Assembly: GCA_017552715.1 (NCBI GenBank)
Contig: JAFZOW010000040.1
Location: 33,484 to 97,483, forward strand
DNA: 64,000 nucleotides
From: Lachnospiraceae bacterium
Lineage (GTDB): Bacteria; Bacillota; Clostridia; Lachnospirales; Lachnospiraceae
Reading direction: 5' to 3'
The position numbers were made by a program, and so were the translations under genes. The notes under the pieces were generated by a model. The model had not been told where the DNA came from. It made no database searches and worked only from the letters and a program-made list of their open reading frames with translations. The stretch's first letter is position 1, and each line of letters begins with the position of its first letter. Below are positions 1-64,000 of this stretch, piece by piece.

Positions 1-1
1 G

Positions 2-148
2 AAGAGTACCGAAGCCGTTGTGGTGGACGGCCATATCATCACTTCCCGGGGTATGGGCACCGCGACACTTTTCGGCCTGAAGCTTCTGGAGATCTTTACG
101 GATAAGGCAACAGCCGATGACATGGCTGCAAAGGTGATGATGCCGTGA
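2..148 (+). CDS. DJ-1/PfpI family protein, C-terminal end (partial)
   Basis: Only the last 48 codons are present; the gene begins before the window. The frame reads VVVDGHIITSRGMGTATLFG and then a helical end. This is the typical C-terminal strand-helix pattern of DJ-1/ThiJ/YajL proteins, where VDGxxITSRGPGTA closes the Rossmann-like domain. In the family this end lies beyond the nucleophilic cysteine, so activity cannot be judged here. DJ-1 proteins act on damaged or glyoxal-modified macromolecules or as chaperones; the role here is unknown. Its TGA stop overlaps the GTG start of the HAD phosphatase gene, suggesting translational coupling. Confidence 0.75.
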   Translation, partial: KSTEAVVVDGHIITSRGMGTATLFGLKLLEIFTDKATADDMAAKVMMP

Positions 149-795
149 GTCTGAAGACCATCTTCTTCGACCTGGACGGAGTGCTTCTGGATACGGAACC
201 GTTGTACAGCCGCTTCTGGAGAGAAGCGGCAGAGTGCAGCGGTTTTTCCATGTCCCTGGAGGAGAGCCTTTCCATGCGCAGCCTGGATGCGGCCCTGGCA
301 CGGGAAAAGATCAAAGGACTTTTCGGGGTGGATATATACGATCCTCTGAGGGAGAAGAGGAAAGAGCTGATGGAGGCATACCGGGAGACACATCCGGTAC
401 ATGCCAAGCCCGGAGCGGCGGAGCTCATCCGCAGCCTGGATGAGAAGGGGGCGGAGTATTATATCGTAACGGCATCACCCAAAGGCCGTGTGGAACGATA
501 CAGTGCGGATGCGGGGCTGACCCTGCCTCTGGACCGCATGATCTCCACCAAGAGCGTGGGACGGGGGAAGCCCTATCCCGATGTGTATCTGGAGGCTCTG
601 CGCATCGCCGGCTGCGAAGCAGGCCGGGCCATCGCCGTGGAGGATTCTCCCAACGGCATACGAAGCGCCCATGCCGCAGGGCTGTATACCGTGATGATCC
701 CGGACCTGACGGAGCCCACGGAGGAGGACCTGGGGTACTGTGATGCGGTGTACGGGGGTCTGGGAGAATTTGCCCTGAAAGAAGCTGCGGTATGA
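145..795 (+). CDS. HAD family hydrolase, beta-phosphoglucomutase-like
   Basis: A 216-residue cytoplasmic HAD superfamily phosphatase or phosphomutase. Motif I is FFDLDGVLLDTE at residues 7-18 with the nucleophile D9 and acid/base D11. Motif II is the Thr in YIVTASPKG, motif III the Lys in GRGKPYPD, and motif IV AVEDSPNG, which binds Mg2+. The helical cap between motifs I and II is typical of the beta-phosphoglucomutase/phosphatase subfamily. The substrate cannot be read from sequence; sugar phosphates are usual. The start is GTG at 145, sharing GTGA with the stop of the DJ-1 gene. Confidence 0.88.
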   Translation: MSLKTIFFDLDGVLLDTEPLYSRFWREAAECSGFSMSLEESLSMRSLDAALAREKIKGLFGVDIYDPLREKRKELMEAYRETHPVHAKPGAAELIRSLDEKGAEYYIVTASPKGRVERYSADAGLTLPLDRMISTKSVGRGKPYPDVYLEALRIAGCEAGRAIAVEDSPNGIRSAHAAGLYTVMIPDLTEPTEEDLGYCDAVYGGLGEFALKEAAV

Positions 796-830
796 GCAAA
801 AGGCAGGAATTAAATCAGGAATTAACAATG

Positions 831-854
831 TAAGCCCTGATACGGGACTTTTTT
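831..854 (+). terminator. Weak intrinsic terminator after the HAD gene
   Basis: AAGCCC pairs with GGG-A-CTT (one bulged A) around a 6-base loop and runs into six T residues. The stem is short, so termination may be partial. Confidence 0.5.
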
Positions 855-937
855 GGTTAAAAAGGGGGACATAATATGGATGGAGGGCAGATTCGTTGAC
901 TTTTTCAGGGGTGGATGATAATATATCATGCAGGAAG

Positions 938-1486
938 ATGAGAAAGATTATGAAGAGAATTATTGCCGTTTTCCTGCTAATGACGCTGATCCTGACTACG
1001 GCCTGTGCCGATAAGGCGGAAAGATGGGCCTACAATCATGAGCCGGAGACAGAGATCCTCTCACTGAACGAAGGAAACGGTACAGCCCTGTATAAGGGAG
1101 TAAAATATAAATACGAAAAGACTCCGGACCGCATCAATCTGAAGGATGACAAGGGAGAGACGCTCTCACTGCGATATGTGGCAGAGGGAGACGGGATGAT
1201 CCTCTACGAAGCATCCACCTATATCAGGGACGGAGAAGGCAGTCAGGGCCCGGATTCCATCGTCGGTGACTGGAAACAGGAGAACGGCTGGATCTTCCGC
1301 TTCACTGCCGAGGGAGGTTTCAGTGAAGAGGATATGTTCTACGGGCACTACTCCCTGAATGAGGAGCAGCACTCCATTAAGCTGATGTATGATGATCCTC
1401 TGGAGGACGCCATCCTTTATTACACACTGGATGGAGACAGGCTGACGATCGAGTATCCCTGGCCCCTGGTCAGAGTACAGAAATGA
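938..1486 (+). CDS. Small secreted lipoprotein of unknown function
   Basis: About 182 residues from the ATG at 938. The frame also opens from TTG at 896 and ATG at 950, and no ribosome site clearly decides between them. I prefer 938 because it places a compact signal peptide at the N-terminus (basic MRKIMKR, hydrophobic stretch, lipobox LTTAC). The mature part is acidic and beta-rich. Its C-terminal half (SIVGDWKQENGWIFRFTAEG) resembles the lipocalin-like/DUF5640-type repeats of Clostridia that start with GxW. No catalytic motif is visible. It is probably anchored to the outer face of the membrane. It sits just upstream of the sugar importer, but a hairpin separates them. Confidence 0.7.
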   Translation: MRKIMKRIIAVFLLMTLILTTACADKAERWAYNHEPETEILSLNEGNGTALYKGVKYKYEKTPDRINLKDDKGETLSLRYVAEGDGMILYEASTYIRDGEGSQGPDSIVGDWKQENGWIFRFTAEGGFSEEDMFYGHYSLNEEQHSIKLMYDDPLEDAILYYTLDGDRLTIEYPWPLVRVQK

Positions 1487-1506
1487 GCAGCCGCACAAAA
1501 CGATCT

Positions 1507-1526
1507 TAAGCGGAATAGCCCGCTTA
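1507..1526 (+). other. Intergenic hairpin ahead of the sugar-binding protein gene
   Basis: TAAGCGG and CCGCTTA form a perfect 7-bp stem with a 6-base loop. No T run follows at once, so it is more likely an mRNA-stabilising or processing structure than a terminator. Confidence 0.45.
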
Positions 1527-1561
1527 CAGATAAACCACATTTTTACAGGAGGTCAAAAGTT

Positions 1562-2944
1562 ATGAAAATGAAACGTATTGCTTCCATGCTGATGGCCGGG
1601 ATTATGACTTTATCCCTCGCCGCTTGCGGAGGAACCGGAGCTGATACCGGATCCGGCACAGGCACAGGCACCAGCACCGGAACCACCACGACCGGCACCA
1701 CCGAGACCGGCACCACCGAGACCGGCACCACCGAGACCGGTACTACCGAGACCGGCACCGCTGACGGAGAGCAGATCACTCTCAAGATGTGGTGTATCGC
1801 TACCGAGAGCGATTCCAACCGCCACTCCTATGAGGAGGCTATCAAGGAGATGGAGACCAAGCATCCCGAAGTTAAGCTTGAGTGGGAAGCTTTCGAGAAC
1901 CAGTCCTACAAGACCAAGATCAAAGCTGCTGTTGCCGCTGATGAGATGCCCGACATCTTCTTCACCTGGTCCTGCGCTTTCCTTGGTGACTTCGTAGAGG
2001 CCGGCAAGGTTTACTGCCTTGATGATGTTTATGCAAACTACAAGGATGAGCTTCCCGAGGTTATGATGGGCAACTCCACCTATGACGGCAAGCACTACGG
2101 TGTGCCTCTGACCATGAACATCGTTGGTCTGTTCGCTAACATGGATCTGCTGAAGGAAGCTGGCTACGATGAGATCCCCGGCTCCTATGAAGACTTCATC
2201 GCTTGCTGCGATGCTCTGAAGGGTAAGGGCATCATTCCTTTCGGCTGCGCCGGTAAGGAGACTTGGTGTGTTACCGAGTATCTTGAGTCCGTTATCGAGA
2301 AGAGCGCTGGCGCTGATACTCTGAACGACATCTTCCTGGGCAGAGCTTCCTGGAACAACCAGGACGTTGCTGACGCTGTGGATACCTTCCAGGAGCTGGT
2401 TAAAAACGAGTACTTCGATCCCGCTGGAATCGGTCTTACCAACGATGAAGTTAAGGCTAATTTCATGCAGGGCAAGTATGCCTTCTACATGAACGGAACC
2501 TGGAACTGCGCAGACTTTGCTGCAGATGCTGAGTTCTCCAAGAAGGTTAAGGTTGGTGAGTTCCCTGTGATCAATGCTGACAAGTCCAAGCTTGGACAGC
2601 TGATCGGCGGACCTTCCGATACTCTGGCTGTTGCTGCTTCTTCACCCAACGCTGCCAAGGCTGCTGATTACTGCATGGAGCTTGGTAAGTACATCTGCCA
2701 CTACGGCTATCTGGATGGCTGCGGACTTCCCGCTTGGACTCCTTACGGTGATACCTCTACCGTTAACGAGCTGACCCAGACCGTTGCACAGATCGTTGCC
2801 GGTGCTGACACCATGGTGCTGTTCGGTGATACCGCTCAGAACGCTGACGATGCTAACACCTATCTGTCCTATGTGGATCAGGTTTATGGTAGCCAGATCG
2901 ACGGCAAGGGCTTCATCGCTGGACTTGCAGCAGACATCAGATAA
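1562..2944 (+). CDS. Carbohydrate ABC transporter substrate-binding lipoprotein
   Basis: A 460-residue extracellular solute-binding protein (family 1, MalE-like). The signal peptide ends in the lipobox SLAAC. A Gly/Thr/Glu linker made of TGTTE units (about residues 22-66) then tethers the binding domain. The domain has the usual ITLKMWC opening, the MPDIFFTWS segment and the FMQGKYAFYMNGTWN segment typical of sugar binders. A strong ribosome site (AGGAGGT) precedes the ATG. Two MalF/MalG-type permeases follow. No ATPase gene is present, so a shared MsmK-like ATPase elsewhere is implied. Codon choice (many GCT, GTT, TAC, AAG) differs from neighbours and suggests very high expression. The ligand is unknown. 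Confidence 0.92.
   Translation: MKMKRIASMLMAGIMTLSLAACGGTGADTGSGTGTGTSTGTTTTGTTETGTTETGTTETGTTETGTADGEQITLKMWCIATESDSNRHSYEEAIKEMETKHPEVKLEWEAFENQSYKTKIKAAVAADEMPDIFFTWSCAFLGDFVEAGKVYCLDDVYANYKDELPEVMMGNSTYDGKHYGVPLTMNIVGLFANMDLLKEAGYDEIPGSYEDFIACCDALKGKGIIPFGCAGKETWCVTEYLESVIEKSAGADTLNDIFLGRASWNNQDVADAVDTFQELVKNEYFDPAGIGLTNDEVKANFMQGKYAFYMNGTWNCADFAADAEFSKKVKVGEFPVINADKSKLGQLIGGPSDTLAVAASSPNAAKAADYCMELGKYICHYGYLDGCGLPAWTPYGDTSTVNELTQTVAQIVAGADTMVLFGDTAQNADDANTYLSYVDQVYGSQIDGKGFIAGLAADIR
1691..1759 (+). repeat. 15-bp tandem repeats encoding a TGTTE linker
   Basis: Four consecutive units of ACCGGCACCACCGAG (the fourth has two changes) plus a partial fifth. They encode the flexible Thr/Gly/Glu linker between the lipid anchor and the binding domain. 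Units this regular can gain or lose copies by slippage. Confidence 0.85.
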
Positions 2945-2963
2945 TTAATCTTTAACACCCTTG

Positions 2964-2994
2964 TGCCCCTTCCTGTGCTTCACGGGGAGGGGCA
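2964..2994 (+). terminator. Stem-loop between binding protein and permease genes
   Basis: TGCCCCTTCCT pairs with GGGGAGGGGCA (11 bp, two to three G-T pairs) around a 9-base loop and is followed by TTATATT. It is a partial terminator or 3' stabiliser of the kind often placed after binding-protein genes to make them more abundant than the permeases. Confidence 0.65.
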
Positions 2995-3023
2995 TTATAT
3001 TAAGAACGGAGAGGTGGGGTAAA

Positions 3024-3938
3024 ATGGCAGAAGTCAAAGCGGTCAGACCAAGACGCAAAGGTCCTGATCTGAAAAAAGCTCTGAATATTTTTCTTTTTCT
3101 GCTGCCGGCCATACTTTTGTTTGTAGGTATACTGGTAGCACCGATCGCTGTATCTTTATACAGAAGTCTCCAGAAATGGAACGGATTTTCTCCGGGAACT
3201 TTCATTGGATTGAAGAACTACAAGGAACTGTTTACCAGCGGTTCCATTAAGTGGAACACGGCACTGAAGAATTCGCTGCTGCTGGCATTCTTCTCGGTCT
3301 TTGTACAGTTGCCGTTTGCACTGTTACTGGCGCTCCTGCTGGGACGCAAGTACAAGGGAGAGAGATTCTTCCTTTCCGTATTTTTCATGCCTGTGCTTAT
3401 TTCCACGGTTGTTATCGGACAATTGTGGTTAAAGATATATAACCCCGATTACGGTCTTCTGAACACCTTCCTGGATCTGGTCCATTTAAGCAGCTGGAAG
3501 CATGTATGGGTGGGTGAAGTGGAAACCGCACTGGGTTCCATCATAGTACCTACGATATGGCAGTATGTAGGTTACCATATGCTATTGATGTACGCCGGGG
3601 TCAAGGGCGTATCACCGGACCTGCGGGAAGCTGCCATGCTGGACGGTGCTACAAACTGGCAGGTGGACAGATATGTGGTCATCCCCATCATCAAGCCCAT
3701 CATCTGTACCAGCGTTATCTTTGCGGTAACAGGTTCCCTCAAGACCTACGACCTGGTCAGGATCCTCACTGAAGGCGGTCCTTTCCAGAGTACGGAAGTG
3801 CCCAGCACCCTGCTTGAGAACATGCTCTTCCTCAGGAACAGGTACGGCATGGGTAGTGCCATATCGGTCATGCTGATCATTCTGTGCTTCGCGTTTGCTC
3901 TGGTGATCTCAGCAGTATTCAAGAACCGGGATGAGTGA
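3024..3938 (+). CDS. Carbohydrate ABC transporter permease, MalF-type
   Basis: About 304 residues. The ATG at 3024 is preferred over the longer open frame because GGAGAGGTGGGG lies just upstream and the extra residues are not family-like. Six membrane segments are visible, the first at KALNIFLFLLPAILLFVGIL. The EAA loop that docks the ATPase is present (LREAAMLDGATNWQVDRYVVIP). It pairs with the MalG-type permease that follows with almost no gap, and with the preceding binding protein, in a sugar importer of the CUT1 class. Confidence 0.9.
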   Translation: MAEVKAVRPRRKGPDLKKALNIFLFLLPAILLFVGILVAPIAVSLYRSLQKWNGFSPGTFIGLKNYKELFTSGSIKWNTALKNSLLLAFFSVFVQLPFALLLALLLGRKYKGERFFLSVFFMPVLISTVVIGQLWLKIYNPDYGLLNTFLDLVHLSSWKHVWVGEVETALGSIIVPTIWQYVGYHMLLMYAGVKGVSPDLREAAMLDGATNWQVDRYVVIPIIKPIICTSVIFAVTGSLKTYDLVRILTEGGPFQSTEVPSTLLENMLFLRNRYGMGSAISVMLIILCFAFALVISAVFKNRDE

Positions 3939-3952
3939 GGAGGTTAACAGGA

Positions 3953-4804
3953 ATGGAAGTGTATTTTACATCTAAAAAACCGAAGCCTGTTGTAAAGGTG
4001 CTGGTGTACATACTGCTGATCGTATGGGCATTCATCAATCTGTTTCCCATATACTTCATGTTCACCTTCGCACTGAAGTCCAACGAAGAGATCTTCGGTA
4101 TGAACATCATAGGTCTCCCCAAGGAGTGGCTGTGGTCCAACTTTGCTGCGGCTATGAAGACGGGGAACATGGGCCTGTACTTCTTTAACAGCGTACTGGT
4201 CACGGTGGCTTCCATCGCCATCTCCATCATGGCGGCCATGATGGCTACCTACGCCATCACCCGTATCAAGTGGAAGGGCGCAAGCTTTACCAATGCATTC
4301 TTCATGCTGGGACTTACCATCCCCCTGCAGGCATCCATCGTACCCGTGTACGTAGTGCTGTCCAAGCTGCACTGGTTAAACCACTATACGACGCTGATCA
4401 TACCGTATTCAGCCTTTACGCTGTCCATGTCCATATTGATCTGTACCGGCTTTATGGTAGAGATACCTTACGATCTGGACGAGGCGGCGCGTATCGACGG
4501 CTGCGGTCTGTGGGGGACATTCTTCCGCATCATCGTGCCTCTGCTGAAGCCGGCCCTGTCCACCATCGGTATCTACGCTTTCCTGCAGTGCTGGAACGAG
4601 TTCATGTTTGCAAACGTGTTCATTTCCGATTCGGCACACAGAACACTGCCTGTAGGTATCAAGGCTCTGTCCGGACAGCATACGACCGACTGGGGTCCCA
4701 TCGGTGCGGCTCTGGTCATCGCAACTTTCCCTACGCTGATCGTGTACATCTTCCTCAGCCGGAAGATCCAGGACAGCTTCATCGCCGGTGCGGTAAAGGG
4801 ATAA
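3953..4804 (+). CDS. Carbohydrate ABC transporter permease, MalG-type
   Basis: About 283 residues. The ATG at 3953 is chosen because AGGAGG lies 9 bases upstream; a GTG at 3935 overlapping the previous stop is less likely. It has six membrane segments. The EAA loop reads LDEAARIDGCGLWGTFFRIIVP, and the C-terminal end RKIQDSFIAGAVKG is typical of CUT1 MalG-like proteins. It completes the import channel. A clear intrinsic terminator follows, so the importer operon ends here without an ATPase gene. Confidence 0.9.
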   Translation: MEVYFTSKKPKPVVKVLVYILLIVWAFINLFPIYFMFTFALKSNEEIFGMNIIGLPKEWLWSNFAAAMKTGNMGLYFFNSVLVTVASIAISIMAAMMATYAITRIKWKGASFTNAFFMLGLTIPLQASIVPVYVVLSKLHWLNHYTTLIIPYSAFTLSMSILICTGFMVEIPYDLDEAARIDGCGLWGTFFRIIVPLLKPALSTIGIYAFLQCWNEFMFANVFISDSAHRTLPVGIKALSGQHTTDWGPIGAALVIATFPTLIVYIFLSRKIQDSFIAGAVKG

Positions 4805-4831
4805 GTTTTCCGGAAATAATGTCATTAGAGA

Positions 4832-4865
4832 ATGCCCGCGGAATTATCTTCTGCGGGTATTTTTC
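4832..4865 (+). terminator. Intrinsic terminator of the sugar importer operon
   Basis: The stem ATGCCCGCGGAA / TTCTGCGGGTAT (12 bp with two G-T pairs) has a 5-base loop and is followed by TTTT. Confidence 0.85.
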
Positions 4866-4878
4866 GTATGATTTACGG

Positions 4879-4907
4879 ATGACGGAAAGCGTATCCTGTG
4901 GTATAAT
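4879..4907 (+). promoter_or_regulatory. Sigma-A-type promoter for the double-receiver gene
   Basis: ATGACG at 4879-4884 and TATAAT at 4902-4907 with a 17-bp spacer. The start codon lies about 30 bp downstream of the expected +1. Confidence 0.6.
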
Positions 4908-4943
4908 CCACTTGTCGTAACGCAGCGATCAAAGGAGAAGACC

Positions 4944-5711
4944 ATGGATAATAATACGACAGCAGGGAAAACCCTCATTGTCAGTGTGGCAGATACTTTT
5001 CTGGCAAAGAGTCTTATCACCAAGCTGGAGGCAGGCGGTATAGCAGCGGCTTTTTCCCGTGCGGTACTCAAAGAGCTGGAGAGCCATATCAGCGGAACAG
5101 AGCTGATCATCCTGTTTATGAGTGAAGAACTGGAGGCGACGCCGGAGATCCTGGTGTACCTTAAGGATATCATACAGGACAAGGGACTGGGCCTGGTGGT
5201 CATAGGGGAACAGTCCGAATATGATGCGGTAAAACGTGCCGTTTCCGAAACGGCGGTCACGGAGTGGTTTCAGCGCCCGCTGGATATAGACCAGCTGGTA
5301 AAAAGAGTTCAGACCTATCTGGAAGAGAATACGGGAGAGAAAAGAAAAAAGACCGTACTGATCGTGGATGACGATATCACCTACATGCGTACGGTCTATG
5401 AATGGCTGAAAGCGGACTATCATGTGGGCATGGCCGCCAACGGCGTACAGGCCATCGGTTACCTGGCCAAGAACAAGGCGGATCTGATCCTCCTGGATTA
5501 CGAGATGCCCATCGCCAACGGCCCGCAGGTGCTCTCCATGCTGAAGAACGATTCGGAGACCGGGCAGATCCCGGTGATGTTCCTTACGGGCCACGGCGAT
5601 AAAGACAGCGTGCTTTCGGTGGTGGGCTTAAGTCCCGTGGACTATCTCTTAAAGACCATCGATAAGCCGACACTTCTTAAAAAACTGTCCGACTTCTTTA
5701 AAAAGAGCTGA
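4944..5711 (+). CDS. Response regulator with pseudo-receiver and receiver domains, no output domain
   Basis: 255 residues. Residues 135-255 form a normal receiver: acidic cluster VLIVDDD (D142-D144), phosphoacceptor D185 in LILLDYEMP, Thr in MFLTGHG and Lys near residue 242 in the LLKTIDKP segment. Residues 9-127 look like a second receiver fold but lack the phosphoacceptor (ELIILFMSEE at the site), so this half is probably a pseudo-receiver. There is no DNA-binding or enzymatic output domain, so it must act by protein contact. No kinase gene is adjacent. It has its own promoter and lies 28 bp ahead of an ABC exporter pair. Confidence 0.8.
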   Translation: MDNNTTAGKTLIVSVADTFLAKSLITKLEAGGIAAAFSRAVLKELESHISGTELIILFMSEELEATPEILVYLKDIIQDKGLGLVVIGEQSEYDAVKRAVSETAVTEWFQRPLDIDQLVKRVQTYLEENTGEKRKKTVLIVDDDITYMRTVYEWLKADYHVGMAANGVQAIGYLAKNKADLILLDYEMPIANGPQVLSMLKNDSETGQIPVMFLTGHGDKDSVLSVVGLSPVDYLLKTIDKPTLLKKLSDFFKKS

Positions 5712-5739
5712 GGGGCTCACGATACGGAAAGCCTGTGAT

Positions 5740-7473
5740 ATGAAAAAGCTGTGGACGTACTTTTCATCCTATAAAAAAGAATGTGTGCTGGGGCCTCTTT
5801 TTAAGCTGCTGGAGGCTTCCTTTGAACTGTTCATTCCCCTGCTGGTAAAGCAGATCATCGATATCGGCATACCTGCGGGAGATGAAGCTTATATCCTGCA
5901 GCGCATGCTCCTTATGGGGGCACTGGCCTTCATCGGCATGGTCTGCTCCCTTACGGCTCAGTTCTTTTCCGCCCGGGCGGCGGTGGGCTTTTCCGCCAAG
6001 GTCAAGGCGGCGGTGTTCTCCCACGTGCAGAAGCTTTCCTACAGGGAGCTGGACAGTCTGGGGACTTCTGCGCTGATCACCCGTCTTTCCAGTGATATCA
6101 ATACCCTGCAGGGCGGCGTGAACATGAGTCTCCGCCTGCTGCTCCGCTCTCCCTTTATAGTCGCGGGGGCAGTGCTCATGGCCTTTACCATTGACTTTCG
6201 TTCGGCGCTGCTCTTTGTTCTTACGGTGTTCCTGCTTTCCGTGGTGGTCTTCGGGATCATGCGCATCACGGTCCCCATGCACAGGCAGGTACAGAACCGG
6301 CTGGATAAGGTGACGGCCGATACACGGGCAAATTTAAACGGGGTACGGGTGATACGTGCCTTCGGCCTGGAGAAAACGGAGGAAGAGCATTTCCGGGGGG
6401 AGAACGACCGCCTGGTCCATATACAGATCCTGGCGGGACGTATCTCGGCCCTGTTAAATCCCGTGACCTTTGTACTGATCAATCTGGGTCTCATCCTTCT
6501 CATCCGGGAGGGAGCCCTGGCTGTGGACAGCGGCCGTTTAAGCCGCGGTGCCGTGGTGGCTCTGATCAATTACATGTCCCAGATCCTGGTGGAACTCATC
6601 AAGCTGGCAAACCTCATCGTACAGCTTTCCCGGGCCCTGGCCTGCGGCGGCCGCATTTCCGCGGTGCTGGAGACGGAAAGCTCCATGCGGGAAGGAGAGG
6701 CGGATCCTGCCAGGAAGGGAGGCGGTGAGAGCCTGGAGCTTAAGGACATATCCTTCCGGTATGCCGACGGGGCGGAGGATGCCCTGCGGCATATCAGCCT
6801 GCGTCTGGAGCCGGGAGAGACCCTGGGTATCATCGGCGGCACCGGATCCGGAAAGAGCAGTCTGGTGAACCTGATCCCCCGTTTTCATGATGTGACGGAG
6901 GGAGCAGTGCTGGTGAACGGAACAGATGTGAAGGATTATACTTTTTCCTCCCTGCGGGGGCGCATAGCCATCGTACCGCAGAAATCCGTGCTTTTCTCGG
7001 GCACCCTTCGGGAAAACCTGTGCTGGGGAAAGAAGGACGCCACGGAAGAAGAGCTCTGTGATGCTCTGCGCCGTGCCCAGGCCTATGATTTTGTCATGGA
7101 GAAGGAAGACGGTTTGGACTGCAGCGTGAGCAAGGGCGGGACTAATTTCTCCGGAGGACAGAGACAGCGCCTGGCCATAGCCCGGGCTCTGGTGCGTCAT
7201 CCGGCCATACTGATCCTGGATGATTCCGCATCCGCACTGGATTATGCTACGGATGCCGCCCTGCGTTCCTCCATCCATTCTCTTCCGGACCGTCCCACGA
7301 CGGTGATCGTTTCGCAGCGTACGGCCTCCGTTATGCGCGCGGACCGCATCCTGGTATTGGAAAACGGCGAAGCTGCGGGGCTGGGCAGCCATGAGGAACT
7401 GATGAAGGACTGCCCGGTCTACCGTGAGATCTATTTAAGTCAGTTTGGTGGTGAAGAAGATGCAGAGCAATAA
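5740..7473 (+). CDS. ABC transporter, membrane and ATPase half (exporter subunit A)
   Basis: 577 residues of the fused MsbA/LmrA type: an N-terminal six-helix exporter domain (about 1-310) and an ATPase domain (about 330-570). It has Walker A GGTGSGKSS, Q-loop IVPQKSV, signature FSGGQRQRLAI and Walker B AILILDDSAS. The residue after Walker B is Asp instead of the usual catalytic Glu, and the H-loop is VIVSQRT, with Gln in place of His. Both changes are hallmarks of the degenerate site of heterodimeric exporters (BmrC/TM287 type). The next gene overlaps it and supplies the intact partner. The substrate may be a drug or peptide. Confidence 0.9.
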   Translation: MKKLWTYFSSYKKECVLGPLFKLLEASFELFIPLLVKQIIDIGIPAGDEAYILQRMLLMGALAFIGMVCSLTAQFFSARAAVGFSAKVKAAVFSHVQKLSYRELDSLGTSALITRLSSDINTLQGGVNMSLRLLLRSPFIVAGAVLMAFTIDFRSALLFVLTVFLLSVVVFGIMRITVPMHRQVQNRLDKVTADTRANLNGVRVIRAFGLEKTEEEHFRGENDRLVHIQILAGRISALLNPVTFVLINLGLILLIREGALAVDSGRLSRGAVVALINYMSQILVELIKLANLIVQLSRALACGGRISAVLETESSMREGEADPARKGGGESLELKDISFRYADGAEDALRHISLRLEPGETLGIIGGTGSGKSSLVNLIPRFHDVTEGAVLVNGTDVKDYTFSSLRGRIAIVPQKSVLFSGTLRENLCWGKKDATEEELCDALRRAQAYDFVMEKEDGLDCSVSKGGTNFSGGQRQRLAIARALVRHPAILILDDSASALDYATDAALRSSIHSLPDRPTTVIVSQRTASVMRADRILVLENGEAAGLGSHEELMKDCPVYREIYLSQFGGEEDAEQ

Positions 7474-9208
7474 AGCCATCATAAAAAGAATACTGCATTA
7501 TCTGAAGCCCTACAGCTTCTTCCTGCTCTGTTCCGTGCTGGCAGCGGCGGTATCGGCACTCCTTTCCCTGTATCTGCCGGTGCTAACCGGTAATGCGGTG
7601 GACCTGCTGCTGGGGCAGGGAGAGGTGGACTTTAAGGCGCTTCTGAATATCCTGCTCCGTATGGGCGTCGTGATCGGCGTCTCGGCCCTGGGGCAGTGGA
7701 TCATGAACACCAGCAACAATCACATCGCCTACTGCACCGTGCGGGATATACGCAGCAACACCTTTGAAAAGCTGCAGAAGCTTCCTCTTTCCCTGCTGGA
7801 TTCCCGCTCCACCGGTGACAGCTTAAGCCGCATCATCGCCGATGTGGACAGCTTTGCGGACGGCCTGCTCATGGGCTTTACGCAGTTCTTTACCGGACTG
7901 CTTACGATACTTGGGACTCTGGTGCTGATGCTCTCCATCCATAAATGGGTGGCTGCGGCTGTCATCGCCCTTACGCCCCTGTCCCTTTTTGTAGCGGCCT
8001 TTATCGCGAAGAATACCGCCAGCCTTTTCAGGGAGCAGTCCAAATGCCGCGCGGTTCAGACCGGCATCATCGACGAGATGATAGGGAACGAAAAACTGGT
8101 TCAGGCCTTTTCCCACGAGAAGGAAGCAGAGGAACTGTTCCTTAAGAATAACGAGGAGCTTAAGAAGATCTCCCTCAAGGCTATCTTCTTTTCCTCGCTG
8201 ACCAATCCTTCCACCCGCTTTGTAAACAACCTGATCTATGCACTGGTGGCACTGATGGGAGGAATGGCCGTGATCCGCGGGCACTTAAGCGTGGGACAGC
8301 TCAGCGCCTTCTTAAGTTACGCCAATCAGTATACCAGGCCCTTTAACGAGATCAGCGGAGTGGTCACGGAGCTTCAGAATTCCATTACCTGTGCGGGCCG
8401 TGTTTTTGAACTGATGGGAGAGACTCCGGAGATCCCCGATAAGGAGGATGCAAAGATCCTCAGGGAAGCCCGTGGAGAAGTGCTTTTTAACGATGTGGAT
8501 TTCTCCTATTCGAAAGACCGGGAGCTTATCAAAGATCTTAAGCTTAAGGTGGAGCCGGGAAAGCGCATTGCCATCGTAGGCCCTACAGGCTGCGGCAAGA
8601 CGACCCTTATCAATCTGCTCATGCGTTTCTACGATGTGGACAAGGGGGGGATCTCCGTGGACGGAGAGGACATACGGGATTATTCCCGTTCATCCCTCCG
8701 GGCCAATTACGGCATGGTGCTGCAGGATACCTGGCTGAAGCCGGGAAGCATAAGGGAGAACATATGCCTGGGACGGCCCGATGCAACGGAAGAAGAGATG
8801 ATACTGGCTGCGAAGCGCTCCCATGCCCACAGCTTTATCATGCAGCTTCCCAAACAGTACGATACCCTCATCGGGGAGGACGGCGGAGCCCTTTCCCAGG
8901 GACAGAAGCAGCTGCTGTGCATCAGCCGTATCATGCTTTCCCTGCCTCCCATGCTCATACTGGATGAAGCCACCAGCTCCATCGATACACGTACGGAGTT
9001 GAAGATCCAGGACGCCTTTGCACAGATGATGCGCGGGCGTACCAGCTTTATCGTTGCACACCGTCTGTCTACCATAAGGGAAGCGGATACCATACTTGTG
9101 ATGAAGGACGGGAACATCATCGAACAGGGGGATCACCGTTCCCTGCTTTCCGCCGGCGGCTTCTACGCCGGGCTCTTCCGCAGCCAGTACAGCCTTCCCG
9201 AAGGCTGA
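7460..9208 (+). CDS. ABC transporter, membrane and ATPase half (exporter subunit B)
   Basis: About 582 residues. The ATG at 7460 overlaps the end of subunit A by 14 bp; TTG and GTG codons just upstream are alternatives. The exporter transmembrane domain is followed by an ATPase domain with Walker A GPTGCGKTT, Walker B MLILDEATSS with the catalytic Glu, and H-loop FIVAHRLS. The signature is LSQGQKQLLCI, with SQGQ instead of SGGQ. Together with subunit A it forms one consensus and one degenerate ATP site, as in BmrCD or TM287/288. No regulator of drug response is directly attached. Confidence 0.9.
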   Translation: MQSNKAIIKRILHYLKPYSFFLLCSVLAAAVSALLSLYLPVLTGNAVDLLLGQGEVDFKALLNILLRMGVVIGVSALGQWIMNTSNNHIAYCTVRDIRSNTFEKLQKLPLSLLDSRSTGDSLSRIIADVDSFADGLLMGFTQFFTGLLTILGTLVLMLSIHKWVAAAVIALTPLSLFVAAFIAKNTASLFREQSKCRAVQTGIIDEMIGNEKLVQAFSHEKEAEELFLKNNEELKKISLKAIFFSSLTNPSTRFVNNLIYALVALMGGMAVIRGHLSVGQLSAFLSYANQYTRPFNEISGVVTELQNSITCAGRVFELMGETPEIPDKEDAKILREARGEVLFNDVDFSYSKDRELIKDLKLKVEPGKRIAIVGPTGCGKTTLINLLMRFYDVDKGGISVDGEDIRDYSRSSLRANYGMVLQDTWLKPGSIRENICLGRPDATEEEMILAAKRSHAHSFIMQLPKQYDTLIGEDGGALSQGQKQLLCISRIMLSLPPMLILDEATSSIDTRTELKIQDAFAQMMRGRTSFIVAHRLSTIREADTILVMKDGNIIEQGDHRSLLSAGGFYAGLFRSQYSLPEG

Positions 9209-9227
9209 GGGAACAGAGTTTTCATGT

Positions 9228-9256
9228 TTGCCATAAGTGAGAGTCTGTGCTATAGT
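9228..9256 (+). promoter_or_regulatory. Promoter of rarA
   Basis: TTGCCA at 9228-9233 and TATAGT at 9251-9256 with a 17-bp spacer. Confidence 0.6.
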
Positions 9257-9293
9257 ATTTTATGTAAACCAATTCTGAGGGATACGCCGTATT

Positions 9294-10628
9294 ATGGATA
9301 ATATCGATATTTTCTCCTATATGGAAGAACAGCAGGAAGAAAAAGAGAGCCCCCTGGCTCTTCGTATGCGTCCGGAAACATTGGACGAGATGGTGGGGCA
9401 GCAGCATATCATCGGAAAAGACAAGCTGCTCTACCGGGCGATCTCGGCCGACCGTCTGCGTTCCGTGATCTTTTACGGACCGCCGGGAACCGGGAAGACC
9501 AGCCTTGCCAAGGTGATCGCCCATACCACCAGTGCGGATTTCCGTCAGATCAATGCCACCATCGCCGGTAAGAAGGATATGGAGGAAGTGGTACGCATGG
9601 CCAAGCAGGAAAAGGCCCTGCAGGGGCGGCGCACCATACTCTTTATCGATGAGATCCACCGTTTTAACAAAGCCCAGCAGGATTATCTCCTGCCTTTTGT
9701 GGAGGACGGCACCGTGATCCTCATCGGAGCCACCACCGAGAATCCCTATTTTGAGGTGAACTCCGCTCTTTTGTCCCGCTCGGATATCTTTGAACTGAAG
9801 CCCCTTTCCGAAGAGGATGTGCGCAGTCTGATCCTGCGGGCGGTAAAGGACAGGAAAAAAGGCCTGGGAGATATGGATGTGGAGATCGACGACGAAGCCG
9901 TTGACTTCCTGGCCCGTTCCTGCACGGGGGATGCCCGCAGTGCCATAGGTGCCCTGGAACTGGGAGCCATGACCACGCAGAGGGGGGAGGACGGGAAGAT
10001 AAGGCTGACCCTGCCGGTGGTGGCGGAGTGCATACAGAAGAAACCCATCTCCTACGACAAGGACGGGGATAACCATTACGATACCATATCCGCTTTTATC
10101 AAAAGCATGCGGGGGTCAGACCCGGATGCGGCGGTTTATTATCTGGCCCGCATGCTCTGTGCGGGAGAGGATATCAAATTCATCGCGAGACGCATCATGA
10201 TCTGTGCCTCGGAGGATGTGGGGATGGCGGACCCGCAGGCATTGCAGCTGGCTGTTTCCGCCAGCCTTGCCGTGGAGCGGGTGGGTATGCCGGAGGCCCG
10301 GATCATCCTGGCCCAGGCAGCCGTGTATGTGGCCTGTGCGCCCAAGAGCAACGCATCTTACCTGGCCATCGGCGAGGCCATGCGTCTGGTGGAGAACGGC
10401 GGCGTTTATCCCGTGCCGAGACATCTGCAGAACGTGCACGCGGACAGTGCCGGGCAGGAACGGGAGCAGGGCTATCTGTATGCCCATGATTATCCCGGAC
10501 ATTACGTGAAGCAGCAGTATCTGCCGGATGCGCTTAAGGACCGGCAGTTCTATCATCCCGGTGCGCTGGGGGATGAGCAGCGCATTTCGAAGTATCTGGA
10601 AGCTATAAGGAAGACGGAGAACGACTGA
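9294..10628 (+). CDS. rarA: Replication-associated recombination protein A (RarA/MgsA)
   Basis: 444 residues, the usual length for this AAA+ ATPase that acts at stalled replication forks. It starts with SPLALRMRPETLDEMVGQQH, the family hallmark. Walker A GPPGTGKT is at residues 62-69, Walker B is ILFIDEIHRFN and sensor 1 is IGATTENPYFEVN. The C-terminal tetramerisation/MgsA domain contains AAVYVACAPKSNASY and ends with LGDEQRISKYLEAIRK. It is a cytoplasmic, clamp-loader-like protein interacting with SSB in characterised species. The LytTR regulator gene follows after 7 bp. Confidence 0.95.
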   Translation: MDNIDIFSYMEEQQEEKESPLALRMRPETLDEMVGQQHIIGKDKLLYRAISADRLRSVIFYGPPGTGKTSLAKVIAHTTSADFRQINATIAGKKDMEEVVRMAKQEKALQGRRTILFIDEIHRFNKAQQDYLLPFVEDGTVILIGATTENPYFEVNSALLSRSDIFELKPLSEEDVRSLILRAVKDRKKGLGDMDVEIDDEAVDFLARSCTGDARSAIGALELGAMTTQRGEDGKIRLTLPVVAECIQKKPISYDKDGDNHYDTISAFIKSMRGSDPDAAVYYLARMLCAGEDIKFIARRIMICASEDVGMADPQALQLAVSASLAVERVGMPEARIILAQAAVYVACAPKSNASYLAIGEAMRLVENGGVYPVPRHLQNVHADSAGQEREQGYLYAHDYPGHYVKQQYLPDALKDRQFYHPGALGDEQRISKYLEAIRKTEND

Positions 10629-10635
10629 AGGGAGA

Positions 10636-11490
10636 ATGACGCCTATGCTCCGTATAGCGGCCTGTGACGGGGACCCGCCTCTTGTTTCGGGGCTGGAAAA
10701 GCTGCTTTATGCCTGGGACAGGGCGAAGTATCTGAACATTCGCTTTATGCAATACCCGACTCCCGAGGATATGATGGCGGACATCGAGCTGCACGGGCAC
10801 ATCGATCTGGTCTTTCTGAGGTTTCGCCCGGGAGAGACAAAAAAGCTGCTTTCCACAGCCAGGATGCTGAAAGCGGAGGACGAAACTTCCGAGATAGTCT
10901 TTGTTTCCTCCGGGGGGCTTTTCTGCAGGGAGATGTTTGCCGTACGCCCTCTGGATCTGCTGACGGAACCCCTGCAGCCCGGACAGCTTTACGATATCCT
11001 GGAACGATGTTTCCAGCAGCGGGAAAAACAGCTCTTTTTCTTTCGAAGCCGTCAGCGCATCGTGGCGCTGAATTCGGAAAAGATCACCTATCTTTATCAC
11101 TTCAGACGAAAACTGCATATCTTCTACTGGGACGGAAGAGAATTTGAGACCTATATGCGCCTGGAAGAAGCGGAGATGCTCCTTAAGGATTCGGATGCCG
11201 CTTTCTGGAAGGCGCATTATTCATATCTTGTGAACATCTTTTTTGTGGAACAGATGAAGCGGGGACTGATCATCATGAAGAACGGAAAACAGATCCCCGT
11301 GAGCCGGCCCTATATTCCCAGGTTCCTGTCCTACTACGAGGAATACCTCCGTCTTAGGAAAAACGGAAAAAGTGTACAAAAAAACGGTAATTCCGTACAG
11401 GAAGCATCACAGGCACAAAAAACGTACTATAGTGGTCAGGCACAAGACCTTCGGGAATGCAGGGCAGTCGGGGGTGTTCTTCTACCGTGA
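10636..11490 (+). CDS. LytTR-family regulator with a degenerate receiver
   Basis: 284 residues; ATG at 10636, with ATG 10645 having better ribosome-site spacing. Residues 4-125 resemble a receiver, but the phosphoacceptor position is R62 (DLVFLRFRPG where the family has Asp). The conserved KP near beta-5 is EP (LLTEPLQPG), so phosphorylation looks impossible. Residues 140-240 form a LytTR DNA-binding domain: ALNSEKITYLYHFRRKLHIF, then AHYSYLVNI and the closing GKQIPVSRPYIPRF. The last 40 residues are basic and Gln-rich. AgrA/LytR-type proteins control surface, competence or quorum functions. No kinase is adjacent; targets are unknown. Confidence 0.85.
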   Translation: MTPMLRIAACDGDPPLVSGLEKLLYAWDRAKYLNIRFMQYPTPEDMMADIELHGHIDLVFLRFRPGETKKLLSTARMLKAEDETSEIVFVSSGGLFCREMFAVRPLDLLTEPLQPGQLYDILERCFQQREKQLFFFRSRQRIVALNSEKITYLYHFRRKLHIFYWDGREFETYMRLEEAEMLLKDSDAAFWKAHYSYLVNIFFVEQMKRGLIIMKNGKQIPVSRPYIPRFLSYYEEYLRLRKNGKSVQKNGNSVQEASQAQKTYYSGQAQDLRECRAVGGVLLP

Positions 11491-11563
11491 AGCATATCGA
11501 ACAATCTGCGTTCATTTCAATGGATCCTGTCCGGGCAACCGAAACGGTCCGTCAAAAAGTGCA

Positions 11564-11602
11564 GCCCTCCCTGCAGGAACCGGCAGGGAGGGCCTTTTGT
11601 TT
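11564..11602 (+). terminator. Strong terminator between convergent genes
   Basis: GCCCTCCCTGC and GCAGGGAGGGC form a perfect 11-bp stem with an 8-base loop, followed by CTTTTGTTT. An A run (AAAAAGT) lies on the other side, so it probably works for both the LytTR gene and the minus-strand radical SAM gene. Confidence 0.9.
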
Positions 11603-11624
11603 ATCTTTGATGGGGAATGCGTTC

Positions 11625-12605
11625 TTACAGAGTGTTGAAGCCTTCGGGGGGAGAATAGAGACGTCCCTGGTAGCTGCCCCGACGGTCCATCTCGGCATGG
11701 AGTTCGTTGAGCACCCGTTTCTTGTCGCTGCTCCAGAGCGGAGCGATGAGGATGTTTTTCGGGCCGTCGCCGGTAAGCCGGTGCACCACGATCTCCGGGG
11801 AGAGGCGTTCCAGGGCACCGATCAGAAGGTTCACGTATTCTTCCCGTGTCATCACTTCGAAGCATCTGGCGTTGTAGTCGGCTGCCAGATCGGTCCCCTC
11901 CAGTACATGAAGAAGCTGGAGCTTGATGCCGAAGATGGGGAAGGTATTGAGGTATTCGATGGTCGAATATATCTGGGAGCTGCTTTCGCCGGGAAGCCCC
12001 AGGATGATATGCACCACCACGGGGATGCCCAGGCCGTGAAGGGAGTTTACGGCTTCCTCGAATACGGAATTGTCATAGCCCCGGCGGATATAGCGGTAGC
12101 TGTCCGGATGCATGGTCTGGAAGCCCAGTTCGATCCAGAGGGCCTTTTCGGGGAAACAGTCCTTCACTTCCGAAAGCACTTTCAGGATCTCGGGGGGCAG
12201 GCAGTCCGGCCTGGTGGCAATGGAGAGTCCGATGATACGCTCGTCGGAAAGCAGGCGCAGATAGATCTCTTTGAGTCTTTCCGGATCGCCGTAGGTGTTG
12301 CTGTAGGGCTGGAGATAGGCGATGCTGTAGCGCCCGCCGAATTTGTCGGCTATGCGGGATAAGCTGTGGTCCAGCTGGGCTGTGATGTCGGGGCTTCCGT
12401 CGGGCAGCAGGGGGACGGGAGTGGCAAATTCGCCGCTGCCTCCCTCCGAGCAAAAGATACAGCCCCGCGTGTCGATGCTCCCGTCCCGGACGGGACAGGT
12501 GCAACCGGCATGCAGGGCCAGTTTATAGATCTTTTCGCCGTAGATACTGCGAAAATAATAGTCGAGAGAGTAATAGGCTTTGTCGCCCCAGCGGCGCTGC
12601 TCCAT
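11625..12605 (-). CDS. YhcC-like radical SAM protein (TIGR01212 family)
   Basis: 326 residues. The N-terminal half has the family pattern: RWGDKAYYSLDYYFRSIYGE, then three clustered cysteines for the 4Fe-4S cluster in GCTCPVRDGSIDTRGCIFC, then SEGGSGEF. The elongator-like radical SAM core continues with ISIATRPDC and ELGFQTMHPDSYRYIRRGYD. YhcC proteins of other bacteria are RNA-related radical SAM enzymes, but their reaction was not established to my knowledge. The start is 3 bp downstream of the malic enzyme stop, so both are on one transcript. Confidence 0.9.
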   Translation of the reverse strand: MEQRRWGDKAYYSLDYYFRSIYGEKIYKLALHAGCTCPVRDGSIDTRGCIFCSEGGSGEFATPVPLLPDGSPDITAQLDHSLSRIADKFGGRYSIAYLQPYSNTYGDPERLKEIYLRLLSDERIIGLSIATRPDCLPPEILKVLSEVKDCFPEKALWIELGFQTMHPDSYRYIRRGYDNSVFEEAVNSLHGLGIPVVVHIILGLPGESSSQIYSTIEYLNTFPIFGIKLQLLHVLEGTDLAADYNARCFEVMTREEYVNLLIGALERLSPEIVVHRLTGDGPKNILIAPLWSSDKKRVLNELHAEMDRRGSYQGRLYSPPEGFNTL

Positions 12606-12608
12606 AGA

Positions 12609-13781
12609 TCAGTCGGCGCGGATATTGGTCTCGCGGATGTTTTCCATGACCGCTTTGGCCACGGCGTCGGCAACTCCGGGCTGGAAAGGCTCCGGCAGGA
12701 TGTGATCGTCGGAGAGTTTGTCGGCAGGTACCAGATCCGCGATGGCATGGGCTGCAGCCATCTTCATCTCTTCGGTGATCTGGCGGGCACGGCCGTCCAG
12801 AGCTCCGCGGAAGATGCCGGGGAAGGCGATGACATTATTGACCTGGTTGGGGAAGTCGCTGCGTCCCGTACCGATGATGCGTGCGCCGGCCGCTTTGGCT
12901 TCGTCCGGCATGATCTCGGGAATGGGATTGGCCATGGCAAAAAGGATGGCATCCTTGTTCATGCTGCGCACCATATCCTGCGTAACGACGCCCGGCGCCG
13001 ATACACCGATGAAGATGTCGGCACCCTTTAAGGCATCGGCCAGGGAACCGGTAACGTTTTCGGGATTGGTGAGGGAGACCATCTTTTCCTGCATCCAGTT
13101 AAGGCCGGCAGCACCCTTGGCGATGACCCCCTTACTGTTGCAGAGGATGATGTTTTTAAAGCCGTAGGAAAGCATGAGCTTTGCGATGGCCACACCGGCG
13201 GCACCTGCACCGCTGACGGCCACACGGCAGTCTTCCGCACGTTTGCCCGTAAGCTTCAGGGCATTGATCAGGCCGGCCAGCACCACGATGGCTGTGCCGT
13301 GCTGGTCGTCATGGAAGACGGGGATGTCCAGGGTCTCCTTTAAGCGTTCTTCTATGGTGAAGCAGCGGGGAGCCGAGATGTCTTCCAGGTTTACACCGCC
13401 GTAGCCCGGAGCCAGCCAGGTGACGGCGTTGATGATCTCTTCTTCGTCCTGGGTATCCAGGCAGATGGGAACGGCGTTCACACCGCCGAATTCCTTAAAG
13501 AGCACGGCCTTGCCTTCCATCACGGGCATGCCGGCCTTCGGACCGATATTGCCCAGTCCCAGTACGGCGCTTCCGTCGGAGACCACAAGTATCGTGTTGC
13601 TCTTGATGGTATATTTATATACGGCTTCCGGATCTTTCGCGATCTCGCGGCAGGGAGCGGCGACTCCCGGGGTATAGGCCAGAGCCAGATCGGCACCGCC
13701 ATTTACGGGAGCCTTGGAGACTATGTCCAGCTTTCCTTTCCATTCTTCATGCAGTTTGAGGGCTTTTTCATCATTTGTCAT
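12609..13781 (-). CDS. NAD(P)-dependent malic enzyme
   Basis: 390 residues, the short bacterial form. It catalyses oxidative decarboxylation of malate to pyruvate, feeding fermentation. Key segments are ALAYTPGVAAPCREIAKDP with the catalytic Tyr, the Lys-containing GMPVMEGKAVLFKEF, the metal ligands in DISAPRCFTIEE and FHDDQHGTAIVVLAGLINAL, and a Rossmann motif VSGAGAAGVAIAKL. A ribosome site AAGGAG lies upstream on the minus strand. It is the first gene of a two-gene transcript with the radical SAM gene and is divergent from rho. Confidence 0.95.
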   Translation of the reverse strand: MTNDEKALKLHEEWKGKLDIVSKAPVNGGADLALAYTPGVAAPCREIAKDPEAVYKYTIKSNTILVVSDGSAVLGLGNIGPKAGMPVMEGKAVLFKEFGGVNAVPICLDTQDEEEIINAVTWLAPGYGGVNLEDISAPRCFTIEERLKETLDIPVFHDDQHGTAIVVLAGLINALKLTGKRAEDCRVAVSGAGAAGVAIAKLMLSYGFKNIILCNSKGVIAKGAAGLNWMQEKMVSLTNPENVTGSLADALKGADIFIGVSAPGVVTQDMVRSMNKDAILFAMANPIPEIMPDEAKAAGARIIGTGRSDFPNQVNNVIAFPGIFRGALDGRARQITEEMKMAAAHAIADLVPADKLSDDHILPEPFQPGVADAVAKAVMENIRETNIRAD

Positions 13782-13822
13782 GGGAATACTCCTTCTGTTG
13801 ATGGGTTCTTGATACCGGCTCT

Positions 13823-13851
13823 ATGGTATCATCTTTATCCGAATGGCGCAA
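13823..13851 (-). promoter_or_regulatory. Probable promoter of the malic enzyme operon
   Basis: On the minus strand TTGCGC (13846-13851) and TACCAT (13823-13828) are spaced by 17 bp. The -10 box is imperfect. Confidence 0.45.
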
Positions 13852-13859
13852 GAAAGTAT

Positions 13860-13887
13860 TTGCAAAACGTTTTATTTGGTGTATAAT
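13860..13887 (+). promoter_or_regulatory. Promoter of rho with a long leader
   Basis: TTGCAA at 13860-13865 and a perfect TATAAT at 13882-13887 with a 16-bp spacer. The leader to the rho start is about 130 nt and AT-rich. Rho genes often have long leaders used for autoregulation, but no attenuator hairpin stands out here. Confidence 0.6.
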
Positions 13888-14024
13888 AACCGCGTAGGTG
13901 TACTAGGCAAGGACCATTTCTTAATACGATTTGTATATGTCAGTGATACCCCGATATGTAATTTGATAATGTACAGCAAGCTTTAGATATAAAGATTTTT
14001 TCTTTGTATGCAGGAGGAGATTTT

Positions 14025-15467
14025 ATGGCAAATATGAGAGAACGATACGAGACCATCTCTCTGGCAGACCTTAAGGAGATGGCCAAGTTTCGCGGTATCA
14101 AAGGTGTTTCTGCGATGAAGAAGGCAGATATCGTGGAAGCCATGGTACAGAAGGACGAAGAAGAATCCGCTGCTTCTTCCGCTGCGGAAAGCGCTGCTTC
14201 AGCTCCTGCTCCCGTACCCGCCGAAGGGGAGAAAAAGCCGGTGGCTTTTGCCGCTCCGCCTGCCCATAAGAGCGAAGATGCCGGAGAAAAACGCCGTGTG
14301 GATCCGGAGCAGCTGGACGAGGAGCAGATCCGTGAACTGGATTCAGGAGTTGCCGTCAGCGGCATCCTGGAGGTCATGCAGGACGGTTTCGGTTTCATCC
14401 GCTGCGAAAACTTCCTCCCCGGCACGAATGATATCTACGTGGCACCTACGCAGATCCGCCGTTTCAATCTGAAGACCGGCGATATCCTGGAAGGCCACAC
14501 CCGTATCAAGACCGAACGTGAGAAATTCGCAGCTCTGCTCTATCTTACCAGTGTCAACGGAAGAAATCCCGAAGAGACCACACGACGTTACAATTTTGAA
14601 CATATGACGCCCATCTTCCCCAACGAGAAGATACATCTGGAGCGTCCCGGCGCATCGGTAGCCATGCGCATCATGGACCTGATCAGTCCCATCGGTAAAG
14701 GGCAGCGAGGCATGATCGTTTCCCAGCCCAAAGCCGGTAAGACCACCCTTCTCAAGGACGTGGCCAAATCCATCAAACTCAATCACCCGGATATGCATAT
14801 GATCATCCTCCTTATCGACGAACGTCCCGAGGAAGTTACGGATATGAAGGAGGAAGTGGGCGGCAACGGAGTGGAGATCATCTATTCCACCTTCGATGAG
14901 ACGCCGGAGCACCATAAGCGCGTGGCGGAGATGGTGGTGGAGAGAGCCCGCCGTCTGGTGGAGTATAAAAAGGATGTGATCATCCTGCTGGATTCCATCA
15001 CCCGCCTTACCCGGGCCTACAACCAGGTGGTACCCCCCAGCGGGCGTACGCTTTCCGGTGGTCTGGATCCCGCTGCCATGCACCCGCCCAACCGTTTCTT
15101 TGGTGCGGCAAGAAACATGCGGGAGGGCGGAAGCCTGACCATCCTGGCCACGGCTCTGGTGGATACGGGCAGCAAGATGGACGACGTTGTCTACGAGGAA
15201 TTCAAGGGAACCGGTAATATGGAACTGGTGCTGGACCGTAAGCTCTCCGAGCGCAGGATCTTCCCGGCCATCGATATCCCCAAATCCTCCACACGCCGCG
15301 AGGATCTGCTTCTGACAGAGGATGAGCTGGAAGCCATCAGCACCATACGTAAGGCCATCAACGGCGTACGGCCGGATGATTCCGTGGACAAGATCATCGA
15401 TATGTTCACCCGCACCTCCAATAACCGGGAGTTCGTGCAGATGGTGCAGAAGACCCGCTTCTACTAA
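14025..15467 (+). CDS. rho: Transcription termination factor Rho
   Basis: 480 residues from the ATG at 14025, 5 bases after AGGAGGAGA. Domains in order: Rho N-terminal SAP-like domain ([20 protein letters not shown]), an Ala/Pro/Glu-rich spacer (about 45-85), the OB-fold RNA-binding domain ([14 protein letters not shown]) and the RecA-like ATPase. The ATPase has Walker [14 protein letters not shown], the [14 protein letters not shown] segment, Walker [17 protein letters not shown] and Q/R-loop elements. The hexamer loads on C-rich RNA and stops transcription. rpmE follows, as in many Firmicutes. Confidence 0.97.
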
Positions 15468-15471
15468 AAGC

Positions 15472-15500
15472 TTGCTTTTTGTTTCGGAGCGTGATATAAT
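15472..15500 (+). promoter_or_regulatory. Promoter of rpmE
   Basis: TTGCTT at 15472-15477 and TATAAT at 15495-15500 with a 17-bp spacer, directly after the rho stop. Confidence 0.65.
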
Positions 15501-15528
15501 TCAATGGTTGTTTTGGGTTTACTAGACG

Positions 15529-15575
15529 TCCTGCACACATACATAGCTACAGCCTTGTATGTCTGTGAGGCAGGA
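15529..15575 (+). ncRNA. Structured 5' leader of rpmE (possible L31 autoregulatory leader)
   Basis: TCCTGC (15529-15534) pairs with GCAGGA (15570-15575), and an inner stem CATACA (15538-15543) pairs with TGTATG (15556-15561). The hairpin ends 2 bases before the AAGGAG ribosome site. L31 leader families that bind the protein are known in Firmicutes. I infer membership from position and structure only. Confidence 0.5.
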
Positions 15576-15589
15576 AGAAGGAGAAAGAA

Positions 15590-15793
15590 ATGAAAGAAGG
15601 AATCCATCCCGAGTACTATCAGGCGACGGTGACGTGTAACTGCGGTAACACTTTCGTGACCGGCTCCACCAAGAAAGAGATCCACGTGGAAATCTGTTCC
15701 AAGTGCCATCCTTTCTATACGGGCCAGCAGAAGACCACGCAGGCGCGCGGACGTGTTGACAAGTTCAACAAGAAGTACGGCGTCGGCAAGTAG
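15590..15793 (+). CDS. rpmE: Ribosomal protein L31, zinc-binding type
   Basis: 67 residues, with [20 protein letters not shown] and the two zinc-binding pairs C16/C18 and C36/C39 (C+ form). It binds the 50S subunit near the central protuberance. The KKYG end is usual. AAGGAG lies 7 bases upstream. As a C+ L31 it can be exchanged for a zinc-free paralogue under zinc limitation in some species; no paralogue is in this window. Confidence 0.97.
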
Positions 15794-15813
15794 AACGGAA
15801 GAGAGACACAGAG

Positions 15814-15853
15814 CAGAGCTTGAGGTGGCAAAAAACCGTCTCAAGCTCTGTTT
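15814..15853 (+). terminator. Hairpin after rpmE
   Basis: CAGAGCTTGAG and CTCAAGCTCTG form a perfect 11-bp stem around a 15-base loop; only three T residues follow. It is likely a weak terminator or 3' protector that allows read-through into yqhQ. Confidence 0.6.
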
Positions 15854-15874
15854 CCATATAGACGGGAGAACTGC

Positions 15875-17002
15875 ATGGCTAAGGCAGAAAAGACGTCCGG
15901 AAACGGACGTCCGCAGAAAAAGAGACGCAGGAGCGTGTATTCCGGCATAGGCGGACAGGCGGTGCTGGAAGGCGTGATGATGCGCAACCGCAGTGAATAT
16001 GCCGTGGCGGTACGCCGGCCGGATAAGCAGATCGATGTGAAGATCTGCGAAACGGAATATGATCCCAAAGCTTTAAAGAGACGTATTCCTTTTGTCAGGG
16101 GGATCGTATCCTTTGTGGAATCCCTGAAGCTGGGCATGGATATGCTCACTTATTCCTCCAGTTTCTATGAGGAAGAGCAGAAGGAAAGTGCGGGAGACAG
16201 GCTGCTGGAAAAGATCTTCGGGGAAAAGGCCGAGGATGTGGTCATGGGCATAACGGTTTTTTGTTCCATGGTAGTGGCGGTGGTGCTCTTCATGCTGCTT
16301 CCTTACGTTGCATCCGAGCTGCTGGGCCGTGTTTTGCACAGGCAGTCTCTGGTGCTGCTGGCGGAAGGAGTCCTGCGCATCCTGATCTTTGTTGCCTATG
16401 TGACAGGCATTGCCCTGATGAAGGACATACGCAGGCTCTATCAGTATCACGGCGCCGAGCATAAATGCATCAACTGTGTGGAGACCGGCCGGCCTCTTAC
16501 GGTGGAGAACGTGATGAAGTCGTCCCGTTTTCACAAGCGCTGCGGTACCAGTTTCCTGCTCTTTGTGGTGATGCTGGGAGTGATCGCCTGCTTCTTTATC
16601 CGTACGGAAACACTGTGGATGCGTATCGCCATACGTATACTGCTGATCCCCGTCATCGCCGCGGTGGCCTATGAGCTTCTGCAGCTGGCAGGGAAAAAGG
16701 ACAGTTTTTTCCTTACCGTCATCTCTGCGCCGGGGATATGGCTGCAGCATCTTACAACAAAGGAACCGGATGAGAGCATGGTGGAGGTGGCCATAGCCGC
16801 AACCGAAGCCGTGTTTGACTGGGAAGCTTTCCAGCATAAATACTTCTCTACGAAGAAGGTCAGGAAGACCCGTACGGAGGCCGACGGTCACGAAGTGGAG
16901 ACCGGTGAAGAGACCATAGAGATCAGCATCCTGGAGGTGGCGGATGCCCTTTCCCGTGCAGATGCTTCATCTGTGGAGGAAGACTGGCGGGTGCGTCACT
17001 GA
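15875..17002 (+). CDS. yqhQ: DUF1385 membrane protein (YqhQ-like)
   Basis: 375 residues. It contains the family signature GGQAVLEGVMMRNR near residues 27-40. Several membrane segments follow (about 120-150, 155-180, 210-235 and 240-260), with a conserved YHGAEHKCINC segment between them. The family is found in Firmicutes next to prmC and prfA, exactly as here, but its biochemical role is not known to me. The basic N-terminus and acidic C-terminus are probably cytoplasmic. prmC begins one base after its stop. Confidence 0.9.
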   Translation: MAKAEKTSGNGRPQKKRRRSVYSGIGGQAVLEGVMMRNRSEYAVAVRRPDKQIDVKICETEYDPKALKRRIPFVRGIVSFVESLKLGMDMLTYSSSFYEEEQKESAGDRLLEKIFGEKAEDVVMGITVFCSMVVAVVLFMLLPYVASELLGRVLHRQSLVLLAEGVLRILIFVAYVTGIALMKDIRRLYQYHGAEHKCINCVETGRPLTVENVMKSSRFHKRCGTSFLLFVVMLGVIACFFIRTETLWMRIAIRILLIPVIAAVAYELLQLAGKKDSFFLTVISAPGIWLQHLTTKEPDESMVEVAIAATEAVFDWEAFQHKYFSTKKVRKTRTEADGHEVETGEETIEISILEVADALSRADASSVEEDWRVRH

Positions 17003-17003
17003 T

Positions 17004-17852
17004 ATGCTTTCCTACAGGGAGGCGGCTGTTTACGGAGAAAAGAAGCTGGCGGAGGCGGGAGTGGAAGAAGCCCGTCTGGACGCTAGACTGCTTCTGGAGC
17101 AGGTATGCAATACGCAGAGGCAGGAGCTGTACCTTCATCCCGACAGGCTTCTGAGCGCCGAAGAAGAGAAGCTTTATTCGGAGTTCCTGGAAAGACGCTC
17201 CGGCCGGGAACCTCTTCAGTATATTTTGGGAAAACAGTTTTTTTTCGGCGAAGAGTATGCTGTTTCTCCCGCCGTGCTGATCCCCCGGGCCGATACGGAA
17301 TGCCTGGTGGAGAAGGCGCTTTCCTTCGGAGTGGAAGGAAAGCAGGTGCTGGACCTGTGTACCGGCAGCGGCTGCATCCTTTTCAGCGTCCTGAAAAGGG
17401 CAAAGGGCAGCAGCGGCGTGGGTACGGATCTTTCGAAGGAAGCCCTTGAACAGGCGGAAAAGAACAGAGAAAAACTGCAAGTAGATGCAAAGTTATATTA
17501 TGGTGACCTGTTTGAGGCGTTACCGGAAGAGCTGAAAGGGAGTTTTGACTTCCTTCTGTCCAATCCCCCCTATATCCCTTCGGGAGAGATAGAGGAGCTG
17601 ATGCCGGAGGTCTCGCGCTTCGAACCGCGGATGGCCCTGGACGGAGGAGCGGACGGGCTGGAGCTGTACCGGCGCATCGCCGGAGGAGCCGGAGAGTGGC
17701 TGAAGAGCGGCGGGAGGATCCTGCTGGAGATCGGCAGCACCCAGGCGGAAGAGCTTGCAGCGCTGCTTGAGGCGGCAGGGTTTTCGGAAACGGAAGTCAT
17801 AAAGGATCATGCCGGGCTGGACCGGGTGGTCTGTGCGATATATACGAGGTAA
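17004..17852 (+). CDS. prmC: Release factor glutamine methyltransferase PrmC
   Basis: About 282 residues from the ATG at 17004; the longer upstream frame overlaps yqhQ and is not family-like. The N-terminal helical domain ends in [15 protein letters not shown]. The SAM-binding motif is [11 protein letters not shown], and the catalytic NPPY motif lies in [12 protein letters not shown]. It methylates the Gln of the GGQ motif of release factors. Its substrate RF1 is encoded 5 bp downstream. Confidence 0.95.
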
Positions 17853-17857
17853 AAGAA

Positions 17858-18934
17858 ATGTTCGGACAACTGGAGGATCTGCTCCACCGTTTTGAGGAGC
17901 TGCAGAACGAGGTGAACGAGCCGCAGACGGCATCGGATACCCAGCGTTTCCAGCGGCTCTTAAAGGAACAGGCAGAACTGACACCGGTGGTGGAGTGTTA
18001 CCGGGAGTATAAAAAAACAAAACAGGATGCGGAGGATGCCATAGCCCTTCTGGAAGAGGAGAAGGATCCCGAGATGCGGGAGCTTCTGAAGGAGGAGCAT
18101 TCCGAAGCGAAGGGGAAGCTGGAAGGGCTGGAGGAAAAGCTGAAGATACTGCTGCTGCCCAAGGACCCCAACGATGATAAGGATGTGGTGGTGGAGATCC
18201 GGGCCGGCGCAGGCGGTGACGAGGCTGCACTTTTTGCGGCCGAGCTTTACCGCATGTATGCTCATTATGCCGAAGCCAGACGCTGGAAGACGGAGCTGGT
18301 GAACGCCGATGAGACCGGAATCGGAGGAATGAAGGAAGTGGAGTTCATCGTCAGCGGCCGGGGAGCTTATTCCGTGCTGAAGTACGAGAGCGGTGTACAT
18401 CGTGTGCAGCGTGTGCCCGAGACCGAGAGCGGCGGGCGCATCCACACTTCCACGGCTACCGTGGCGGTGATGCCCGAAGCCGAAGATGTGGAAGTGCAGA
18501 TCGACGATAAGGACATACGCATCGATGTGATGCGGGCTTCCGGCAACGGCGGCCAGTGCGTGAACACCACGGATTCCGCGGTGCGCCTGACCCACTATCC
18601 CACCGGGATCGTGATCTATTCCCAGACGGAAAAGAGCCAGATCCAGAATAAGGAGAAGGCCTTTGCCCTGCTGCGGGCAAAGCTCTATGACCTGGAGATC
18701 CAGAAGATGCACAATGCGGAGGCGGACCTGCGGCGCAGCCAGATCGGCACCGGGGACCGCTCCGAGAAGATACGTACCTACAATTTCCCCCAGGGGCGGG
18801 TGACGGATCACCGTATCGGACTGACCCTTTACAAGATCGATAAGGTGATGGACGGTGAACTGCAGGAGATCATCGATGCCTGCATCACGGCGGATCAGTC
18901 CGCAAAGCTCTTAAAGATGGGCGAGAGCGCGTAA
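17858..18934 (+). CDS. prfA: Peptide chain release factor 1
   Basis: 358 residues. The RF1 stop-codon reading tripeptide of PxT type is PET at 187-189 in [14 protein letters not shown], which specifies UAG/UAA. The peptidyl-tRNA hydrolysis motif is G231-G232-Q233, the target of PrmC. The [11 protein letters not shown] segment and the [20 protein letters not shown] segment are typical. The sortase gene starts 2 bp after the stop, an unusual attachment of surface genes to a translation operon. Confidence 0.97.
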
Positions 18935-18936
18935 CT

Positions 18937-19827
18937 ATGGAAAAAGAAGAGCGGGTCGTAAGATCACGCAGTGACATACTTGATACGGTAAAGACGGCGC
19001 TCTTTATCATCGGGGTGAGCAGCCTGGCTGTGGCACTGATCGTGCTTTTAAAGTTCCGGCTGGATGACAGCCGCACCCGTCGCATCACGGAAGAGCTGAT
19101 GCAGCGTTCCGGTATCGAGCATGCCGAGAGCCAGCAGGGAGTGGGGACACCCTATACGCCTGCGGACGCGCAGCCCACGGGAGGAACGGTGGAAGAGGTG
19201 CCTCCCGCAGAGATGCTTCCGGAGTATGCTTCTCTTTATGCGGAGAATCCCGAGCTGGCAGGCTGGCTCTGGATCGAGGGGACGAAGATCGATTATCCCG
19301 TGATGCAGAGTCCGGAACGGCCCTGGTATTATATCCACAGGGATTTTTACGGAAAGGATAATTCCAACGGCAGCCTTTTTGCGGACGAAGCCTGCGTGAT
19401 CGGCAGCGGTACCGCAGCGAAGGCTTATGCCGACGGTACCCATCCCGGGGCTAATGTGATGATCTACGGTCATCGCATGGGGAACGGAGAGATGTTCGGG
19501 ACCCTGGGAAAATGGCGGGATCAGAATTATGCCCGCGAGCACAGCATCATCTGTTTTGACTCGCTCTATGAGCACAGGAAATACCAGGTGATGGCGGTGT
19601 TCATCTCCCGCATATATAACAGTGACGAGGATGCCTTTAAGTACTATCAGTTTTTTGTGGCGGATTCGGAGCGGGAGTTCAATGAGTTTTATGAAAGTGT
19701 GAAAGCACTCTCTTTTTTCGATTTCGGAGTAGAGGCTAGCTACGGCGATGAGTTCATCACCCTTTCTACCTGTGATTACTGGACGGATGACGGGCGGCTT
19801 GTGGTGGTGGGAAAGAGGATCGAATGA
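18937..19827 (+). CDS. srtB: Class B sortase
   Basis: 296 residues. One N-terminal membrane anchor (about residues 22-45) is followed by the sortase barrel. The class B opening is NPELAGWLWIEGTKIDYPVM. The catalytic triad is H179 in YGHRMG, C279 in LSTCDYW and R287 in DGRLVVVGKR. The enzyme acts outside the membrane and joins surface proteins to peptidoglycan or pilins. No LPxTG-like substrate is visible in adjacent genes, so substrates are probably elsewhere. It overlaps the following SGNH gene by ATGA. Confidence 0.93.
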   Translation: MEKEERVVRSRSDILDTVKTALFIIGVSSLAVALIVLLKFRLDDSRTRRITEELMQRSGIEHAESQQGVGTPYTPADAQPTGGTVEEVPPAEMLPEYASLYAENPELAGWLWIEGTKIDYPVMQSPERPWYYIHRDFYGKDNSNGSLFADEACVIGSGTAAKAYADGTHPGANVMIYGHRMGNGEMFGTLGKWRDQNYAREHSIICFDSLYEHRKYQVMAVFISRIYNSDEDAFKYYQFFVADSEREFNEFYESVKALSFFDFGVEASYGDEFITLSTCDYWTDDGRLVVVGKRIE

Positions 19828-21227
19828 AGGGTTTTCTGGAGTGGATCAAAACTTTTTTCCGTATCCTTTGGCGGAGACACCGTAAAGCCTGCATCGGCAC
19901 GGCGATCCTTGTGCTGGCGGTGATCATCGGAGTTTCGGCCATCGTACATCAGCAGAAGAAAAAGGCGGTGGCGGCTAACGAAGGGCAGGAGGCGGAGGTG
20001 TTGCTTCCGGCGGATGATTACAGCGGGATCTTTGACGCTCCCAAGGAGGGGGCGGGGGTGACCGTAAATGCCAACGGCGAACGGGTCCGTGTGGACGAGG
20101 CTACCGGCGAGGAGATCATTGACCCTGCGGTGCTGGCGGAAAGGCCGGGAGTGCGGGACGGATATCTGAACCGCTGCGCTTTCCTCGGTGATTCCCGTAC
20201 CGTCGGTATGGTGAGCTACGGCTTTATCTCGGATGAGGACGCCCTGGCCCAGGTGGGTATCTCTCACATGGCTTATGCGGGCTATACCTTCACACAGAAT
20301 TCCGGCAAGCAGTATACCATGCGTTCCTTCCTGGCCGAGCACAACGGAGACGTGCTCTATGTGGGTCTGGGTGTGAACGGCATGAACGGCATCGACGAGG
20401 ACAGCTATGAGCGGAGCTATAAGAATCTGGTGGAACAGATCATGGAACAGGCTCCGGACAGCCGTGTGGTGCTCATGGCCATATGGCCCGTGGACGATGA
20501 GGGCATGTACAAAAACTCGGTAAAGAACGAGTGGATCGATAAATACAATCAGTTCCTGAAGGCCCTGGCGGTGCATGAAGGGATCAATTACCTGGACGTG
20601 GACACCATCTTAAAGGATGAAAAGGGCGGACTGAAAAAGGAATACGACGGCGGTGACGGACTGCACTGCAATGCTAAGGCCTATGAGGTGATCCTGAAGT
20701 ATATCGTTTCCCATGCGGTTCCCGGCATACCCGATGACGGGGAATACAAGGTTCATTATGTGCCGCCCCGCGGTCAGTACAAGGATATGGTGATGGATCC
20801 CAATAAGACTCCCACTCCGGTACCCGTGATCACGGATACGGAAGGGGAGGAGGAGCTTTCCCCCACACCGGAGGAATCTCCTACGCCTACACCCACACCT
20901 ACGCCTACACCGACGCCCACACCCAAGGACAAGCCTACGAAGGAGCCCACGGAGGCGGATCCCACCGAGGGAGTGACCGAGACTCCTACACCGACGGAAG
21001 GTTCGGATGAGCCTACGCCGGAACCGACGGAGGAGCCTGAGCCTACGGATGTCACACCCAAGCCTACCGGCGACGCGGATGAGACACCTACGCCCTCCGG
21101 CAAGCCCACTCCGGAGGAAACACCTACGGAAGAGGTGACGCCCACGGAGGGAACACCTACACCGGAGGAGGAGGCCACACCTTCGGCGGAACCCACGCAG
21201 GAAAGCGGAGAGAGCGGGGAGACATAA
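19824..21227 (+). CDS. Secreted SGNH/GDSL-type hydrolase with Thr/Pro/Glu-rich tail
   Basis: 467 residues. A basic N-terminus and one membrane segment (about 22-43) suggest a signal anchor. The catalytic domain (about 115-300) has GDSRTVGM with nucleophile S124, GVNGMNG as the Asn block, and D278-G-L-H281 as the Asp/His pair. SGNH enzymes are esterases or acetylhydrolases acting on carbohydrate or cell-wall esters. From about residue 335 to the end the protein is a low-complexity Thr/Pro/Glu tail with TPTP repeats, which may span the wall. No sorting signal ends it. The 4-bp overlap with the sortase suggests joint work at the cell surface. Confidence 0.85.
   Translation: MKGFLEWIKTFFRILWRRHRKACIGTAILVLAVIIGVSAIVHQQKKKAVAANEGQEAEVLLPADDYSGIFDAPKEGAGVTVNANGERVRVDEATGEEIIDPAVLAERPGVRDGYLNRCAFLGDSRTVGMVSYGFISDEDALAQVGISHMAYAGYTFTQNSGKQYTMRSFLAEHNGDVLYVGLGVNGMNGIDEDSYERSYKNLVEQIMEQAPDSRVVLMAIWPVDDEGMYKNSVKNEWIDKYNQFLKALAVHEGINYLDVDTILKDEKGGLKKEYDGGDGLHCNAKAYEVILKYIVSHAVPGIPDDGEYKVHYVPPRGQYKDMVMDPNKTPTPVPVITDTEGEEELSPTPEESPTPTPTPTPTPTPTPKDKPTKEPTEADPTEGVTETPTPTEGSDEPTPEPTEEPEPTDVTPKPTGDADETPTPSGKPTPEETPTEEVTPTEGTPTPEEEATPSAEPTQESGESGET
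20826..21224 (+). repeat. Low-complexity Thr/Pro/Glu coding repeat
   Basis: Irregular 6-bp and 12-bp periods (CCTACG, ACACCG and variants) encode the PTPT and TPTE runs of the SGNH protein tail. The third base varies, so selection is on the protein rather than on the DNA. Confidence 0.75.
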
Positions 21228-21241
21228 GGCTGAGGTAGGGC

Positions 21242-22174
21242 ATGGCCAGAACGTTTGAAGAGTATTTTGAGCATACAAATGCGGACTATCCCGTAGGAGT
21301 CTATTACGTGGATCTGAAACGCATGTTTATGGAGCGGGTGCGTACCCAGTGGCATGAGGCTATGGAGATCGACCTGCTGCGCAGCGGACGGGCGGTCTTT
21401 TCCATCGGGGATGAGGAATTTACCGCGGAGACCGGTACGGCGGTATGGATCAACCAGAACCGTCTGCATGCCATACGCCCGGCCGACGGGGAAGACTGCC
21501 AGATCCTTTCCATCCTTTTTTCACCTCTCTGGCTATTTGAAAAACCGGAGAGCTTTCTGGCGGTGAAATACTGTCAGCCCCTTACTTCGGAGGATTCCAT
21601 GCCCTATATGGTGCTGGACCGCAGTGAGGCATACGGTCGTCGGGCGCTGGAATGCATTGACGCGATCCTTACGGCCAATCTGGATAAAGCCTACGGCTAC
21701 GAGCTGCAGAGCAAGAGCATGTTCTGCGGGCTGTGGCTGCAGCTGCTGGAAAAAGGTGCACATCCCGGGGGCGTCTCCGTTCACAGTCTTACGGACGAAC
21801 AACGGGTCAAAGACGCCATGACATATATCCATTCCAATTATTCCAAAGCCCTTACACTGGAAGATATCGCAGCAAGTATCAATGTGAGCAAGAGTGAGTG
21901 CTGCAGGGCTTTCAAGCGCAGTACGGGAGGTTCGCCTTTCGAGTATCTGCTGACCCAGCGTATCCTGGAAGCTGCCCGGCGGATGCAGAGGGGAGACAGA
22001 TCCGCAGCCACCATACAGAAGCTGGCAGCAGCGGCAGGCTTCGGAAATCCCAGTTATTTTAACCGTGTTTTCAGGAAATACACGGGTTACACCCCGACCC
22101 AGTATCGGGAGATCATCAAAAAGAGCCACCGGGATGCTTTAAGTCCTTACGGGATATCTCTGGCAAGGCTGTAG
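21242..22174 (+). CDS. AraC family transcriptional regulator
   Basis: 310 residues. An N-terminal cupin-like ligand-binding domain (about 15-170) contains WHEAMEIDLLRSGRAVFSIG and AVWINQNRLHAIRP. A C-terminal pair of HTH motifs (about 205-300) reads LEDIAASINVSKSECCRAFK and AAGFGNPSYFNRVFRKYTGYTPTQYR. This architecture usually senses a sugar. It lies 23 bp ahead of the GH3 glycosidase on the same strand, so control of carbohydrate use is likely. Confidence 0.92.
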   Translation: MARTFEEYFEHTNADYPVGVYYVDLKRMFMERVRTQWHEAMEIDLLRSGRAVFSIGDEEFTAETGTAVWINQNRLHAIRPADGEDCQILSILFSPLWLFEKPESFLAVKYCQPLTSEDSMPYMVLDRSEAYGRRALECIDAILTANLDKAYGYELQSKSMFCGLWLQLLEKGAHPGGVSVHSLTDEQRVKDAMTYIHSNYSKALTLEDIAASINVSKSECCRAFKRSTGGSPFEYLLTQRILEAARRMQRGDRSAATIQKLAAAAGFGNPSYFNRVFRKYTGYTPTQYREIIKKSHRDALSPYGISLARL

Positions 22175-22197
22175 CGGAAGAAAAAGGGAGAAAAAGT

Positions 22198-24441
22198 ATG
22201 AGAGAAAACAAAAAAGAAATGAATGCAGCGATCGAGGCCCTGCTTTCGGAGCTTACGCTTTCGGAAAAATGCCGCATGATCCATGGTGTCGGATTTTTTG
22301 TGAGCGGTGACGTGCCCCGGCTGGGCATTCCCGGGATCGTATCCAGTGATGGCCCCTGCGGTGTGCGTAACGATTTCTATCCCGACCGATGGTATGTCAT
22401 CGGTACCACGGCCGACTATGTCAGCTATCTGCCCAGCAATTCCGCCATAGCTGCCAGCTGGAATACGGAGCTGGCTCACGACTGCGGCATGGTTCTGGGG
22501 CGTGAGGCCAGGGGCCGCGGCAAGGACGTGATCCTGGCTCCGGGCATCAATATCAAGCGCAATCCCCTCTGCGGGCGGAATTTTGAGTATCTGAGCGAAG
22601 ATCCCTATCTGGTGAGCGAGATGGCAGTGCAGATCATCGAGGGTATACAGGAGAATGATGTGGCTGCCTGCGTAAAGCATTTCGTGTGCAACAACCAGGA
22701 ACTTGACCGCTATTCCGTTAATGCGGAGCTGGATGAGCGGACTTTCCGGGAGATATACCTCCCCGGCTTTGAGGCGGCCATTAAGCGTGCAAAGAGCTTA
22801 AGCATCATGGGCAGCTACAACCTCTTCCGCGGGGAACACGGCAGCGAGAGCCGTTCCCTTCTTACGGATATCCTGCGGAAGGAGTGGAAGTACGACGGCC
22901 TGGTATTCAGTGACTGGGCGGCCAATCACGATACCCGGGATGCGGCGGAGAGCGGCCTGGATGTGGAGATGGGGATCAGCGCGGATTTCGAGAATTATTA
23001 TCTTGCGAAGCCCCTTGAAAAGGCTGTGGAAGCTGGCGAGATCGATGAAGAGTGCATCAACGAAAAGGTCCGGAACATCCTGCGCTTCCTCATCCGGGTA
23101 CGCAAGATCGTGATCGAATATACGAAGGCTGCGGGCCGCGGAAAGAAGGCGAAGGCCGTAGCTGTGCCCGTGAGCGACCGGGATCCCGGATACTACGGCG
23201 GCCTGGTGATGCATGAATATGCACTGAAGGCAGCCCGGGAGACGGTGATCCTTCTGAAGAACGAGAAAAAGCGTCTGCCCCTGAAGCCTTCCACCACAAG
23301 ACGCATCCTGGTGATCGGCGACAACGCCAACCGCGTGCATGCCAATGGCGGCGGCAGTGCCGAGATCAAAGCCCTCTATGAGGTGAGCCCTCTGCTGGGT
23401 CTTGCCAGGGAATACGGCGGCAACACCGAGGTGCATTATACCCCCGGTTACTATGTGCCCAAGAAGATAAGGGACGGGGCCAACTGGCAGGAATTCTCCG
23501 TCATGGATACTTTTTCTACGGCCCCCGCGGATGACAAAGGCTATTCCGCCAACGAGAAGAAAGAGAAGAAGCGCCTTAAGGACGAAGCCGTGCGTCTGGC
23601 GAAGGAATATGACGATGTGATCTTTATCGGCGGCCTGGATCATGATCTGGATGTGGAGGGTGCCGACCGGAAGAGCATGAAGCTTCCCTACGGACAGGAT
23701 GAAGTGCTGAACGCGGTGCTGGATGTGAATCCGGATACCATCGTGGTGATGGTGGCGGGCAGCCCCGTAGACATGCGCGCCTGGAAGGACAGAGCCAAAG
23801 CCATCCTGTGGATGAGCTATAACGGTATGGAAGGCGGTACGGCCCTTGCGGAGATCATCAGCGGTACGGTGTGTCCTTCCGGTAAGCTGGCGGAGAGCAT
23901 GCCCGGCTGCTATGAAGATACGCCGGTGGCGCATTTCGGGGAATATCCGGGGAGAAAGCTCACGGCGGCCGAGAAGAAGCGGATGAAAGCCTGCAACCGG
24001 ACGGGAGAATACAAAGAAGGTGTGTTTGTGGGATACCGTTATTATGAAAAGTTCAAGGTACCCGTGCAGTTCCCCTTCGGTCACGGCCTGTCCTATGCGG
24101 AGTTTAAATACAGTGATATGACGGTGAAGAAGAATGCCGGGGTGATCACGGTATCCGTAAAGGTAAAGAATACGGGCATCGTCACGGCCAAGGAAGCGGT
24201 GCAGCTCTATGTGGGCGAAAAGAAGGTTTCCAAAGAGAACCCCGTGAAGGAACTGAAGGGCTTTGTCAAGACGGAGCTTAAGCCCGGACAGAGTAAGGTA
24301 CTGCGTTTCCGCCTGACGGAAAAGGAACTTTCGCACTTTGATGCGAAGGAAGGGGCATGGAAAGCGGACAGCGGGGCATACCTCATCTCCATCGGCAGCT
24401 CCAGTGCGGATATCCGCTGCAGCAGGAGCGTAAAACTCTAG
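22198..24441 (+). CDS. Glycoside hydrolase family 3 (beta-glucosidase-like)
   Basis: 747 residues without a signal peptide, so probably cytoplasmic. The N-terminal TIM barrel has the NFEYLSEDPYL and CVKHFVCNNQE motifs and the nucleophile D239 in LVFSDWAANHDT. The alpha/beta domain follows (KAARETVILLKNEKKRLPL, VVMVAGSPVDM). The C-terminal fibronectin-III-like domain contains YYEKFKVPVQFPFGHGLSYAEF. Such enzymes release glucose or xylose from oligosaccharides taken up by importers. An extra charged insert lies at about residues 425-470. It is followed by a strong terminator. Confidence 0.93.
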   Translation: MRENKKEMNAAIEALLSELTLSEKCRMIHGVGFFVSGDVPRLGIPGIVSSDGPCGVRNDFYPDRWYVIGTTADYVSYLPSNSAIAASWNTELAHDCGMVLGREARGRGKDVILAPGINIKRNPLCGRNFEYLSEDPYLVSEMAVQIIEGIQENDVAACVKHFVCNNQELDRYSVNAELDERTFREIYLPGFEAAIKRAKSLSIMGSYNLFRGEHGSESRSLLTDILRKEWKYDGLVFSDWAANHDTRDAAESGLDVEMGISADFENYYLAKPLEKAVEAGEIDEECINEKVRNILRFLIRVRKIVIEYTKAAGRGKKAKAVAVPVSDRDPGYYGGLVMHEYALKAARETVILLKNEKKRLPLKPSTTRRILVIGDNANRVHANGGGSAEIKALYEVSPLLGLAREYGGNTEVHYTPGYYVPKKIRDGANWQEFSVMDTFSTAPADDKGYSANEKKEKKRLKDEAVRLAKEYDDVIFIGGLDHDLDVEGADRKSMKLPYGQDEVLNAVLDVNPDTIVVMVAGSPVDMRAWKDRAKAILWMSYNGMEGGTALAEIISGTVCPSGKLAESMPGCYEDTPVAHFGEYPGRKLTAAEKKRMKACNRTGEYKEGVFVGYRYYEKFKVPVQFPFGHGLSYAEFKYSDMTVKKNAGVITVSVKVKNTGIVTAKEAVQLYVGEKKVSKENPVKELKGFVKTELKPGQSKVLRFRLTEKELSHFDAKEGAWKADSGAYLISIGSSSADIRCSRSVKL

Positions 24442-24486
24442 AAAACAGCCGCTTTTTGCACCAACAAATGTGAAAAAGCCATGAAC

Positions 24487-24520
24487 AAAGGCGCTCTCCG
24501 CTTGCGGGGGGTGCCTTTTT
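24487..24520 (+). terminator. Strong terminator after the GH3 gene
   Basis: A stem of up to 14 bp from AAAGGC to GTGCCTTT, including G-T pairs, is closed by a CTTG tetraloop and followed by TTTTT. Confidence 0.88.
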
Positions 24521-24530
24521 GTAATACAAT
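24502..24530 (+). promoter_or_regulatory. Possible promoter of the exosortase G operon
   Basis: TTGCGG at 24502-24507 and TACAAT at 24525-24530 with a 17-bp spacer. The -35 box lies inside the GH3 terminator stem. This is the only promoter-like site ahead of the packed operon. Confidence 0.4.
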
Positions 24531-24599
24531 AAACTTAGTAAGATGGGGGAGTTTTCCCGGCGAAAAATGTAAAAAATCACCAAAGAACGGACGATACAC

Positions 24600-24974
24600 A
24601 TGATGGCGGACCAGGACCGGCCGGAAGCGGTATATTGTTTCCATTACCTGCTTCCCATGACCCACAGCGGTGATAACCTGCGGGAACATATGCACAGTCA
24701 CACGCTGGAGATAACGATATACATCAGCGGGGACCGGATGACCAATGAGATGTTTACGCAGAACGAGAGTTACGCCGGGGATGTGCTCCGCAGATATGAA
24801 GGGCAGTACTTTAACGACCTGCCGGAGTTTGCGGGCAATGCCAGCATAGAGAACATCGGGGAAGTTTTCTTTTACATGCTGGATCAGACCATGAAGGCAT
24901 TGGGGCTTACACTGAAGCGACTGGAGATCGGAGAGAATCCGTTACAGCAGTATGTGATATCCACATACATGTAG
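24600..24974 (+). CDS. 6-pyruvoyltetrahydropterin synthase-like protein, exosortase G-associated
   Basis: 124 residues resembling the T-fold of PTPS/QueD. HMHSHTLEITIYI (H30, H32, H34) matches the zinc-binding HGHxYxV segment, and YFNDLPEFAGNASIENIGE matches the LNDxxxxxxPTxExxA segment with conserved Glu. LEIGENPLQQYVI matches the LxETxxxxxxY end. The catalytic Cys before the His pair in QueD is not seen, so a normal reaction is doubtful. It matches my memory of the PTPS-related family found beside XrtG (TIGR03112). A second copy-like protein lies at 29529. It is the first gene of the operon; the ribosome site is weak. Confidence 0.75.
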   Translation: MMADQDRPEAVYCFHYLLPMTHSGDNLREHMHSHTLEITIYISGDRMTNEMFTQNESYAGDVLRRYEGQYFNDLPEFAGNASIENIGEVFFYMLDQTMKALGLTLKRLEIGENPLQQYVISTYM

Positions 24975-24989
24975 CAGGATGGTGACGGG

Positions 24990-26474
24990 ATGAAGAGGAC
25001 AGAAATGATCAGAAGGAGAATACTGGCTTTCGGTGCCGCGGCAGCTTTGCTGCTGGCGGGTTTCCCTTCCTATGCCTTTGCATCGGAGGAAGATGTCGTA
25101 TCGGAAAATGCGGCATTGTCCGAAAATGAAGCGGTATCGGAAAATGAAACCGTTTCGGAGGATGTTCTGCCGCCCGAAAAGGAAGAGCTGCCCGAAGAAG
25201 AGCTTCCCAAAGAAGAGCTTCCCAAAGAGGAAGAGCTTTCCGGGGAGGAAGCCGAAGAACTGACGGAAGGCGCCGGGGAAGCAGCCGTAAGCGAAGAGGA
25301 GACAGCGGAGGCGGAGCAGGAAAAGGCTACGGCCGGGGAGTCCGGGGAGTCAGCCGCCTTCGAAGGCATCTGCATAGACGGGGATTTCAAGGACTGGCGC
25401 GGTGTGCCGAAGAGTGAAGGCACGGGAAGCATACAGCTGGCAGCCGTGGTGCAGGACGAAAACTATGTGTATGTGTACCTGCGGGACGACGGAAACTGCT
25501 GCGCCGCCTGGGCAGGTCCTCATAATAACGGAAAATTCAGCTTTGTATCGGATCTTGGCTATACCAGCCTGTTCCAGCTGCATAATAATCCGGCCCGTAT
25601 CAGCGGTGTGGACGGAGCTTCCGTAAGCTACCGATTCAGCTGGGGCGATGCTTACGGGGAATGGGAGATCGCCGTACCGGTGGATCACCTTCCCATCAAC
25701 GGCGGAAGCTACAGCTTCGGTTTCTATCAGGGCGACCGTTTTGTGAATGACGCCGTGGATGAGCGGAACCGGAGACAGCAGCCCGATCCGGATCCCGATC
25801 CCGGACGTATCGTATATGACGGCCTGTACGGTGACTGGACCGATTATCCCCACGAGCTGATCCATTATGCCACCGACGGCACCCAGGAACGTGTAGTGGA
25901 CGGCGAGGGAGCGCTTTTTGTTGACGGCTCCACCCTTTACGGGCACTGCATCACCACCATGGCGATACAGGTGGAGCAGGGCGGTAACGATGTGCTGGAA
26001 GGCGTGGTGCTGCGCATCAACGAGAGTACCGATTGGAAGGATCTCTTCGAATTCCGTTTTGCCACCGTGGATGCGGCCGGTAATATCGACTGGCATCCGC
26101 AGCTGGAGTATCTGCCCCTGGGCACCTATGAATACATCATCACGGATGTGAACGGCTGGGGGAACGCGAAAAACCTGGATGAACTTAAAGCGCAGGGTGT
26201 GGATAAGGATGGCTACTACGGCCGTATCACAGTGACCGTTGCACCCACCACCACCGAATGCGAATGGTGGCTGGATCTGTCTCTTCTGGCTGCACGCATG
26301 GGCGTGGATGAGACGGACATCAAGACCATAGAAGTAAAGTATGAGCAGATCGGTGACCGCTGGCTGAAGACCGCCGGAGCTTCCTCCGGAGCAGCAGCCG
26401 GGATCGCGCTGGGAGCGGCCATTGCTCTCGGTGCCGTGATCTCACGTAAGAAGAGCGGGGATCAGGAAGAATGA
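24990..26474 (+). CDS. Secreted Firmicu-CTERM-type protein, likely exosortase G substrate
   Basis: 494 residues. A signal peptide (1-31, ending SYAFA) is followed by acidic repeats: VSEN/LSENE units and LPKEE units (about 35-110). Two related modules start at about 127 (CIDGDFKDWRGVP) and about 277 (YDGLYGDWTDYPH). The C-terminus has a short spacer KTAGASSG, an Ala/Gly-rich membrane segment (about 464-482) and the basic tail SRKKSGDQEE. This three-part tail fits the Firmicu-CTERM sorting signals paired with XrtG. The stop overlaps the exosortase start by ATGA, so enzyme and substrate are co-translated. Carbohydrate binding by the DW modules is possible but unproven. Confidence 0.8.
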   Translation: MKRTEMIRRRILAFGAAAALLLAGFPSYAFASEEDVVSENAALSENEAVSENETVSEDVLPPEKEELPEEELPKEELPKEEELSGEEAEELTEGAGEAAVSEEETAEAEQEKATAGESGESAAFEGICIDGDFKDWRGVPKSEGTGSIQLAAVVQDENYVYVYLRDDGNCCAAWAGPHNNGKFSFVSDLGYTSLFQLHNNPARISGVDGASVSYRFSWGDAYGEWEIAVPVDHLPINGGSYSFGFYQGDRFVNDAVDERNRRQQPDPDPDPGRIVYDGLYGDWTDYPHELIHYATDGTQERVVDGEGALFVDGSTLYGHCITTMAIQVEQGGNDVLEGVVLRINESTDWKDLFEFRFATVDAAGNIDWHPQLEYLPLGTYEYIITDVNGWGNAKNLDELKAQGVDKDGYYGRITVTVAPTTTECEWWLDLSLLAARMGVDETDIKTIEVKYEQIGDRWLKTAGASSGAAAGIALGAAIALGAVISRKKSGDQEE

Positions 26475-27064
26475 AGCTGATACTGGGGCTTGTAGGGGGT
26501 CTTATCTGGCTCTACGTGCTCCATGTTCTTACAAAAGCAAAGATCAATTTCTGGCGCTTCCTCTGGGGGAGCGCCGGCTTGTTTATTCTGCTGATGGTCT
26601 TTGTGCGGCCTTACGTGACCCAGCCGCTGGCTCAGGCTGTGGCTGCCATTGCTGGCTTTTTCGGCAATGCCACGGGAACCTTTACCCCTTACTTCCGCTT
26701 TGCGACGATCTTTATCCCCACTGCCGGCGGGGCCATGACCATGCAGATCGATTTCGAATGTTCGGGGATACTGGAGATCCAGGCCTTTCTCTGCCTGCTT
26801 GCATTTTTCGAGATCTATACCCGTCAGGAAAAGATCATGATAGGGCTGCTGGGCAGCTTTTATATCATCCTGGCCAATGCGATCCGCATCGTCATCATCT
26901 GCGAGATCATCCATCTGGGCGGGAATGAGTACTATAACGTGGCACACACCTATGTGGGGAGGATCTTCTTCTACGTTCTTTCCGTGATGCTGTATTTTTA
27001 CGTGTTTACCAAACCGCAGGTAGTGAAGATGCGGGTGGGGAGTTTCAGCTATGACAATGATTGA
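26471..27064 (+). CDS. xrtG: Exosortase family protein XrtG
   Basis: 197 residues with about six membrane helices. The exosortase triad is visible: C97 in MQIDFECSGILEIQ, R139 in ILANAIRIVIICE and H159 in YYNVAHTYVGRIFFYVL. Exosortases are membrane Cys proteases/transpeptidases that process C-terminal sorting signals. Size and motifs fit the Gram-positive XrtG type rather than EpsH. It lies between its probable substrate and an associated glycosyltransferase, overlapping both genes (4 and 14 bp). Confidence 0.92.
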   Translation: MKLILGLVGGLIWLYVLHVLTKAKINFWRFLWGSAGLFILLMVFVRPYVTQPLAQAVAAIAGFFGNATGTFTPYFRFATIFIPTAGGAMTMQIDFECSGILEIQAFLCLLAFFEIYTRQEKIMIGLLGSFYIILANAIRIVIICEIIHLGGNEYYNVAHTYVGRIFFYVLSVMLYFYVFTKPQVVKMRVGSFSYDND

Positions 27065-28436
27065 CCGCTTTATGCATTCCTTCATATTCTGGGGAGCATG
27101 GATCATCATCCCGGTGATCATGGAGATCATCCCCTCCTTCGGGGGCTTCTTTCTTCTGCTCTACCGCAGGTTCAAGCTGCGCAGGACCTATAAGAAACCG
27201 GCGCTTTACCCCGAGCTTTCCGTCATCATCCCGGTCTACAACTCCGAGGATACCCTGGAAGCCTGCATACGCTCGGTGGAAATGAGCACCTATCCCAGTG
27301 AACGCATCCGCATCTTTCTGGTGAACAATCACGGACGGGACAACAGTTTCCGTGTATTCGGCGAGGCGCAGAAAAGGTTCCCGAGGCTGCGCATGCAGTG
27401 GCTGGAGGCGGAGCAGGGCAAATCCCGTGCCCTGAACCTTGCGCTGTATAACAGCGAAGGAAAATACATCATCAACCTGGACAGTGACGGGGTGCTGGAA
27501 CCCCATGCCCTGACCAATCTGGTGGACAAATTTGAAGCCAATCCCGACCTGAACGTTATGACGGGAGCCATCCTTACCACACCCTCCATGATCGAGGAAT
27601 ACCCGGCGGGCCTTAAGAGGCTTTTGCGCAAACTGGAATTCATGGAATACGGACAGGCCTTCCTGGCGGGCCGCAGCTTTGCCTCCGAGACCAACTCCCT
27701 TTATACGCTTTCCGGAGCCTTTTCGGCTTTCCGGAAGTCGGTGATCCTGAAATCCTGGATGTACAACACCAATACCATCTGTGAAGATACACATATCACC
27801 TTCCAGATGCGCTACATCCAGAAGGAAAAGGTGGAGATCTGCGAAAACGCCATCTTTCTGGTGGATCCCATTGAAGGTTTTAACAAACTCTATACCCAGC
27901 GGCAGCGCTGGCAGAGAGGAAGCCTGGAGGTGGCCAAGCAGTTTCTGAACGATAATGAGGATTTCGGAAAGTCCTTCACGGATGTGAACGTACATACCCT
28001 GCTCTATGACCATACCTTTGCCTTTCCCCGGCTGATCTGGTACCTGGCGCTTCTGTGCCTGCTTGCTATGAACTATTCCAGCAGGATGATCATCTTCTCC
28101 ACCGCAGCCATTTTCCTGATCTATATCATCGTGGGGCTGCTCTACTTTTTATCCGTCAGTATTTTCCTGAAGGAATTTGACGATCTGGGGCATTATTACA
28201 GAAAGAACTGGTGGGTGGTGTGTCTGCTCCCGGCCTTTAACCTGATGGTCTTTTTCATACGTATGGCGGGTATCATAAACAGCATAGGGACCGACAGTGC
28301 ATGGAAGACAAGGAATCTCTCGGACGAAAAGAAGGCCTTTACGGATGTGGTGAAGGAAGAATTCCGGAAACCGAAGGAGTGGCTCGGAAAACTGCGTGAG
28401 CTTGTAAATAATGAAGAAGCGGAGGGGTTGGGATGA
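27051..28436 (+). CDS. Membrane glycosyltransferase family 2, exosortase G-associated
   Basis: 461 residues. An N-terminal membrane segment is followed by a cytoplasmic GT-A domain: LSVIIPVYNSEDTLEACIRS, the metal/nucleotide DxD-like NLDSDGV, the acceptor-side ED in ICEDTHITFQMR, and QRQRW, the processive-enzyme QxxRW motif. Three to four membrane helices (about 325-415) follow. This is the cellulose-synthase/hyaluronan-synthase-like layout and matches the GT2 family known beside XrtG (TIGR03111). It probably makes or extends a glycan joined to, or exported with, the sorted protein. Sugar specificity is unknown. Confidence 0.9.
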   Translation: MTMIDRFMHSFIFWGAWIIIPVIMEIIPSFGGFFLLLYRRFKLRRTYKKPALYPELSVIIPVYNSEDTLEACIRSVEMSTYPSERIRIFLVNNHGRDNSFRVFGEAQKRFPRLRMQWLEAEQGKSRALNLALYNSEGKYIINLDSDGVLEPHALTNLVDKFEANPDLNVMTGAILTTPSMIEEYPAGLKRLLRKLEFMEYGQAFLAGRSFASETNSLYTLSGAFSAFRKSVILKSWMYNTNTICEDTHITFQMRYIQKEKVEICENAIFLVDPIEGFNKLYTQRQRWQRGSLEVAKQFLNDNEDFGKSFTDVNVHTLLYDHTFAFPRLIWYLALLCLLAMNYSSRMIIFSTAAIFLIYIIVGLLYFLSVSIFLKEFDDLGHYYRKNWWVVCLLPAFNLMVFFIRMAGIINSIGTDSAWKTRNLSDEKKAFTDVVKEEFRKPKEWLGKLRELVNNEEAEGLG

Positions 28437-29518
28437 GAGATAAAACGGCAAAACGCTTCTTTGCCCTGGCGGCATCCATAGCACTGGTGCTGGGCTGTAT
28501 CATGGGGGTCATCGGCTGGATCTTCATCGAGCGTTTTGAAGAGGGCGTGCTGCAGGTGGTGGCGGATCAGCAGGATGCCTATGTGCAGCTGGTGCTGGAC
28601 CAGATCAACTTAAAAGAGAACCGGGACGACGAGGATATCATCACGGGGATCCTGGCATCCCTGGATTCTTCCACCAATAAATACTGGACATTCTCCCGGG
28701 GAGAGGCCATGCTCTTTGTAAAGGATGTACTGGAGACCAACAAGTATAAAGGTTTTACCACAGCAACCTATTATGTGTCCGACAGCGCAAGAGAGTTCCT
28801 GGATTCCCTGCGCTTAAACCGCGTGAGCCATTCCAACATACGCATCGAAGACAAGGAGTTTGTGGCCAGCGGTGTGACCTTCCTTTATAACGATGCGGAA
28901 TACCGTCTGTGCCTGCTCACCAACCGGGAAGTGATCCTGGATAACAACGATTTTCTGAAGGCCAAGGTGAACGTGGGGATCACCTTCCTGCTGGCCCTCT
29001 TCCTCATGGTGGTGGGGACCATGTGGTTTGCAAGACGCCTGGGCATCTATCACCAGCGTCTGGAAGAGCGGGAAAACACCATAGCGGAGCTTACACGCAA
29101 TGTATCCAATCTGAATACGAAGCTGCTGGTGCGGACCACCTATGATACCAAGCGCACCCTCTTCCAGGAGAGCATGATACGGGATTTCCTGCAGCGTATA
29201 CAAGCCAAGGGCATCCATCCCGTTACCATGGCGGTGATCAAATGTACCCATGAGCGCAGTTTCCTGGATAAATCCCAGATCCTGCTGGATAGGGGCGTGC
29301 TCCGTTTCCAGCTGGAAGGGACCGCAGAGCTTCTGGACGGGGCGGATGTGCCCGGAAAGGTTCTGCTTGTCTTTATCCGCTGCGATCATGACAATGCGAT
29401 GCTGAGCCTGAACTTTTTAATGAACATACAGACACAGATCCTGGGAGTGGACCAGTGGAACGGCCAGGGAGATATCCTGACCTTCTCCGAGCAGCTGCTT
29501 TCCAGGACGAGACAATAG
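28433..29518 (+). CDS. Membrane protein of the exosortase G operon, sensor-like layout
   Basis: 361 residues, not recognised as a named family. It has two membrane helices (about 9-31 and 181-205) with an extracellular domain of about 150 residues between them, the layout of a Cache-type sensor. A short coiled coil (about 210-232) follows, then a 125-residue cytoplasmic domain. Its pattern (TMAVIKCTHERSF, VLLVFIRCDHDNA) faintly recalls a GGDEF fold without the GGDEF motif. That likeness is weak. ATGA overlap with the glycosyltransferase gene and the PTPS-like gene 10 bp downstream place it firmly in the operon. Confidence 0.7.
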   Translation: MRDKTAKRFFALAASIALVLGCIMGVIGWIFIERFEEGVLQVVADQQDAYVQLVLDQINLKENRDDEDIITGILASLDSSTNKYWTFSRGEAMLFVKDVLETNKYKGFTTATYYVSDSAREFLDSLRLNRVSHSNIRIEDKEFVASGVTFLYNDAEYRLCLLTNREVILDNNDFLKAKVNVGITFLLALFLMVVGTMWFARRLGIYHQRLEERENTIAELTRNVSNLNTKLLVRTTYDTKRTLFQESMIRDFLQRIQAKGIHPVTMAVIKCTHERSFLDKSQILLDRGVLRFQLEGTAELLDGADVPGKVLLVFIRCDHDNAMLSLNFLMNIQTQILGVDQWNGQGDILTFSEQLLSRTRQ

Positions 29519-29528
29519 AGGATAAGAG

Positions 29529-30023
29529 ATGAGCGATATCGGTGAACAGCTGGAAAACAGGCTATTCCGGGAATACCGGCTGAAATTCTACTTAAACGGC
29601 AATCATTATGTGATCATCGGGAACCGCAAGGGAGAGACCCATCCCCACACCTGGGAATTTACCATCAACATCCTGGTGGGACGGGAGAGTTTTGTGGAAT
29701 TCCGTTATTTCGAAAAAGGTGTGGAGGCACTGCTGGCTCCCTATCAGAACCGGGTGCTCAACGAGGTGGATCCCTTTAACGGCGTGGTGCCTTCCCTGGA
29801 GAACATGGTGGAGTTTTTCGGACGAAAGATACAGGATATCGTAAAGAGCGTGGGTGGCCGTCTGCTTTCCATAGAGGGCAGTGAGACTCCGACCCGCAGT
29901 TATATCATAAATATGAACGATGCCTTCAACAGCTATGAGCTGGAGGCTTATACGAAACAGGTAAAAGACGAAGTGATCGACACGGTGCTGGACGATCTGA
30001 TGGATTCGACGGAAGGAGTCTGA
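29529..30023 (+). CDS. Second 6-pyruvoyltetrahydropterin synthase-like protein
   Basis: 164 residues. The N-terminal 120 align by eye with the protein at 24600: THPHTWEFTINILVG (H38, H40) matches HSHTLEITIYISG, and PSLENMVEFFGRKI matches ASIENIGEVFFYML. H26 in NHYVI could be the third zinc ligand. As in the first copy, the Cys nucleophile of QueD/PTPS is not seen. About 30 extra C-terminal residues are helical and acidic. It lies directly before the large PTPS_related membrane protein. Confidence 0.75.
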   Translation: MSDIGEQLENRLFREYRLKFYLNGNHYVIIGNRKGETHPHTWEFTINILVGRESFVEFRYFEKGVEALLAPYQNRVLNEVDPFNGVVPSLENMVEFFGRKIQDIVKSVGGRLLSIEGSETPTRSYIINMNDAFNSYELEAYTKQVKDEVIDTVLDDLMDSTEGV

Positions 30024-30025
30024 AC

Positions 30026-32473
30026 TTGGAGGACAGAAAAAAACTGCCGGTCTTTCTCATCTCGATCCCCGTCTACCTGGTGCTGGCTGTAGTTACGGTA
30101 CTGCTGATCAAAAACAGCGGGATATATCCGGCCGGTGCGGATACCATGTGCCATGTTTATAAAGGGGATGTACTCTATGAGGCGCTGGGCCGGGGGGAAT
30201 TATATCCTCTTTACGATCCCCTCTGGTATAACGGAGTGGAGATGCTGCGTTACTGGGCACCCTTTCCGGTATATGTACTGGCCTTTTGCCAGCTGCTGGG
30301 TGGCGGGGATCCCATACAGGGCTACCTTATCTTTGTGGGAGCGGTCTTCTTTTTCGGAGCCGTAGTTTTTTCCTGGCTGGGGCTTCAGATGAGACGGCCT
30401 TTCATAGGGGCATTTTTCGGGATACTCTGGTTCTTTCTCCCCAATAATGTTTATGCGCTTTTCAGGGAAGGAAATCTTCCCCGTTCCCTCAGCATGATCT
30501 TTCTGCCGCTTTTTCTCTACCATGTGGAACAGTATCTGCATGAAGGACAGCGTTACCGCCTGGCCCTTACTTCCGTGCTCTTCCTTCTGATAGCCATGTG
30601 CCATTCCGGTTACGCGGGAATGCTCGCTTTGTCCATGCTCCTGTTCCTGTTCCTTTACGGCGTGATGAACCGTTGCTTTGCACGCTGCGGCTTTCTGCTG
30701 CTCTCCATCCTTTCCGGCTATGTGCTGCTGGGGATATGGCTCCTGCCGTCCCTGATCGGCGGTATCACCTCCACGGATTCCTCCGAGGTCATGGCCAGCT
30801 TTTTCCAGAGTGCCTTTATATCATTGGATCCGTCCCGCTGGTTCAGGGAAGGGCCCATTGAGTTCTATTTCGGACTGGCGGCCTTCCTTACGGCCCTTTT
30901 CGGACTGCTCTGTGCAAAGCGCAGGAGTCAGCCGGCTTTTGCCACAGCCCTGCTCATCTTTTTCGGGACCACTGCATCGGCTTATCCGCTGCTTAAGATC
31001 CTTCCGGGCAGCCAGTATCTGTGGATGCTCCGTTTCATCTCCATTGCCCTGTGCATGATCCTGTACGGGTTGCTGGCCTGGAGCAGCCTGAAGCCCCCCC
31101 TGCAGATCGCCGTGGTACTGCTCTTATGTGCGGACTGTATCGCCGGCTTTTCTTCCCTGGTGCTGGGAGACGGCAGCGGACGCGAACCGGAGGAGCGATA
31201 TGCTGTGGCGGAAGAGGAGACCCTCATGGATATTGCCAAAGAAGAGACCACGCAGCGTCTTGCCCTTATGGAACTGAGCACTCTTGGGGCAGACGGAGCT
31301 TATCTCTTAAGCGGTCACGGGAAACAGCTGGCGGGAAGCTTTGGTGCCGGCTGGCAGTCCGCTACCACGGCAGTCAACATCACACAACTGAACCGTGCCC
31401 TGGAAAATGCCCAATATGCCTATCTTTTCGACCGTGCTCTGGAGATGGGCAATGACAGCGTACTGATCCGTCTTTCCTGTGTACCCATGAGCTTTGACCG
31501 TTATGAAGCCATGGATGAAGATGCGGAGCGCAGCGGATACCATCTCATCGCGGAAAATGATGACTGGAGGCTCTATCACGCAAAGCTGCCGGAATGCTTC
31601 GGGGTGGTGAGTCATTACGATTCCATAGGAATAGGCAGCGGTGCCGGGATCATCTCCCTTTCTTTCCCCGCCGTGGAGGAGACCACGGATCCGGATCTGA
31701 GCCATTACAGCTTTGAAGAACTCTCTTCTTACCGTTCCGTATATTTAAGCGGTTTTGAGATGAGTGACCGCGCCGCGGCGGAAGCCCTGGTGAAGAAGCT
31801 TGCCGATGCCGGAGTGCGTGTGATCGTTCTGGCCGACGGTATGCCGGAGGATCCGTCCCTTCGCCGTAAGAGCTTCCTGGGAGTGGACTGCAACAGCATA
31901 CGCTTCCGCAACGGTTATCCCGAGATGGAGGTACACGGAGAGATCCTGAACACGGATCTGTTTGCCGCCGGCTTTTCCAACTGGGATACGGTGTATCTGA
32001 CCGGTCTGAAGGAAAGCTACGGGGCCGTGATGGAGGACGGACTGGAGCTGGATTTCTTCGGCACGGCCTATAATGAGAATATCATTTTCCTGGGACTGAA
32101 CCTTTCCTATCATTATGCACTGACCCATGACCGTTCTGCGGGGCTCATCATGCAGGAGTGTTTCCAGATGGAGCCGGCGCAGCTTCCGGAGCGCAGGATC
32201 GTGGAGCTTGATGTGTCGGGAGACTTCAGGAATATCGTTATCGAATCTCCGGAAGACGGAGTTAATACCACACTGGCCACACATGACAGCTTCGATGCCG
32301 ACCGGCCGGTGGAGGATCGCAATCATCTTCTTTATGTGGATTCCGGTACCACACGGATCCGCGTCCGTTATCCTTATCTCTGGCAGGGAGCGCTGGTCAG
32401 CCTGTTCGGCGTGCTGCTTTTTGTCGTCACCCTCGTTGCAGCCGGAAAATACGAGGAAAACCGTACGGAATGA
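30026..32473 (+). CDS. Large PTPS_related (PF10131-like) integral membrane protein
   Basis: 815 residues with a TTG start 7 bases after GGAAGGAG. Residues 1-370 carry about nine to ten membrane helices and the family segments ADTMCHVYKGDVLYEAL, LYDPLWYNGVEMLRYWAPFP and LFREGNLPRSLSMIFLPL. These match my memory of the 6-pyruvoyl-tetrahydropterin synthase-related membrane family, which looks like a GT-C glycosyltransferase. Residues about 390-790 are extracytoplasmic and a last helix (about 785-807) ends the protein. An early D39 after GA (PAGADTM) fits the GT-C catalytic Asp. It probably transfers a lipid-linked sugar outside the membrane. Confidence 0.82.
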   Translation: MEDRKKLPVFLISIPVYLVLAVVTVLLIKNSGIYPAGADTMCHVYKGDVLYEALGRGELYPLYDPLWYNGVEMLRYWAPFPVYVLAFCQLLGGGDPIQGYLIFVGAVFFFGAVVFSWLGLQMRRPFIGAFFGILWFFLPNNVYALFREGNLPRSLSMIFLPLFLYHVEQYLHEGQRYRLALTSVLFLLIAMCHSGYAGMLALSMLLFLFLYGVMNRCFARCGFLLLSILSGYVLLGIWLLPSLIGGITSTDSSEVMASFFQSAFISLDPSRWFREGPIEFYFGLAAFLTALFGLLCAKRRSQPAFATALLIFFGTTASAYPLLKILPGSQYLWMLRFISIALCMILYGLLAWSSLKPPLQIAVVLLLCADCIAGFSSLVLGDGSGREPEERYAVAEEETLMDIAKEETTQRLALMELSTLGADGAYLLSGHGKQLAGSFGAGWQSATTAVNITQLNRALENAQYAYLFDRALEMGNDSVLIRLSCVPMSFDRYEAMDEDAERSGYHLIAENDDWRLYHAKLPECFGVVSHYDSIGIGSGAGIISLSFPAVEETTDPDLSHYSFEELSSYRSVYLSGFEMSDRAAAEALVKKLADAGVRVIVLADGMPEDPSLRRKSFLGVDCNSIRFRNGYPEMEVHGEILNTDLFAAGFSNWDTVYLTGLKESYGAVMEDGLELDFFGTAYNENIIFLGLNLSYHYALTHDRSAGLIMQECFQMEPAQLPERRIVELDVSGDFRNIVIESPEDGVNTTLATHDSFDADRPVEDRNHLLYVDSGTTRIRVRYPYLWQGALVSLFGVLLFVVTLVAAGKYEENRTE

Positions 32474-32500
32474 TTTTTTTTCATATCCCCCCATAAAAAA

Positions 32501-32539
32501 GCATTTTTGCGCCGTATCTTTATCAACGGCGGGAAATGC
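32501..32539 (+). promoter_or_regulatory. Long hairpin in the leader of the vWA lipoprotein gene
   Basis: GCATTT (32501) pairs with AAATGC (ending 32539), and inside it CGCCGT pairs with ACGGCG around a 10-base loop, with a small internal bulge. It lies 12 bases before the GGGAGG ribosome site. No T run follows, so a translation or stability role is more likely than termination. Confidence 0.5.
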
Positions 32540-32565
32540 CACGGAATAAAGGGAGGTATGAAAAT

Positions 32566-34311
32566 ATGAAAAAGAATCTGAAGAGAAGAAGCATAGCCAT
32601 GATACTGCTGGCGGGACTGACCCTCAGCGCCTGTGCGGGGAAGGATGGCGGTATTGATGATCCGGGAACTGACGGAAAGCAGACGAAGACCTATTCCGAC
32701 GAGGAGATCGAAAAGCGCATCCGGAAGGTCGGGAAAAAGTATGACGGCCTGTACAGCTACGAGGAAGAAGGCTGGGGCTTCCGCGGCAAGTCGGCGATGA
32801 ACTCCGGTGCGGTGATGATGACCGAAGCTGTGGCTGAGGCGGGTGATTATGAAGCTGCGGATTACAGCCTGTCCATTGCGGATCCCGGGCCCGTGGAAGA
32901 TGTGGACTGGAGCAGGGAAGGCTTTAATGCGGTAAAGGAAAACGGTTTCGTATCTGTAGCCACCCAGCCCTTTTCCACCTTCGGAGCGGATGTGGATACC
33001 GCCACTTACTCCAACTTCCGCCGCAGTGTATATGAACAGGACGGCTATGGCATCAGCGGCGAAGCCATCCGTGTGGAGGAGATGATCAATTACTTCTCCT
33101 ATGATTACGGAAAGCCCGAAGACGGCGAGAAATTCGCTGTGACCACCGTCCTTACGGACTGCCCCTGGAATGAAGATACCATGCTGCTCCGTGTGGGCGT
33201 ACGGGCGGAAGAGATCGAGCCTCAGGGCGGCAGCAATATCGTTTTCCTGATCGACACATCGGGTTCCATGTTTGACAACAATAAGCTTCCGCTGGCGCAG
33301 GAATCCTTCAAGACCCTGCAGAAGAGCCTGACAAAGAATGACACGGTCTCCATCGTGACTTACGCGGGAAGCTCCGAAGTGCTGCTGGAAGGCGCAAAGG
33401 GCAGTGATCACGACGAGATCGAGGAAGCCATCGATTCCCTGGAAGCCTGGGGTTCCACTAACGGCGAAGGCGGCATCATCAAGGCATACGAGGTGGCCGA
33501 GAAGTACTTCATCGAGGGCGGCAACAACCGCGTGATCCTTGCCACCGACGGGGACCTGAATGTGGGTGTTTCCTCCGAAGCCGGACTCATCGAGCTGGTA
33601 GAAGAAAAGAAGAAGAGCGGTGTGTTCCTTTCCTGCCTGGGCTTCGGCGAAGGCAATTATCAGGACGACAAGATGGAAGCGCTGGCGGATCACGGCAACG
33701 GCAACTATTCCTTCATCGACTGCTCTGCGGAAGCAAAGCGGGTGCTGCAGGACGAGATCTGGTCCACCCTCTTTACCGTAGCCAAGGATGTGAAGTTCCA
33801 GGTGGAGTTCAATCCCGCAGCCGTAAAGGGTTACCGGCAGATCGGTTATGAGAACCGGGCCATGGCAGCAGAGGATTTTGCAGACGACAGCAAGGACGGC
33901 GGCGAAGTGGGAAGCGGACAGTGTGTGACGGTGCTCTACGAGATCGTGACCGTGGATTCCGACTACGAGATCCCCGGTGTGGAGAGCCGCTACGGCAACG
34001 ACGAGAAGCAGGGCGGAGACAGCGATGAACTGCTGGTGGTGAACATCCGCTACAAGGAGCCGGATGGGGACCGGTCGAAGCTTCTGAACTACCCCGTGAC
34101 CGCAGACATGAAGCTGGACGAGATGGATGAGGATACCTCCTGGGCAGCCGGTGTGGCACAGTTCGGGATGCTGCTGAGATGTTCGGAATACGCAGGGACT
34201 TCCGATTATCAGGGCATCTACGACCGCCTGAAGAAGACGCCCAAGGTGATGGATGACGACTTCCGCGCCGAGTTCCTCTACATCGTAAAGCAGGTGGGAG
34301 ACCTGCAGTAA
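32566..34311 (+). CDS. von Willebrand factor A lipoprotein (YfbK-like)
   Basis: About 581 residues from the ATG at 32566 (GGGAGG 9 bases upstream; the longer frame lacks such support). The signal peptide ends in lipobox LTLSAC. The N-terminal YfbK-type domain contains FSTFGADVDTATYSNFRR and IRVEEMINYFSYDY. The vWA domain has the MIDAS motif DTSGS from D230 and ATDGDLNVG. The DUF3520-like C-terminus follows (RYKEPDGDRSKL). It is probably an extracellular, metal-dependent adhesion or scaffold protein. It is 92 bp after the exosortase G operon on the same strand; membership is uncertain. Confidence 0.88.
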   Translation: MKKNLKRRSIAMILLAGLTLSACAGKDGGIDDPGTDGKQTKTYSDEEIEKRIRKVGKKYDGLYSYEEEGWGFRGKSAMNSGAVMMTEAVAEAGDYEAADYSLSIADPGPVEDVDWSREGFNAVKENGFVSVATQPFSTFGADVDTATYSNFRRSVYEQDGYGISGEAIRVEEMINYFSYDYGKPEDGEKFAVTTVLTDCPWNEDTMLLRVGVRAEEIEPQGGSNIVFLIDTSGSMFDNNKLPLAQESFKTLQKSLTKNDTVSIVTYAGSSEVLLEGAKGSDHDEIEEAIDSLEAWGSTNGEGGIIKAYEVAEKYFIEGGNNRVILATDGDLNVGVSSEAGLIELVEEKKKSGVFLSCLGFGEGNYQDDKMEALADHGNGNYSFIDCSAEAKRVLQDEIWSTLFTVAKDVKFQVEFNPAAVKGYRQIGYENRAMAAEDFADDSKDGGEVGSGQCVTVLYEIVTVDSDYEIPGVESRYGNDEKQGGDSDELLVVNIRYKEPDGDRSKLLNYPVTADMKLDEMDEDTSWAAGVAQFGMLLRCSEYAGTSDYQGIYDRLKKTPKVMDDDFRAEFLYIVKQVGDLQ

Positions 34312-34386
34312 CAGAGAAGGGATACCGGGTAGAGGGTCCCGAATGAATTCGACTTCATAGGATTTATATAGACTGGAAAGGAGGGG

Positions 34387-34424
34387 CTGCCGTGCTGCCG
34401 GAAGGTGGTGCGGCAGTTTCTTTT
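34387..34424 (+). terminator. Terminator after the vWA gene
   Basis: CTGCCGTGCTGCC pairs with GGTGGTGCGGCAG (13 bp with G-T pairs) around a GGAA tetraloop and is followed by TTTCTTTT. Confidence 0.8.
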
Positions 34425-34493
34425 CAGTATCGCAGAGCGACATTGAAAAGAAACGTGATCTGTCCATCCATGATCGGTTTCGCCGATGGACAG
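34387..34493 (+). other. Three consecutive hairpins in a 320-bp gene-free stretch
   Basis: After the terminator stem, GTTTCTTTTCA (34416-34426) has a perfect inverted copy TGAAAAGAAAC (34444-34454). Then CTGTCCAT (34460-34467) pairs with ATGGACAG (34486-34493), with an inner CGG/CCG. The first two hairpins share G34416, so they could be alternatives. The region 34312-34629 holds no convincing gene. Short open frames on both strands cross it, but neither has a ribosome site or recognisable domain. Confidence 0.6.
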
Positions 34494-34629
34494 TTCGCCG
34501 TAAAACTCGGGATTCGTAAGCTCACCCTCGCGATAGCCGTGCAATCTACCTGGCTTCTTTGGGGTGAAGGTCACAAGGTCTCTCCGGCCGGCGTGAACAG
34601 ATATAGAAATATAGGAATTATCGATGAGT

Positions 34630-34878
34630 CTATAGATCTGAGTTTAGCAGTTCTGAAATATCTGTTTGAAAGAAATCAGCAAAATACGGTAGCTCAAAAT
34701 CTGGGATAACACGTTCGCCGGTTTCTATTCGACTGATCGTTTTTTGCGTGAGGTCAAGTCCGGCTAGTTGGAGGACACCGGCCAGTTGTTCCTGAGATAA
34801 CCCTGCCCGTTCTCGCAAAAGGCGGATTTTTGCACCGGCCAGATTACATTTACCGTTTTTGGTTTTGTATAACTTCAT
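34630..34878 (-). CDS. XRE family helix-turn-helix regulator
   Basis: 82 residues, almost only an HTH_3 domain: IRLLRERAGLSQEQLAGVLQ, then LTQKTISRIETGERVIPDFE. The last 20 residues (FADFFQTDISELLNSDL) match the usual end of small Cro/CI-like regulators. There is no ligand or protease domain. It is divergent from the secreted protein gene at 35092, with direct repeats and a strong promoter between them, so that gene and itself are the likely targets. Base composition is AT-rich, like the following genes. Confidence 0.88.
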   Translation of the reverse strand: MKLYKTKNGKCNLAGAKIRLLRERAGLSQEQLAGVLQLAGLDLTQKTISRIETGERVIPDFELPYFADFFQTDISELLNSDL

Positions 34879-34895
34879 ACAGTGTCCTCGGCAGT

Positions 34896-34922
34896 CTTAG
34901 GCTAAAGAGCTTAGGTTAAAGA
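34896..34922 (+). repeat. Two 13-bp direct repeats, possible XRE operator
   Basis: CTTAGGCTAAAGA at 34896-34908 and CTTAGGTTAAAGA at 34910-34922 have a 14-bp period and one difference. They lie between the XRE start codon and the -35 box of the divergent promoter. Confidence 0.55.
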
Positions 34923-34935
34923 TGACTGATATGAG

Positions 34936-34965
34936 TTGACAATGACACAAATAGGTTTATATAAT
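34936..34965 (+). promoter_or_regulatory. Strong promoter of the 35092 gene
   Basis: Perfect TTGACA at 34936-34941 and TATAAT at 34960-34965 with an 18-bp spacer. Confidence 0.8.
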
Positions 34966-35007
34966 TATCCCAATGATGACTAAACTGCGGTTCTGGAGGT
35001 AAGAATT

Positions 35008-35031
35008 GTGAAAGAAAGATGGAAAAACTAG
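35008..35031 (+). CDS. Possible 7-residue leader peptide
   Basis: A GGAGGT ribosome site at 34995-35000 is followed after 7 bases by GTG and the tiny frame MKERWKN then TAG. It lies between the strong promoter and the secreted protein gene. It could be a leader peptide or a chance site; nothing else supports expression. Confidence 0.25.
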   Translation: MKERWKN

Positions 35032-35091
35032 GAATCTATTGTGGTGTTGTTATGTAAAGTTTTGGTAACTAACTTATAGGAGGCAGGACAA

Positions 35092-37350
35092 ATGAAAAAC
35101 ACAAAACTCAAAAGGTTTGCGACAGTTGTGATAATTACGGGATTTGTGCTATCCAACTTTTTTACGACGTTGACTACACTGGCAAATGACACTCCCGAGA
35201 AGGATGAGGAGGATACGTCGATACAATTTGAAAATACGGATCAAGAGGTAGATACTGATACTCAAGATGCTGTCGATGTGGATCAGATTATCGGAGAGAG
35301 TGAGCCGGGAGATTTAACAAAGGTGAATAAGCCCAGAAACAGTGATGGCGTTTCCACCTGGGATTGCATCTGGTTTGGTTACTATTGGCAGGAAGATACC
35401 AACGGAGATGGATATTGCTTTGCAAAAGATACTACTGTTTCCAAAGACAGCGATGGTAATCTGGTCGATCAGTACGGAAATCGTATCTACAATTCTGTGA
35501 CTGAAGGGACATATGTGGCTGACAACAGAGAGCCCATAAAATGGCGTGTTTTGGAGATCGATTCAGACGGGAATGCTCTTCTTCTCTCAGACAGGCTGAT
35601 AGATATAGTGGAATATAATGAAAAAGACGTATCCACCACATGGGAAACCAGTACTTTACGTTCATACCTGAATTCATACGGAAGCGGCTCAAACGGCTGC
35701 GGTACAAATTTCAGGACCACCGGATTTCTTAACAAAGCCTTTTCGAGAACAGAAAGAAATGCGATCCTTACCGCCACTGTAATAAATAAGGACAATCCTA
35801 TATACGGAGGAGGAAAAGGAGGAAAGAATACAAAAGACAAGATTTTTTGCCTGTCTATTAGTGAGGCCATGAATCCGGACTACGGTTTTATGGCGAATGA
35901 ATTCACACACTCGAATTATACGGATAGCGATGACGCTCGTAAAGCTGTCCCGACAAGCTTCACGAAAACTAAACCTGGATATTATGCGACTCATCCCGGT
36001 GAATCAAATGGCTGGTGGCTGCGAACGCCCGGTGTTGATAATAGATCAGCTGTTCGCGTTGGTGAACTCGGCGCTATCTATGCCTTCAGTCCTTCCTTGG
36101 ACACCTACCAAACAAGCGTGCGCCCGGCTTTTCGAATGAACCTTTCATCTTCCGTATCCCTTTGGACAAATGCCGGAACAGTGTGTTCAGATGGAAATGT
36201 AAATGAAATGAATAAACCTGAAAATGTAGGGCCTGAAGATCCCACGCCGGATCCGGATCCCGATCCCTCAGACGATATCGCTCTTGAGCAGGATGAGACT
36301 GATATACACCTCATCCCCGGCGAAATAAAGCGCCTTGGCGTGAGTAACGAAAACCGATATATCTATGGCGTTAGGTGGACAATAGACAGCAGTAGTAAGA
36401 AGGGGTGCATAACTCTTAAGAATGGTATAGTGAAAGCTAAGAAGGCAGGCACTGCTACAGTTACGGCTACTTACGGTGCATCATCGGTCAGTTTTAATAT
36501 AACTGTAGATGACACTGTACCTGAATCAAAGTGGATCGTTGACGGGAAAAAAACTTATAAGCTCAAAGTCACAAAGAATATAGATACAAGTGTTGGAGCA
36601 GGGAAAAATAAGAGTGTAACTGTCACAATCCCGGCGATATTAAAGGGGAAGGAAATCAGCTATGAGATTCTTAGCGAGGGAGTATGTACTGTCGGAGAAC
36701 CTTCATACAATACAAAGCATACAAAGGCCAGCATAGAGATAAAGCCATTAAACGCCGGAGCTACATGGATTATTTGGAATATGACCGATGATAATGGTCA
36801 GATCGCACAGGCAGTCACAAAGGTTGTTGTTAAAAAGCCGTTGACCGAAATAGATGTGTTAGAAGATAACATTTCTCTCTCCATTGGTGAAGCAAAGAGG
36901 ATCGTAGTAACCGGAACAGCTGATAATACTGATACAAAGGAACTGTCTTTTAGTGTTAAAGGGAAAGGAGTTAAGGTATCAAAATCAGGATATGTAATGG
37001 CAACAAAGCCTGATGCAACAGCAATAGTTACTGTCAAGTCCGGAAACTTAAAGAAAACAGTTAATATATCAGTGAATAGCCATGAGGGCGATTATATGAC
37101 ACTGAATAAAACGTCGGTGATAGTTAAAGTTGGAGCAAAGGAAAAGACGGTAGTTTTAAAGCTGGCTTCTCCTAAGAAAAAAGCAGACCAGCCAACTGAT
37201 GTAGAATGGAGCGTAGTGGGAGAGCCTGCAGGTATTACGGTAGATGGTGGCAAGGTGTCAGTGAGCTCTGAAGCCCAAGTAGGTAGCTATCTGATCAAAG
37301 CTGAGTCCGCTGAGATGAACAACGCTTATTGTGAGATTATAGTGAAGTAA
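35092..37350 (+). CDS. Large secreted protein with DUF6273 and Ig-like (BIG2) repeats
   Basis: 752 residues. A signal peptide (about 1-30) and an acidic linker lead to a DUF6273-type domain (about 85-350). It contains WDCIWFGYYWQED, EPIKWRVLEIDSDGNALLLS, SYLNS and NGWWLRTPG with the closing VRPAFRMNL. This C-type-lectin-like fold is common in Clostridia surface proteins. A PDPDPDP hinge is followed by three to four Ig-like domains (GIVKAKKAGTATVTATYG type). No sorting signal or membrane anchor is at the C-terminus. AT-rich codon use differs from the flanking core genes, suggesting transfer. It is divergent from the XRE regulator. Confidence 0.82.
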   Translation: MKNTKLKRFATVVIITGFVLSNFFTTLTTLANDTPEKDEEDTSIQFENTDQEVDTDTQDAVDVDQIIGESEPGDLTKVNKPRNSDGVSTWDCIWFGYYWQEDTNGDGYCFAKDTTVSKDSDGNLVDQYGNRIYNSVTEGTYVADNREPIKWRVLEIDSDGNALLLSDRLIDIVEYNEKDVSTTWETSTLRSYLNSYGSGSNGCGTNFRTTGFLNKAFSRTERNAILTATVINKDNPIYGGGKGGKNTKDKIFCLSISEAMNPDYGFMANEFTHSNYTDSDDARKAVPTSFTKTKPGYYATHPGESNGWWLRTPGVDNRSAVRVGELGAIYAFSPSLDTYQTSVRPAFRMNLSSSVSLWTNAGTVCSDGNVNEMNKPENVGPEDPTPDPDPDPSDDIALEQDETDIHLIPGEIKRLGVSNENRYIYGVRWTIDSSSKKGCITLKNGIVKAKKAGTATVTATYGASSVSFNITVDDTVPESKWIVDGKKTYKLKVTKNIDTSVGAGKNKSVTVTIPAILKGKEISYEILSEGVCTVGEPSYNTKHTKASIEIKPLNAGATWIIWNMTDDNGQIAQAVTKVVVKKPLTEIDVLEDNISLSIGEAKRIVVTGTADNTDTKELSFSVKGKGVKVSKSGYVMATKPDATAIVTVKSGNLKKTVNISVNSHEGDYMTLNKTSVIVKVGAKEKTVVLKLASPKKKADQPTDVEWSVVGEPAGITVDGGKVSVSSEAQVGSYLIKAESAEMNNAYCEIIVK

Positions 37351-37415
37351 GAAAGAATGAGCCATTTATTATTTAATTAACTACGGAAGGGTATGTACAT
37401 AATGAGAGGTGTGGT

Positions 37416-38597
37416 ATGGAAAAGAGAAGATTATGTTTTTTAAGCTCAACGGTCATTATAGCTTTATTCTTTGCTTCTTGTGGGAATAAAGATAATCCGG
37501 AAACAACAGGTTCAGATACGATGACAGTAACTGAAGCTGAGATGAAAGAAACAGAGGATAATACTGAGAAAACTCAAGAAGTGGTTATAGAAGAGCCGGA
37601 AGAAGGAGTTAGCAATCATAAAGCCGGGTATGAGTTTTGCTTTGAGAAGAAGGATGCAGATAAATATGTTCCGGTAGTTTTTTATAATATTCCGTCAGAG
37701 TATAGCATAGAACGTATTAATCAGGATGTTATAACCGGAGAAGTAAAGTTCGATCTGGTCTATGATGAATTAAATGAATACAATGAAGCCGGAGTTGATG
37801 CGTTTTTTAATGTTGACCTGCTTTCGACAATGCCGGACGTATCCTTTACGGATAGTTTCGAAACGGAATATGGGAAAGCTGATATCTATACATATGAGGA
37901 TTACCAATATGCTGTGCTTTCTGTTGACGGAGATCTGGTTAGATTTGGTTTGAAAAAAAGAGTAGAAGAGGAAGGCGCAATACAACGGTTTTTAACAGAA
38001 GCATTTGCGCCTTCTGATAACATTAAAGAATTGGTTCTCCCGGAAATAGAGGACAAGCATGTTTCTGTAAACGCAAACGAATATGATTATGTATTTGGTT
38101 GGGGCGGTGCATTCGGACAGGGTGAAGGATATGTTTTTGGCATGAACTACAGCGGTGAAGTCGTTGAGGGAAATAGCACCTATAACAGTGAAGATCAACA
38201 ATCGTTTTTTGATCTTATGATTTTAGATATGGAAATGCCTGATGGTTCGACGGTGGATCTGAAAATTCGTGCGGATGATTACTTAGATTGGTATAAGAAG
38301 CAGTTTTTTATCATGGATGGTCGTTATGGATGGCGTCATAAAGAACGGATAGAGGAAGTGAAAGAAGTTGACTCGGTTGAGATGAAGGCTGGGACAGTCA
38401 AGATCTATTATGTAAAGATCAGAAATCTGGTCCCATTTTATTTGGAAAGAGATCTGGAGTATGTGGAAGAGGAAATAGGTGTTTTGCATAATAACGATGA
38501 TTACATCTTTTTTGAAGCATCCCGTAGTCCATTTGGTGACAAATATGATGGAGAATATGATGGGATTCTGAAAGAAGTATTGAAAAGAATTGAATAG
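37416..38597 (+). CDS. Lipoprotein of unknown function, AT-rich
   Basis: 393 residues. The signal peptide ends in the lipobox FFASC at C22. A Thr/Glu-rich linker (about 25-70) precedes a mixed alpha/beta region without a motif I recognise. It is strongly acidic and probably exposed outside the membrane. Codon use is AT-rich, like the preceding secreted protein, 65 bp upstream, with which it may share a transcript. A terminator follows. Confidence 0.75.
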   Translation: MEKRRLCFLSSTVIIALFFASCGNKDNPETTGSDTMTVTEAEMKETEDNTEKTQEVVIEEPEEGVSNHKAGYEFCFEKKDADKYVPVVFYNIPSEYSIERINQDVITGEVKFDLVYDELNEYNEAGVDAFFNVDLLSTMPDVSFTDSFETEYGKADIYTYEDYQYAVLSVDGDLVRFGLKKRVEEEGAIQRFLTEAFAPSDNIKELVLPEIEDKHVSVNANEYDYVFGWGGAFGQGEGYVFGMNYSGEVVEGNSTYNSEDQQSFFDLMILDMEMPDGSTVDLKIRADDYLDWYKKQFFIMDGRYGWRHKERIEEVKEVDSVEMKAGTVKIYYVKIRNLVPFYLERDLEYVEEEIGVLHNNDDYIFFEASRSPFGDKYDGEYDGILKEVLKRIE

Positions 38598-38641
38598 GTA
38601 TGGACAGGTGGCCGGCGGACAACCGTTCATACACTGAGCGG

Positions 38642-38678
38642 AACGGCTTTTGCAACTGCGGAAGCCGTTTTGTTTTTT
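38642..38678 (+). terminator. Intrinsic terminator
   Basis: AACGGCTT and AAGCCGTT form an 8-bp stem with a 12-base loop, followed by TTGTTTTTT. Confidence 0.8.
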
Positions 38679-38714
38679 GGCTGCGTGAGGGACCCTTCAG
38701 GTGATCATTTCCTC

Positions 38715-38743
38715 TTGTTTCATGAAGCGCTGTGTGTTATACT
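38715..38743 (+). promoter_or_regulatory. Promoter for the 38901 gene pair
   Basis: TTGTTT at 38715-38720 and TATACT at 38738-38743 with a 17-bp spacer. In the 300-bp gap before 38901 the remaining feature is a 10-bp hairpin (38844-38870, GCGGGAGATA / TATCTCCTGC) in the leader. Confidence 0.55.
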
Positions 38744-38900
38744 TTGTTCGTAAAGCCACGAAAGATTTTGGTTCCGGATATTCTTTTTTTCTTAGAAAGT
38801 ATTTCTGAATCTCCCGTGCTTTATTCCATTTTCAATCTGTAAAGCGGGAGATAAAAAGACTATCTCCTGCGGAAGTCGTTTATCGAAGGAGGTAGATAGT

Positions 38901-39239
38901 ATGGTAAACAGGGAACAAAAGGTATCAGGTGACATGGTACCGGCCATCGGTGTGATGGGGAAACAAAGGGGGAATGTTATGATAAGGCTGTTTGACGAAA
39001 AAAAGAAACGTACCCCAGAGAGCGTGGAGGAAGAGTTTAAGAATTGTAAATATATCCTTCTGGATTTTGGGGATCTTCAGGAACCGGAAGGTTATCTGGA
39101 TTCGGTCAGTGAATCGGCAGATTCATTTGATGAGATCAGTGAGAGAGCATATCAGTATTCACGGCAGGGAGTGAAATGTATTCTACTTGGAAGCTATAAC
39201 AATGGGGGTGGGATAGGTGTTCAGTACGAGATTAAATGA
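38901..39239 (+). CDS. Small protein of unknown function upstream of a retropepsin-like gene
   Basis: 112 residues; ATG after a good GGAGG site. The central part reads KYILLDFGDLQEPEGYLDSV and then ERAYQYSRQGVKCILLGSYN, a pattern of alternating strands and helices without known motifs. A shorter start at ATG 38979 (NVMIRLFDE) is possible. It overlaps the retropepsin-like gene by 23 bp, so the two are probably translated together. Confidence 0.6.
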   Translation: MVNREQKVSGDMVPAIGVMGKQRGNVMIRLFDEKKKRTPESVEEEFKNCKYILLDFGDLQEPEGYLDSVSESADSFDEISERAYQYSRQGVKCILLGSYNNGGGIGVQYEIK

Positions 39240-39636
39240 CAGGCGCTGTACTATCCCGTGCATTGTCCTTACAGAAGCGCCCATAATACATTCCTTTGTC
39301 GTAGATACCGGAGCAAAATACACATGTTGCAGTTACAGAAATATCAATCCGGAACTTTCGGAGCAGATGTTTACTTCCGCTCCCAGAAAGTGTCTGGGCG
39401 GATTGGTTGAAGGTGCGGGAATCTGGTTTTACGGATACAGGGTAAATCAGTTTACCATCGGGAATATCAGTTTGGGAGAGCGTGAAATATGGGTCACTTT
39501 TGATAGGCTTGCAACGGATGATGTTCTTGGGATGGATATTCTGAAGGATGTATTCTTTTTAAATGTCAGGAATCGGGATCGACTGATTTTCAGTGACAAG
39601 GCTGATGAGATAAGAGAATATCTGGCCGCTGTGTAA
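39217..39636 (+). CDS. Retropepsin-like aspartic protease domain protein
   Basis: 139 residues with a GTG start inside the end of the preceding gene. It has the single-domain aspartic protease pattern: hydrophobic FVVDTGAKYTCC with the catalytic Asp in DTGA, a central beta region, and DDVLGMDILKDVFF, matching the family LGxDxL segment. There is no signal peptide or membrane helix. Such proteins act as homodimers; the substrate is unknown. The partner gene upstream and the fragment downstream make this a small accessory cassette. Confidence 0.75.
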   Translation: MFSTRLNDRRCTIPCIVLTEAPIIHSFVVDTGAKYTCCSYRNINPELSEQMFTSAPRKCLGGLVEGAGIWFYGYRVNQFTIGNISLGEREIWVTFDRLATDDVLGMDILKDVFFLNVRNRDRLIFSDKADEIREYLAAV

Positions 39637-39639
39637 CGG

Positions 39640-39977
39640 CTGCGGATCAGGCGATCGCGGGGATGCCGGAGGATTTCGGGATAAAGAAATATCTGATCGC
39701 CAACCGTGAGGAGGTGCGTATGAGTATCCTGACAGAATATGATGAAGAGAAGCTGTTGAAGGTCGTAGCGGAGGATGCTAAGGAAGAAGGCATTGAAATC
39801 GGTATTGCACGGGGGAAAGAGCAGGGAATAGAGCAGGGAATAGAACAGGGAATAAAACAGGGGAAGGAGCTTTTGCTGGAGGTGATCGGGCGCCTGCGAA
39901 GCGGAGAGAGCAGAGAGAGTATCCTGGCCTCCGGGGTTGATCCGCATACCGTAGAGATGGCGGAGAGTGTTGCGTAA
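39640..39977 (+). pseudogene. Remnant of an Rpn/PD-(D/E)XK transposase-like gene (C-terminal tail)
   Basis: The frame is readable from just after the retropepsin stop, with an ATG at 39663. It encodes the tail of Rpn family recombination-promoting nucleases: AIAGMPEDFGIKKYLIANRE, MSILTEYDEEK, then a run of EGIEIGIARGKEQGIEQG repeats. The N-terminal PD-(D/E)XK nuclease domain (about 200 residues) is missing, replaced by the retropepsin gene. It may still be translated but cannot be a nuclease. Confidence 0.7.
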
Positions 39978-40001
39978 AACAGACAGGGGACTGTCTTTTG
40001 T
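39976..40001 (+). terminator. Small terminator before the GH9 gene
   Basis: AGACAG and CTGTCT close a GGGA tetraloop, with an A run before and TTTTG after. Confidence 0.6.
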
Positions 40002-40030
40002 CAGGAAAGGTGTGAACAGGAGGGGGAAGA

Positions 40031-42295
40031 ATGAAGAATAGGATCAAACGGATAAAACGGATCGTTGCGACTGTACTGATCCTGATCCTTATGTTCGGGA
40101 TCGTGGATCCTGTCGGAAGCGCGCATACGGCTCAAGCGGCTGATGGGAAAAATAAGTATGCAAAGCTTCTGGCTATGTCGCTGGATTTCTTTGATGAGAA
40201 TGCCTGCGGGACGGATGTTTCCGGTCTGGGCATAAGCTGGAGAGGAAACTGTCACACTTATGACGCGGAGGCGGAACTCAGTCTGGGGGATAATTTCCCC
40301 GAGGCATATCGTTCCCTTGTGGATCCGGATGGCAATGGGAAGGTGGATCTGTCCGGCGGTTACCATGATGCCGGCGACCATGTGAAGTTCAACCTGACTA
40401 TGGGCTTTGCCGGAAGCAGCCTGGCGCTCTCCGAATACCTGCATCCCGGGATCTATGAAAAAGCAGGTGCAAAGGAGCATCTTCTGGCTGTAGTGAAACG
40501 CAATGCGGACTATCTTATGAAGACGACCTTTCTCGATGGCAGCGGTAAGGTGGTGACGGTCTGTCATGTGGTGGGAAACGGAAATACGGATCACGGCCTC
40601 TGGGAAGCTCCGGAGGTACAGAACTATGAACGCATCAGCTACTGGCTGACGGCAGAAAGGAACAACACCGCCGTGTGCTGTGAGATGGCGGCCGCCATCG
40701 CCGGCGCGGCATGGCTGTATAAAGATACGGATGCCGCCTATGCGTCAAAATGCATCCGTTATGCCAAAGCCCTTCTGGACTTCGGCAGGACCAATCAGGG
40801 AAATTGCCTTGACGGTCTGGCTACCTTTTATGACACTTCGGGCTACAGCGGCAGCGAGATGTATTATGCCATGGATGAGACCGCCATGGCCGAAGCCTGG
40901 CTGTGGGTGCTGGGAGAAGGCAGTAAGCCGGCATACACGGTTCAGGAAGGTAATTATAGCTTTGAGGGTGCCTATTACGGCGATTACTATTTCTACTGCT
41001 GGGATAAGGTCTGGCAGGGCTTTTCGGCGCTTATGTATAAGGCGACGGATGAAAGCACTTATAAGGATGCGCTGAAATTTGCTTATCTGTACAAGACAAA
41101 CCTGCAGGGGCTTTCCACGAGTTATTACAACTATTTTGACGTGACCTGGGGTGTGTCCCGCTATAATTGTGCCATGCAGATGACGGCGCTGGCCCTGGCG
41201 AAGGGGGACAAAGAGTCGGCGTATGCGAAAGCGGCAAGATTCCAGATGGATTACCTCCTCGGAAACAACGATTATCGATGCAGTTTCCTGATCGGTTACG
41301 GGAATAACCCGGTCCGCATCCATCATCGTGCCGCCAATCCGGAAGAAGGGAACGCGAAATATACGCTGCGCGGGGCCCTCGTCGGCGGGCCGGATAAAAA
41401 CGGGTATCTCGATGACGTACACAGTTATCAGTATACGGAACCGGCACTGGATTACAATGCCTGCTTTGCCCTGGCCTGTGCCGGCCTGGCGGAACTGTAC
41501 ACCGGTACTTCATCGGATCCGGAGCCGGAGCCGCAGCCGGATCCCTCCGAAAATGCGGCAGAAGTGATCGATGCCGGTGAGCGGACGATGGTGGTGAAGC
41601 AGAAGCTGGATGTGGCCGGGATCTTTAAGGAAGAGATCGGGAACGGAAAGATGCCGGTAAAATACAAGTCCGGCAATACCCGCATCGCGAGCGTCAGCAG
41701 GAAGGGGATCGTGACCGCAAAGAAGGAAGGTTCGGTAAGCATCAACGGCTACATAAAGGTACAGAAGAAATACGTCCTCTGCGCCACCATCACGCTGGAA
41801 ATCTCCAAACCGGTATTCAGCTTTACCCGCGACGAAGGAAAACGCTTTGACCTGACTTATGCCGGAGAGGAACTTGATCTTGAAGCTTATATCAGCGGCA
41901 TACCCGAGGGGCAGGCATACAGCTGGTCCATCCCTTCCAAGTGCAAATGCGCCAGTCTGAACGGGGCGACCCTGTACGCCGTAAAGAACGGTTCCGTTAA
42001 AGTAAGCTGTGTCATAGGCGAGGGGAAGTATGCGGCAAAATATAAGGCGAGCCTTAAGCTGAGGATACCGAAGCTGGCCGGGGACCTGAACATCAAAGCG
42101 GGAAAAACAAAGACAGTGCAGCTCAAAAACGTGAGCACTTATACGGAAGTAAAATGGGAAGGGGATGAGGGCCTTACGCTCACTGCTCTGAAGGATCCCC
42201 GCAAGATCAAAGTGAGCGGCGGCATTCCCGGGGAATACAGACTTGCCGCCTATGTAAACGGCCAAAGCTATACCATGAATGTGAGGATCAGATAG
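40031..42295 (+). CDS. Glycoside hydrolase family 9 endoglucanase (cellulase)
   Basis: 754 residues with a signal peptide (1-37, ending AQAA) and a strong AGGAGGGGG ribosome site. The GH9 catalytic domain (about 40-495) has SGGYHDAGDHVKF with D113 and D116 (base and water activation), the RCSFLIGYGNNPVRIHHRAA block, and VHSYQYTEPALDYN with acid E470. A Pro/Glu hinge is followed by about 240 residues of Ig-like repeats (RIASVSRKGIVTAKKEGSVS type) that may bind wall or substrate. No dockerin or sorting signal is visible. It attacks beta-1,4-glucan outside the cell. hslO follows after 2 bp. Confidence 0.95.
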   Translation: MKNRIKRIKRIVATVLILILMFGIVDPVGSAHTAQAADGKNKYAKLLAMSLDFFDENACGTDVSGLGISWRGNCHTYDAEAELSLGDNFPEAYRSLVDPDGNGKVDLSGGYHDAGDHVKFNLTMGFAGSSLALSEYLHPGIYEKAGAKEHLLAVVKRNADYLMKTTFLDGSGKVVTVCHVVGNGNTDHGLWEAPEVQNYERISYWLTAERNNTAVCCEMAAAIAGAAWLYKDTDAAYASKCIRYAKALLDFGRTNQGNCLDGLATFYDTSGYSGSEMYYAMDETAMAEAWLWVLGEGSKPAYTVQEGNYSFEGAYYGDYYFYCWDKVWQGFSALMYKATDESTYKDALKFAYLYKTNLQGLSTSYYNYFDVTWGVSRYNCAMQMTALALAKGDKESAYAKAARFQMDYLLGNNDYRCSFLIGYGNNPVRIHHRAANPEEGNAKYTLRGALVGGPDKNGYLDDVHSYQYTEPALDYNACFALACAGLAELYTGTSSDPEPEPQPDPSENAAEVIDAGERTMVVKQKLDVAGIFKEEIGNGKMPVKYKSGNTRIASVSRKGIVTAKKEGSVSINGYIKVQKKYVLCATITLEISKPVFSFTRDEGKRFDLTYAGEELDLEAYISGIPEGQAYSWSIPSKCKCASLNGATLYAVKNGSVKVSCVIGEGKYAAKYKASLKLRIPKLAGDLNIKAGKTKTVQLKNVSTYTEVKWEGDEGLTLTALKDPRKIKVSGGIPGEYRLAAYVNGQSYTMNVRIR

Positions 42296-42297
42296 GG

Positions 42298-43188
42298 ATG
42301 GAAAAGAATACTTCGGATCGTATCATACGTGTTACGGCAGCAGCCGATCATGTGCGTGCCTTTGCCCTGAGCGGGAGAGAGACGGTACGGACGGCAAAGG
42401 AAGCGCATCATACCGCGCCGGTAGCTACAGCCGCCCTGGGAAGGCTCTTATGTGGTACGGCCCTGATGGGCTGCGCTCTGCTTAAGAACGAAGATGAGCT
42501 GGTCACGGCACAGATCGAGGGGGACGGCCCCCTGGGAGGATTGCTGGCTACCGCGGACTGCAACGGCCATGTAAAGGGTTATGTGCGTGAAGCGGCGGTG
42601 ATACTGCCTCTGCGGGAGGACGGTCATCTGGATGTGGGCCGCGCCGTGGGCAGAGGGACCCTGCGGGTGAGCCGGGACATGGGGGGCGCGGAACCCTACT
42701 CCGGCCAGGTGGAGCTGGTCAGCGGTGAGATCGCCGAAGACCTGAATTATTATTTTGCCGCATCCGAGCAGATCCCCTCCTCCGTGGGGCTGGGGGTACT
42801 GGTGGACAGGGACGGGAGCGTGCTGGAGGCCGGGGGCTTCCTGATCCAGCTGATGCCCGGGGCTCCGGAGGAAGTGATCGACCGGCTCGAGAACAATATC
42901 AAAAACATGAAGCCGGTGACGGAACTGTTACATGACGGAGGCAGCCCCGAGAAGCTTCTTGAGCAGGCTCTGAATGAGCTGGATATGAGAGTGCTTGAAG
43001 AAAAGGAGTTTTCTTTTTACTGTAACTGCAGCCGGGAACGGGTGGAAGGGGCTCTTAAGCTCCTGGGACCCGGGGAGCTGGATAAGATGATCGCGGATGC
43101 CAAAGGTGAGGAGCTCCGCTGCAGATTCTGCAACAAAGCATACCGTTTTTCGGTAGAGGAACTGAAAGCGATACGGGAGGAAGATTGA
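42298..43188 (+). CDS. hslO: Redox-regulated chaperone Hsp33
   Basis: 296 residues. The N-terminal domain reads IIRVTAAADHVRAFA and later ATAALGRLLCGTALMG. The C-terminal zinc switch is C242-x-C244 and C275-xx-C278. Under oxidative stress the cysteines form disulfides and the protein becomes a holdase in the cytoplasm. It follows the cellulase gene with a 2-bp gap, an unrelated neighbour that may simply be read from the same transcript. Confidence 0.95.
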   Translation: MEKNTSDRIIRVTAAADHVRAFALSGRETVRTAKEAHHTAPVATAALGRLLCGTALMGCALLKNEDELVTAQIEGDGPLGGLLATADCNGHVKGYVREAAVILPLREDGHLDVGRAVGRGTLRVSRDMGGAEPYSGQVELVSGEIAEDLNYYFAASEQIPSSVGLGVLVDRDGSVLEAGGFLIQLMPGAPEEVIDRLENNIKNMKPVTELLHDGGSPEKLLEQALNELDMRVLEEKEFSFYCNCSRERVEGALKLLGPGELDKMIADAKGEELRCRFCNKAYRFSVEELKAIREED

Positions 43189-43213
43189 TTTTTCGGCCGT
43201 ATTGTGCTACAAT
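43185..43213 (+). promoter_or_regulatory. Promoter of the 43270 lipoprotein gene
   Basis: TTGATT at 43185-43190 and TACAAT at 43208-43213 with a 17-bp spacer. Confidence 0.55.
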
Positions 43214-43269
43214 CCCGCTCGTAATGCCTTACACGGAACAGGCCGTGGGGCGAAGAGGGAGGAGAGATC

Positions 43270-44175
43270 ATGAAAAAGAAGATTCTGGTAATGGCTCTTG
43301 CGGGAGCGCTTGCGGTAACGGCATTGGCCGGCTGCGGGAAGGAGGAAGAAAGCCCTTCGAAAGAAACGAAGACGGAAGCGAAAAAGGACAAGGATAAGGA
43401 TAAGAAGGAAAACAAGGAACCCGCCAGCATGAAGGGCGATGATGAAGAAGAAGAGTACGATCTTGATATCGACGAGTCCGAATATCTGGATGGCCTGATC
43501 GGTGAATGGCAGCTTGTTGACGACGAGGCGGAGACTACCGATCTTACGGTTTATTCCCAGGGAGGCTCGTACTATTTTGATCTGGTTGACAATACGGTCG
43601 GGGGTTATTTAAGCGGTACGGTGGAGCTCGAGTATGAGGAACATCCGGACGATACCTATTCGCTCTGGTACATGTTCTACGATACGGACGGCGATATGTG
43701 GGAAGGCTTTTACTGCGATCCGGATAATCAGTATCCCGCTCATATTTATTCCGGACAGGACGGCGAGCTTGACTTTGAGCGCATTTCCTACGGCGAAACG
43801 GATGAGGAAGATCAGGGCCGCGGCTCTGTGGAACCTTACTTTTTTCTGGGTAAATGGGGAGCCGGCCAGTACTGGATGGAGATCATCGAAGGCGATAAGG
43901 AAGGCTACTACTATGTGACCATAGAATGTGAGCTTGACGATACCTATCATTTATGGGAATATAACTGCTCCTACGACGACTACTCTGAGGCCCTTTATTG
44001 CGGCTACGGGGAATATTACGTTTTCGATATGGATCAGAACGGGGATCTCGGTGCAAAGCATCAGCAGTATGACGATGGCACGGGCACGTTCTTCTTTAAT
44101 GACGAAGGCATCGTCTGGGATGATTCGGAGGATCCTTCCCACAGGAATATGACCTTTGAATTCATTTCGGAATGA
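43270..44175 (+). CDS. Acidic lipoprotein of unknown function
   Basis: 301 residues. The signal peptide ends in the lipobox LAGC at C22. A Lys/Glu/Asp linker (about 25-70) precedes two to three beta-rich repeats starting GEWQLVD and GKWGAGQYW. The latter resemble the lipocalin-like domain of the lipoprotein at 938. The protein is extremely acidic and rich in Tyr and Trp, which fits an extracellular cation- or carbohydrate-binding role, but nothing proves one. A ribosome site GGGAGGAG is present. The stop overlaps the next small gene. Confidence 0.75.
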   Translation: MKKKILVMALAGALAVTALAGCGKEEESPSKETKTEAKKDKDKDKKENKEPASMKGDDEEEEYDLDIDESEYLDGLIGEWQLVDDEAETTDLTVYSQGGSYYFDLVDNTVGGYLSGTVELEYEEHPDDTYSLWYMFYDTDGDMWEGFYCDPDNQYPAHIYSGQDGELDFERISYGETDEEDQGRGSVEPYFFLGKWGAGQYWMEIIEGDKEGYYYVTIECELDDTYHLWEYNCSYDDYSEALYCGYGEYYVFDMDQNGDLGAKHQQYDDGTGTFFFNDEGIVWDDSEDPSHRNMTFEFISE

Positions 44176-44390
44176 TGAATACTATGGATGTAAATGAGCT
44201 GGTTGAGATGATCGACGGCAAAATGAGCAGCGGCGTGAGCCGGCTTACCATAGGCTTTTCCGAGGATCTTCACTCGGGAGTGAAAAAGGAAAGCTATCAC
44301 CACGGCCGCTGCGATGTGGGAAGCCCCTGGGCCAGGGGAACGGTATCGAACTGCGACATCACAGATCAGCCGGATGAACGGAAACGATGA
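44172..44390 (+). CDS. Small conserved-looking protein with His/Cys-rich end
   Basis: 72 residues from ATG 44172; ATG 44175 and 44184 are alternatives, and VNELVEMIDGKM looks like the true N-terminal helix. The second half has SYHHGRCDVGSPWARGTVSN, a pattern I have seen in short Lachnospiraceae proteins but cannot name. It starts inside the stop of the lipoprotein gene (ATGA). Function unknown; metal binding by HH and Cys residues is conceivable. Confidence 0.5.
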   Translation: MMNTMDVNELVEMIDGKMSSGVSRLTIGFSEDLHSGVKKESYHHGRCDVGSPWARGTVSNCDITDQPDERKR

Positions 44391-44429
44391 TGCTGTTTAC
44401 GGAATACCGATACCCGGGGCTGTGAAGTC

Positions 44430-45743
44430 TCACCTTTTTATATCCCATGTCCCGTCAATGCCCAGGAAGGTGCGGGCTGTTTCTTTGGAATAGTCCAGTC
44501 CCCTGTCGCTGTTTGTCAGGATAATGATATATCTGTTTTCATCAGGAACCAGAACATAAAGACTCTGGAAACCGGGGTTGATCCCCGAATGCCAGTACAG
44601 CGCCGGGGAATCCCCGGCGTTTTCAATTGCGATCCCCAGGCCCCAGGCGTTGCACTCGTCTACGGTAACGGCGGGGGCAAACATTTCGCTGAAGACCCCA
44701 TCCTTTTCTTTGGCTTTTTCCATCAGCTCATTACAGAACAGGGCCATATCCCTGCCGGTAGAACGGAAGGTATAGGCGCAGTTGGCTTTTGGCGGGATCA
44801 GCGTATTGCATACGGGCAGGGTTACGGGAAGGGCAAAGCCAATAAGCAGGAACAGGAGGCTCATTGCGGGTACCACAGCGTTACGGAGCTTCGGATGTTT
44901 TTTCGTAAGGACCAGCACTAGCCCCATGAGGGCAAAGCAGAGCAGGAACCAGGGCAGTACCTTGGAAAAGTTGGATGAAAAGAGGAATAACAAAGCCAGC
45001 GTATTGATGATCCCGGCCAGCAGGAAACAGACGGGCAGCAAACGGCTGTATTTGAAAGCTCCGGACCGGATCAGCCTGCCGGGGATGAGAGCCATGAGGG
45101 AAAGCACAAGGAAGGACAGGATGAAGATCAGCAATGCATACAGCACTGCCGTTCCCGCATTCATATAGGGCTGTATCGTTTCGATGTTCTCAAAGCCCGA
45201 GTTTTTCATCCCCAGGGGTTCAAATACGTATTTTGAGGCGGCCTGATCAAGGGGCATCCCTCCGGCATTCTCGATGACGTTCTGCAGGTAGATATACCCT
45301 ACCCCCGAATAGCAGAAGGCTGTACCGGGATCGGTGTAGATCTTCTTATCGACGCCGAATTCAAAGCTGGGAGAAAAGCCGGCGGTATGGCAGAGCAATT
45401 GCCGCAGCGTGATATCCTTAAGCCTTACGTCCTCCGTCACCAGTTCCGGGTCGAGATGGGAGCTGATCTTTCCGTCAAGCTCCAGTATCCCTTCCCCGAC
45501 CATGGCAAGGGCCGTGTAGGCGGCAAGGGTCTTTCCGTTGGAGCCCAGCTCGTATACGGTGTTTTCGTCCGTGCCTTTTCCCGTATTGGCATAGCTTTCG
45601 GAGCCCTGATCGAAATAAACGATGGTGCTGTTATGGATATCGTACTTTTCTTCGACGGCTCCGCGCATTTCTCCGCAGGCGGAGAGCATTACAGCTGCCA
45701 GTATTGCTGTGATAAGGAGTGGGAGTCTGATGGTTCTTTTCAT
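44430..45743 (-). CDS. Membrane-anchored beta-lactamase/DD-peptidase-like serine hydrolase
   Basis: 437 residues. The N-terminal lipobox is VMLSAC (C23). The serine hydrolase domain has the nucleophile motif SNGK (S-x-x-K) in YELGSNGKTLAAY, LLCHTAGFSPSFEFG, and Y-S-G in FCYSGVGYIYLQ as the second motif. Four membrane helices (about 205-320) interrupt the chain, and the rest of the hydrolase domain follows (YWHSGINPGFQS in the HxG position). The inserted membrane block is unusual but known in some Firmicutes members of the class C family. It probably hydrolyses peptides or esters outside the cell. It lies 28 bp after a TetR gene on the same transcript. Confidence 0.85.
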   Translation of the reverse strand: MKRTIRLPLLITAILAAVMLSACGEMRGAVEEKYDIHNSTIVYFDQGSESYANTGKGTDENTVYELGSNGKTLAAYTALAMVGEGILELDGKISSHLDPELVTEDVRLKDITLRQLLCHTAGFSPSFEFGVDKKIYTDPGTAFCYSGVGYIYLQNVIENAGGMPLDQAASKYVFEPLGMKNSGFENIETIQPYMNAGTAVLYALLIFILSFLVLSLMALIPGRLIRSGAFKYSRLLPVCFLLAGIINTLALLFLFSSNFSKVLPWFLLCFALMGLVLVLTKKHPKLRNAVVPAMSLLFLLIGFALPVTLPVCNTLIPPKANCAYTFRSTGRDMALFCNELMEKAKEKDGVFSEMFAPAVTVDECNAWGLGIAIENAGDSPALYWHSGINPGFQSLYVLVPDENRYIIILTNSDRGLDYSKETARTFLGIDGTWDIKR

Positions 45744-45771
45744 GTTTTTATCCTTTCCCGGTCTTATGCCG

Positions 45772-46428
45772 TTATTTTCCCAGGAGTTTCAAAGTGCTGA
45801 TATACAGGCTGTTTATCAGTTTCTTTTCATCCAGATCCTTCATATCGGAGCTCTGTATGCCGTAGCATCTGTTCAGGGTGACATCTCTTATGATGCCGTC
45901 AAAAGAGGCTACCACGAAGCTCATTACATCCGGAACGGGAACGATGGGGGTAAAGTATCCCGCTGAACTCTGTGTGATGATCAGCTCGGCCAGCCGGCCG
46001 GCCAGATAAGGGAACACCGGAGTCTCTTTGGTTTCGCCGTTGATCCTTTTATCGTATTCGGGGTTCTGGACACAGAAGGTGCCCAGTTCGAAAAGGATCT
46101 TGTTATAGCTGATCAGCATGTCGGAAAAGAAGCTTTCCGCGATAGCGAACAGACGCTTAAGCTTTTCTTCCGGCTCATCATCGGAATCCATGACCTCATC
46201 GACCCGCCCGATCTGCCCTCCTACGCGGTTGGCCTCATCGATCAGAGCGGCATATACCGAGTATATGTTATTGAAATATTTGTAGACGCCTCCCTGGCTC
46301 ATTCCGGTTTCGGCCACGATATCCGACATGGTCACATCGTAAGCCGGCTTTCTTTTGCAGACTTCAAAAGCCGCTTTTACGATCTCCTTTTTCTTTTCTG
46401 TCAGGTACTCCTCTTTGACTTTCGGCAT
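45772..46428 (-). CDS. TetR family transcriptional repressor
   Basis: 218 residues. The N-terminal HTH reads KKEIVKAAFEVCKRKPAYDV, then MSDIVAETGMSQGGVYKYFN, typical of TetR proteins. The C-terminal ligand domain is helical and not assignable. Its own promoter carries a perfect inverted repeat just after the -10 box, so it most likely represses itself and the serine hydrolase gene that follows. Confidence 0.9.
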   Translation of the reverse strand: MPKVKEEYLTEKKKEIVKAAFEVCKRKPAYDVTMSDIVAETGMSQGGVYKYFNNIYSVYAALIDEANRVGGQIGRVDEVMDSDDEPEEKLKRLFAIAESFFSDMLISYNKILFELGTFCVQNPEYDKRINGETKETPVFPYLAGRLAELIITQSSAGYFTPIVPVPDVMSFVVASFDGIIRDVTLNRCYGIQSSDMKDLDEKKLINSLYISTLKLLGK

Positions 46429-46451
46429 AAGCTCTTCCCTTTTTGAAAAAT

Positions 46452-46471
46452 AAACGACAACACTGTCGTTT
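46452..46471 (-). promoter_or_regulatory. Probable TetR operator
   Basis: A perfect palindrome AAACGACA-ACAC-TGTCGTTT with 8-bp arms. It lies 4 bp downstream of the -10 box on the minus strand, where bound repressor would block transcription. Confidence 0.8.
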
Positions 46472-46475
46472 TTAT

Positions 46476-46504
46476 TTTATAGCACAGAAACAAGGGGATG
46501 TCAA
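46476..46504 (-). promoter_or_regulatory. Promoter of the tetR-hydrolase operon
   Basis: On the minus strand a perfect TTGACA (46499-46504) and TATAAA (46476-46481) with a 17-bp spacer. Confidence 0.8.
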
Positions 46505-46524
46505 GGAGGGCATATACTCAGGGA

Positions 46525-46553
46525 TTGCCTTAGCTGAGCCGATTGGTTATAAT
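46525..46553 (+). promoter_or_regulatory. Promoter of the YjdI-GNAT gene
   Basis: TTGCCT at 46525-46530 and TATAAT at 46548-46553 with a 17-bp spacer. It is back to back with the tetR promoter, 20 bp apart. Confidence 0.65.
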
Positions 46554-46622
46554 CTGTACAAAAGTACCCGGAGATGAGGAAAAAAGCCGGCGAACCCAAG
46601 GGGAAACAGGAGGTACGGGGAT

Positions 46623-47075
46623 ATGCACAGAACGTATGTAAATGAGGATATCACGGTATTCTGGGATTCGGAGAAGTGCCGGCATGCGAAGCGCTGCGTG
46701 ACGGGCAGTCCTCAGGTCTTTGAATTCGGCAGAAGGCCCTGGATCGACCTGGCGAAAGGGGAAACGGCGAAGATCTGGAAGACCATCGAAAGCTGCCCTT
46801 CCGGGGCCGTGAGTGTGGTGTACAATCATGGCGTTGAGATCCGCCTGGAGGAAGCTGAAAGCCGGGCCATCGCCCTTTTGGGGGATGAGATCATCGGAGA
46901 GTGCGATTATGCGGAAGAAGGTGAGTACGTAAACATCTACCATACGCATGTCCTTCCGGAGTATGGCGGGAAAGGGATCGCAAAACGGCTGGTGTATAAG
47001 GTGGCCGAGGCGGCGGAACGGAAGAAGAAAGGGATCCTGCCCACATGCTCCTACGCGGCCAAAGTGCTGGCTTAA
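46623..47075 (+). CDS. YjdI-type 4Fe-4S domain fused to GNAT acetyltransferase
   Basis: 150 residues. Residues 1-68 form the YjdI mono-cluster ferredoxin-like domain: FWDSEKCRHAKRCVTGSPQVF and ESCPSGAVSVVY with three to four Cys. Residues 70-150 form a short GNAT domain of the YjdJ/CG type: NIYHTHVLPEYGGKGIAKRLV with the acetyl-CoA loop, then LPTCSYAAKVL. In other bacteria YjdI and YjdJ are separate neighbouring genes; here they are one chain. The iron-sulfur domain may regulate or guide the acetyltransferase; substrate unknown. Confidence 0.85.
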   Translation: MHRTYVNEDITVFWDSEKCRHAKRCVTGSPQVFEFGRRPWIDLAKGETAKIWKTIESCPSGAVSVVYNHGVEIRLEEAESRAIALLGDEIIGECDYAEEGEYVNIYHTHVLPEYGGKGIAKRLVYKVAEAAERKKKGILPTCSYAAKVLA

Positions 47076-47087
47076 AGTACCTCCCCC

Positions 47088-47116
47088 TTGAGTGCTTTCC
47101 TGTTTTGTGCTATTAT
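47088..47116 (+). promoter_or_regulatory. Promoter of the amino acid importer operon
   Basis: TTGAGT at 47088-47093 and TATTAT at 47111-47116 with a 17-bp spacer. Confidence 0.6.
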
Positions 47117-47156
47117 AGAGAGCGCTGTTGAACAGAGAAAAGAAAAGGGGAGCAGG

Positions 47157-47831
47157 ATGACGGGGCAGGCGGTATGGGAGCTGGTCACAGGCTCCTTTCC
47201 GAAGATACTGGAATACGGATTGAAGGTGACATTGCCGCTGGCAGTGATCGCCTTCATTTTGTCTACTCTGATCGCCGTGGGCGTGGCCATGCTGCAATAT
47301 GCCAAAGTACCCGTGGCAGGTCCCCTTTGCCGTTTTTATATCTGGATCATCCGGGGAACGCCGCTGCTGGTGCAGCTTATGGTAAGCTTCTACGGCCTGC
47401 CGCTTCTGGGCATACATATCCATCCCTTTATCGTGGCGGTAGCCGTTTTTTCCATCAATGAGGGAGCCTACAGTGCCGAGACCATGCGGGCCGCCATGGA
47501 GGCGGTGCCCGCCGGGCAGCTGGAAGCCGGCTACTGCGTTGGCATGAGCTATATGCAGAACATGCATCATATCATCCTGCCCCAGGCCTTCCGGACGGCT
47601 TTCCCTTCGCTCTTCAATGCACTGATCAGCATGGTCAAGGATACTTCCCTGGCTTCCGCCATCACGGTGGTGGAGATGTTCACACGCACCAAGCAGATTG
47701 CGGGACAGTCCTATAATTATCTGCCCCTCTACCTGGAGGTGGCGCTGATCTACCTGCTCTTCTGCACGGTATTGAGTTTTGTGCAGCGCGGCGGGGAGAA
47801 GCTGCTGGGCAGCTACGGGGTAAGGAAATAA
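47157..47831 (+). CDS. Polar amino acid ABC transporter permease
   Basis: About 224 residues from the ATG at 47157, shortly after AGGGGAG. The HisM/TcyB-type layout has five membrane helices. The family motif [19 protein letters not shown] is present, as is the ATPase-docking EAA loop [20 protein letters not shown]. With the next two genes it forms a complete importer. The ATPase gene starts at the last base of its stop codon. Confidence 0.92.
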
Positions 47832-48514
47832 TGGCATTACTGGAGATAAAAGATCTGCATAAGTCCTTTAAGGAAACGGAAGTCCTTTCGGGAGTGAGCC
47901 TTTCCATCGAACGGGGCGAGGTGATGAGCATTCAGGGGCCCTCCGGATCCGGAAAGACTACGCTGCTGCGCTGCATGAACTTTCTGGAGAAGTCGGATGC
48001 GGGGACCATGATCTTTGACGGGGAGGAATATGAACTGGCCGGGATAGGAAAGGCGCAGATCGCCCGGATACGGCGCCGTACCGGTTTTGTTTTTCAGAAT
48101 TACAATCTTTTTGCCAACAAGACGGCATTGGATAATGTGGCCCTGGGGCTGTACAGCGCCCGCCGCATCCCGAAAAAGGAGGCGCGGGAGAAAGCCATGG
48201 AACAGCTGAAGCATGTGGGAATGGAAGGCTTTGCCGCTTCCTATCCCGCGCAGCTTTCCGGCGGCCAGCAACAGAGGGTGGCCATAGCAAGGGCTCTGGC
48301 CTGCGAACCGGAACTCATCTACTTTGACGAGCCCACTTCCGCCCTGGATCCCGACCTTACCGCAGAGGTGCTGGAAGTGATGCGGCGGCTGGCCGGAGAG
48401 GGAATGACCATGATCGTGGTGACCCACGAGACCGCCTTTGCAAAGGAGGTATCAACAAAGGCGATATACATGGAAAAAGGTAAGATCAAAGAAACAAAAG
48501 GAGAAAAGTTATGA
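47831..48514 (+). CDS. Polar amino acid ABC transporter ATPase
   Basis: 227 residues. Walker A is [16 protein letters not shown]-loop FVFQNYNLF, signature [15 protein letters not shown], Walker [16 protein letters not shown] and H-loop VVTHETAFA. This is the HisP/GlnQ type. It couples ATP hydrolysis to import by the permease encoded upstream. The start is TAATG, one base of overlap with the permease, and the stop overlaps the binding protein gene. Confidence 0.95.
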
Positions 48515-49329
48515 AAAAGAAAATGACCATGGGAATCGTAACAGCACTGCTGCTGGGACTTGTGGCTTGCGGAAATACGGATACGGCAGCAAAGGGCGCA
48601 GGAGACGCCGCAGGTGATCATCTGGCGCGGATCAAAGCTGCGGGAAAGATCACCATCGCCACGGAGGGGGTGTGGGCACCCTTTACCTATCACGATCCGG
48701 ACAGCGATGCGCTGGTGGGCTTTGACGTGGAGGTGGCCCAGGCCATCGCCGACAAGCTGGGAGTAGAGGCGGATTTTAAGGAGGTGGCCTTTGATGGCGG
48801 CCTTACCGGAGTTACCACGGGAAGCTTTGATATGATGGCCAACGGGGTAGATGTGACGGAGGAGCGGAAGGGTACCTACGACTTCACGGCTCCCTATGCT
48901 TATGACCATGCGGTGGTGGTGACCCTGACTTCCAATACGGATATCACCAGCTTTGCGGATCTGGCCGGAAAGAAGACGGCCAATTCTGCCGGCTCCACTT
49001 ATGAAGCCATGGGTGTGGCCAACGGTGCCACGGTATCCAACGTGGATACTCTGGGCGAGACCATGAGCCTGGTGCTTAACGGTACGGTGGATGCCACTAT
49101 CAATGCCAATACCTCGGCGCAGGATTACTTCAAGACCACGGGAGAAACGGGACTGAAGGTGGCAGCGGTGGATCCGGAGGTGACGGAGTATGCGATCCCT
49201 CTGGCCAAGGGCAGCGATAACGACAGTCTGCGGGCAGCCATCGATCAGGCTATCGCGGAGCTTCGCAGCGAAGGGAAGCTTTCCGAGATCTCCATCAAAT
49301 ACTTCGGAGCGGATATCACTAAGGAATAA
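48511..49329 (+). CDS. Amino acid ABC transporter substrate-binding lipoprotein
   Basis: 272 residues. The lipobox is GLVAC (C20). A family 3 solute-binding domain follows: [53 protein letters not shown] and [15 protein letters not shown]. The pattern is closest to cystine/glutamine binders, with E/W near the N-terminus, but the ligand is not certain. It overlaps the ATPase gene by ATGA and closes the importer operon. The two-component system starts 19 bp later, so read-through is possible. Confidence 0.92.
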
Positions 49330-49348
49330 ACGACTACAGAGGACTGAC

Positions 49349-50062
49349 ATGCGGGTGTTTTTGCTGGAGGATGATGAGGCCATCGGAACGGGACTGAAGT
49401 ACTCCCTGGAGAAAGAGGGATACGAGTGTACCCTGGTAAAGACGGCGGCGGAAGCCGCCGCTCTCCGGGTGGCGGAAAACTTTGACCTCTGCATCCTGGA
49501 TATCAATCTGCCGGACGGCAGCGGTTATGAAGTATGCAAAAGAATAAAACTGGACGGAGACGTGCCTGTGATCTTTCTTACCGCCGCGGATGCGGAGGTA
49601 AACGTTGTCATGGGCCTGGAGCTGGGGGCCGATGATTACATCTGCAAGCCCTTCCGTATAAATGAACTGATGGCCCGGATAAAGACGGTACTGCGCAGGG
49701 CCGGGAAGGGCAGGGAAAAGCCTGCCGGAGCTCCCGCGGAGCCCGGTGTCGAAAAGCTCGGAGATCTGCGCATCTATACCAATGAGGCGAAAGTGGTGCG
49801 GGAGCGGGACGGTGCGGAAGAGAGTATTGAACTGACCGCTCTGGAATACCGGCTGCTCTTAAGCTTCTGCAACAACCGGGGGATCGTGCTTTCCCGGAAC
49901 CGCCTGCTTTCCGATATGTGGGATGTGGACGGGGACTTTGTAAACGACAATACCCTTACCGTATATATCAAGCGCCTGCGGGACAAGATCGAAGCCGATC
50001 CGGCGGATCCGAAGATCATCCGCACCGTGCGCGGCATGGGCTATATCCTGGATAAGGAATGA
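49349..50062 (+). CDS. OmpR/PhoB-type response regulator (BceR-like)
   Basis: About 237 residues from the ATG at 49349, 5 bases after AGAGGA; a longer open frame upstream overlaps the binding protein gene and is not real. The receiver (1-118) has phosphoacceptor D51 in CILDINLPDGSG, acidic EDD at 8-10 and Lys in YICKPF. The winged-helix domain (about 140-235) ends NTLTVYIKRLRDKIE and TVRGMGYIL. With the kinase and ABC genes that follow it forms a Bce-type module. A matching DNA site stands before the ABC genes. Confidence 0.93.
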   Translation: MRVFLLEDDEAIGTGLKYSLEKEGYECTLVKTAAEAAALRVAENFDLCILDINLPDGSGYEVCKRIKLDGDVPVIFLTAADAEVNVVMGLELGADDYICKPFRINELMARIKTVLRRAGKGREKPAGAPAEPGVEKLGDLRIYTNEAKVVRERDGAEESIELTALEYRLLLSFCNNRGIVLSRNRLLSDMWDVDGDFVNDNTLTVYIKRLRDKIEADPADPKIIRTVRGMGYILDKE

Positions 50063-50066
50063 TCCC

Positions 50067-51068
50067 GTGCTTATGAAGAATAAAGAATTCAGAAACATGA
50101 TCTTTGCGGGCACGGGGATCCTCCTTCCGGCGACGATCTGCGCCACCCTTCTTGTGAGTCCGGCTGCGGCACTGCTCCTGCTGGCGGCGGGAGCTCTGCT
50201 TCTGGGCATTTTTGTTTATTTCACCCGCAAAAGATACCGGCGGATCGAGGAACTGAACGATTATCTGGTGCGCGTGCTTGCCGGTGCTGAAAGCCCGAAA
50301 CCCGAAGAAGAGGAGGAGGGGGAGCTCTCCATCCTGCGCACCAATATCTATAAAGCAGCGACAACACTTCAGTATCAGAATGAGCTTCTCACGGAAGATA
50401 AAGTACGTCTTGCCGCAGCCATCGCGGATATCAGCCATCAATTGAAAACACCCCTTACCTCCATGATGGTCATGAACGATCTTCTCCTGGAGGAGACGGA
50501 TGCTGCAAAAAGGGAAGAATTCCTCCGGACCCAGTCTGCGCAGCTGGACCGCATGAACTGGCTCATCCGGACGCTGCTCAAGCTTTCCAAGCTGGATGCG
50601 GGGACCGTTGAACTGAAACGGGAGGATACGGGGCTCCGGGAGCTGCTCACGGAAGCCATACGTCCTTTTGTGATACAGTTTGAACTGCGTGAGATCACAT
50701 ACAGTGCGGATATCGCGGAAGGCACTGTCTGCTGCGACCGGAACTGGACCGTGGAAGCCCTGCAGAACATCATCAAGAACTGCATGGAGCATATGGGTCC
50801 CGGCGGGAAGCTTTCCGTGACTGCGGAAGATACAAAGATCTATACCCTCATCAGTATTTCGGATACGGGCTGCGGTATCTGCGCAGCAGATCTTCCTCAT
50901 ATCTTTGAGCGCTTTTATAAAGGGAAAAATGCAGGAAAGGACAGTGTGGGGATCGGACTGGCCCTTTCCAAAGCCATCATCGAAGGGGAATGCGGGGAGA
51001 TACGGGCAGAGAGCACGGAGGGTGCCGGGACCCGTTTTGAGATCCGCTTCTTCAAAACCCTGATATAG
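50067..51068 (+). CDS. Sensor histidine kinase with short extracellular loop (BceS-like)
   Basis: 333 residues from GTG 50067 (8 bases after AAGGA); ATG 50073 is the alternative. Two adjacent membrane helices (about 10-28 and 32-52) are joined by only a few residues, as in intramembrane-sensing kinases that depend on an ABC partner. The phospho-acceptor is H124 in ISHQLKTPLTSMM. The ATPase domain has the N-box IIKNCMEH, G1 SDTGCGI and G2 GIGLALSKAII. It probably senses the transport state of the FtsX permease encoded two genes on. Confidence 0.92.
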   Translation: MLMKNKEFRNMIFAGTGILLPATICATLLVSPAAALLLLAAGALLLGIFVYFTRKRYRRIEELNDYLVRVLAGAESPKPEEEEEGELSILRTNIYKAATTLQYQNELLTEDKVRLAAAIADISHQLKTPLTSMMVMNDLLLEETDAAKREEFLRTQSAQLDRMNWLIRTLLKLSKLDAGTVELKREDTGLRELLTEAIRPFVIQFELREITYSADIAEGTVCCDRNWTVEALQNIIKNCMEHMGPGGKLSVTAEDTKIYTLISISDTGCGICAADLPHIFERFYKGKNAGKDSVGIGLALSKAIIEGECGEIRAESTEGAGTRFEIRFFKTLI

Positions 51069-51073
51069 CGCGA

Positions 51074-51093
51074 TCATTACAATTTTGTAATGA
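51074..51093 (+). promoter_or_regulatory. Inverted repeat matching the BceR-type operator
   Basis: TCATTACAA-TT-TTGTAATGA is a perfect palindrome with 9-bp arms. Its core TTACA-N4-TGTAA fits the TNACA-N4-TGTAA pattern reported for BceR-like regulators. It lies about 100 bp before the ABC ATPase start. A small hairpin TGCCGC/GCGGCA (51146-51164) sits before the ribosome site. Confidence 0.75.
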
Positions 51094-51189
51094 AATAGTC
51101 ACCGTAACGTAAGACGGGGGCTTTATGCTTGTCTCAAATGATAAATGCCGCATTAAGGGCGGCAGTATCGGATGAGAAAGGAGACAGAC

Positions 51190-51966
51190 ATGAAGATACT
51201 TGAGATCAGAAATCTATGCAAGGTATACGGGAAGGGCGAGACCCAGGTGGACGCCCTGAAGGATGTAAGCTTTGACGTGGAACAGGGAGAGTTCGTTGCC
51301 ATCGTGGGTCCCTCGGGAAGCGGCAAGTCAACGCTGCTCCATATCCTGGGCGGTGTGGACCGCCCAGGCTCAGGAGAAGTGATCATCTCCGGGACGGATA
51401 TCAGCCGTCTGGACGAAACAAAGCTTGCCATCTTCCGAAGAAGGCAGATCGGACTGATCTATCAGTTCTATAATCTGATACCCATCCTGAATGTGGAAGA
51501 AAACATGACACTGCCCCTTCTGCTGGACGGGAAAAAGCCGGATAAAGAGCTGCTGGCGGATCTGGTGGAAAAGCTTGGACTGAAGGAGAGGCTCAGCCAC
51601 CTGCCCAATCAGCTTTCCGGCGGGCAGCAGCAAAGGGTATCCATCGGACGGGCCCTCATGAACAATCCCTCCCTTCTGCTTGCGGACGAACCTACAGGGA
51701 ATCTGGACAGCGAGAACAGCAAAGAGATTGTCTCCCTCCTCAGGAAGTTCAACCGGGAGAAGCGGCAGACTGTCATCATCATAACCCATGACGAGCGCAT
51801 CGCCCTTTCCGCGGACCGGGTCATCACCATCGAAGACGGCCGGATCACCAGGGATACCCGTGACATTGTAGCTTCACCTTGCGGCGAAGCTTTGAAGTCG
51901 CTCGAAGCCGCGACGGGCTCCCCCGGCCTGCAGCCGGGGGCAGAAAAGGAGGTGAGCGTATCATGA
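51190..51966 (+). CDS. ABC transporter ATPase of a Bce-like module
   Basis: About 258 residues from ATG 51190 (AAAGGAGA 6 bases before). MacB/BceA-type ATPase: LCKVYGKGETQVDALKDVSF, Walker A GPSGSGKSTLLH, Q-loop LIYQFYNLIP, signature [15 protein letters not shown], Walker B LLLADEPTGNLDSENS and H-loop ITHDERIA. After about residue 225 there is a C-terminal extension rich in Gly/Pro/Ser. It is encoded by DNA with strong palindromes and not typical of the family. It works with the FtsX permease, overlapping it by 4 bp. Confidence 0.94.
   Translation: MKILEIRNLCKVYGKGETQVDALKDVSFDVEQGEFVAIVGPSGSGKSTLLHILGGVDRPGSGEVIISGTDISRLDETKLAIFRRRQIGLIYQFYNLIPILNVEENMTLPLLLDGKKPDKELLADLVEKLGLKERLSHLPNQLSGGQQQRVSIGRALMNNPSLLLADEPTGNLDSENSKEIVSLLRKFNREKRQTVIIITHDERIALSADRVITIEDGRITRDTRDIVASPCGEALKSLEAATGSPGLQPGAEKEVSVS
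51920..51940 (+). other. GC-rich hairpin at the end of the ATPase gene
   Basis: CCCCCGGC and GCCGGGGG form an 8-bp perfect stem with loop CTGCA. It ends shortly before the AAAAGGAGG ribosome site of the permease, so it could modulate translation of the permease. It codes for part of the unusual C-terminal extension. Confidence 0.55.
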
Positions 51967-54539
51967 ACATCATTTCGAAGCTTACCTTACGGCACCTGAG
52001 GGAGAATAAGAAAAGGACCGTTGTCACGATCCTGGGGATCGCCACATCCACGGCGCTGATCAGCGGCATACTCATGGGGGTGTTCTCCTTCTTCCGTTTC
52101 TTCGGTTATCTGGCCACACGTACGGACGGGAATGTGCATGCCGCTTTTTATGAGCTGACACAGGAACAGGCCCGGATGCTTAAAGCTGATGAACGCATCG
52201 CCGTGGCGGGGGTCTCGGACCGGGATCCGGAGATCAGCGGGGTGCGGCTGGAGAACGGGAAAGAGCCCCGTTTAAGCACAGGCAATATCGATCATGGGGA
52301 TGCGGATTACTACAGCGTGATGGTACTCTCGGAATATGAGGGGAGACTTCCCGAAAATGCCTCGGAGATCGCCGTGGAAGAACAGTTCCTTGCGGATAAC
52401 GGTCTTAGCCTGCAGCCGGGGGACAGGCTGCGTTTTACGCAGGGCTACCGCTATACTTATGATGAAAACAACGAAAAGGTATATCTGGCAGGCAACTACC
52501 GCTCCAACGAGAGCTTTGAGTCCCTGTCGGAGGAGGAATGTACGGTGACGGCGATCCTGCACGGCAACCGCCCCACGGAAGCTTATGACATACTGCGGGG
52601 GATGGATGAAGGAAGCTTTCCGGCACTTAAGGATTCCGAAGTTCGTATCAGCTTAAAGAACTGTAACCACACGGCCATAAAACAGATCCGGGCCATCGCT
52701 GCGGAAACGGGGATCGCCAAGTGCGCGCTCAATACGGAATATATGCTCAGTGTATTCGCCTTTGAAGGCAGCAGCGGAGCTTATCGCGCCTTCTTTTACC
52801 TCATGGCCATCGCCCTGCTGATCGTGGTGGTGACCTCGGTGGTCCTCATCGTGAACTCCATAGGCATGTCCCTGGCGGAAAGGCTGCGTTATCTGGGGAT
52901 GCTGGCCAGTGTGGGGGCTACCGGAAGGCAGAAACGCTTCTCGGTCTATTTTGAAGGCTTCATCCTGGGAGCCGTGGGGATCCCTCTGGGCATCCTTCTG
53001 GGTTATATCGGGACCAAGGTGACCCTTTCCGTTATGGGGAAGTGGATCCTGGATCTGGAGATCCTGGCGGGAGCGGAAGGGCTGCGGGGAAGCATACCGG
53101 TGAGCTGTTCGCCTGCCGTGATCCTGGTGATCGTACTCTGTGCCGCACTGACCATATTCCTCTCTACGCTCTCTCCGGCCCTGCGGGCGGCCAAGGTTAC
53201 GCCCATCGATGCCCTGCGGCAGAGCAATACCATCAGGGTGAAGGCCGGTAAGCTGCGTATCAATCCGCTGATCCGGAAGCTCTTCGGATACGAGGGGGAA
53301 CTGGCATACAAAAATATAAAGAGGAACGGGATAAAGGGGACGGTCATTACCCTTTCCATAGCGATATCGGTGATCATGTTCCTCTGTATCAACTTCTTCA
53401 GTGATTCCGTTGAGCGGGTGAATCAGTATGAATTCGATCTGCCCTGCCAGCTCATCGTATCCTGTGCATTGAGTGAGAGCGAAGCGTTAAGGAACGAACT
53501 GGAACAGCTGGAGGGTGTGGACCGGGTCTTCGGCGGCGGGATGATCGAGTTCCGCTTCAGGAAAAAGGAGAAGGAAAAGATCAGTCTTGCGAACACGGAC
53601 ATCGCGGATCCGGCCTTCCTGAATCCCGGATATGAGGGCCTGGAACTTGACGGTATGGCGCTGGTGATAGCGGATGACGGGGATTTTGAAAAGATCCTTG
53701 CGGACAACGGACTTAAGCATGAGAAGTATTTCGGTGATACCTTACGCGGGGTGCTTGTAAACGATTACTTCCGCGACGATCTGTCCGGAGCCGTGTTCGA
53801 TCCCGCGATCCTGGGACAGAGCCTTCACTACGATGAAGCTGAGGGCAACCCTCCCGCGGTGGAGATCGGGGATCTTGTACGATACGACGAGGAGCATTTC
53901 ATCTACCGTATGACGCCGAAGGGGACCATGACGGTATTTGTCCCGGCCTCCGTGTATTATGAAAAAGCGAAAGAGACGCTGCCGGAGGAAAACTTAAGCT
54001 TTGATCTCTGTGTAGTGACAAAGCAGCATGAAGAAGTCACACAGCGGATCTACGGGGTGCTGGAGAACGGAGGCTACCGTGATTATTCCATATCGGATAT
54101 GGCAGACAGCGTAGCACTGATGAATATGATCAGCATGATGCTGAAGACCGTCATGTACGGCTTTACGATCCTCCTCACACTCATTGCCATTGCCAATATC
54201 ATCAATACCATATCCACCGGGGTGCTGCTGCGCAGAAAAGAGTTTGCCATGTATAAGTCGGTGGGGATGGAAGCCGGCGGGATCCGGAAGATGCTGCGTC
54301 TGGAAGCCTGCCTCTACGGGATCAGGGCACTGGTGTTCGCTATCCCCGCATCCCTGCTCTTAAGCTACCTGATGTATTCAACCCTGGATCAGCGTCTGTA
54401 TGCTTTCGATCCGGACGGGCCTATGTATCTTTTGGTGATCGCTGCCGTGTTTGCTATCGTGGGTCTGAGCATGCTGCTGAGTGTCAGCCGGATCCGGGAC
54501 GACAGCATCATCGAGGCCCTGCGCTGCGACGGGGTGTGA
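51963..54539 (+). CDS. FtsX-family ABC permease of a Bce-like module
   Basis: About 858 residues from ATG 51963, which overlaps the ATPase stop (ATGA) and follows AAAAGGAGG. The first membrane helix is near residues 20-42, followed by an extracellular region of about 240 residues. A first FtsX domain (about 285-440) has VLIVNSIGMSLAERLRYLGM and LRAAKVTPIDALRQ. A second helix near 470 begins a second extracellular region of about 220 residues, and the C-terminal FtsX domain (about 735-858) has VLLRRKEFAMYKSVGMEAGG. This layout, with MacB/BceB features, suits peptide sensing or antimicrobial-peptide removal rather than import. Confidence 0.92.
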   Translation: MNIISKLTLRHLRENKKRTVVTILGIATSTALISGILMGVFSFFRFFGYLATRTDGNVHAAFYELTQEQARMLKADERIAVAGVSDRDPEISGVRLENGKEPRLSTGNIDHGDADYYSVMVLSEYEGRLPENASEIAVEEQFLADNGLSLQPGDRLRFTQGYRYTYDENNEKVYLAGNYRSNESFESLSEEECTVTAILHGNRPTEAYDILRGMDEGSFPALKDSEVRISLKNCNHTAIKQIRAIAAETGIAKCALNTEYMLSVFAFEGSSGAYRAFFYLMAIALLIVVVTSVVLIVNSIGMSLAERLRYLGMLASVGATGRQKRFSVYFEGFILGAVGIPLGILLGYIGTKVTLSVMGKWILDLEILAGAEGLRGSIPVSCSPAVILVIVLCAALTIFLSTLSPALRAAKVTPIDALRQSNTIRVKAGKLRINPLIRKLFGYEGELAYKNIKRNGIKGTVITLSIAISVIMFLCINFFSDSVERVNQYEFDLPCQLIVSCALSESEALRNELEQLEGVDRVFGGGMIEFRFRKKEKEKISLANTDIADPAFLNPGYEGLELDGMALVIADDGDFEKILADNGLKHEKYFGDTLRGVLVNDYFRDDLSGAVFDPAILGQSLHYDEAEGNPPAVEIGDLVRYDEEHFIYRMTPKGTMTVFVPASVYYEKAKETLPEENLSFDLCVVTKQHEEVTQRIYGVLENGGYRDYSISDMADSVALMNMISMMLKTVMYGFTILLTLIAIANIINTISTGVLLRRKEFAMYKSVGMEAGGIRKMLRLEACLYGIRALVFAIPASLLLSYLMYSTLDQRLYAFDPDGPMYLLVIAAVFAIVGLSMLLSVSRIRDDSIIEALRCDGV

Positions 54540-54598
54540 GCATCCCCAGGATCCGGCAGCGGGAAGGGGGTCCGAAAGCAGCGGATCGTGCGGAAAGT

Positions 54599-54634
54599 AA
54601 GGCGCTTTGCGTGGGTTTCGCGAAGCGCTTTCCG
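54599..54634 (+). terminator. Terminator after the Bce-like module
   Basis: AAGGCGCTTTGCG pairs with CGCGAAGCGCTTT (13 bp with two G-T pairs), 7-base loop; the T run after it is poor. Confidence 0.65.
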
Positions 54635-54647
54635 TATATATACTTGC

Positions 54648-54676
54648 TTGACAAGTGACGGGGGGTTTCGTATAAT
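54648..54676 (+). promoter_or_regulatory. Consensus promoter of the zinc-ribbon/SPFH cluster
   Basis: A perfect TTGACA at 54648-54653 and a perfect TATAAT at 54671-54676 with a 17-bp spacer. It is the strongest promoter in the window. Confidence 0.9.
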
Positions 54677-54751
54677 TTTCTAAATATGTGTATTTTGGCT
54701 GCGGGTATTCCCAAACGACCCCCCAAAGCCTGTTTATGAGGAGGAGATGAG

Positions 54752-55750
54752 ATGTTCTGTCCAAAATGCGGAAAAGAAAATCCCGAGGGCAGCCGGATAT
54801 GTATGTTCTGCGGAACGCCCATTCAGGCACAGGTTCCCGTACAGCAGGCTCCTCAGCAGCAGGCCCCTCAGGCTCCCCAGGGCTATGGAGTGGGAGACAG
54901 CTCTTACGGAGTCGGCAGCGGCTATGGAGTGGGGAATAACCAGGCTCAGCCCGGCAGCGGCTATGGGGTGGGGAATAACCAGGCTCAGCCCGGCAGCGGT
55001 CAATCCGTTTCGGATGCCGTGAACAGTCTGGGGCAGGCAGTCGGAGGACTGGCCCGGTCCGTCAGCAGCAATGTGCAGCAGATGGGTGTTAAAAAGATGG
55101 GCCCCTTTACTCTGGACTTTGCCAATCCCGGGATCCTTCTGGGATTGGGCGGTGCATTCCTGTATTTCCTGGGAGTTTTTCTTCCCTATTATACGGCCAG
55201 AGCCCTGGGAGAGAGCGAATCCTTCTTCCTGCTCAGGGACGGTACGGCACTGGGGATTCTCATGCTCGTGCTCTCGCTGGCCAGCTTTGCCCTTGTTCTT
55301 CTGGATAACAAGATCTTTCATGCGGCAGCAGGCGGCGCAAGTTTTCTGTTTTTCATGATCCTGTTTTTTGTAACCCTTTCCGATTATATGGAGGCCAGAG
55401 AGTTCATCCGTGATTACAAGGATCTCGGATTTAAGGGAATAAGCCTTTCACGGGGCCCCGGTTTCGTTTTCCTGCTTTTGGGCTCCCTGGCTCTTATGGG
55501 CGGTGCGGCCCTGCGTTTCATAAAGGAAGGTCTTCCGAAGCTTGGGGCATCCCAGCCGGGAGTACAGCAGCCTTATGCTAATCCCGGTATGCAGCAGCAA
55601 TACGGAAATCCGGGTGTACAGCAGCCTGTGCAGTCTGCCCCGGTGAATCAGGGCATGCAGCAGCCTATGCAGCAACAGCCCGGTGCCGGAACGGGAATGC
55701 AGCAGTCCGGCATGGGCAGCAATTTCAATAACGGACAGGGAAATGCCTGA
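54752..55750 (+). CDS. Zinc-ribbon membrane protein with Gln/Pro/Gly repeats
   Basis: 332 residues. An N-terminal zinc ribbon has two Cys pairs (MFCPKCGKENPEGSRICMFC). A Gln/Pro/Gly spacer follows with two identical YGVGNNQAQPGSG units. Four membrane helices (about 125-150, 160-185, 190-210 and 235-255) precede a Gln/Pro/Met-rich tail. There is no enzyme motif. It is the first gene behind the consensus promoter and 34 bp ahead of the SPFH gene. The zinc ribbon and Gln-rich tail recur in its neighbours, suggesting physical association at the membrane. Confidence 0.8.
   Translation: MFCPKCGKENPEGSRICMFCGTPIQAQVPVQQAPQQQAPQAPQGYGVGDSSYGVGSGYGVGNNQAQPGSGYGVGNNQAQPGSGQSVSDAVNSLGQAVGGLARSVSSNVQQMGVKKMGPFTLDFANPGILLGLGGAFLYFLGVFLPYYTARALGESESFFLLRDGTALGILMLVLSLASFALVLLDNKIFHAAAGGASFLFFMILFFVTLSDYMEAREFIRDYKDLGFKGISLSRGPGFVFLLLGSLALMGGAALRFIKEGLPKLGASQPGVQQPYANPGMQQQYGNPGVQQPVQSAPVNQGMQQPMQQQPGAGTGMQQSGMGSNFNNGQGNA
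54920..54997 (+). repeat. Two 39-bp tandem repeats in the zinc-ribbon gene
   Basis: Two adjacent copies of a 39-bp unit starting GGCTATGG(A/G)GTGGGGAATA differ at one base, which points to recent duplication. They encode the 13-residue unit GYGVGNNQAQPGS. Confidence 0.85.
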
Positions 55751-55784
55751 ATAAAGGGCAGCGGGAAGAGAGGTTTCTGAGAAT

Positions 55785-56828
55785 ATGGCGATGATCGATG
55801 TTGTCCGTTTCGGCGGACTCAAAAGCAGAGACTGGCTGATCTTTAAACATCCCAGCGAGAAACTGGTGCTCGGCACCCAGCTGATCGTACAGGAAGGCCA
55901 GGTGGCTATATTTGTGAAGGGCGGTGTGGTCGCCGATGTGTTCGGCCCCGGCACTTATACCCTCAATACCAACAATCTTCCGATACTGCAGAGACTGGTG
56001 AACCTGCCTTTCGGCGGGGATACCCCCTTCAGTGCGGAGATCTACTTTGTTAATCTGACCACTAAACTGGATCTGGGCTGGGGCACCAGTGATCCGATCC
56101 AGCTCATAGATCCCAAGTTTTACGTAAAGCTACGGGTCCGGGCTTATGGCAACATGGTGCTGCGTATCCAGGATGTGGTGGTGATGTTCCGCGAGATCGT
56201 CGGCGGTCTGGATAACGGGGACTGGGTGATCTATGATAAGATCAAGGAGTATTTCCGGGGTATCGTGGTCCAGAAAGTGAAGAGTGCCATTGGTGAAGAG
56301 ATCATCAGTAACGGCTATTCCGCACTGGATCTGTCCATTAAACTGGAGTCCCTTTCCGAACAGGTAAAGGAACGGATAAGTCCCGAGTTTGAGAAATACG
56401 GCTTTGCCGTCGGAAATTTCTTTATTCAGTCCATCAATATCCCTGATGAGGATTTTGCGGGGATCAACGAGATACTGAAGGATAAGGCGGCCTTTGAGAT
56501 CATGGGCGATAACCGTTATGCCACAAAGCGCAGCTTTGATGTATATCAGGGTGCAGCTACCAACCAGAACGGTGTGGCAGGCGCCTTCGCAGCAGGCGGT
56601 ATGGGCATGGGAGCGGCCATGAGCATGGGTGCAGCCATGGGGAGGACCATGGGGAATCCGATGCAGAATACCAATATGATCGAGTGCCCGAATTGCCGTG
56701 CACAGCTGCCCCAGGGAGTGAGATTCTGCTCCCAGTGCGGCTTCAGTTTTGCGGAACAGGTATGTGAATGCGGGACCAAGCTTACTCCCGGTGCAAAATT
56801 CTGCCCCCAGTGCGGGAAAAGGTTATAA
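55785..56828 (+). CDS. SPFH-domain protein with C-terminal zinc ribbons (YdjI-like)
   Basis: 347 residues. The SPFH/virion-core-like domain (about 25-250) has EKLVLGTQLIVQEGQVAIFV and FGPGTYTLNTNNLPILQ. A Met/Gly/Ala-rich linker (about 262-300) leads to two zinc ribbons: MIECPNCRAQLPQGVRFCSQ and a second starting CECGTKLTPGAKFCPQ. B. subtilis YdjI has the same fold and ribbon and helps recruit the envelope-stress protein PspA to membrane. YdjG- and YdjH-like genes lie at 61045 and 62921, but no PspA gene is in the window. Confidence 0.88.
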   Translation: MAMIDVVRFGGLKSRDWLIFKHPSEKLVLGTQLIVQEGQVAIFVKGGVVADVFGPGTYTLNTNNLPILQRLVNLPFGGDTPFSAEIYFVNLTTKLDLGWGTSDPIQLIDPKFYVKLRVRAYGNMVLRIQDVVVMFREIVGGLDNGDWVIYDKIKEYFRGIVVQKVKSAIGEEIISNGYSALDLSIKLESLSEQVKERISPEFEKYGFAVGNFFIQSINIPDEDFAGINEILKDKAAFEIMGDNRYATKRSFDVYQGAATNQNGVAGAFAAGGMGMGAAMSMGAAMGRTMGNPMQNTNMIECPNCRAQLPQGVRFCSQCGFSFAEQVCECGTKLTPGAKFCPQCGKRL

Positions 56829-56831
56829 GTT

Positions 56832-57212
56832 ATGGAAGGAAAAAGATTTCCGGCTCTGCTTGGAGCCTTTGTGATGATCGTATTTTATATCCTGATCGTC
56901 CTTTATGTGTTTTTCGGGGTGGTCGGGCTGCAGCACACGGATAACCTGTTTACGGCTCTGCTTTTTGAACTGATCGGTTTCCTGGCGCTGGCTTTTCTCC
57001 TTGTGGGAAATATCGCGCTGCATTATCTGTCGACGGGTTATTTTGTGCCGCTGATCTTTGTTACGGTGGTTTATACCATACTGCTGGATACCCTGAATTT
57101 CCTGGGTTCCGCAGTGATCTCGCCGGCCTGGTTCATGCTGATCCACCTGGCACTGTTGTTTGTATATCTCTTGGTTTCCATTCCCATGTATATCATGGGT
57201 AAGAATAAATAA
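56832..57212 (+). CDS. Small four-helix membrane protein
   Basis: 126 residues, nearly all membrane: helices at about 9-30, 41-62, 69-95 and 98-120. I do not recognise a family. It starts 3 bp after the SPFH gene stop and precedes the TM2 gene by 31 bp, so it belongs to the same transcript and probably to the same membrane assembly. Confidence 0.75.
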   Translation: MEGKRFPALLGAFVMIVFYILIVLYVFFGVVGLQHTDNLFTALLFELIGFLALAFLLVGNIALHYLSTGYFVPLIFVTVVYTILLDTLNFLGSAVISPAWFMLIHLALLFVYLLVSIPMYIMGKNK

Positions 57213-57243
57213 AGATTGGGTCTATCAAAGGAGGATAACGACC

Positions 57244-57729
57244 ATGGCTAATGTATGTCCCCAGTGTGGAGCACCGGCAAGCCCCACGGATCTACAGTGC
57301 AGGTATTGCGGGGAGCGATTGGTTGTACAGCAGATGCAGCAGCCGATGATGATGCAGCAACAGCCGATGATGATGCAGCAGCAGCCCATGATGGTGCAGC
57401 AGCAGCCGATGATGATGCAGCAGCAGCCCATGATGATGCAGCCCCAGCCGCAGGTGATCATCCAGCAGGCTCCGCCCCAGCAGGTTGTTATGACAAATAT
57501 CAATCCCATGTGGCCGGTGAAGAGCAAGATGGCAGCCGGGATACTGGCCATATTCCTCGGGGGTCTGGGGATCCACAAGTTCTATCTCGGACAGGGAGGA
57601 ATGGGAGTTCTCTATCTGCTCTTCTGCTGGACGGGTATTCCTTCGGTGATAGGTTTTATCGAGGGGATCATCTACCTGACTTCCAGCGACGAGAACTTCG
57701 CCATCAAAAACCACTGCAGGGTAGGCTGA
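57244..57729 (+). CDS. Zinc-ribbon TM2-domain protein with Met/Gln repeats
   Basis: 161 residues from ATG 57244, after AGGAGG; the longer frame is not supported. The zinc ribbon is NVCPQCGAPASPTDLQCRYC. A run of PMMMQQQ units (about 33-70) follows, and then a TM2 domain: AGILAIFLGGLGIHKFYLGQ and two membrane helices, ending with a conserved region around TSSDENFA. TM2 proteins are found with zinc ribbons in many Firmicutes; their role is unknown. It is the third zinc-ribbon protein of the cluster. Confidence 0.88.
   Translation: MANVCPQCGAPASPTDLQCRYCGERLVVQQMQQPMMMQQQPMMMQQQPMMVQQQPMMMQQQPMMMQPQPQVIIQQAPPQQVVMTNINPMWPVKSKMAAGILAIFLGGLGIHKFYLGQGGMGVLYLLFCWTGIPSVIGFIEGIIYLTSSDENFAIKNHCRVG
57340..57444 (+). 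repeat. Five 21-bp tandem repeats
   Basis: Five units of CAGCC(G/C)ATGATGATGCAGCA(A/G) encode (QPMMMQQ)5 in the TM2 protein. They are regular enough for slippage. Confidence 0.85.
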
Positions 57730-57884
57730 GGCTTGCGTGCAGTCATCCGATCCTGTAAAAGGATCTACCGGGTACTTATGGCACTGCTCTTTCTTTATCT
57801 CAGGAACAGATACGGGAAGCTGCAGGAGCTGTAAATAAATTGCATGATCTGACCGGAAAGGTCGCATCAAAAAGGAGGAGAATC

Positions 57885-58514
57885 ATGTTTTGTAATAATT
57901 GCGGAACTCAGTTACCTGACGGCACAGCGGTATGCCCCAATTGCGGAGCTGCATTGAGCGCGGGGGCTCAGATGGGAAATGCCATGAACAACGTGGCAGG
58001 AGCAGCTCAGAATGTCTTTAATCAGGCGGAACAGACCGTTGGCTCGGCATTTAACGACATCAACCAGTCCCTCAACAATCAGGGCTTTACCACGGCTTAC
58101 GTTCCCGCCGGCGGCGCCCTGAAGACAGACCGCAGCCTGCTGATGTACATTCTGCTCACCATCGTGACCTGCGGTATCTACGGATACTGGTTCCTGTATC
58201 AGATGGCTCATGATGTGAACATTGCCTGTGAAGGCGACGGAGAAGAGACTGCCGGTCTGGTGGCCTTTATCGTGCTTTCCTTCGTAACCTGCGGTATCTA
58301 TTCCTGGATCTGGGTTTACAAGCTGGGTAACCGTCTGAGCACCAATGCACCCCGTTACGGCTTAAGCTTCCAGGAGAACGGTACCACCGTACTGCTGTGG
58401 CTGATCCTTGGTTCCTGCATCTTCGGTATCGGTTACTTCATCGGATATCATATCCTGATCAAGAACACCAACCAGATCTGCGAGGCTTATAACCGCACTC
58501 ACGGGTTCGCATAA
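57885..58514 (+). CDS. Zinc-ribbon DUF4234 membrane protein
   Basis: 209 residues from ATG 57885 (AAGGAGGAG upstream). The zinc ribbon is MFCNNCGTQLPDGTAVCPNC. A helical linker with Asn/Gln (about 35-80) follows, then the DUF4234 domain: RSLLMYILLTIVTCGIYGYW, a second VTCGIYSWIWVYKLGNRL and FGIGYFIGYHILI. Three to four membrane helices are visible. It is the fourth zinc-ribbon protein in the cluster. The 155-bp gap before it contains no clear gene, only a frame of about 30 codons without support. Confidence 0.88.
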   Translation: MFCNNCGTQLPDGTAVCPNCGAALSAGAQMGNAMNNVAGAAQNVFNQAEQTVGSAFNDINQSLNNQGFTTAYVPAGGALKTDRSLLMYILLTIVTCGIYGYWFLYQMAHDVNIACEGDGEETAGLVAFIVLSFVTCGIYSWIWVYKLGNRLSTNAPRYGLSFQENGTTVLLWLILGSCIFGIGYFIGYHILIKNTNQICEAYNRTHGFA

Positions 58515-58530
58515 GAAAAACAGGGGAGGA

Positions 58531-59196
58531 TCAGAGGATCCCGATGACACAGATGGCGTGACCTGCTCCGCCCTGATATGAAAGAATGGCTTCCGAAAGG
58601 CTCTTTGCCCGACGGGAGCCATTATCGTTATGGACGGTAAAGCCGTCCTTTTCTTTTGTGACACACATGGTATGGACCATGTGGAAAGGATTCTGGCCGC
58701 GGTTAAAGGCGGTAAAGATGAAGCAGCGGCATTCTTCTGCCAGTTCATTCAGAGAAGCTTCATCGATCTGCCCGGCTTTCAGACTGTGCAGACGTAATCC
58801 ACGTCCCAGCAGGAAGCGTTCCACGGCCTTGGGCGAGGTGCCGAAGATCCCGTTAAAACATATCCCTCCTTCGGAAAAGCTCTTAAGCAGTTCCGGGAAG
58901 TCTTCCGGCTGTCCCAGGGCCAGCAGGGCATTATGTACCGCAATCACTTCGCAGGCATTTTCGGCGGCACTTAAGGGACGGCCCCGGAAGAAGAGTTTGC
59001 GGGCCAGCGGGCCGGCCTTACCGTAGCTTATCTGCGTGAGGCGGGACTGATGCTCGATAAAACCGGAGGCAGGAGCCTCCCACTGTTCCTTGTTTTCATC
59101 ATACTGGCTTTCGCGCAGACGCTTTCCCAGCCTTCCGGAAAACAGCCGGAAAACACCCAGGGTCGCATTGTCTACAAAGGCGGATCTCTTCTTCAT
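58531..59196 (-). CDS. Cysteine peptidase-like protein (C39/papain-like fold)
   Basis: 221 residues without a signal peptide. Catalytic-type segments are NACEVIAVHNALLALG (Cys), HMVHTMCVT (His) and FTVHNDNGSRRAKS (Asn/Asp), in the order of C39 or papain-like peptidases. Similarity is by motif pattern only. It is convergent with the DUF4234 gene and interrupts the plus-strand cluster. A substrate could be a peptide or an acyl-linked intermediate. No transporter is joined to it. Confidence 0.6.
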   Translation of the reverse strand: MKKRSAFVDNATLGVFRLFSGRLGKRLRESQYDENKEQWEAPASGFIEHQSRLTQISYGKAGPLARKLFFRGRPLSAAENACEVIAVHNALLALGQPEDFPELLKSFSEGGICFNGIFGTSPKAVERFLLGRGLRLHSLKAGQIDEASLNELAEECRCFIFTAFNRGQNPFHMVHTMCVTKEKDGFTVHNDNGSRRAKSLSEAILSYQGGAGHAICVIGIL

Positions 59197-59234
59197 GAAA
59201 CAAGCATAGCATTTTTTGAGCGGTGAAACAATGA

Positions 59235-59263
59235 TTGTACTTCAGGCTCTTTTGTGATACACT
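59235..59263 (+). promoter_or_regulatory. Promoter of the aldolase-thioesterase genes
   Basis: TTGTAC at 59235-59240 and TACACT at 59258-59263 with a 17-bp spacer. Confidence 0.6.
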
Positions 59264-59298
59264 GGGTGAGGTAAATTCTGTTCGTGGAGGATAAAACA

Positions 59299-60276
59299 GT
59301 GAAGGAATTGTCTAAACTTCTGGGTTATCGCGAGGATATCAAGGTGGTGGATGCCACCCTGCGGGACGGAGGTCTCGTAAATGACTTTTATTTTACCGAT
59401 GAATTTGTCAAAGCCCTTTATCTTACCAATCTCCGGGCCGGCGTGGATTATATGGAGATGGGCTATAAGGGCTCGAAAGAGATGTTCGACGTGAATAAGT
59501 TCGGCCGCTGGAAGTTTACCAATGATGACGACATCTATGCAGTGATCGGCGAGAACAAGGACACGGGTCTGAAGCTGGCCGCCATGGCAGATGTGGGCCG
59601 CTGTGATTATAAAACGGATATACGGAAGCGTTCGGACAGCCCGCTGGATCTGATCCGCGTGGCCTGCTATATCCATCAGATCCCCGCTGCGGTGGATATG
59701 ATCGATGATGCAAAGAACAAGGGCTATGAGGTGAGTGCCAATATCATGGCCATCAGCAATGCCCAGGAGGGAGATATCAAGGTGGCCCTTGATATGCTGG
59801 GTCAGTCCGGAGCGGATGTGATCTACATCGTGGACAGCTTCGGCTCCCTTTTCCCGGAGCAGATCGCCCGTATCGCCGATCTGTACGGGGAATATGCGGC
59901 CAAGTACGGGAAAAAACTGGGCATGCATGCCCATAACAACCAGCAGCTGGCTTTTGCAAATACCATCGAAGCTGTGGGCGACGGTGTGGACTTCCTGGAT
60001 GCCACCTATAACGGCATGGGACGCGGCGCCGGCAACTGCTACATGGAGCATCTGCTGGGCTTTCTGCGTAACCCCAAATACAATCTCTTCCCGGTGATCC
60101 AGTTCATCGAAAAGTATATGCCCGAGATCCGGGAGGGCGGTGCGAAATGGGGGTATGACATGCAGTATTTTTTTACGGGACACCTTAATCAGCATCCCCG
60201 TTCTGCCATAGCCTTCACGAAGGAAGGACGAAAGGACTATGCCCAGTACTATACCGAATTGGTAGGCATGGACTAA
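59299..60276 (+). CDS. DRE-TIM-type aldolase (HMG-CoA lyase/hydroxy-oxovalerate aldolase-like)
   Basis: About 325 residues from GTG 59299, 8 bases after GGAGG; the GTG at 59284 lies before that site and is rejected. The DRE-TIM motif is VVDATLRDGGLVND (R-D-G with catalytic Arg and metal Asp). The metal ligands HAHNN and the DATYNGMGRGAGN segment complete the site. It is a cytoplasmic metal-dependent carbon-carbon lyase or condensing enzyme. The exact substrate is unclear. The next gene starts directly after the stop codon, pointing to a joint pathway. Confidence 0.85.
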   Translation: MKELSKLLGYREDIKVVDATLRDGGLVNDFYFTDEFVKALYLTNLRAGVDYMEMGYKGSKEMFDVNKFGRWKFTNDDDIYAVIGENKDTGLKLAAMADVGRCDYKTDIRKRSDSPLDLIRVACYIHQIPAAVDMIDDAKNKGYEVSANIMAISNAQEGDIKVALDMLGQSGADVIYIVDSFGSLFPEQIARIADLYGEYAAKYGKKLGMHAHNNQQLAFANTIEAVGDGVDFLDATYNGMGRGAGNCYMEHLLGFLRNPKYNLFPVIQFIEKYMPEIREGGAKWGYDMQYFFTGHLNQHPRSAIAFTKEGRKDYAQYYTELVGMD

Positions 60277-61023
60277 ATGGAGCCCTTTCTTTACAGGGAG
60301 GAAAAGACCCAGGAATTCCGGGATGCGGATGCCGATGGTGCCGTGGGAATGCGGGGCTATCTGGAATACTTTCAGGATGCCGCCGCCACCTATATGCATC
60401 GCTTCGACTGGGACAATTCCACTGTGCACGAGCGCTTTGGGGTGGCCTGGGTATATACGAAATACCGCATGCAGTGTTTCGAAAAGACCTTCTACGATCA
60501 TCCGCTGCACATGGAGTGCTGGATCGAACCCTCCCGTCCCAGTATCGCGGTACGGCATGCCCTTGAGATCACGAAATGCGGGCAGCTCATGGCCAGGGGC
60601 AGACTGGAGAGCTGTATCGTAGATCTGGAGAAGAAGCGCATAAGCCGTCTGTCCGCCATAGGCTATGACGGCAGCCTGGCACTGGAGCGCGAGAATCCGA
60701 CGCCGGAATACACACACATCGAACAGAGCGCCGAAGGGATGGAGGAGATCTACAGCCACCGGGTGCGCTATACGGATCTGGATAATAATGCGCATATGAA
60801 CAATCTGCGCTATATACCCCTGCTGCTGGATGCTTATGAGCCGGAGTTTCATGAGGCGCACAGGCTTACGGATCTGGAGATCCATTATCGTAACCAGTGC
60901 CTGTACGGTGAAAAGCTGAGTATCCTGAAATGCAGCGAGGGAGTGCTGACGGACCGCCTGCAGATACGGAAAGAAGACGGCAGCCCGGCAGTCTGCGCAA
61001 GGCTCATATTCAGCGGATCATAA
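60277..61023 (+). CDS. Acyl-ACP thioesterase family protein
   Basis: 248 residues with two hot-dog domains of the FatA/FatB-like family (PF01643). The N-terminal half has GYLEYFQDAAATYMHRF, and the C-terminal half has the catalytic-type segment YTDLDNNAHMNNLRY with Asn/His. It releases fatty acids or related acyl groups from acyl carrier protein. The start is the ATG right after the aldolase TAA stop. No acyl carrier or synthase gene is nearby, so the role of the pair is open. Confidence 0.88.
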   Translation: MEPFLYREEKTQEFRDADADGAVGMRGYLEYFQDAAATYMHRFDWDNSTVHERFGVAWVYTKYRMQCFEKTFYDHPLHMECWIEPSRPSIAVRHALEITKCGQLMARGRLESCIVDLEKKRISRLSAIGYDGSLALERENPTPEYTHIEQSAEGMEEIYSHRVRYTDLDNNAHMNNLRYIPLLLDAYEPEFHEAHRLTDLEIHYRNQCLYGEKLSILKCSEGVLTDRLQIRKEDGSPAVCARLIFSGS

Positions 61024-61044
61024 CGATACAAGGGGGGTGAACAG

Positions 61045-62934
61045 ATGATACCTTGTCCGAGTTGCGGTGGCGAGCTTACTTTCGACATCGCATCCCAGAT
61101 GCTGAAATGCCCGTTCTGTGAGGGGGTGTTCTCTCCTACGGAAACGGGAACGGGGAAGGCTGCCGAGACCCAGACCTGGCAGGAGAACAGTGCTCCCCAG
61201 GCGGATCCCTATCTGGCCCAGGATGTGACAGCAGGCTATTACGGCCAGCAGCCGCAGCAGGCGCAGCCTCAGCAGATGCAGTATCAGCAGGGCTATGCCC
61301 AGCCGCAGCCTCAGCAGATGCAGTATCAGCAGGGCTATGCCCAGCCGCAGCAGCAACAGATGCAGTATCAGGAGGGCTATGCCCAGGCTCCGGCTGCCGT
61401 AGCAGGGGCTTTTGCCCAGCCGGGACAGATGGCCGCCCCTCAGGAGCAGATCCAGGCCCCGCAGCAGGCGGATTTCTTTGAAGTTGTTTCTTATACCTGC
61501 CCCCAGTGCGGCGGTACCATATATTCCACAGAGCAGTCGGTGAACGGTTTCTGCAGCTACTGCGGTTCCTCGGTGATGCTTCAGGCCCGTATGGCCAGTA
61601 TGCCCCAGCCGAAAAAGCTCATTCCTTTCCGTATCGATAAGAATGCCTGTAAGAATTCCTATGCAAATTTTGTAGGAAAGAATTTCTATGCCCCGAAAGA
61701 GTTCAAGGATCCCAATTATCTGGAGCTGTTCCGCGGGATCTACATGCCCTATTGGGTCTATGATATGAACTACAACGGCGATCTTCGACTGAAGGGTACC
61801 AAGAGCTATCGCCGCGGCAATTATGTCTATACCGAGCATTACGACTGCAGATGCTATGTGGACAGCTATTACCGCGGGCTTTCCTACGATGCTTCCTCCG
61901 GTTTCGACGATTACTACAGCGAAGGGATCGCTCCCTTCGATGCCCATACCATGGTGGATTTCCATCCCAACTATATGAGCGGTTACTATGCCGATATGGC
62001 GGATGTCTCCAGTGATGTATATGTTGGGGATGCCATGAGCTTCGTGGGTTCGCAGCTCTTTACCAATGTGAAGAATGCCCGCTGCTTCCCCGGGGTGACC
62101 ATAGCCTCCGACCAGGCCAAGAGCGTCCATCCCATAATGGAGGGCAGCGGCCCCTATACCGCCTTCTTCCCGGTGTGGTTTTTGTCTTTCCGGCGGAAGG
62201 ACCGCGTGGCCTATGCCGTGGTAAACGGACAGACGGGAAAGGTGGTGGGGGATCTGCCGGTGGATACCAGCAAATTCCTGCTTGTAACGGTGGTGCTCTC
62301 CCTTCTGAGTTATCTTGGACTGGCTTTCTTCCCGGCCATGCGGCCGGATGAACTGCTGATCATCTGCGGGATCTTTTCCCTGGTCAATGTGATCCTGCTC
62401 ATCTCCCTGATGCGTCGCGTGGTGCGGAGGGAGAGTCATGAGGATGATAAAGGTTTCTTAAGCCGGAATGACAAAGATGCCTATCGGAAGAAACAGCTGA
62501 AGGACCGGAGTGAAGGCACAACGGCCAAGACGGTGCTGGGGATTATTTTTGCGGTATTCATGGTGATACTGAGCCTGGGCGGAGGCGCCATCTCGGCCCT
62601 GGTATCACTCTTCTCCACCAAGCTGCCCCTCTTTGTGGCAGGAGTGGCCATTGCGGCCATGATCCTCTGGGGCATGAGTTATGCCGGAAAGCTTTCGGAA
62701 GGAGCGGCTTCCATACGTATGGGGCTGGCGCTCATCCTGGGATCGGTGGTCTACATCCTGCTGGTACAGACCCTGCGTCCCCCCGGAGACGGCTGGTATT
62801 ACGGCGGTGCCTTTGCACTGCTGGGAGCTACGGTCATATCCCAGTTAAGCTCCTTAAAACAGTATAATATGCTCACTACGCGGCCTTTGCCGCAGCTGAA
62901 CCGGAAAGGAGGAAACGACAGTGCGCCGGTATAA
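61045..62934 (+). CDS. Zinc-ribbon membrane protein (YdjG-like) with Gln-rich repeats
   Basis: 629 residues. The N-terminal zinc ribbon is MIPCPSCGGELTFDIASQML, then CPFC. Three 14-residue repeats of QPQQMQYQQGYA type follow (about 74-115). A second TFIIB-like ribbon has TCPQCGGTIYSTEQSVNGF and CSYC. A large soluble domain (about 190-405) contains PKKLIPFRIDKNACKNSYAN and MPYWVYDMNYNGD. Five to seven membrane helices end the protein. It fits B. subtilis YdjG. It overlaps the TPM gene by 14 bp, as ydjG and ydjH are adjacent in that species. Confidence 0.82.
   Translation: MIPCPSCGGELTFDIASQMLKCPFCEGVFSPTETGTGKAAETQTWQENSAPQADPYLAQDVTAGYYGQQPQQAQPQQMQYQQGYAQPQPQQMQYQQGYAQPQQQQMQYQEGYAQAPAAVAGAFAQPGQMAAPQEQIQAPQQADFFEVVSYTCPQCGGTIYSTEQSVNGFCSYCGSSVMLQARMASMPQPKKLIPFRIDKNACKNSYANFVGKNFYAPKEFKDPNYLELFRGIYMPYWVYDMNYNGDLRLKGTKSYRRGNYVYTEHYDCRCYVDSYYRGLSYDASSGFDDYYSEGIAPFDAHTMVDFHPNYMSGYYADMADVSSDVYVGDAMSFVGSQLFTNVKNARCFPGVTIASDQAKSVHPIMEGSGPYTAFFPVWFLSFRRKDRVAYAVVNGQTGKVVGDLPVDTSKFLLVTVVLSLLSYLGLAFFPAMRPDELLIICGIFSLVNVILLISLMRRVVRRESHEDDKGFLSRNDKDAYRKKQLKDRSEGTTAKTVLGIIFAVFMVILSLGGGAISALVSLFSTKLPLFVAGVAIAAMILWGMSYAGKLSEGAASIRMGLALILGSVVYILLVQTLRPPGDGWYYGGAFALLGATVISQLSSLKQYNMLTTRPLPQLNRKGGNDSAPV
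61264..61386 (+). repeat. Three 42-bp tandem repeats in the YdjG-like gene
   Basis: Three copies of a unit centred on CAGATGCAGTATCAG at 42-bp spacing encode the Gln/Tyr-rich linker between the two zinc ribbons. Confidence 0.8.
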
Positions 62935-63715
62935 GTATGCTTTTGTCCTTGCCCTGATCGCGCTCCTTCTGCTCCCTTCTCTTTCCGTGCGGGCATGGGA
63001 TGACGACGATGAGACCAGCTGGAAGAGGAACGGCAATGAAGCCGTGATCCATGATGAGCTGGATTTCCTTTACGAAGAGGAAGAAGAGGAGCTGGAAGAT
63101 GTGATGACCGAGCTCCTGGAATACGGGAACGTGGTGCTGCTGACCCAGGCCGGCATCGGCATGGTGGATGAAGCGAAAGCAGACCGTATGGCCCATGATT
63201 TCTACGAGTCCATGTTCAATGAAAGCGATGACGGACTGGTCTTTATCATCGGCATGGATGAGGATCTGGAACACGGCTCCATCGTGATGAATACCTATGG
63301 CAGCCTGAAAAGCCGCCTGCGGAGTTCCCAGATCAACTCCATCATGGATAATGTATACAACAATGTAAGCTACCATGACTATGCAGGCTATGCACAGTCG
63401 GCCTTTTCCCAGACCCTGGATTATCTGGAAACGGGCAAGCTGGCCGAGCCCATGAAGTGGGTCAGCAATATCTTCCTGGCAGTGGTGATCGCGCTGATGA
63501 TCAATTTTGCCATCGTGAATCACATGATCCGCGGCAAAAAGGCAAAGGACAGCGAAGTGCTCAGCGGTATGTACCAGCACTTTAACATGCAGAATCCCAA
63601 CATGATACTGACCAATACCACCAAGGTGTACGATCCGCCTTCATCTTCCGGCGGCGGCCGCGGTGGCGGCGGCGGAGGTGGCGGCGGCCACTCCAGCGGG
63701 GGACATAGGATATGA
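62921..63715 (+). CDS. TPM-domain membrane protein (YdjH-like)
   Basis: 264 residues with a GTG start after AAAGGAGG. A signal peptide (1-25, ending VRA) is followed by an extracytoplasmic TPM/TLP18.3 domain (about 40-165): IHDELDFLYEEEEEELEDVM, VFIIGMDEDLEHGSIVMNT and DYAGYAQSAFSQTLDYL. One membrane helix (about 182-205) and a cytoplasmic tail end in a Gly-rich GGGGHSSGGHRI. Gly/Ser/His tails of this type are common for TPM proteins. It matches B. subtilis YdjH, the partner of YdjG and YdjI. Confidence 0.88.
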   Translation: MRRYKYAFVLALIALLLLPSLSVRAWDDDDETSWKRNGNEAVIHDELDFLYEEEEEELEDVMTELLEYGNVVLLTQAGIGMVDEAKADRMAHDFYESMFNESDDGLVFIIGMDEDLEHGSIVMNTYGSLKSRLRSSQINSIMDNVYNNVSYHDYAGYAQSAFSQTLDYLETGKLAEPMKWVSNIFLAVVIALMINFAIVNHMIRGKKAKDSEVLSGMYQHFNMQNPNMILTNTTKVYDPPSSSGGGRGGGGGGGGGHSSGGHRI

Positions 63716-63722
63716 TGCAACA

Positions 63723-63781
63723 GGCTTCCAAGCAAAAACAGCGCCCATGCTCGCATGAGGCGCTGATTTTATTTGGAAGCC
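63723..63781. terminator. Nested inverted repeats acting as a bidirectional terminator
   Basis: The outer arms are GGCTTCCAA (63723-63731) and TTGGAAGCC (63773-63781). Inside are CAGCGCC (63739-63745) and GGCGCTG (63759-63765), and inside those CATG and CATG around CTCG. Read on plus the inner stem is followed by ATTTTATTT; read on minus by TTTTTGC. It closes the TPM gene and may also close a minus-strand gene. Confidence 0.75.
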
Positions 63782-63820
63782 GCAAGAACATGCGGAAGTA
63801 GCGAGTCGCATGTTTTTGCG
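63781..63820. repeat. 14-bp inverted repeat
   Basis: CGCAAGAACATGCG (63781-63794) and CGCATGTTTTTGCG (63807-63820) pair with one G-T over a 12-base spacer. It directly abuts the preceding nested repeats. Confidence 0.8.
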
Positions 63821-63829
63821 ACGAAGCGG

Positions 63830-63956
63830 ATTCCGAATGTTCTGCCGGGATCGCGGAGCGATCCCGCTTGCATCAGATTAACTTGCAATTCATATTCCGA
63901 ATGTTCTGTCGGGATCGCGGGAGCTGCGACGCAGCGTAGCGATCCCGATTGCATCA
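63830..63956. repeat. Two imperfect direct repeats, each with an internal hairpin
   Basis: Copy 1 (63830-63875) and copy 2 (63894-63956) share ATTCCGAATGTTCTG, CGGGATCGC and GCGATCCCG, and end with TTGCATCA. In copy 1 the arms CGGGATCGC/GCGATCCCG enclose only GGA; in copy 2 an 18-base insert sits in the loop. The region has no gene. Confidence 0.8.
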
Positions 63957-63966
63957 TCTTACTTTC

Positions 63967-64000
63967 TTACTTCCCGGAGTGTTCCTTAAACGCCGCAAAG
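63967..64000 (-). CDS. Possible end of a minus-strand gene (partial)
   Basis: On the minus strand the last bases read FAAFKEHSGK and stop at TAA (63967-63969). The composition looks like a protein C-terminus and the position next to the repeat/terminator region fits, but ten codons cannot prove a gene. Confidence 0.25.
   Translation of the reverse strand, partial: FAAFKEHSGK

Follow-up and report, generated by a model that had tools for sequence, protein, structure and literature searches.

What does an exosortase do when it is encoded together with its putative substrate, two glycosyltransferase-like membrane enzymes and two PTPS-like proteins? This question is raised by seven genes at positions 24600-32473 of the window, i.e., the whole 64,000-nucleotide stretch of Lachnospiraceae bacterium DNA that we analysed (contig JAFZOW010000040.1). 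The ORF coordinates bear out the compact layout that a preliminary description had reported: the genes (A to G) lie head to tail on the forward strand, with junctions that are, in order, a 15-base gap, a 4-base overlap, a 14-base overlap, a 4-base overlap, a 10-base gap and a 2-base gap. A terminator-like hairpin (24494..24511, forward strand) between the upstream GH3 gene and the first gene suggests that the operon starts at 24600; this is weak evidence, given that the site scan found 14 terminator-like sites in 24300-32700 against 7.4 expected. We considered both flanking genes as further members and rejected them: across 37 loci, the GH3 gene (22198-24441) is present in L013-L015 only, and a query with the downstream VWA gene (32536-34311) labels no ORF. 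Six of the seven operon proteins passed curated family cut-offs (NCBIfam, Pfam), and the models TIGR03110, TIGR03111, TIGR03112, TIGR04145 and PF10131 were all matched, in agreement with the family identities proposed earlier. By these matches the operon is an XrtG system, a set already known and named, to which the window adds one more member.

The exosortase XrtG is encoded by C (26471..27064, forward strand; 197 aa). It scored 183.9 bits against TIGR03110 (NCBIfam; cut-off 102.75), carries the superfamily signature TIGR04178 (NCBIfam) as well, is predicted by hydropathy to have five helices, and is the one XrtG match in the source genome. Alignment placed C97, R139 and H159 in conserved columns, exactly where the preliminary description had put them, and all three are invariant in 37 aligned unfused XrtGs. 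Immediately upstream, B (24990..26474, forward strand; 494 aa) matched the Firmicu-CTERM model TIGR04145 in two stretches (93.9 bits, NCBIfam; cut-off 50). It consists of a signal-peptide-like N-terminal helix, a Glu/Ser-rich linker, two DGxxxDW-type domains, and a C-terminal AGASSG motif followed by a helix and an RKK tail, with hydropathy predicting helices at 11-29 and 466-484. The two stretches of this one ORF are the only TIGR04145 matches in the source genome, and B is the likely substrate, lying inside the operon as described earlier. Similarly, in 20 of 20 family genomes a Firmicu-CTERM match was found near XrtG with no second tailed one (19 above cut-off). The DGxxxDW start of each B domain prompted the idea of a carbohydrate-binding (CBM9/DOMON-like) protein; no Pfam family matched B at E 0.5, Pfam showed no carbohydrate-binding domain in the scanned relatives, and the idea stays a guess.

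Downstream of XrtG, D (27051..28436, forward strand; 461 aa) is an XrtG-associated GT2 glycosyltransferase by TIGR03111 (597.5 bits, NCBIfam; cut-off 363.95). Its second-best model was PgaC/IcaA (TIGR03937; 122 bits), whose cut-off of 422.3 was not reached; by this score D is not a PgaC/IcaA member, though it may work as a similar processive GT2. D has four predicted helices and a QRQRW motif, and [QR]xxRW is present in 46 of 46 D homologues. This motif is a mark of processive synthases, and a processive glycosyltransferase requires no protein acceptor; its presence in D points to a free polymer. A PDB sequence search with D returned general GT2 domains only. The last gene, G (30026..32473, forward strand; 815 aa), encodes a PTPS_related membrane protein with nine helices by hydropathy, which matched PF10131 at 448 bits (Pfam gathering cut-off 26.4). 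PF10131 is placed in the GT-C clan (PMC7801869), and G is a probable GT-C type glycosyltransferase; both membrane enzymes thus look like glycosyltransferases, as in the earlier reading, D as a GT2 and G by its clan. The start codon of G is TTG, and the 5' end of its ORF is uncertain.

The two PTPS-like proteins, A (24600..24974, forward strand; 124 aa; the operon's first gene) and F (29529..30023, forward strand; 164 aa), scored 71.6 and 119.8 bits, respectively, against TIGR03112 (cut-off 69.35); A also matched PF01242 (E 7.8e-10) and has no helix predicted by hydropathy. Against the QueD model TIGR03367 they reached 19.2 and 18.2 bits (cut-off 89.25). Three His persist in the PTPS-like domains; the Cys between the first His and HxH, which is the catalytic Cys of QueD, is absent in 63 of 63 aligned PTPS domains, A and F included. 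Judged by these scores and residues, A and F do not qualify as the queuosine enzyme QueD. Between D and F lies E (28433..29518, forward strand; 361 aa), a membrane protein with no NCBIfam or Pfam family above cut-off. Hydropathy predicts two helices in E, flanking a conserved segment of ~150 aa, and a variable C-terminal domain follows (13 homologues aligned). PDB sequence searches with A, F and E gave nothing useful.

Comparison across relatives revealed that the neighbours are conserved beside the XrtG homologues, as the preliminary description had anticipated: in all 27 family-level loci, D directly follows XrtG and a PTPS domain comes after D. Neither outcome that the preliminary description had named as refuting it, a C product without an exosortase match or homologues without these neighbours, was observed. 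The genes are also recurrently fused. We observed fusions of PTPS with B in L051 (PTPS by Pfam, the B part by TIGR04145), of an E-like part with PTPS in L050 and L055 (the E part scoring only 24-30 bits), of PTPS with PF10131 (e.g., L071), of PTPS with PF10131 and a B-like part in L069 and L076 (Pfam) and L075 (HMMs built here, plus tail), and of a B-like domain with XrtG in 10 loci. Among named clusters, Lachnospira eligens ATCC 27750 has a Firmicu-CTERM protein, XrtG, the TIGR03111 glycosyltransferase, a ~360-aa hypothetical protein (an E homologue, 444 bits), a 6-carboxytetrahydropterin synthase-like protein and a PTPS-related membrane protein in the same order as the window, whereas the extra PTPS-like gene A that comes first in the window has no counterpart in the 15-kb stretch of L. 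eligens. NCBI annotation already names the XrtG set in this species. The Lactococcus lactis plasmid pBV60 likewise carries Firmicu-CTERM, XrtG, TIGR03111 glycosyltransferase and PTPS-like genes in the same order; unlike the window, it has a second glycosyltransferase of TIGR03766 instead of PF10131, lacks E, and has diguanylate cyclase (DGC) and EAL genes just before the XrtG core genes. Lactiplantibacillus plantarum LP_RS09090-09075 comprises a Firmicu-CTERM protein, Xrt and two XrtG-associated glycosyltransferases, which appear in the available part of PMC12854382 only as over-expressed transcripts in a strain comparison. This transcript list was all that literature searches by system names returned; wider searches, with most subscription journals uncovered, showed no functional test among the papers listed, and PMC8951740 only has one glycosyltransferase in a table.

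Other systems resemble the operon in parts. PEP-CTERM/exosortase systems (EpsH, cyanoexosortase B) share the C-terminal motif, helix and basic tail, the integral membrane enzyme and the conserved triad, and are tied to extracellular polysaccharide (PMC1569441, PMC12188702); according to PMC1569441, each of their genomes encodes 1 to 65 tagged proteins and the cells have an outer membrane, in contrast to the one in-operon protein here. Archaeosortase A shares with XrtG the signature TIGR04178 and C-terminal processing, but serves lipid attachment in archaea, and a GT2-PTPS operon goes unmentioned in the excerpts of PMC7157517. PgaC/IcaA and the L. acidophilus gts operon share a processive-type GT2; the latter makes c-di-GMP-linked EPS, and the excerpts of PMC6123363 mention no exosortase.

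A clue to XrtG function comes from the fused partner in loci where the presumed cutting cysteine is lost. This Cys-less, partner-fused exosortase, seen in relatives, is newly reported here from a distant lineage. All 10 fused XrtGs have Asn or Ser at the C97 position, versus Cys in 37 of 37 unfused ones, and Arg and His are retained (row L101 ends before H159). The 10 fused rows come from 9 genomes and 7 genus codes (L097 and L098 share one genome; L071, L074 and L099 share one genus code). The Cys count excludes L078/L048 (genome G309; the XrtG frame enters a truncated glycosyltransferase and its PF10131 gene appears disrupted), L049/L079 (G406; an exosortase only distantly related) and L038 (contains stops); L103 and L104 (ECSG in both) stand outside the 37. 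L001, like most of L019-L048 and L080-L090, repeats in shorter form a locus that enters the count once under another id. The excluded L078/L048 XrtG shows ECSG. In all 10 fusions the C-terminal tail of the partner domain is missing, separate tailed sister proteins match the fused B-like domain (BLASTP E 4e-42 and 2e-41), and the glycosyltransferase and PF10131 genes stay beside the fused XrtG wherever the contig extends that far. The fused loci form one clade in the glycosyltransferase tree (97/98; two of the ten, L073 and L101, have no such gene on their stretch) and, more weakly, in the XrtG tree (58/91). Read from these trees, fusion plus Cys loss is a single evolutionary event, which means that one lineage may merely have lost the sorting function.

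The distance of this lineage from the window is considerable, with 22-27% identity between the XrtGs. TIGR04145 matched B-like proteins at E 8e-4 (the separate L072 protein) and 0.009 (L071, L069) and not at all for L100, and was above cut-off in none of 20 XrtG-positive genomes outside the family. Comparing a B profile (L060 and L056 excluded) with the fused domains gave a probability of 12% (5 of 10 fused rows passed the domain-cutting motif). With all outside rows it was 88%, but the aligned part spans 17 columns and includes the very motif used to excise the domains; column-shuffled controls reached 17.3 versus 43.0. These matches are too weak to make the fused partner a firm homologue of window B, and we call the two weakly similar. 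With the partner fused, the tail gone and the Cys replaced, no handover to an acceptor by that cysteine can take place in the fused lineage, and it seems that being tethered for good can stand in for the XrtG reaction.

The probable role of this operon from a gut-type Lachnospiraceae bacterium is to make a surface polysaccharide and to process a single partner protein. As to polymer, topology, tethering and regulation, we infer that the seven products would form one membrane machine, in which D would build and extrude a polysaccharide chain from cytosolic sugar nucleotide and G would add a sugar from a lipid carrier outside the membrane. B would be secreted, after which its C-terminal tail would be processed by XrtG, with C97/R139/H159 near the outer face; processed B would then remain membrane-tethered next to the synthase, where it would partner the polymer. 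A, F and the membrane protein E would regulate the machine, and A and F might bind a guanine-type nucleotide or pterin. We hold this whole model, a polysaccharide-synthase complex that keeps processed B at the membrane and is perhaps nucleotide-controlled, as a tentative preference whose chances fall just short of even.

An unlikely but serious contender is that XrtG links B to a membrane lipid in an archaeosortase A-like manner, which would give B a lipid anchor close to the synthase. C-terminal lipid attachment is reported to depend on ArtA in Haloferax (PMC7157517), and a protein helix in place of the lipid anchor would explain the fused Cys-less lineage, although a membrane helix is present in B even before it is processed. 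Such lipid attachment is mostly compatible with the membrane-tethering model. Also unlikely is a transpeptidase role for XrtG, in which B would be cleaved at the C-terminal signal and linked to the D/G glycan to give a surface protein-polysaccharide conjugate. The intact XrtG residues, the motif-helix-basic tail of B, the conserved glycosyltransferase genes beside XrtG and the link of exosortases to exopolysaccharide loci (PMC1569441) all fit this reading. However, the fused lineage lacks the Cys and the tail and yet keeps the glycosyltransferase and PF10131 genes, which argues that conjugation by the cysteine is unneeded there. The independence of processive glycosyltransferases from protein acceptors points the same way. 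Thus, the preliminary description stood as regards the XrtG system, the in-operon substrate and the two glycosyltransferase-like membrane enzymes, while its proposal of a glycan attached to the sorted protein is slightly disfavoured.

A bolder reading, to which we give a low probability, is that XrtG, rather than sorting proteins in general, is a near-stoichiometric assembler that places its sole partner B on the synthase complex, perhaps on XrtG itself or a neighbouring lipid. The fused lineage would then have hard-wired the product and dropped the nucleophile, with Arg and His kept to hold the Pro-x-Pro motif of the partner. The PTPS-like domains, which keep three His and lack the catalytic Cys, would be receptors of a new type, for a guanine nucleotide (c-di-GMP?) or a pterin, that control a Gram-positive polysaccharide synthase. 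It is quite improbable that XrtG merely cleaves and frees B as a secreted polysaccharide-binding protein, without transfer: the signal-peptide-like start, repeated domains and cleavable-looking tail of B are consistent with release, as is the finding that a cyanoexosortase mutant has altered amounts of PEP-CTERM proteins in its exoproteome (PMC12188702), but in the fused lineage the cysteine that would do this is gone, and release would need another protease. That D and G glycosylate B itself and make no free polymer is very improbable, because, although the GT-C clan with PF10131 includes protein glycosyltransferases (PMC7801869) and window B has a Glu/Ser-rich linker, D's best NCBIfam model beyond its own is PgaC/IcaA, [QR]xxRW occurs in 46 of 46 homologues, and short B homologues of 220-243 aa (L055, L057, L065, L103) lack the linker.

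Returning to the membrane-tethering model, we examined its nucleotide control. Pfam matched neither PilZ nor GGDEF in the seven window proteins. A GGDEF resemblance of E was first suggested by eye; in hhalign comparisons, the C-terminal domain of E scored 17.9 (13 rows) and 24.4 (19 rows, probability 11%) against GGDEF, with column-shuffled 13-row control alignments reaching 21.7. DGC/EAL neighbours occur in one of the three named clusters examined, that of pBV60, and the other two are without them. A strong GGDEF domain was found in 20 of 20 XrtG-positive versus 41 of 56 XrtG-negative family genomes (Fisher P 0.008, which ignores relatedness; the 56 were sampled by handle number from 279 XrtG-negative family genomes), a co-occurrence that is suggestive but too little to make c-di-GMP control a general rule. 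The relatives yield testable predictions through the natural Cys-less partner-fused exosortase and the lactococcal plasmid cluster with its own c-di-GMP genes, and a further one comes from the PTPS-like domains, whose three His have no Cys between them. If true, the model would mean that a single membrane machine of gut bacteria combines nucleotide control with protein sorting and the synthesis of a polysaccharide. We also observed that a second GT2 adjoins the system in several relatives, together with a GtrA-like protein (L051, Pfam) or a small EmrE-like one (by eye).

The seven genes at 24600-32473 all lie on the forward strand, no more than 15 bases apart or overlapping by up to 14, and six of the seven products scored above curated cut-offs (NCBIfam and Pfam), confirming the exosortase operon of the preliminary description. 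In gene order, A is PTPS-like (TIGR03112), B a Firmicu-CTERM protein (TIGR04145), C the exosortase XrtG (TIGR03110), D a glycosyltransferase (TIGR03111), F a second PTPS-like protein (TIGR03112) and G a membrane protein (PF10131); E, a 361-aa membrane protein, had no family match above cut-off in NCBIfam or Pfam. The genome (3.43 Mb in 134 contigs) has a single XrtG match and a single Firmicu-CTERM protein, B itself. The earlier view of an XrtG operon with its substrate was right; the set is already annotated elsewhere, and the NCBI annotation of Lachnospira eligens ATCC 27750 shows it without a separate A gene. The named relatives of this XrtG come from records of Lachnospiraceae and Eubacterium; goat omasum and sheep rumen are mentioned in two of the record titles.

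Gene order was compared at 27 loci (the window, seven named loci and 19 from its family). XrtG was followed directly by D, and a PTPS-like domain came after D, at all 27; a PF10131-type G occurred at 25, its position varying, and was not found at L053 (a 7.6-kb contig) or L068, and a strongly similar E occurred at 15. The genes are grouped more than chance would allow. XrtG itself is patchy, being present in 20 of 299 family genomes and, in a phylum sample, in 13 of 398 at E ≤ 0.001 (9 of which passed the cut-off), with no match in 14 control genomes. In each of the 20 XrtG-positive family genomes a Firmicu-CTERM match lay close to XrtG (above cut-off in 19, below it in G078), and none had a second such match with a tail, although the model could miss tail-only proteins; one genome, G066, carried an extra partial match without the tail. 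Since the set recurs and NCBI annotates it in L. eligens, the operon is a further example of a system already known. At one locus, L078 in genome G309, the XrtG region is probably decaying: the PF10131 gene appears broken and the XrtG frame enters a truncated glycosyltransferase.

Hydropathy gave five helices for XrtG, with basic residues in the first loop, the third loop and the C-terminal tail, from which we infer that the N-terminus lies outside and the presumed catalytic C97, R139 and H159 close to the outer face. The start of B resembles a signal peptide, and its C-terminus consists of an AGASSG motif, a helix and an RKK tail. All 46 D homologues carry [QR]xxRW, a mark of processive membrane synthases; the next-best named NCBIfam model for D was PgaC/IcaA (122 bits, far under that model's cut-off). 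The family of G is placed in the GT-C clan by PMC7801869. Several relatives' clusters are adjoined by a second GT2 (by Pfam at L051 and L069), small membrane neighbors are GtrA-like (L051, Pfam) or EmrE-like (by eye), and YfhO stands beside L054 (Pfam) and L056 (by eye); these neighbors fit sugar addition from a lipid carrier outside the membrane.

Outside the window's family, in groups f26, f70 and f78, XrtG begins with a B-like domain, the two sharing a single frame of about 400 aa (L070:226-1428, L071:9514-10716, L073:109-1305, L093:8540-9736, L100:9195-10391 and five more). Separate, tailed partners from two sister loci matched two fused proteins over the partner part (BLASTP E 4e-42 and 2e-41). 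The separate forms end in IQWSPIPI..., then a helix and a basic tail. In the fused proteins IQW.PFP... (NQW in L101) is followed by at least one charged residue and then directly by the first XrtG helix. The position of C97 is Asn in 9 and Ser in 1 of the 10 fused XrtGs, and Cys in all 37 unfused ones (Fisher P 2e-10, overstated because relatives were counted as independent). Among 19 positions at least 94% conserved in the unfused set, 16 have an unchanged commonest residue in the fused proteins, the altered positions being C97, I143 (Val) and F179; R139 is retained in 10/10 and H159 in 9/9 readable sequences. Fused XrtG domains diverge among themselves by up to 50%, and the Cys-less gene has therefore long been maintained. 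Because the fused rows group as a single clade in the glycosyltransferase tree (97/98; the gene is on the stretch at 8 of 10 fused loci) and again, with weak support (58/91), in an XrtG tree built without the Cys column, we take fusion and Cys loss to be one event rather than several. The plain reading of these sequences is that the XrtG reaction concerns the partner found here, and that tethering the partner permanently to XrtG can substitute for the reaction. A literature search for a fused or inactive exosortase, which misses most subscription journals, returned only a paper on cobalt in Geobacter. Within one genus (g509), of genomes G604 and G715 one has a separate, Cys-containing XrtG and the other the fused Asn form, reflecting either transfer or an old split.

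The fused-lineage partner shares with B its place next to XrtG and a DGxxxDW start, and the motif, helix and basic tail of the separate forms are a further likeness. TIGR04145 matched distant partners weakly (L072, E 8e-4; L071 and L069, E 0.009), covering profile positions 2-138 of 191 in L071, without the tail; no match was listed for the L100 partner, and none of 20 XrtG-positive genomes outside the family had one above cut-off. Profile comparison gave a probability of 12% with the fused domains and 88% with all rows from outside the family, the higher value coming from 17 columns that include the motif by which the domains had been delimited. We take the fused-lineage partner and B as counterparts and as likely homologues.

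Other fusions join PTPS to B (L051), PTPS to PF10131 (e.g., L071), and PTPS, PF10131 and a B-like part (L069, L075 and L076), the last as a single tailed polypeptide of about 1290 aa at L069:10286-14176 and L076:10388-14251; at L077 the PF10131 part and a B-like end share one frame. At L050 and L055 an E-like segment carries a PTPS domain where E has its C-terminal domain; the segment's similarity to E is only 24-30 bits. Fusions of this kind are usually taken as physical association.

Three His residues, presumably zinc ligands, are kept in 62 of 63 PTPS-like domains (the exception is in L056), and all 63 have Glu/Asp-x-Pro near the end, where we take the Glu to anchor a pterin ring; in none of them does a Cys, presumably the catalytic one, stand between the first His and HxH. 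A receptor for a guanine nucleotide or pterin would be the natural guess. In Lactococcus lactis, the conjugative plasmid pBV60 (L103:3456-9734) carries DGC and EAL genes (Pfam GGDEF 8e-38, letters intact; EAL 1e-16) directly before B, XrtG, a TIGR03111 glycosyltransferase, PTPS and a TIGR03766 glycosyltransferase. Strong GGDEF domains (E ≤ 1e-30) occurred in 20/20 XrtG-positive family genomes versus 41/56 sampled XrtG-negative ones (P 0.008, uncorrected for relatedness). Pfam found no PilZ among the seven window proteins or four pBV60 proteins (pBV60 B, XrtG and GT2 were scanned by NCBIfam only). The best reading, which we put just short of an even chance, is that the operon products would work as one polysaccharide-synthase machine with a tethered partner under nucleotide control. 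The earlier proposal, that a glycan may be joined to the sorted protein, is slightly disfavored by the fused lineage.

Searching the same literature by name gave one paper on XrtG/Firmicu-CTERM, PMC12854382, which lists L. plantarum XrtG genes among over-expressed transcripts in a strain comparison; PMC8951740 tabulates one exosortase-G-associated glycosyltransferase. PMC1569441 proposes the PEP-CTERM/EpsH system, PMC7157517 reports lipid anchoring for archaeosortase A, PMC12188702 describes lost biofilm and defective adherence to polysaccharide without cyanoexosortase B, and PMC6123363 connects EPS of L. acidophilus with c-di-GMP.

Some 3.4 kb before the operon, a PF04203 sortase-domain gene (18937-19827) overlaps one for a GDSL/SGNH hydrolase with a long Pro/Thr-rich tail (19824-21227). 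A YfbK-like VWA protein (32536-34311; PF12034, PF12450), a kind not seen near XrtG among 37 loci compared, starts 62 bases past the end of the operon. Farther on are a family 9 glycoside hydrolase with an Ig-like domain (40031-42295) and a Clostridiales-1 RNA (63713-63875; RF01699, 73.4 bits).
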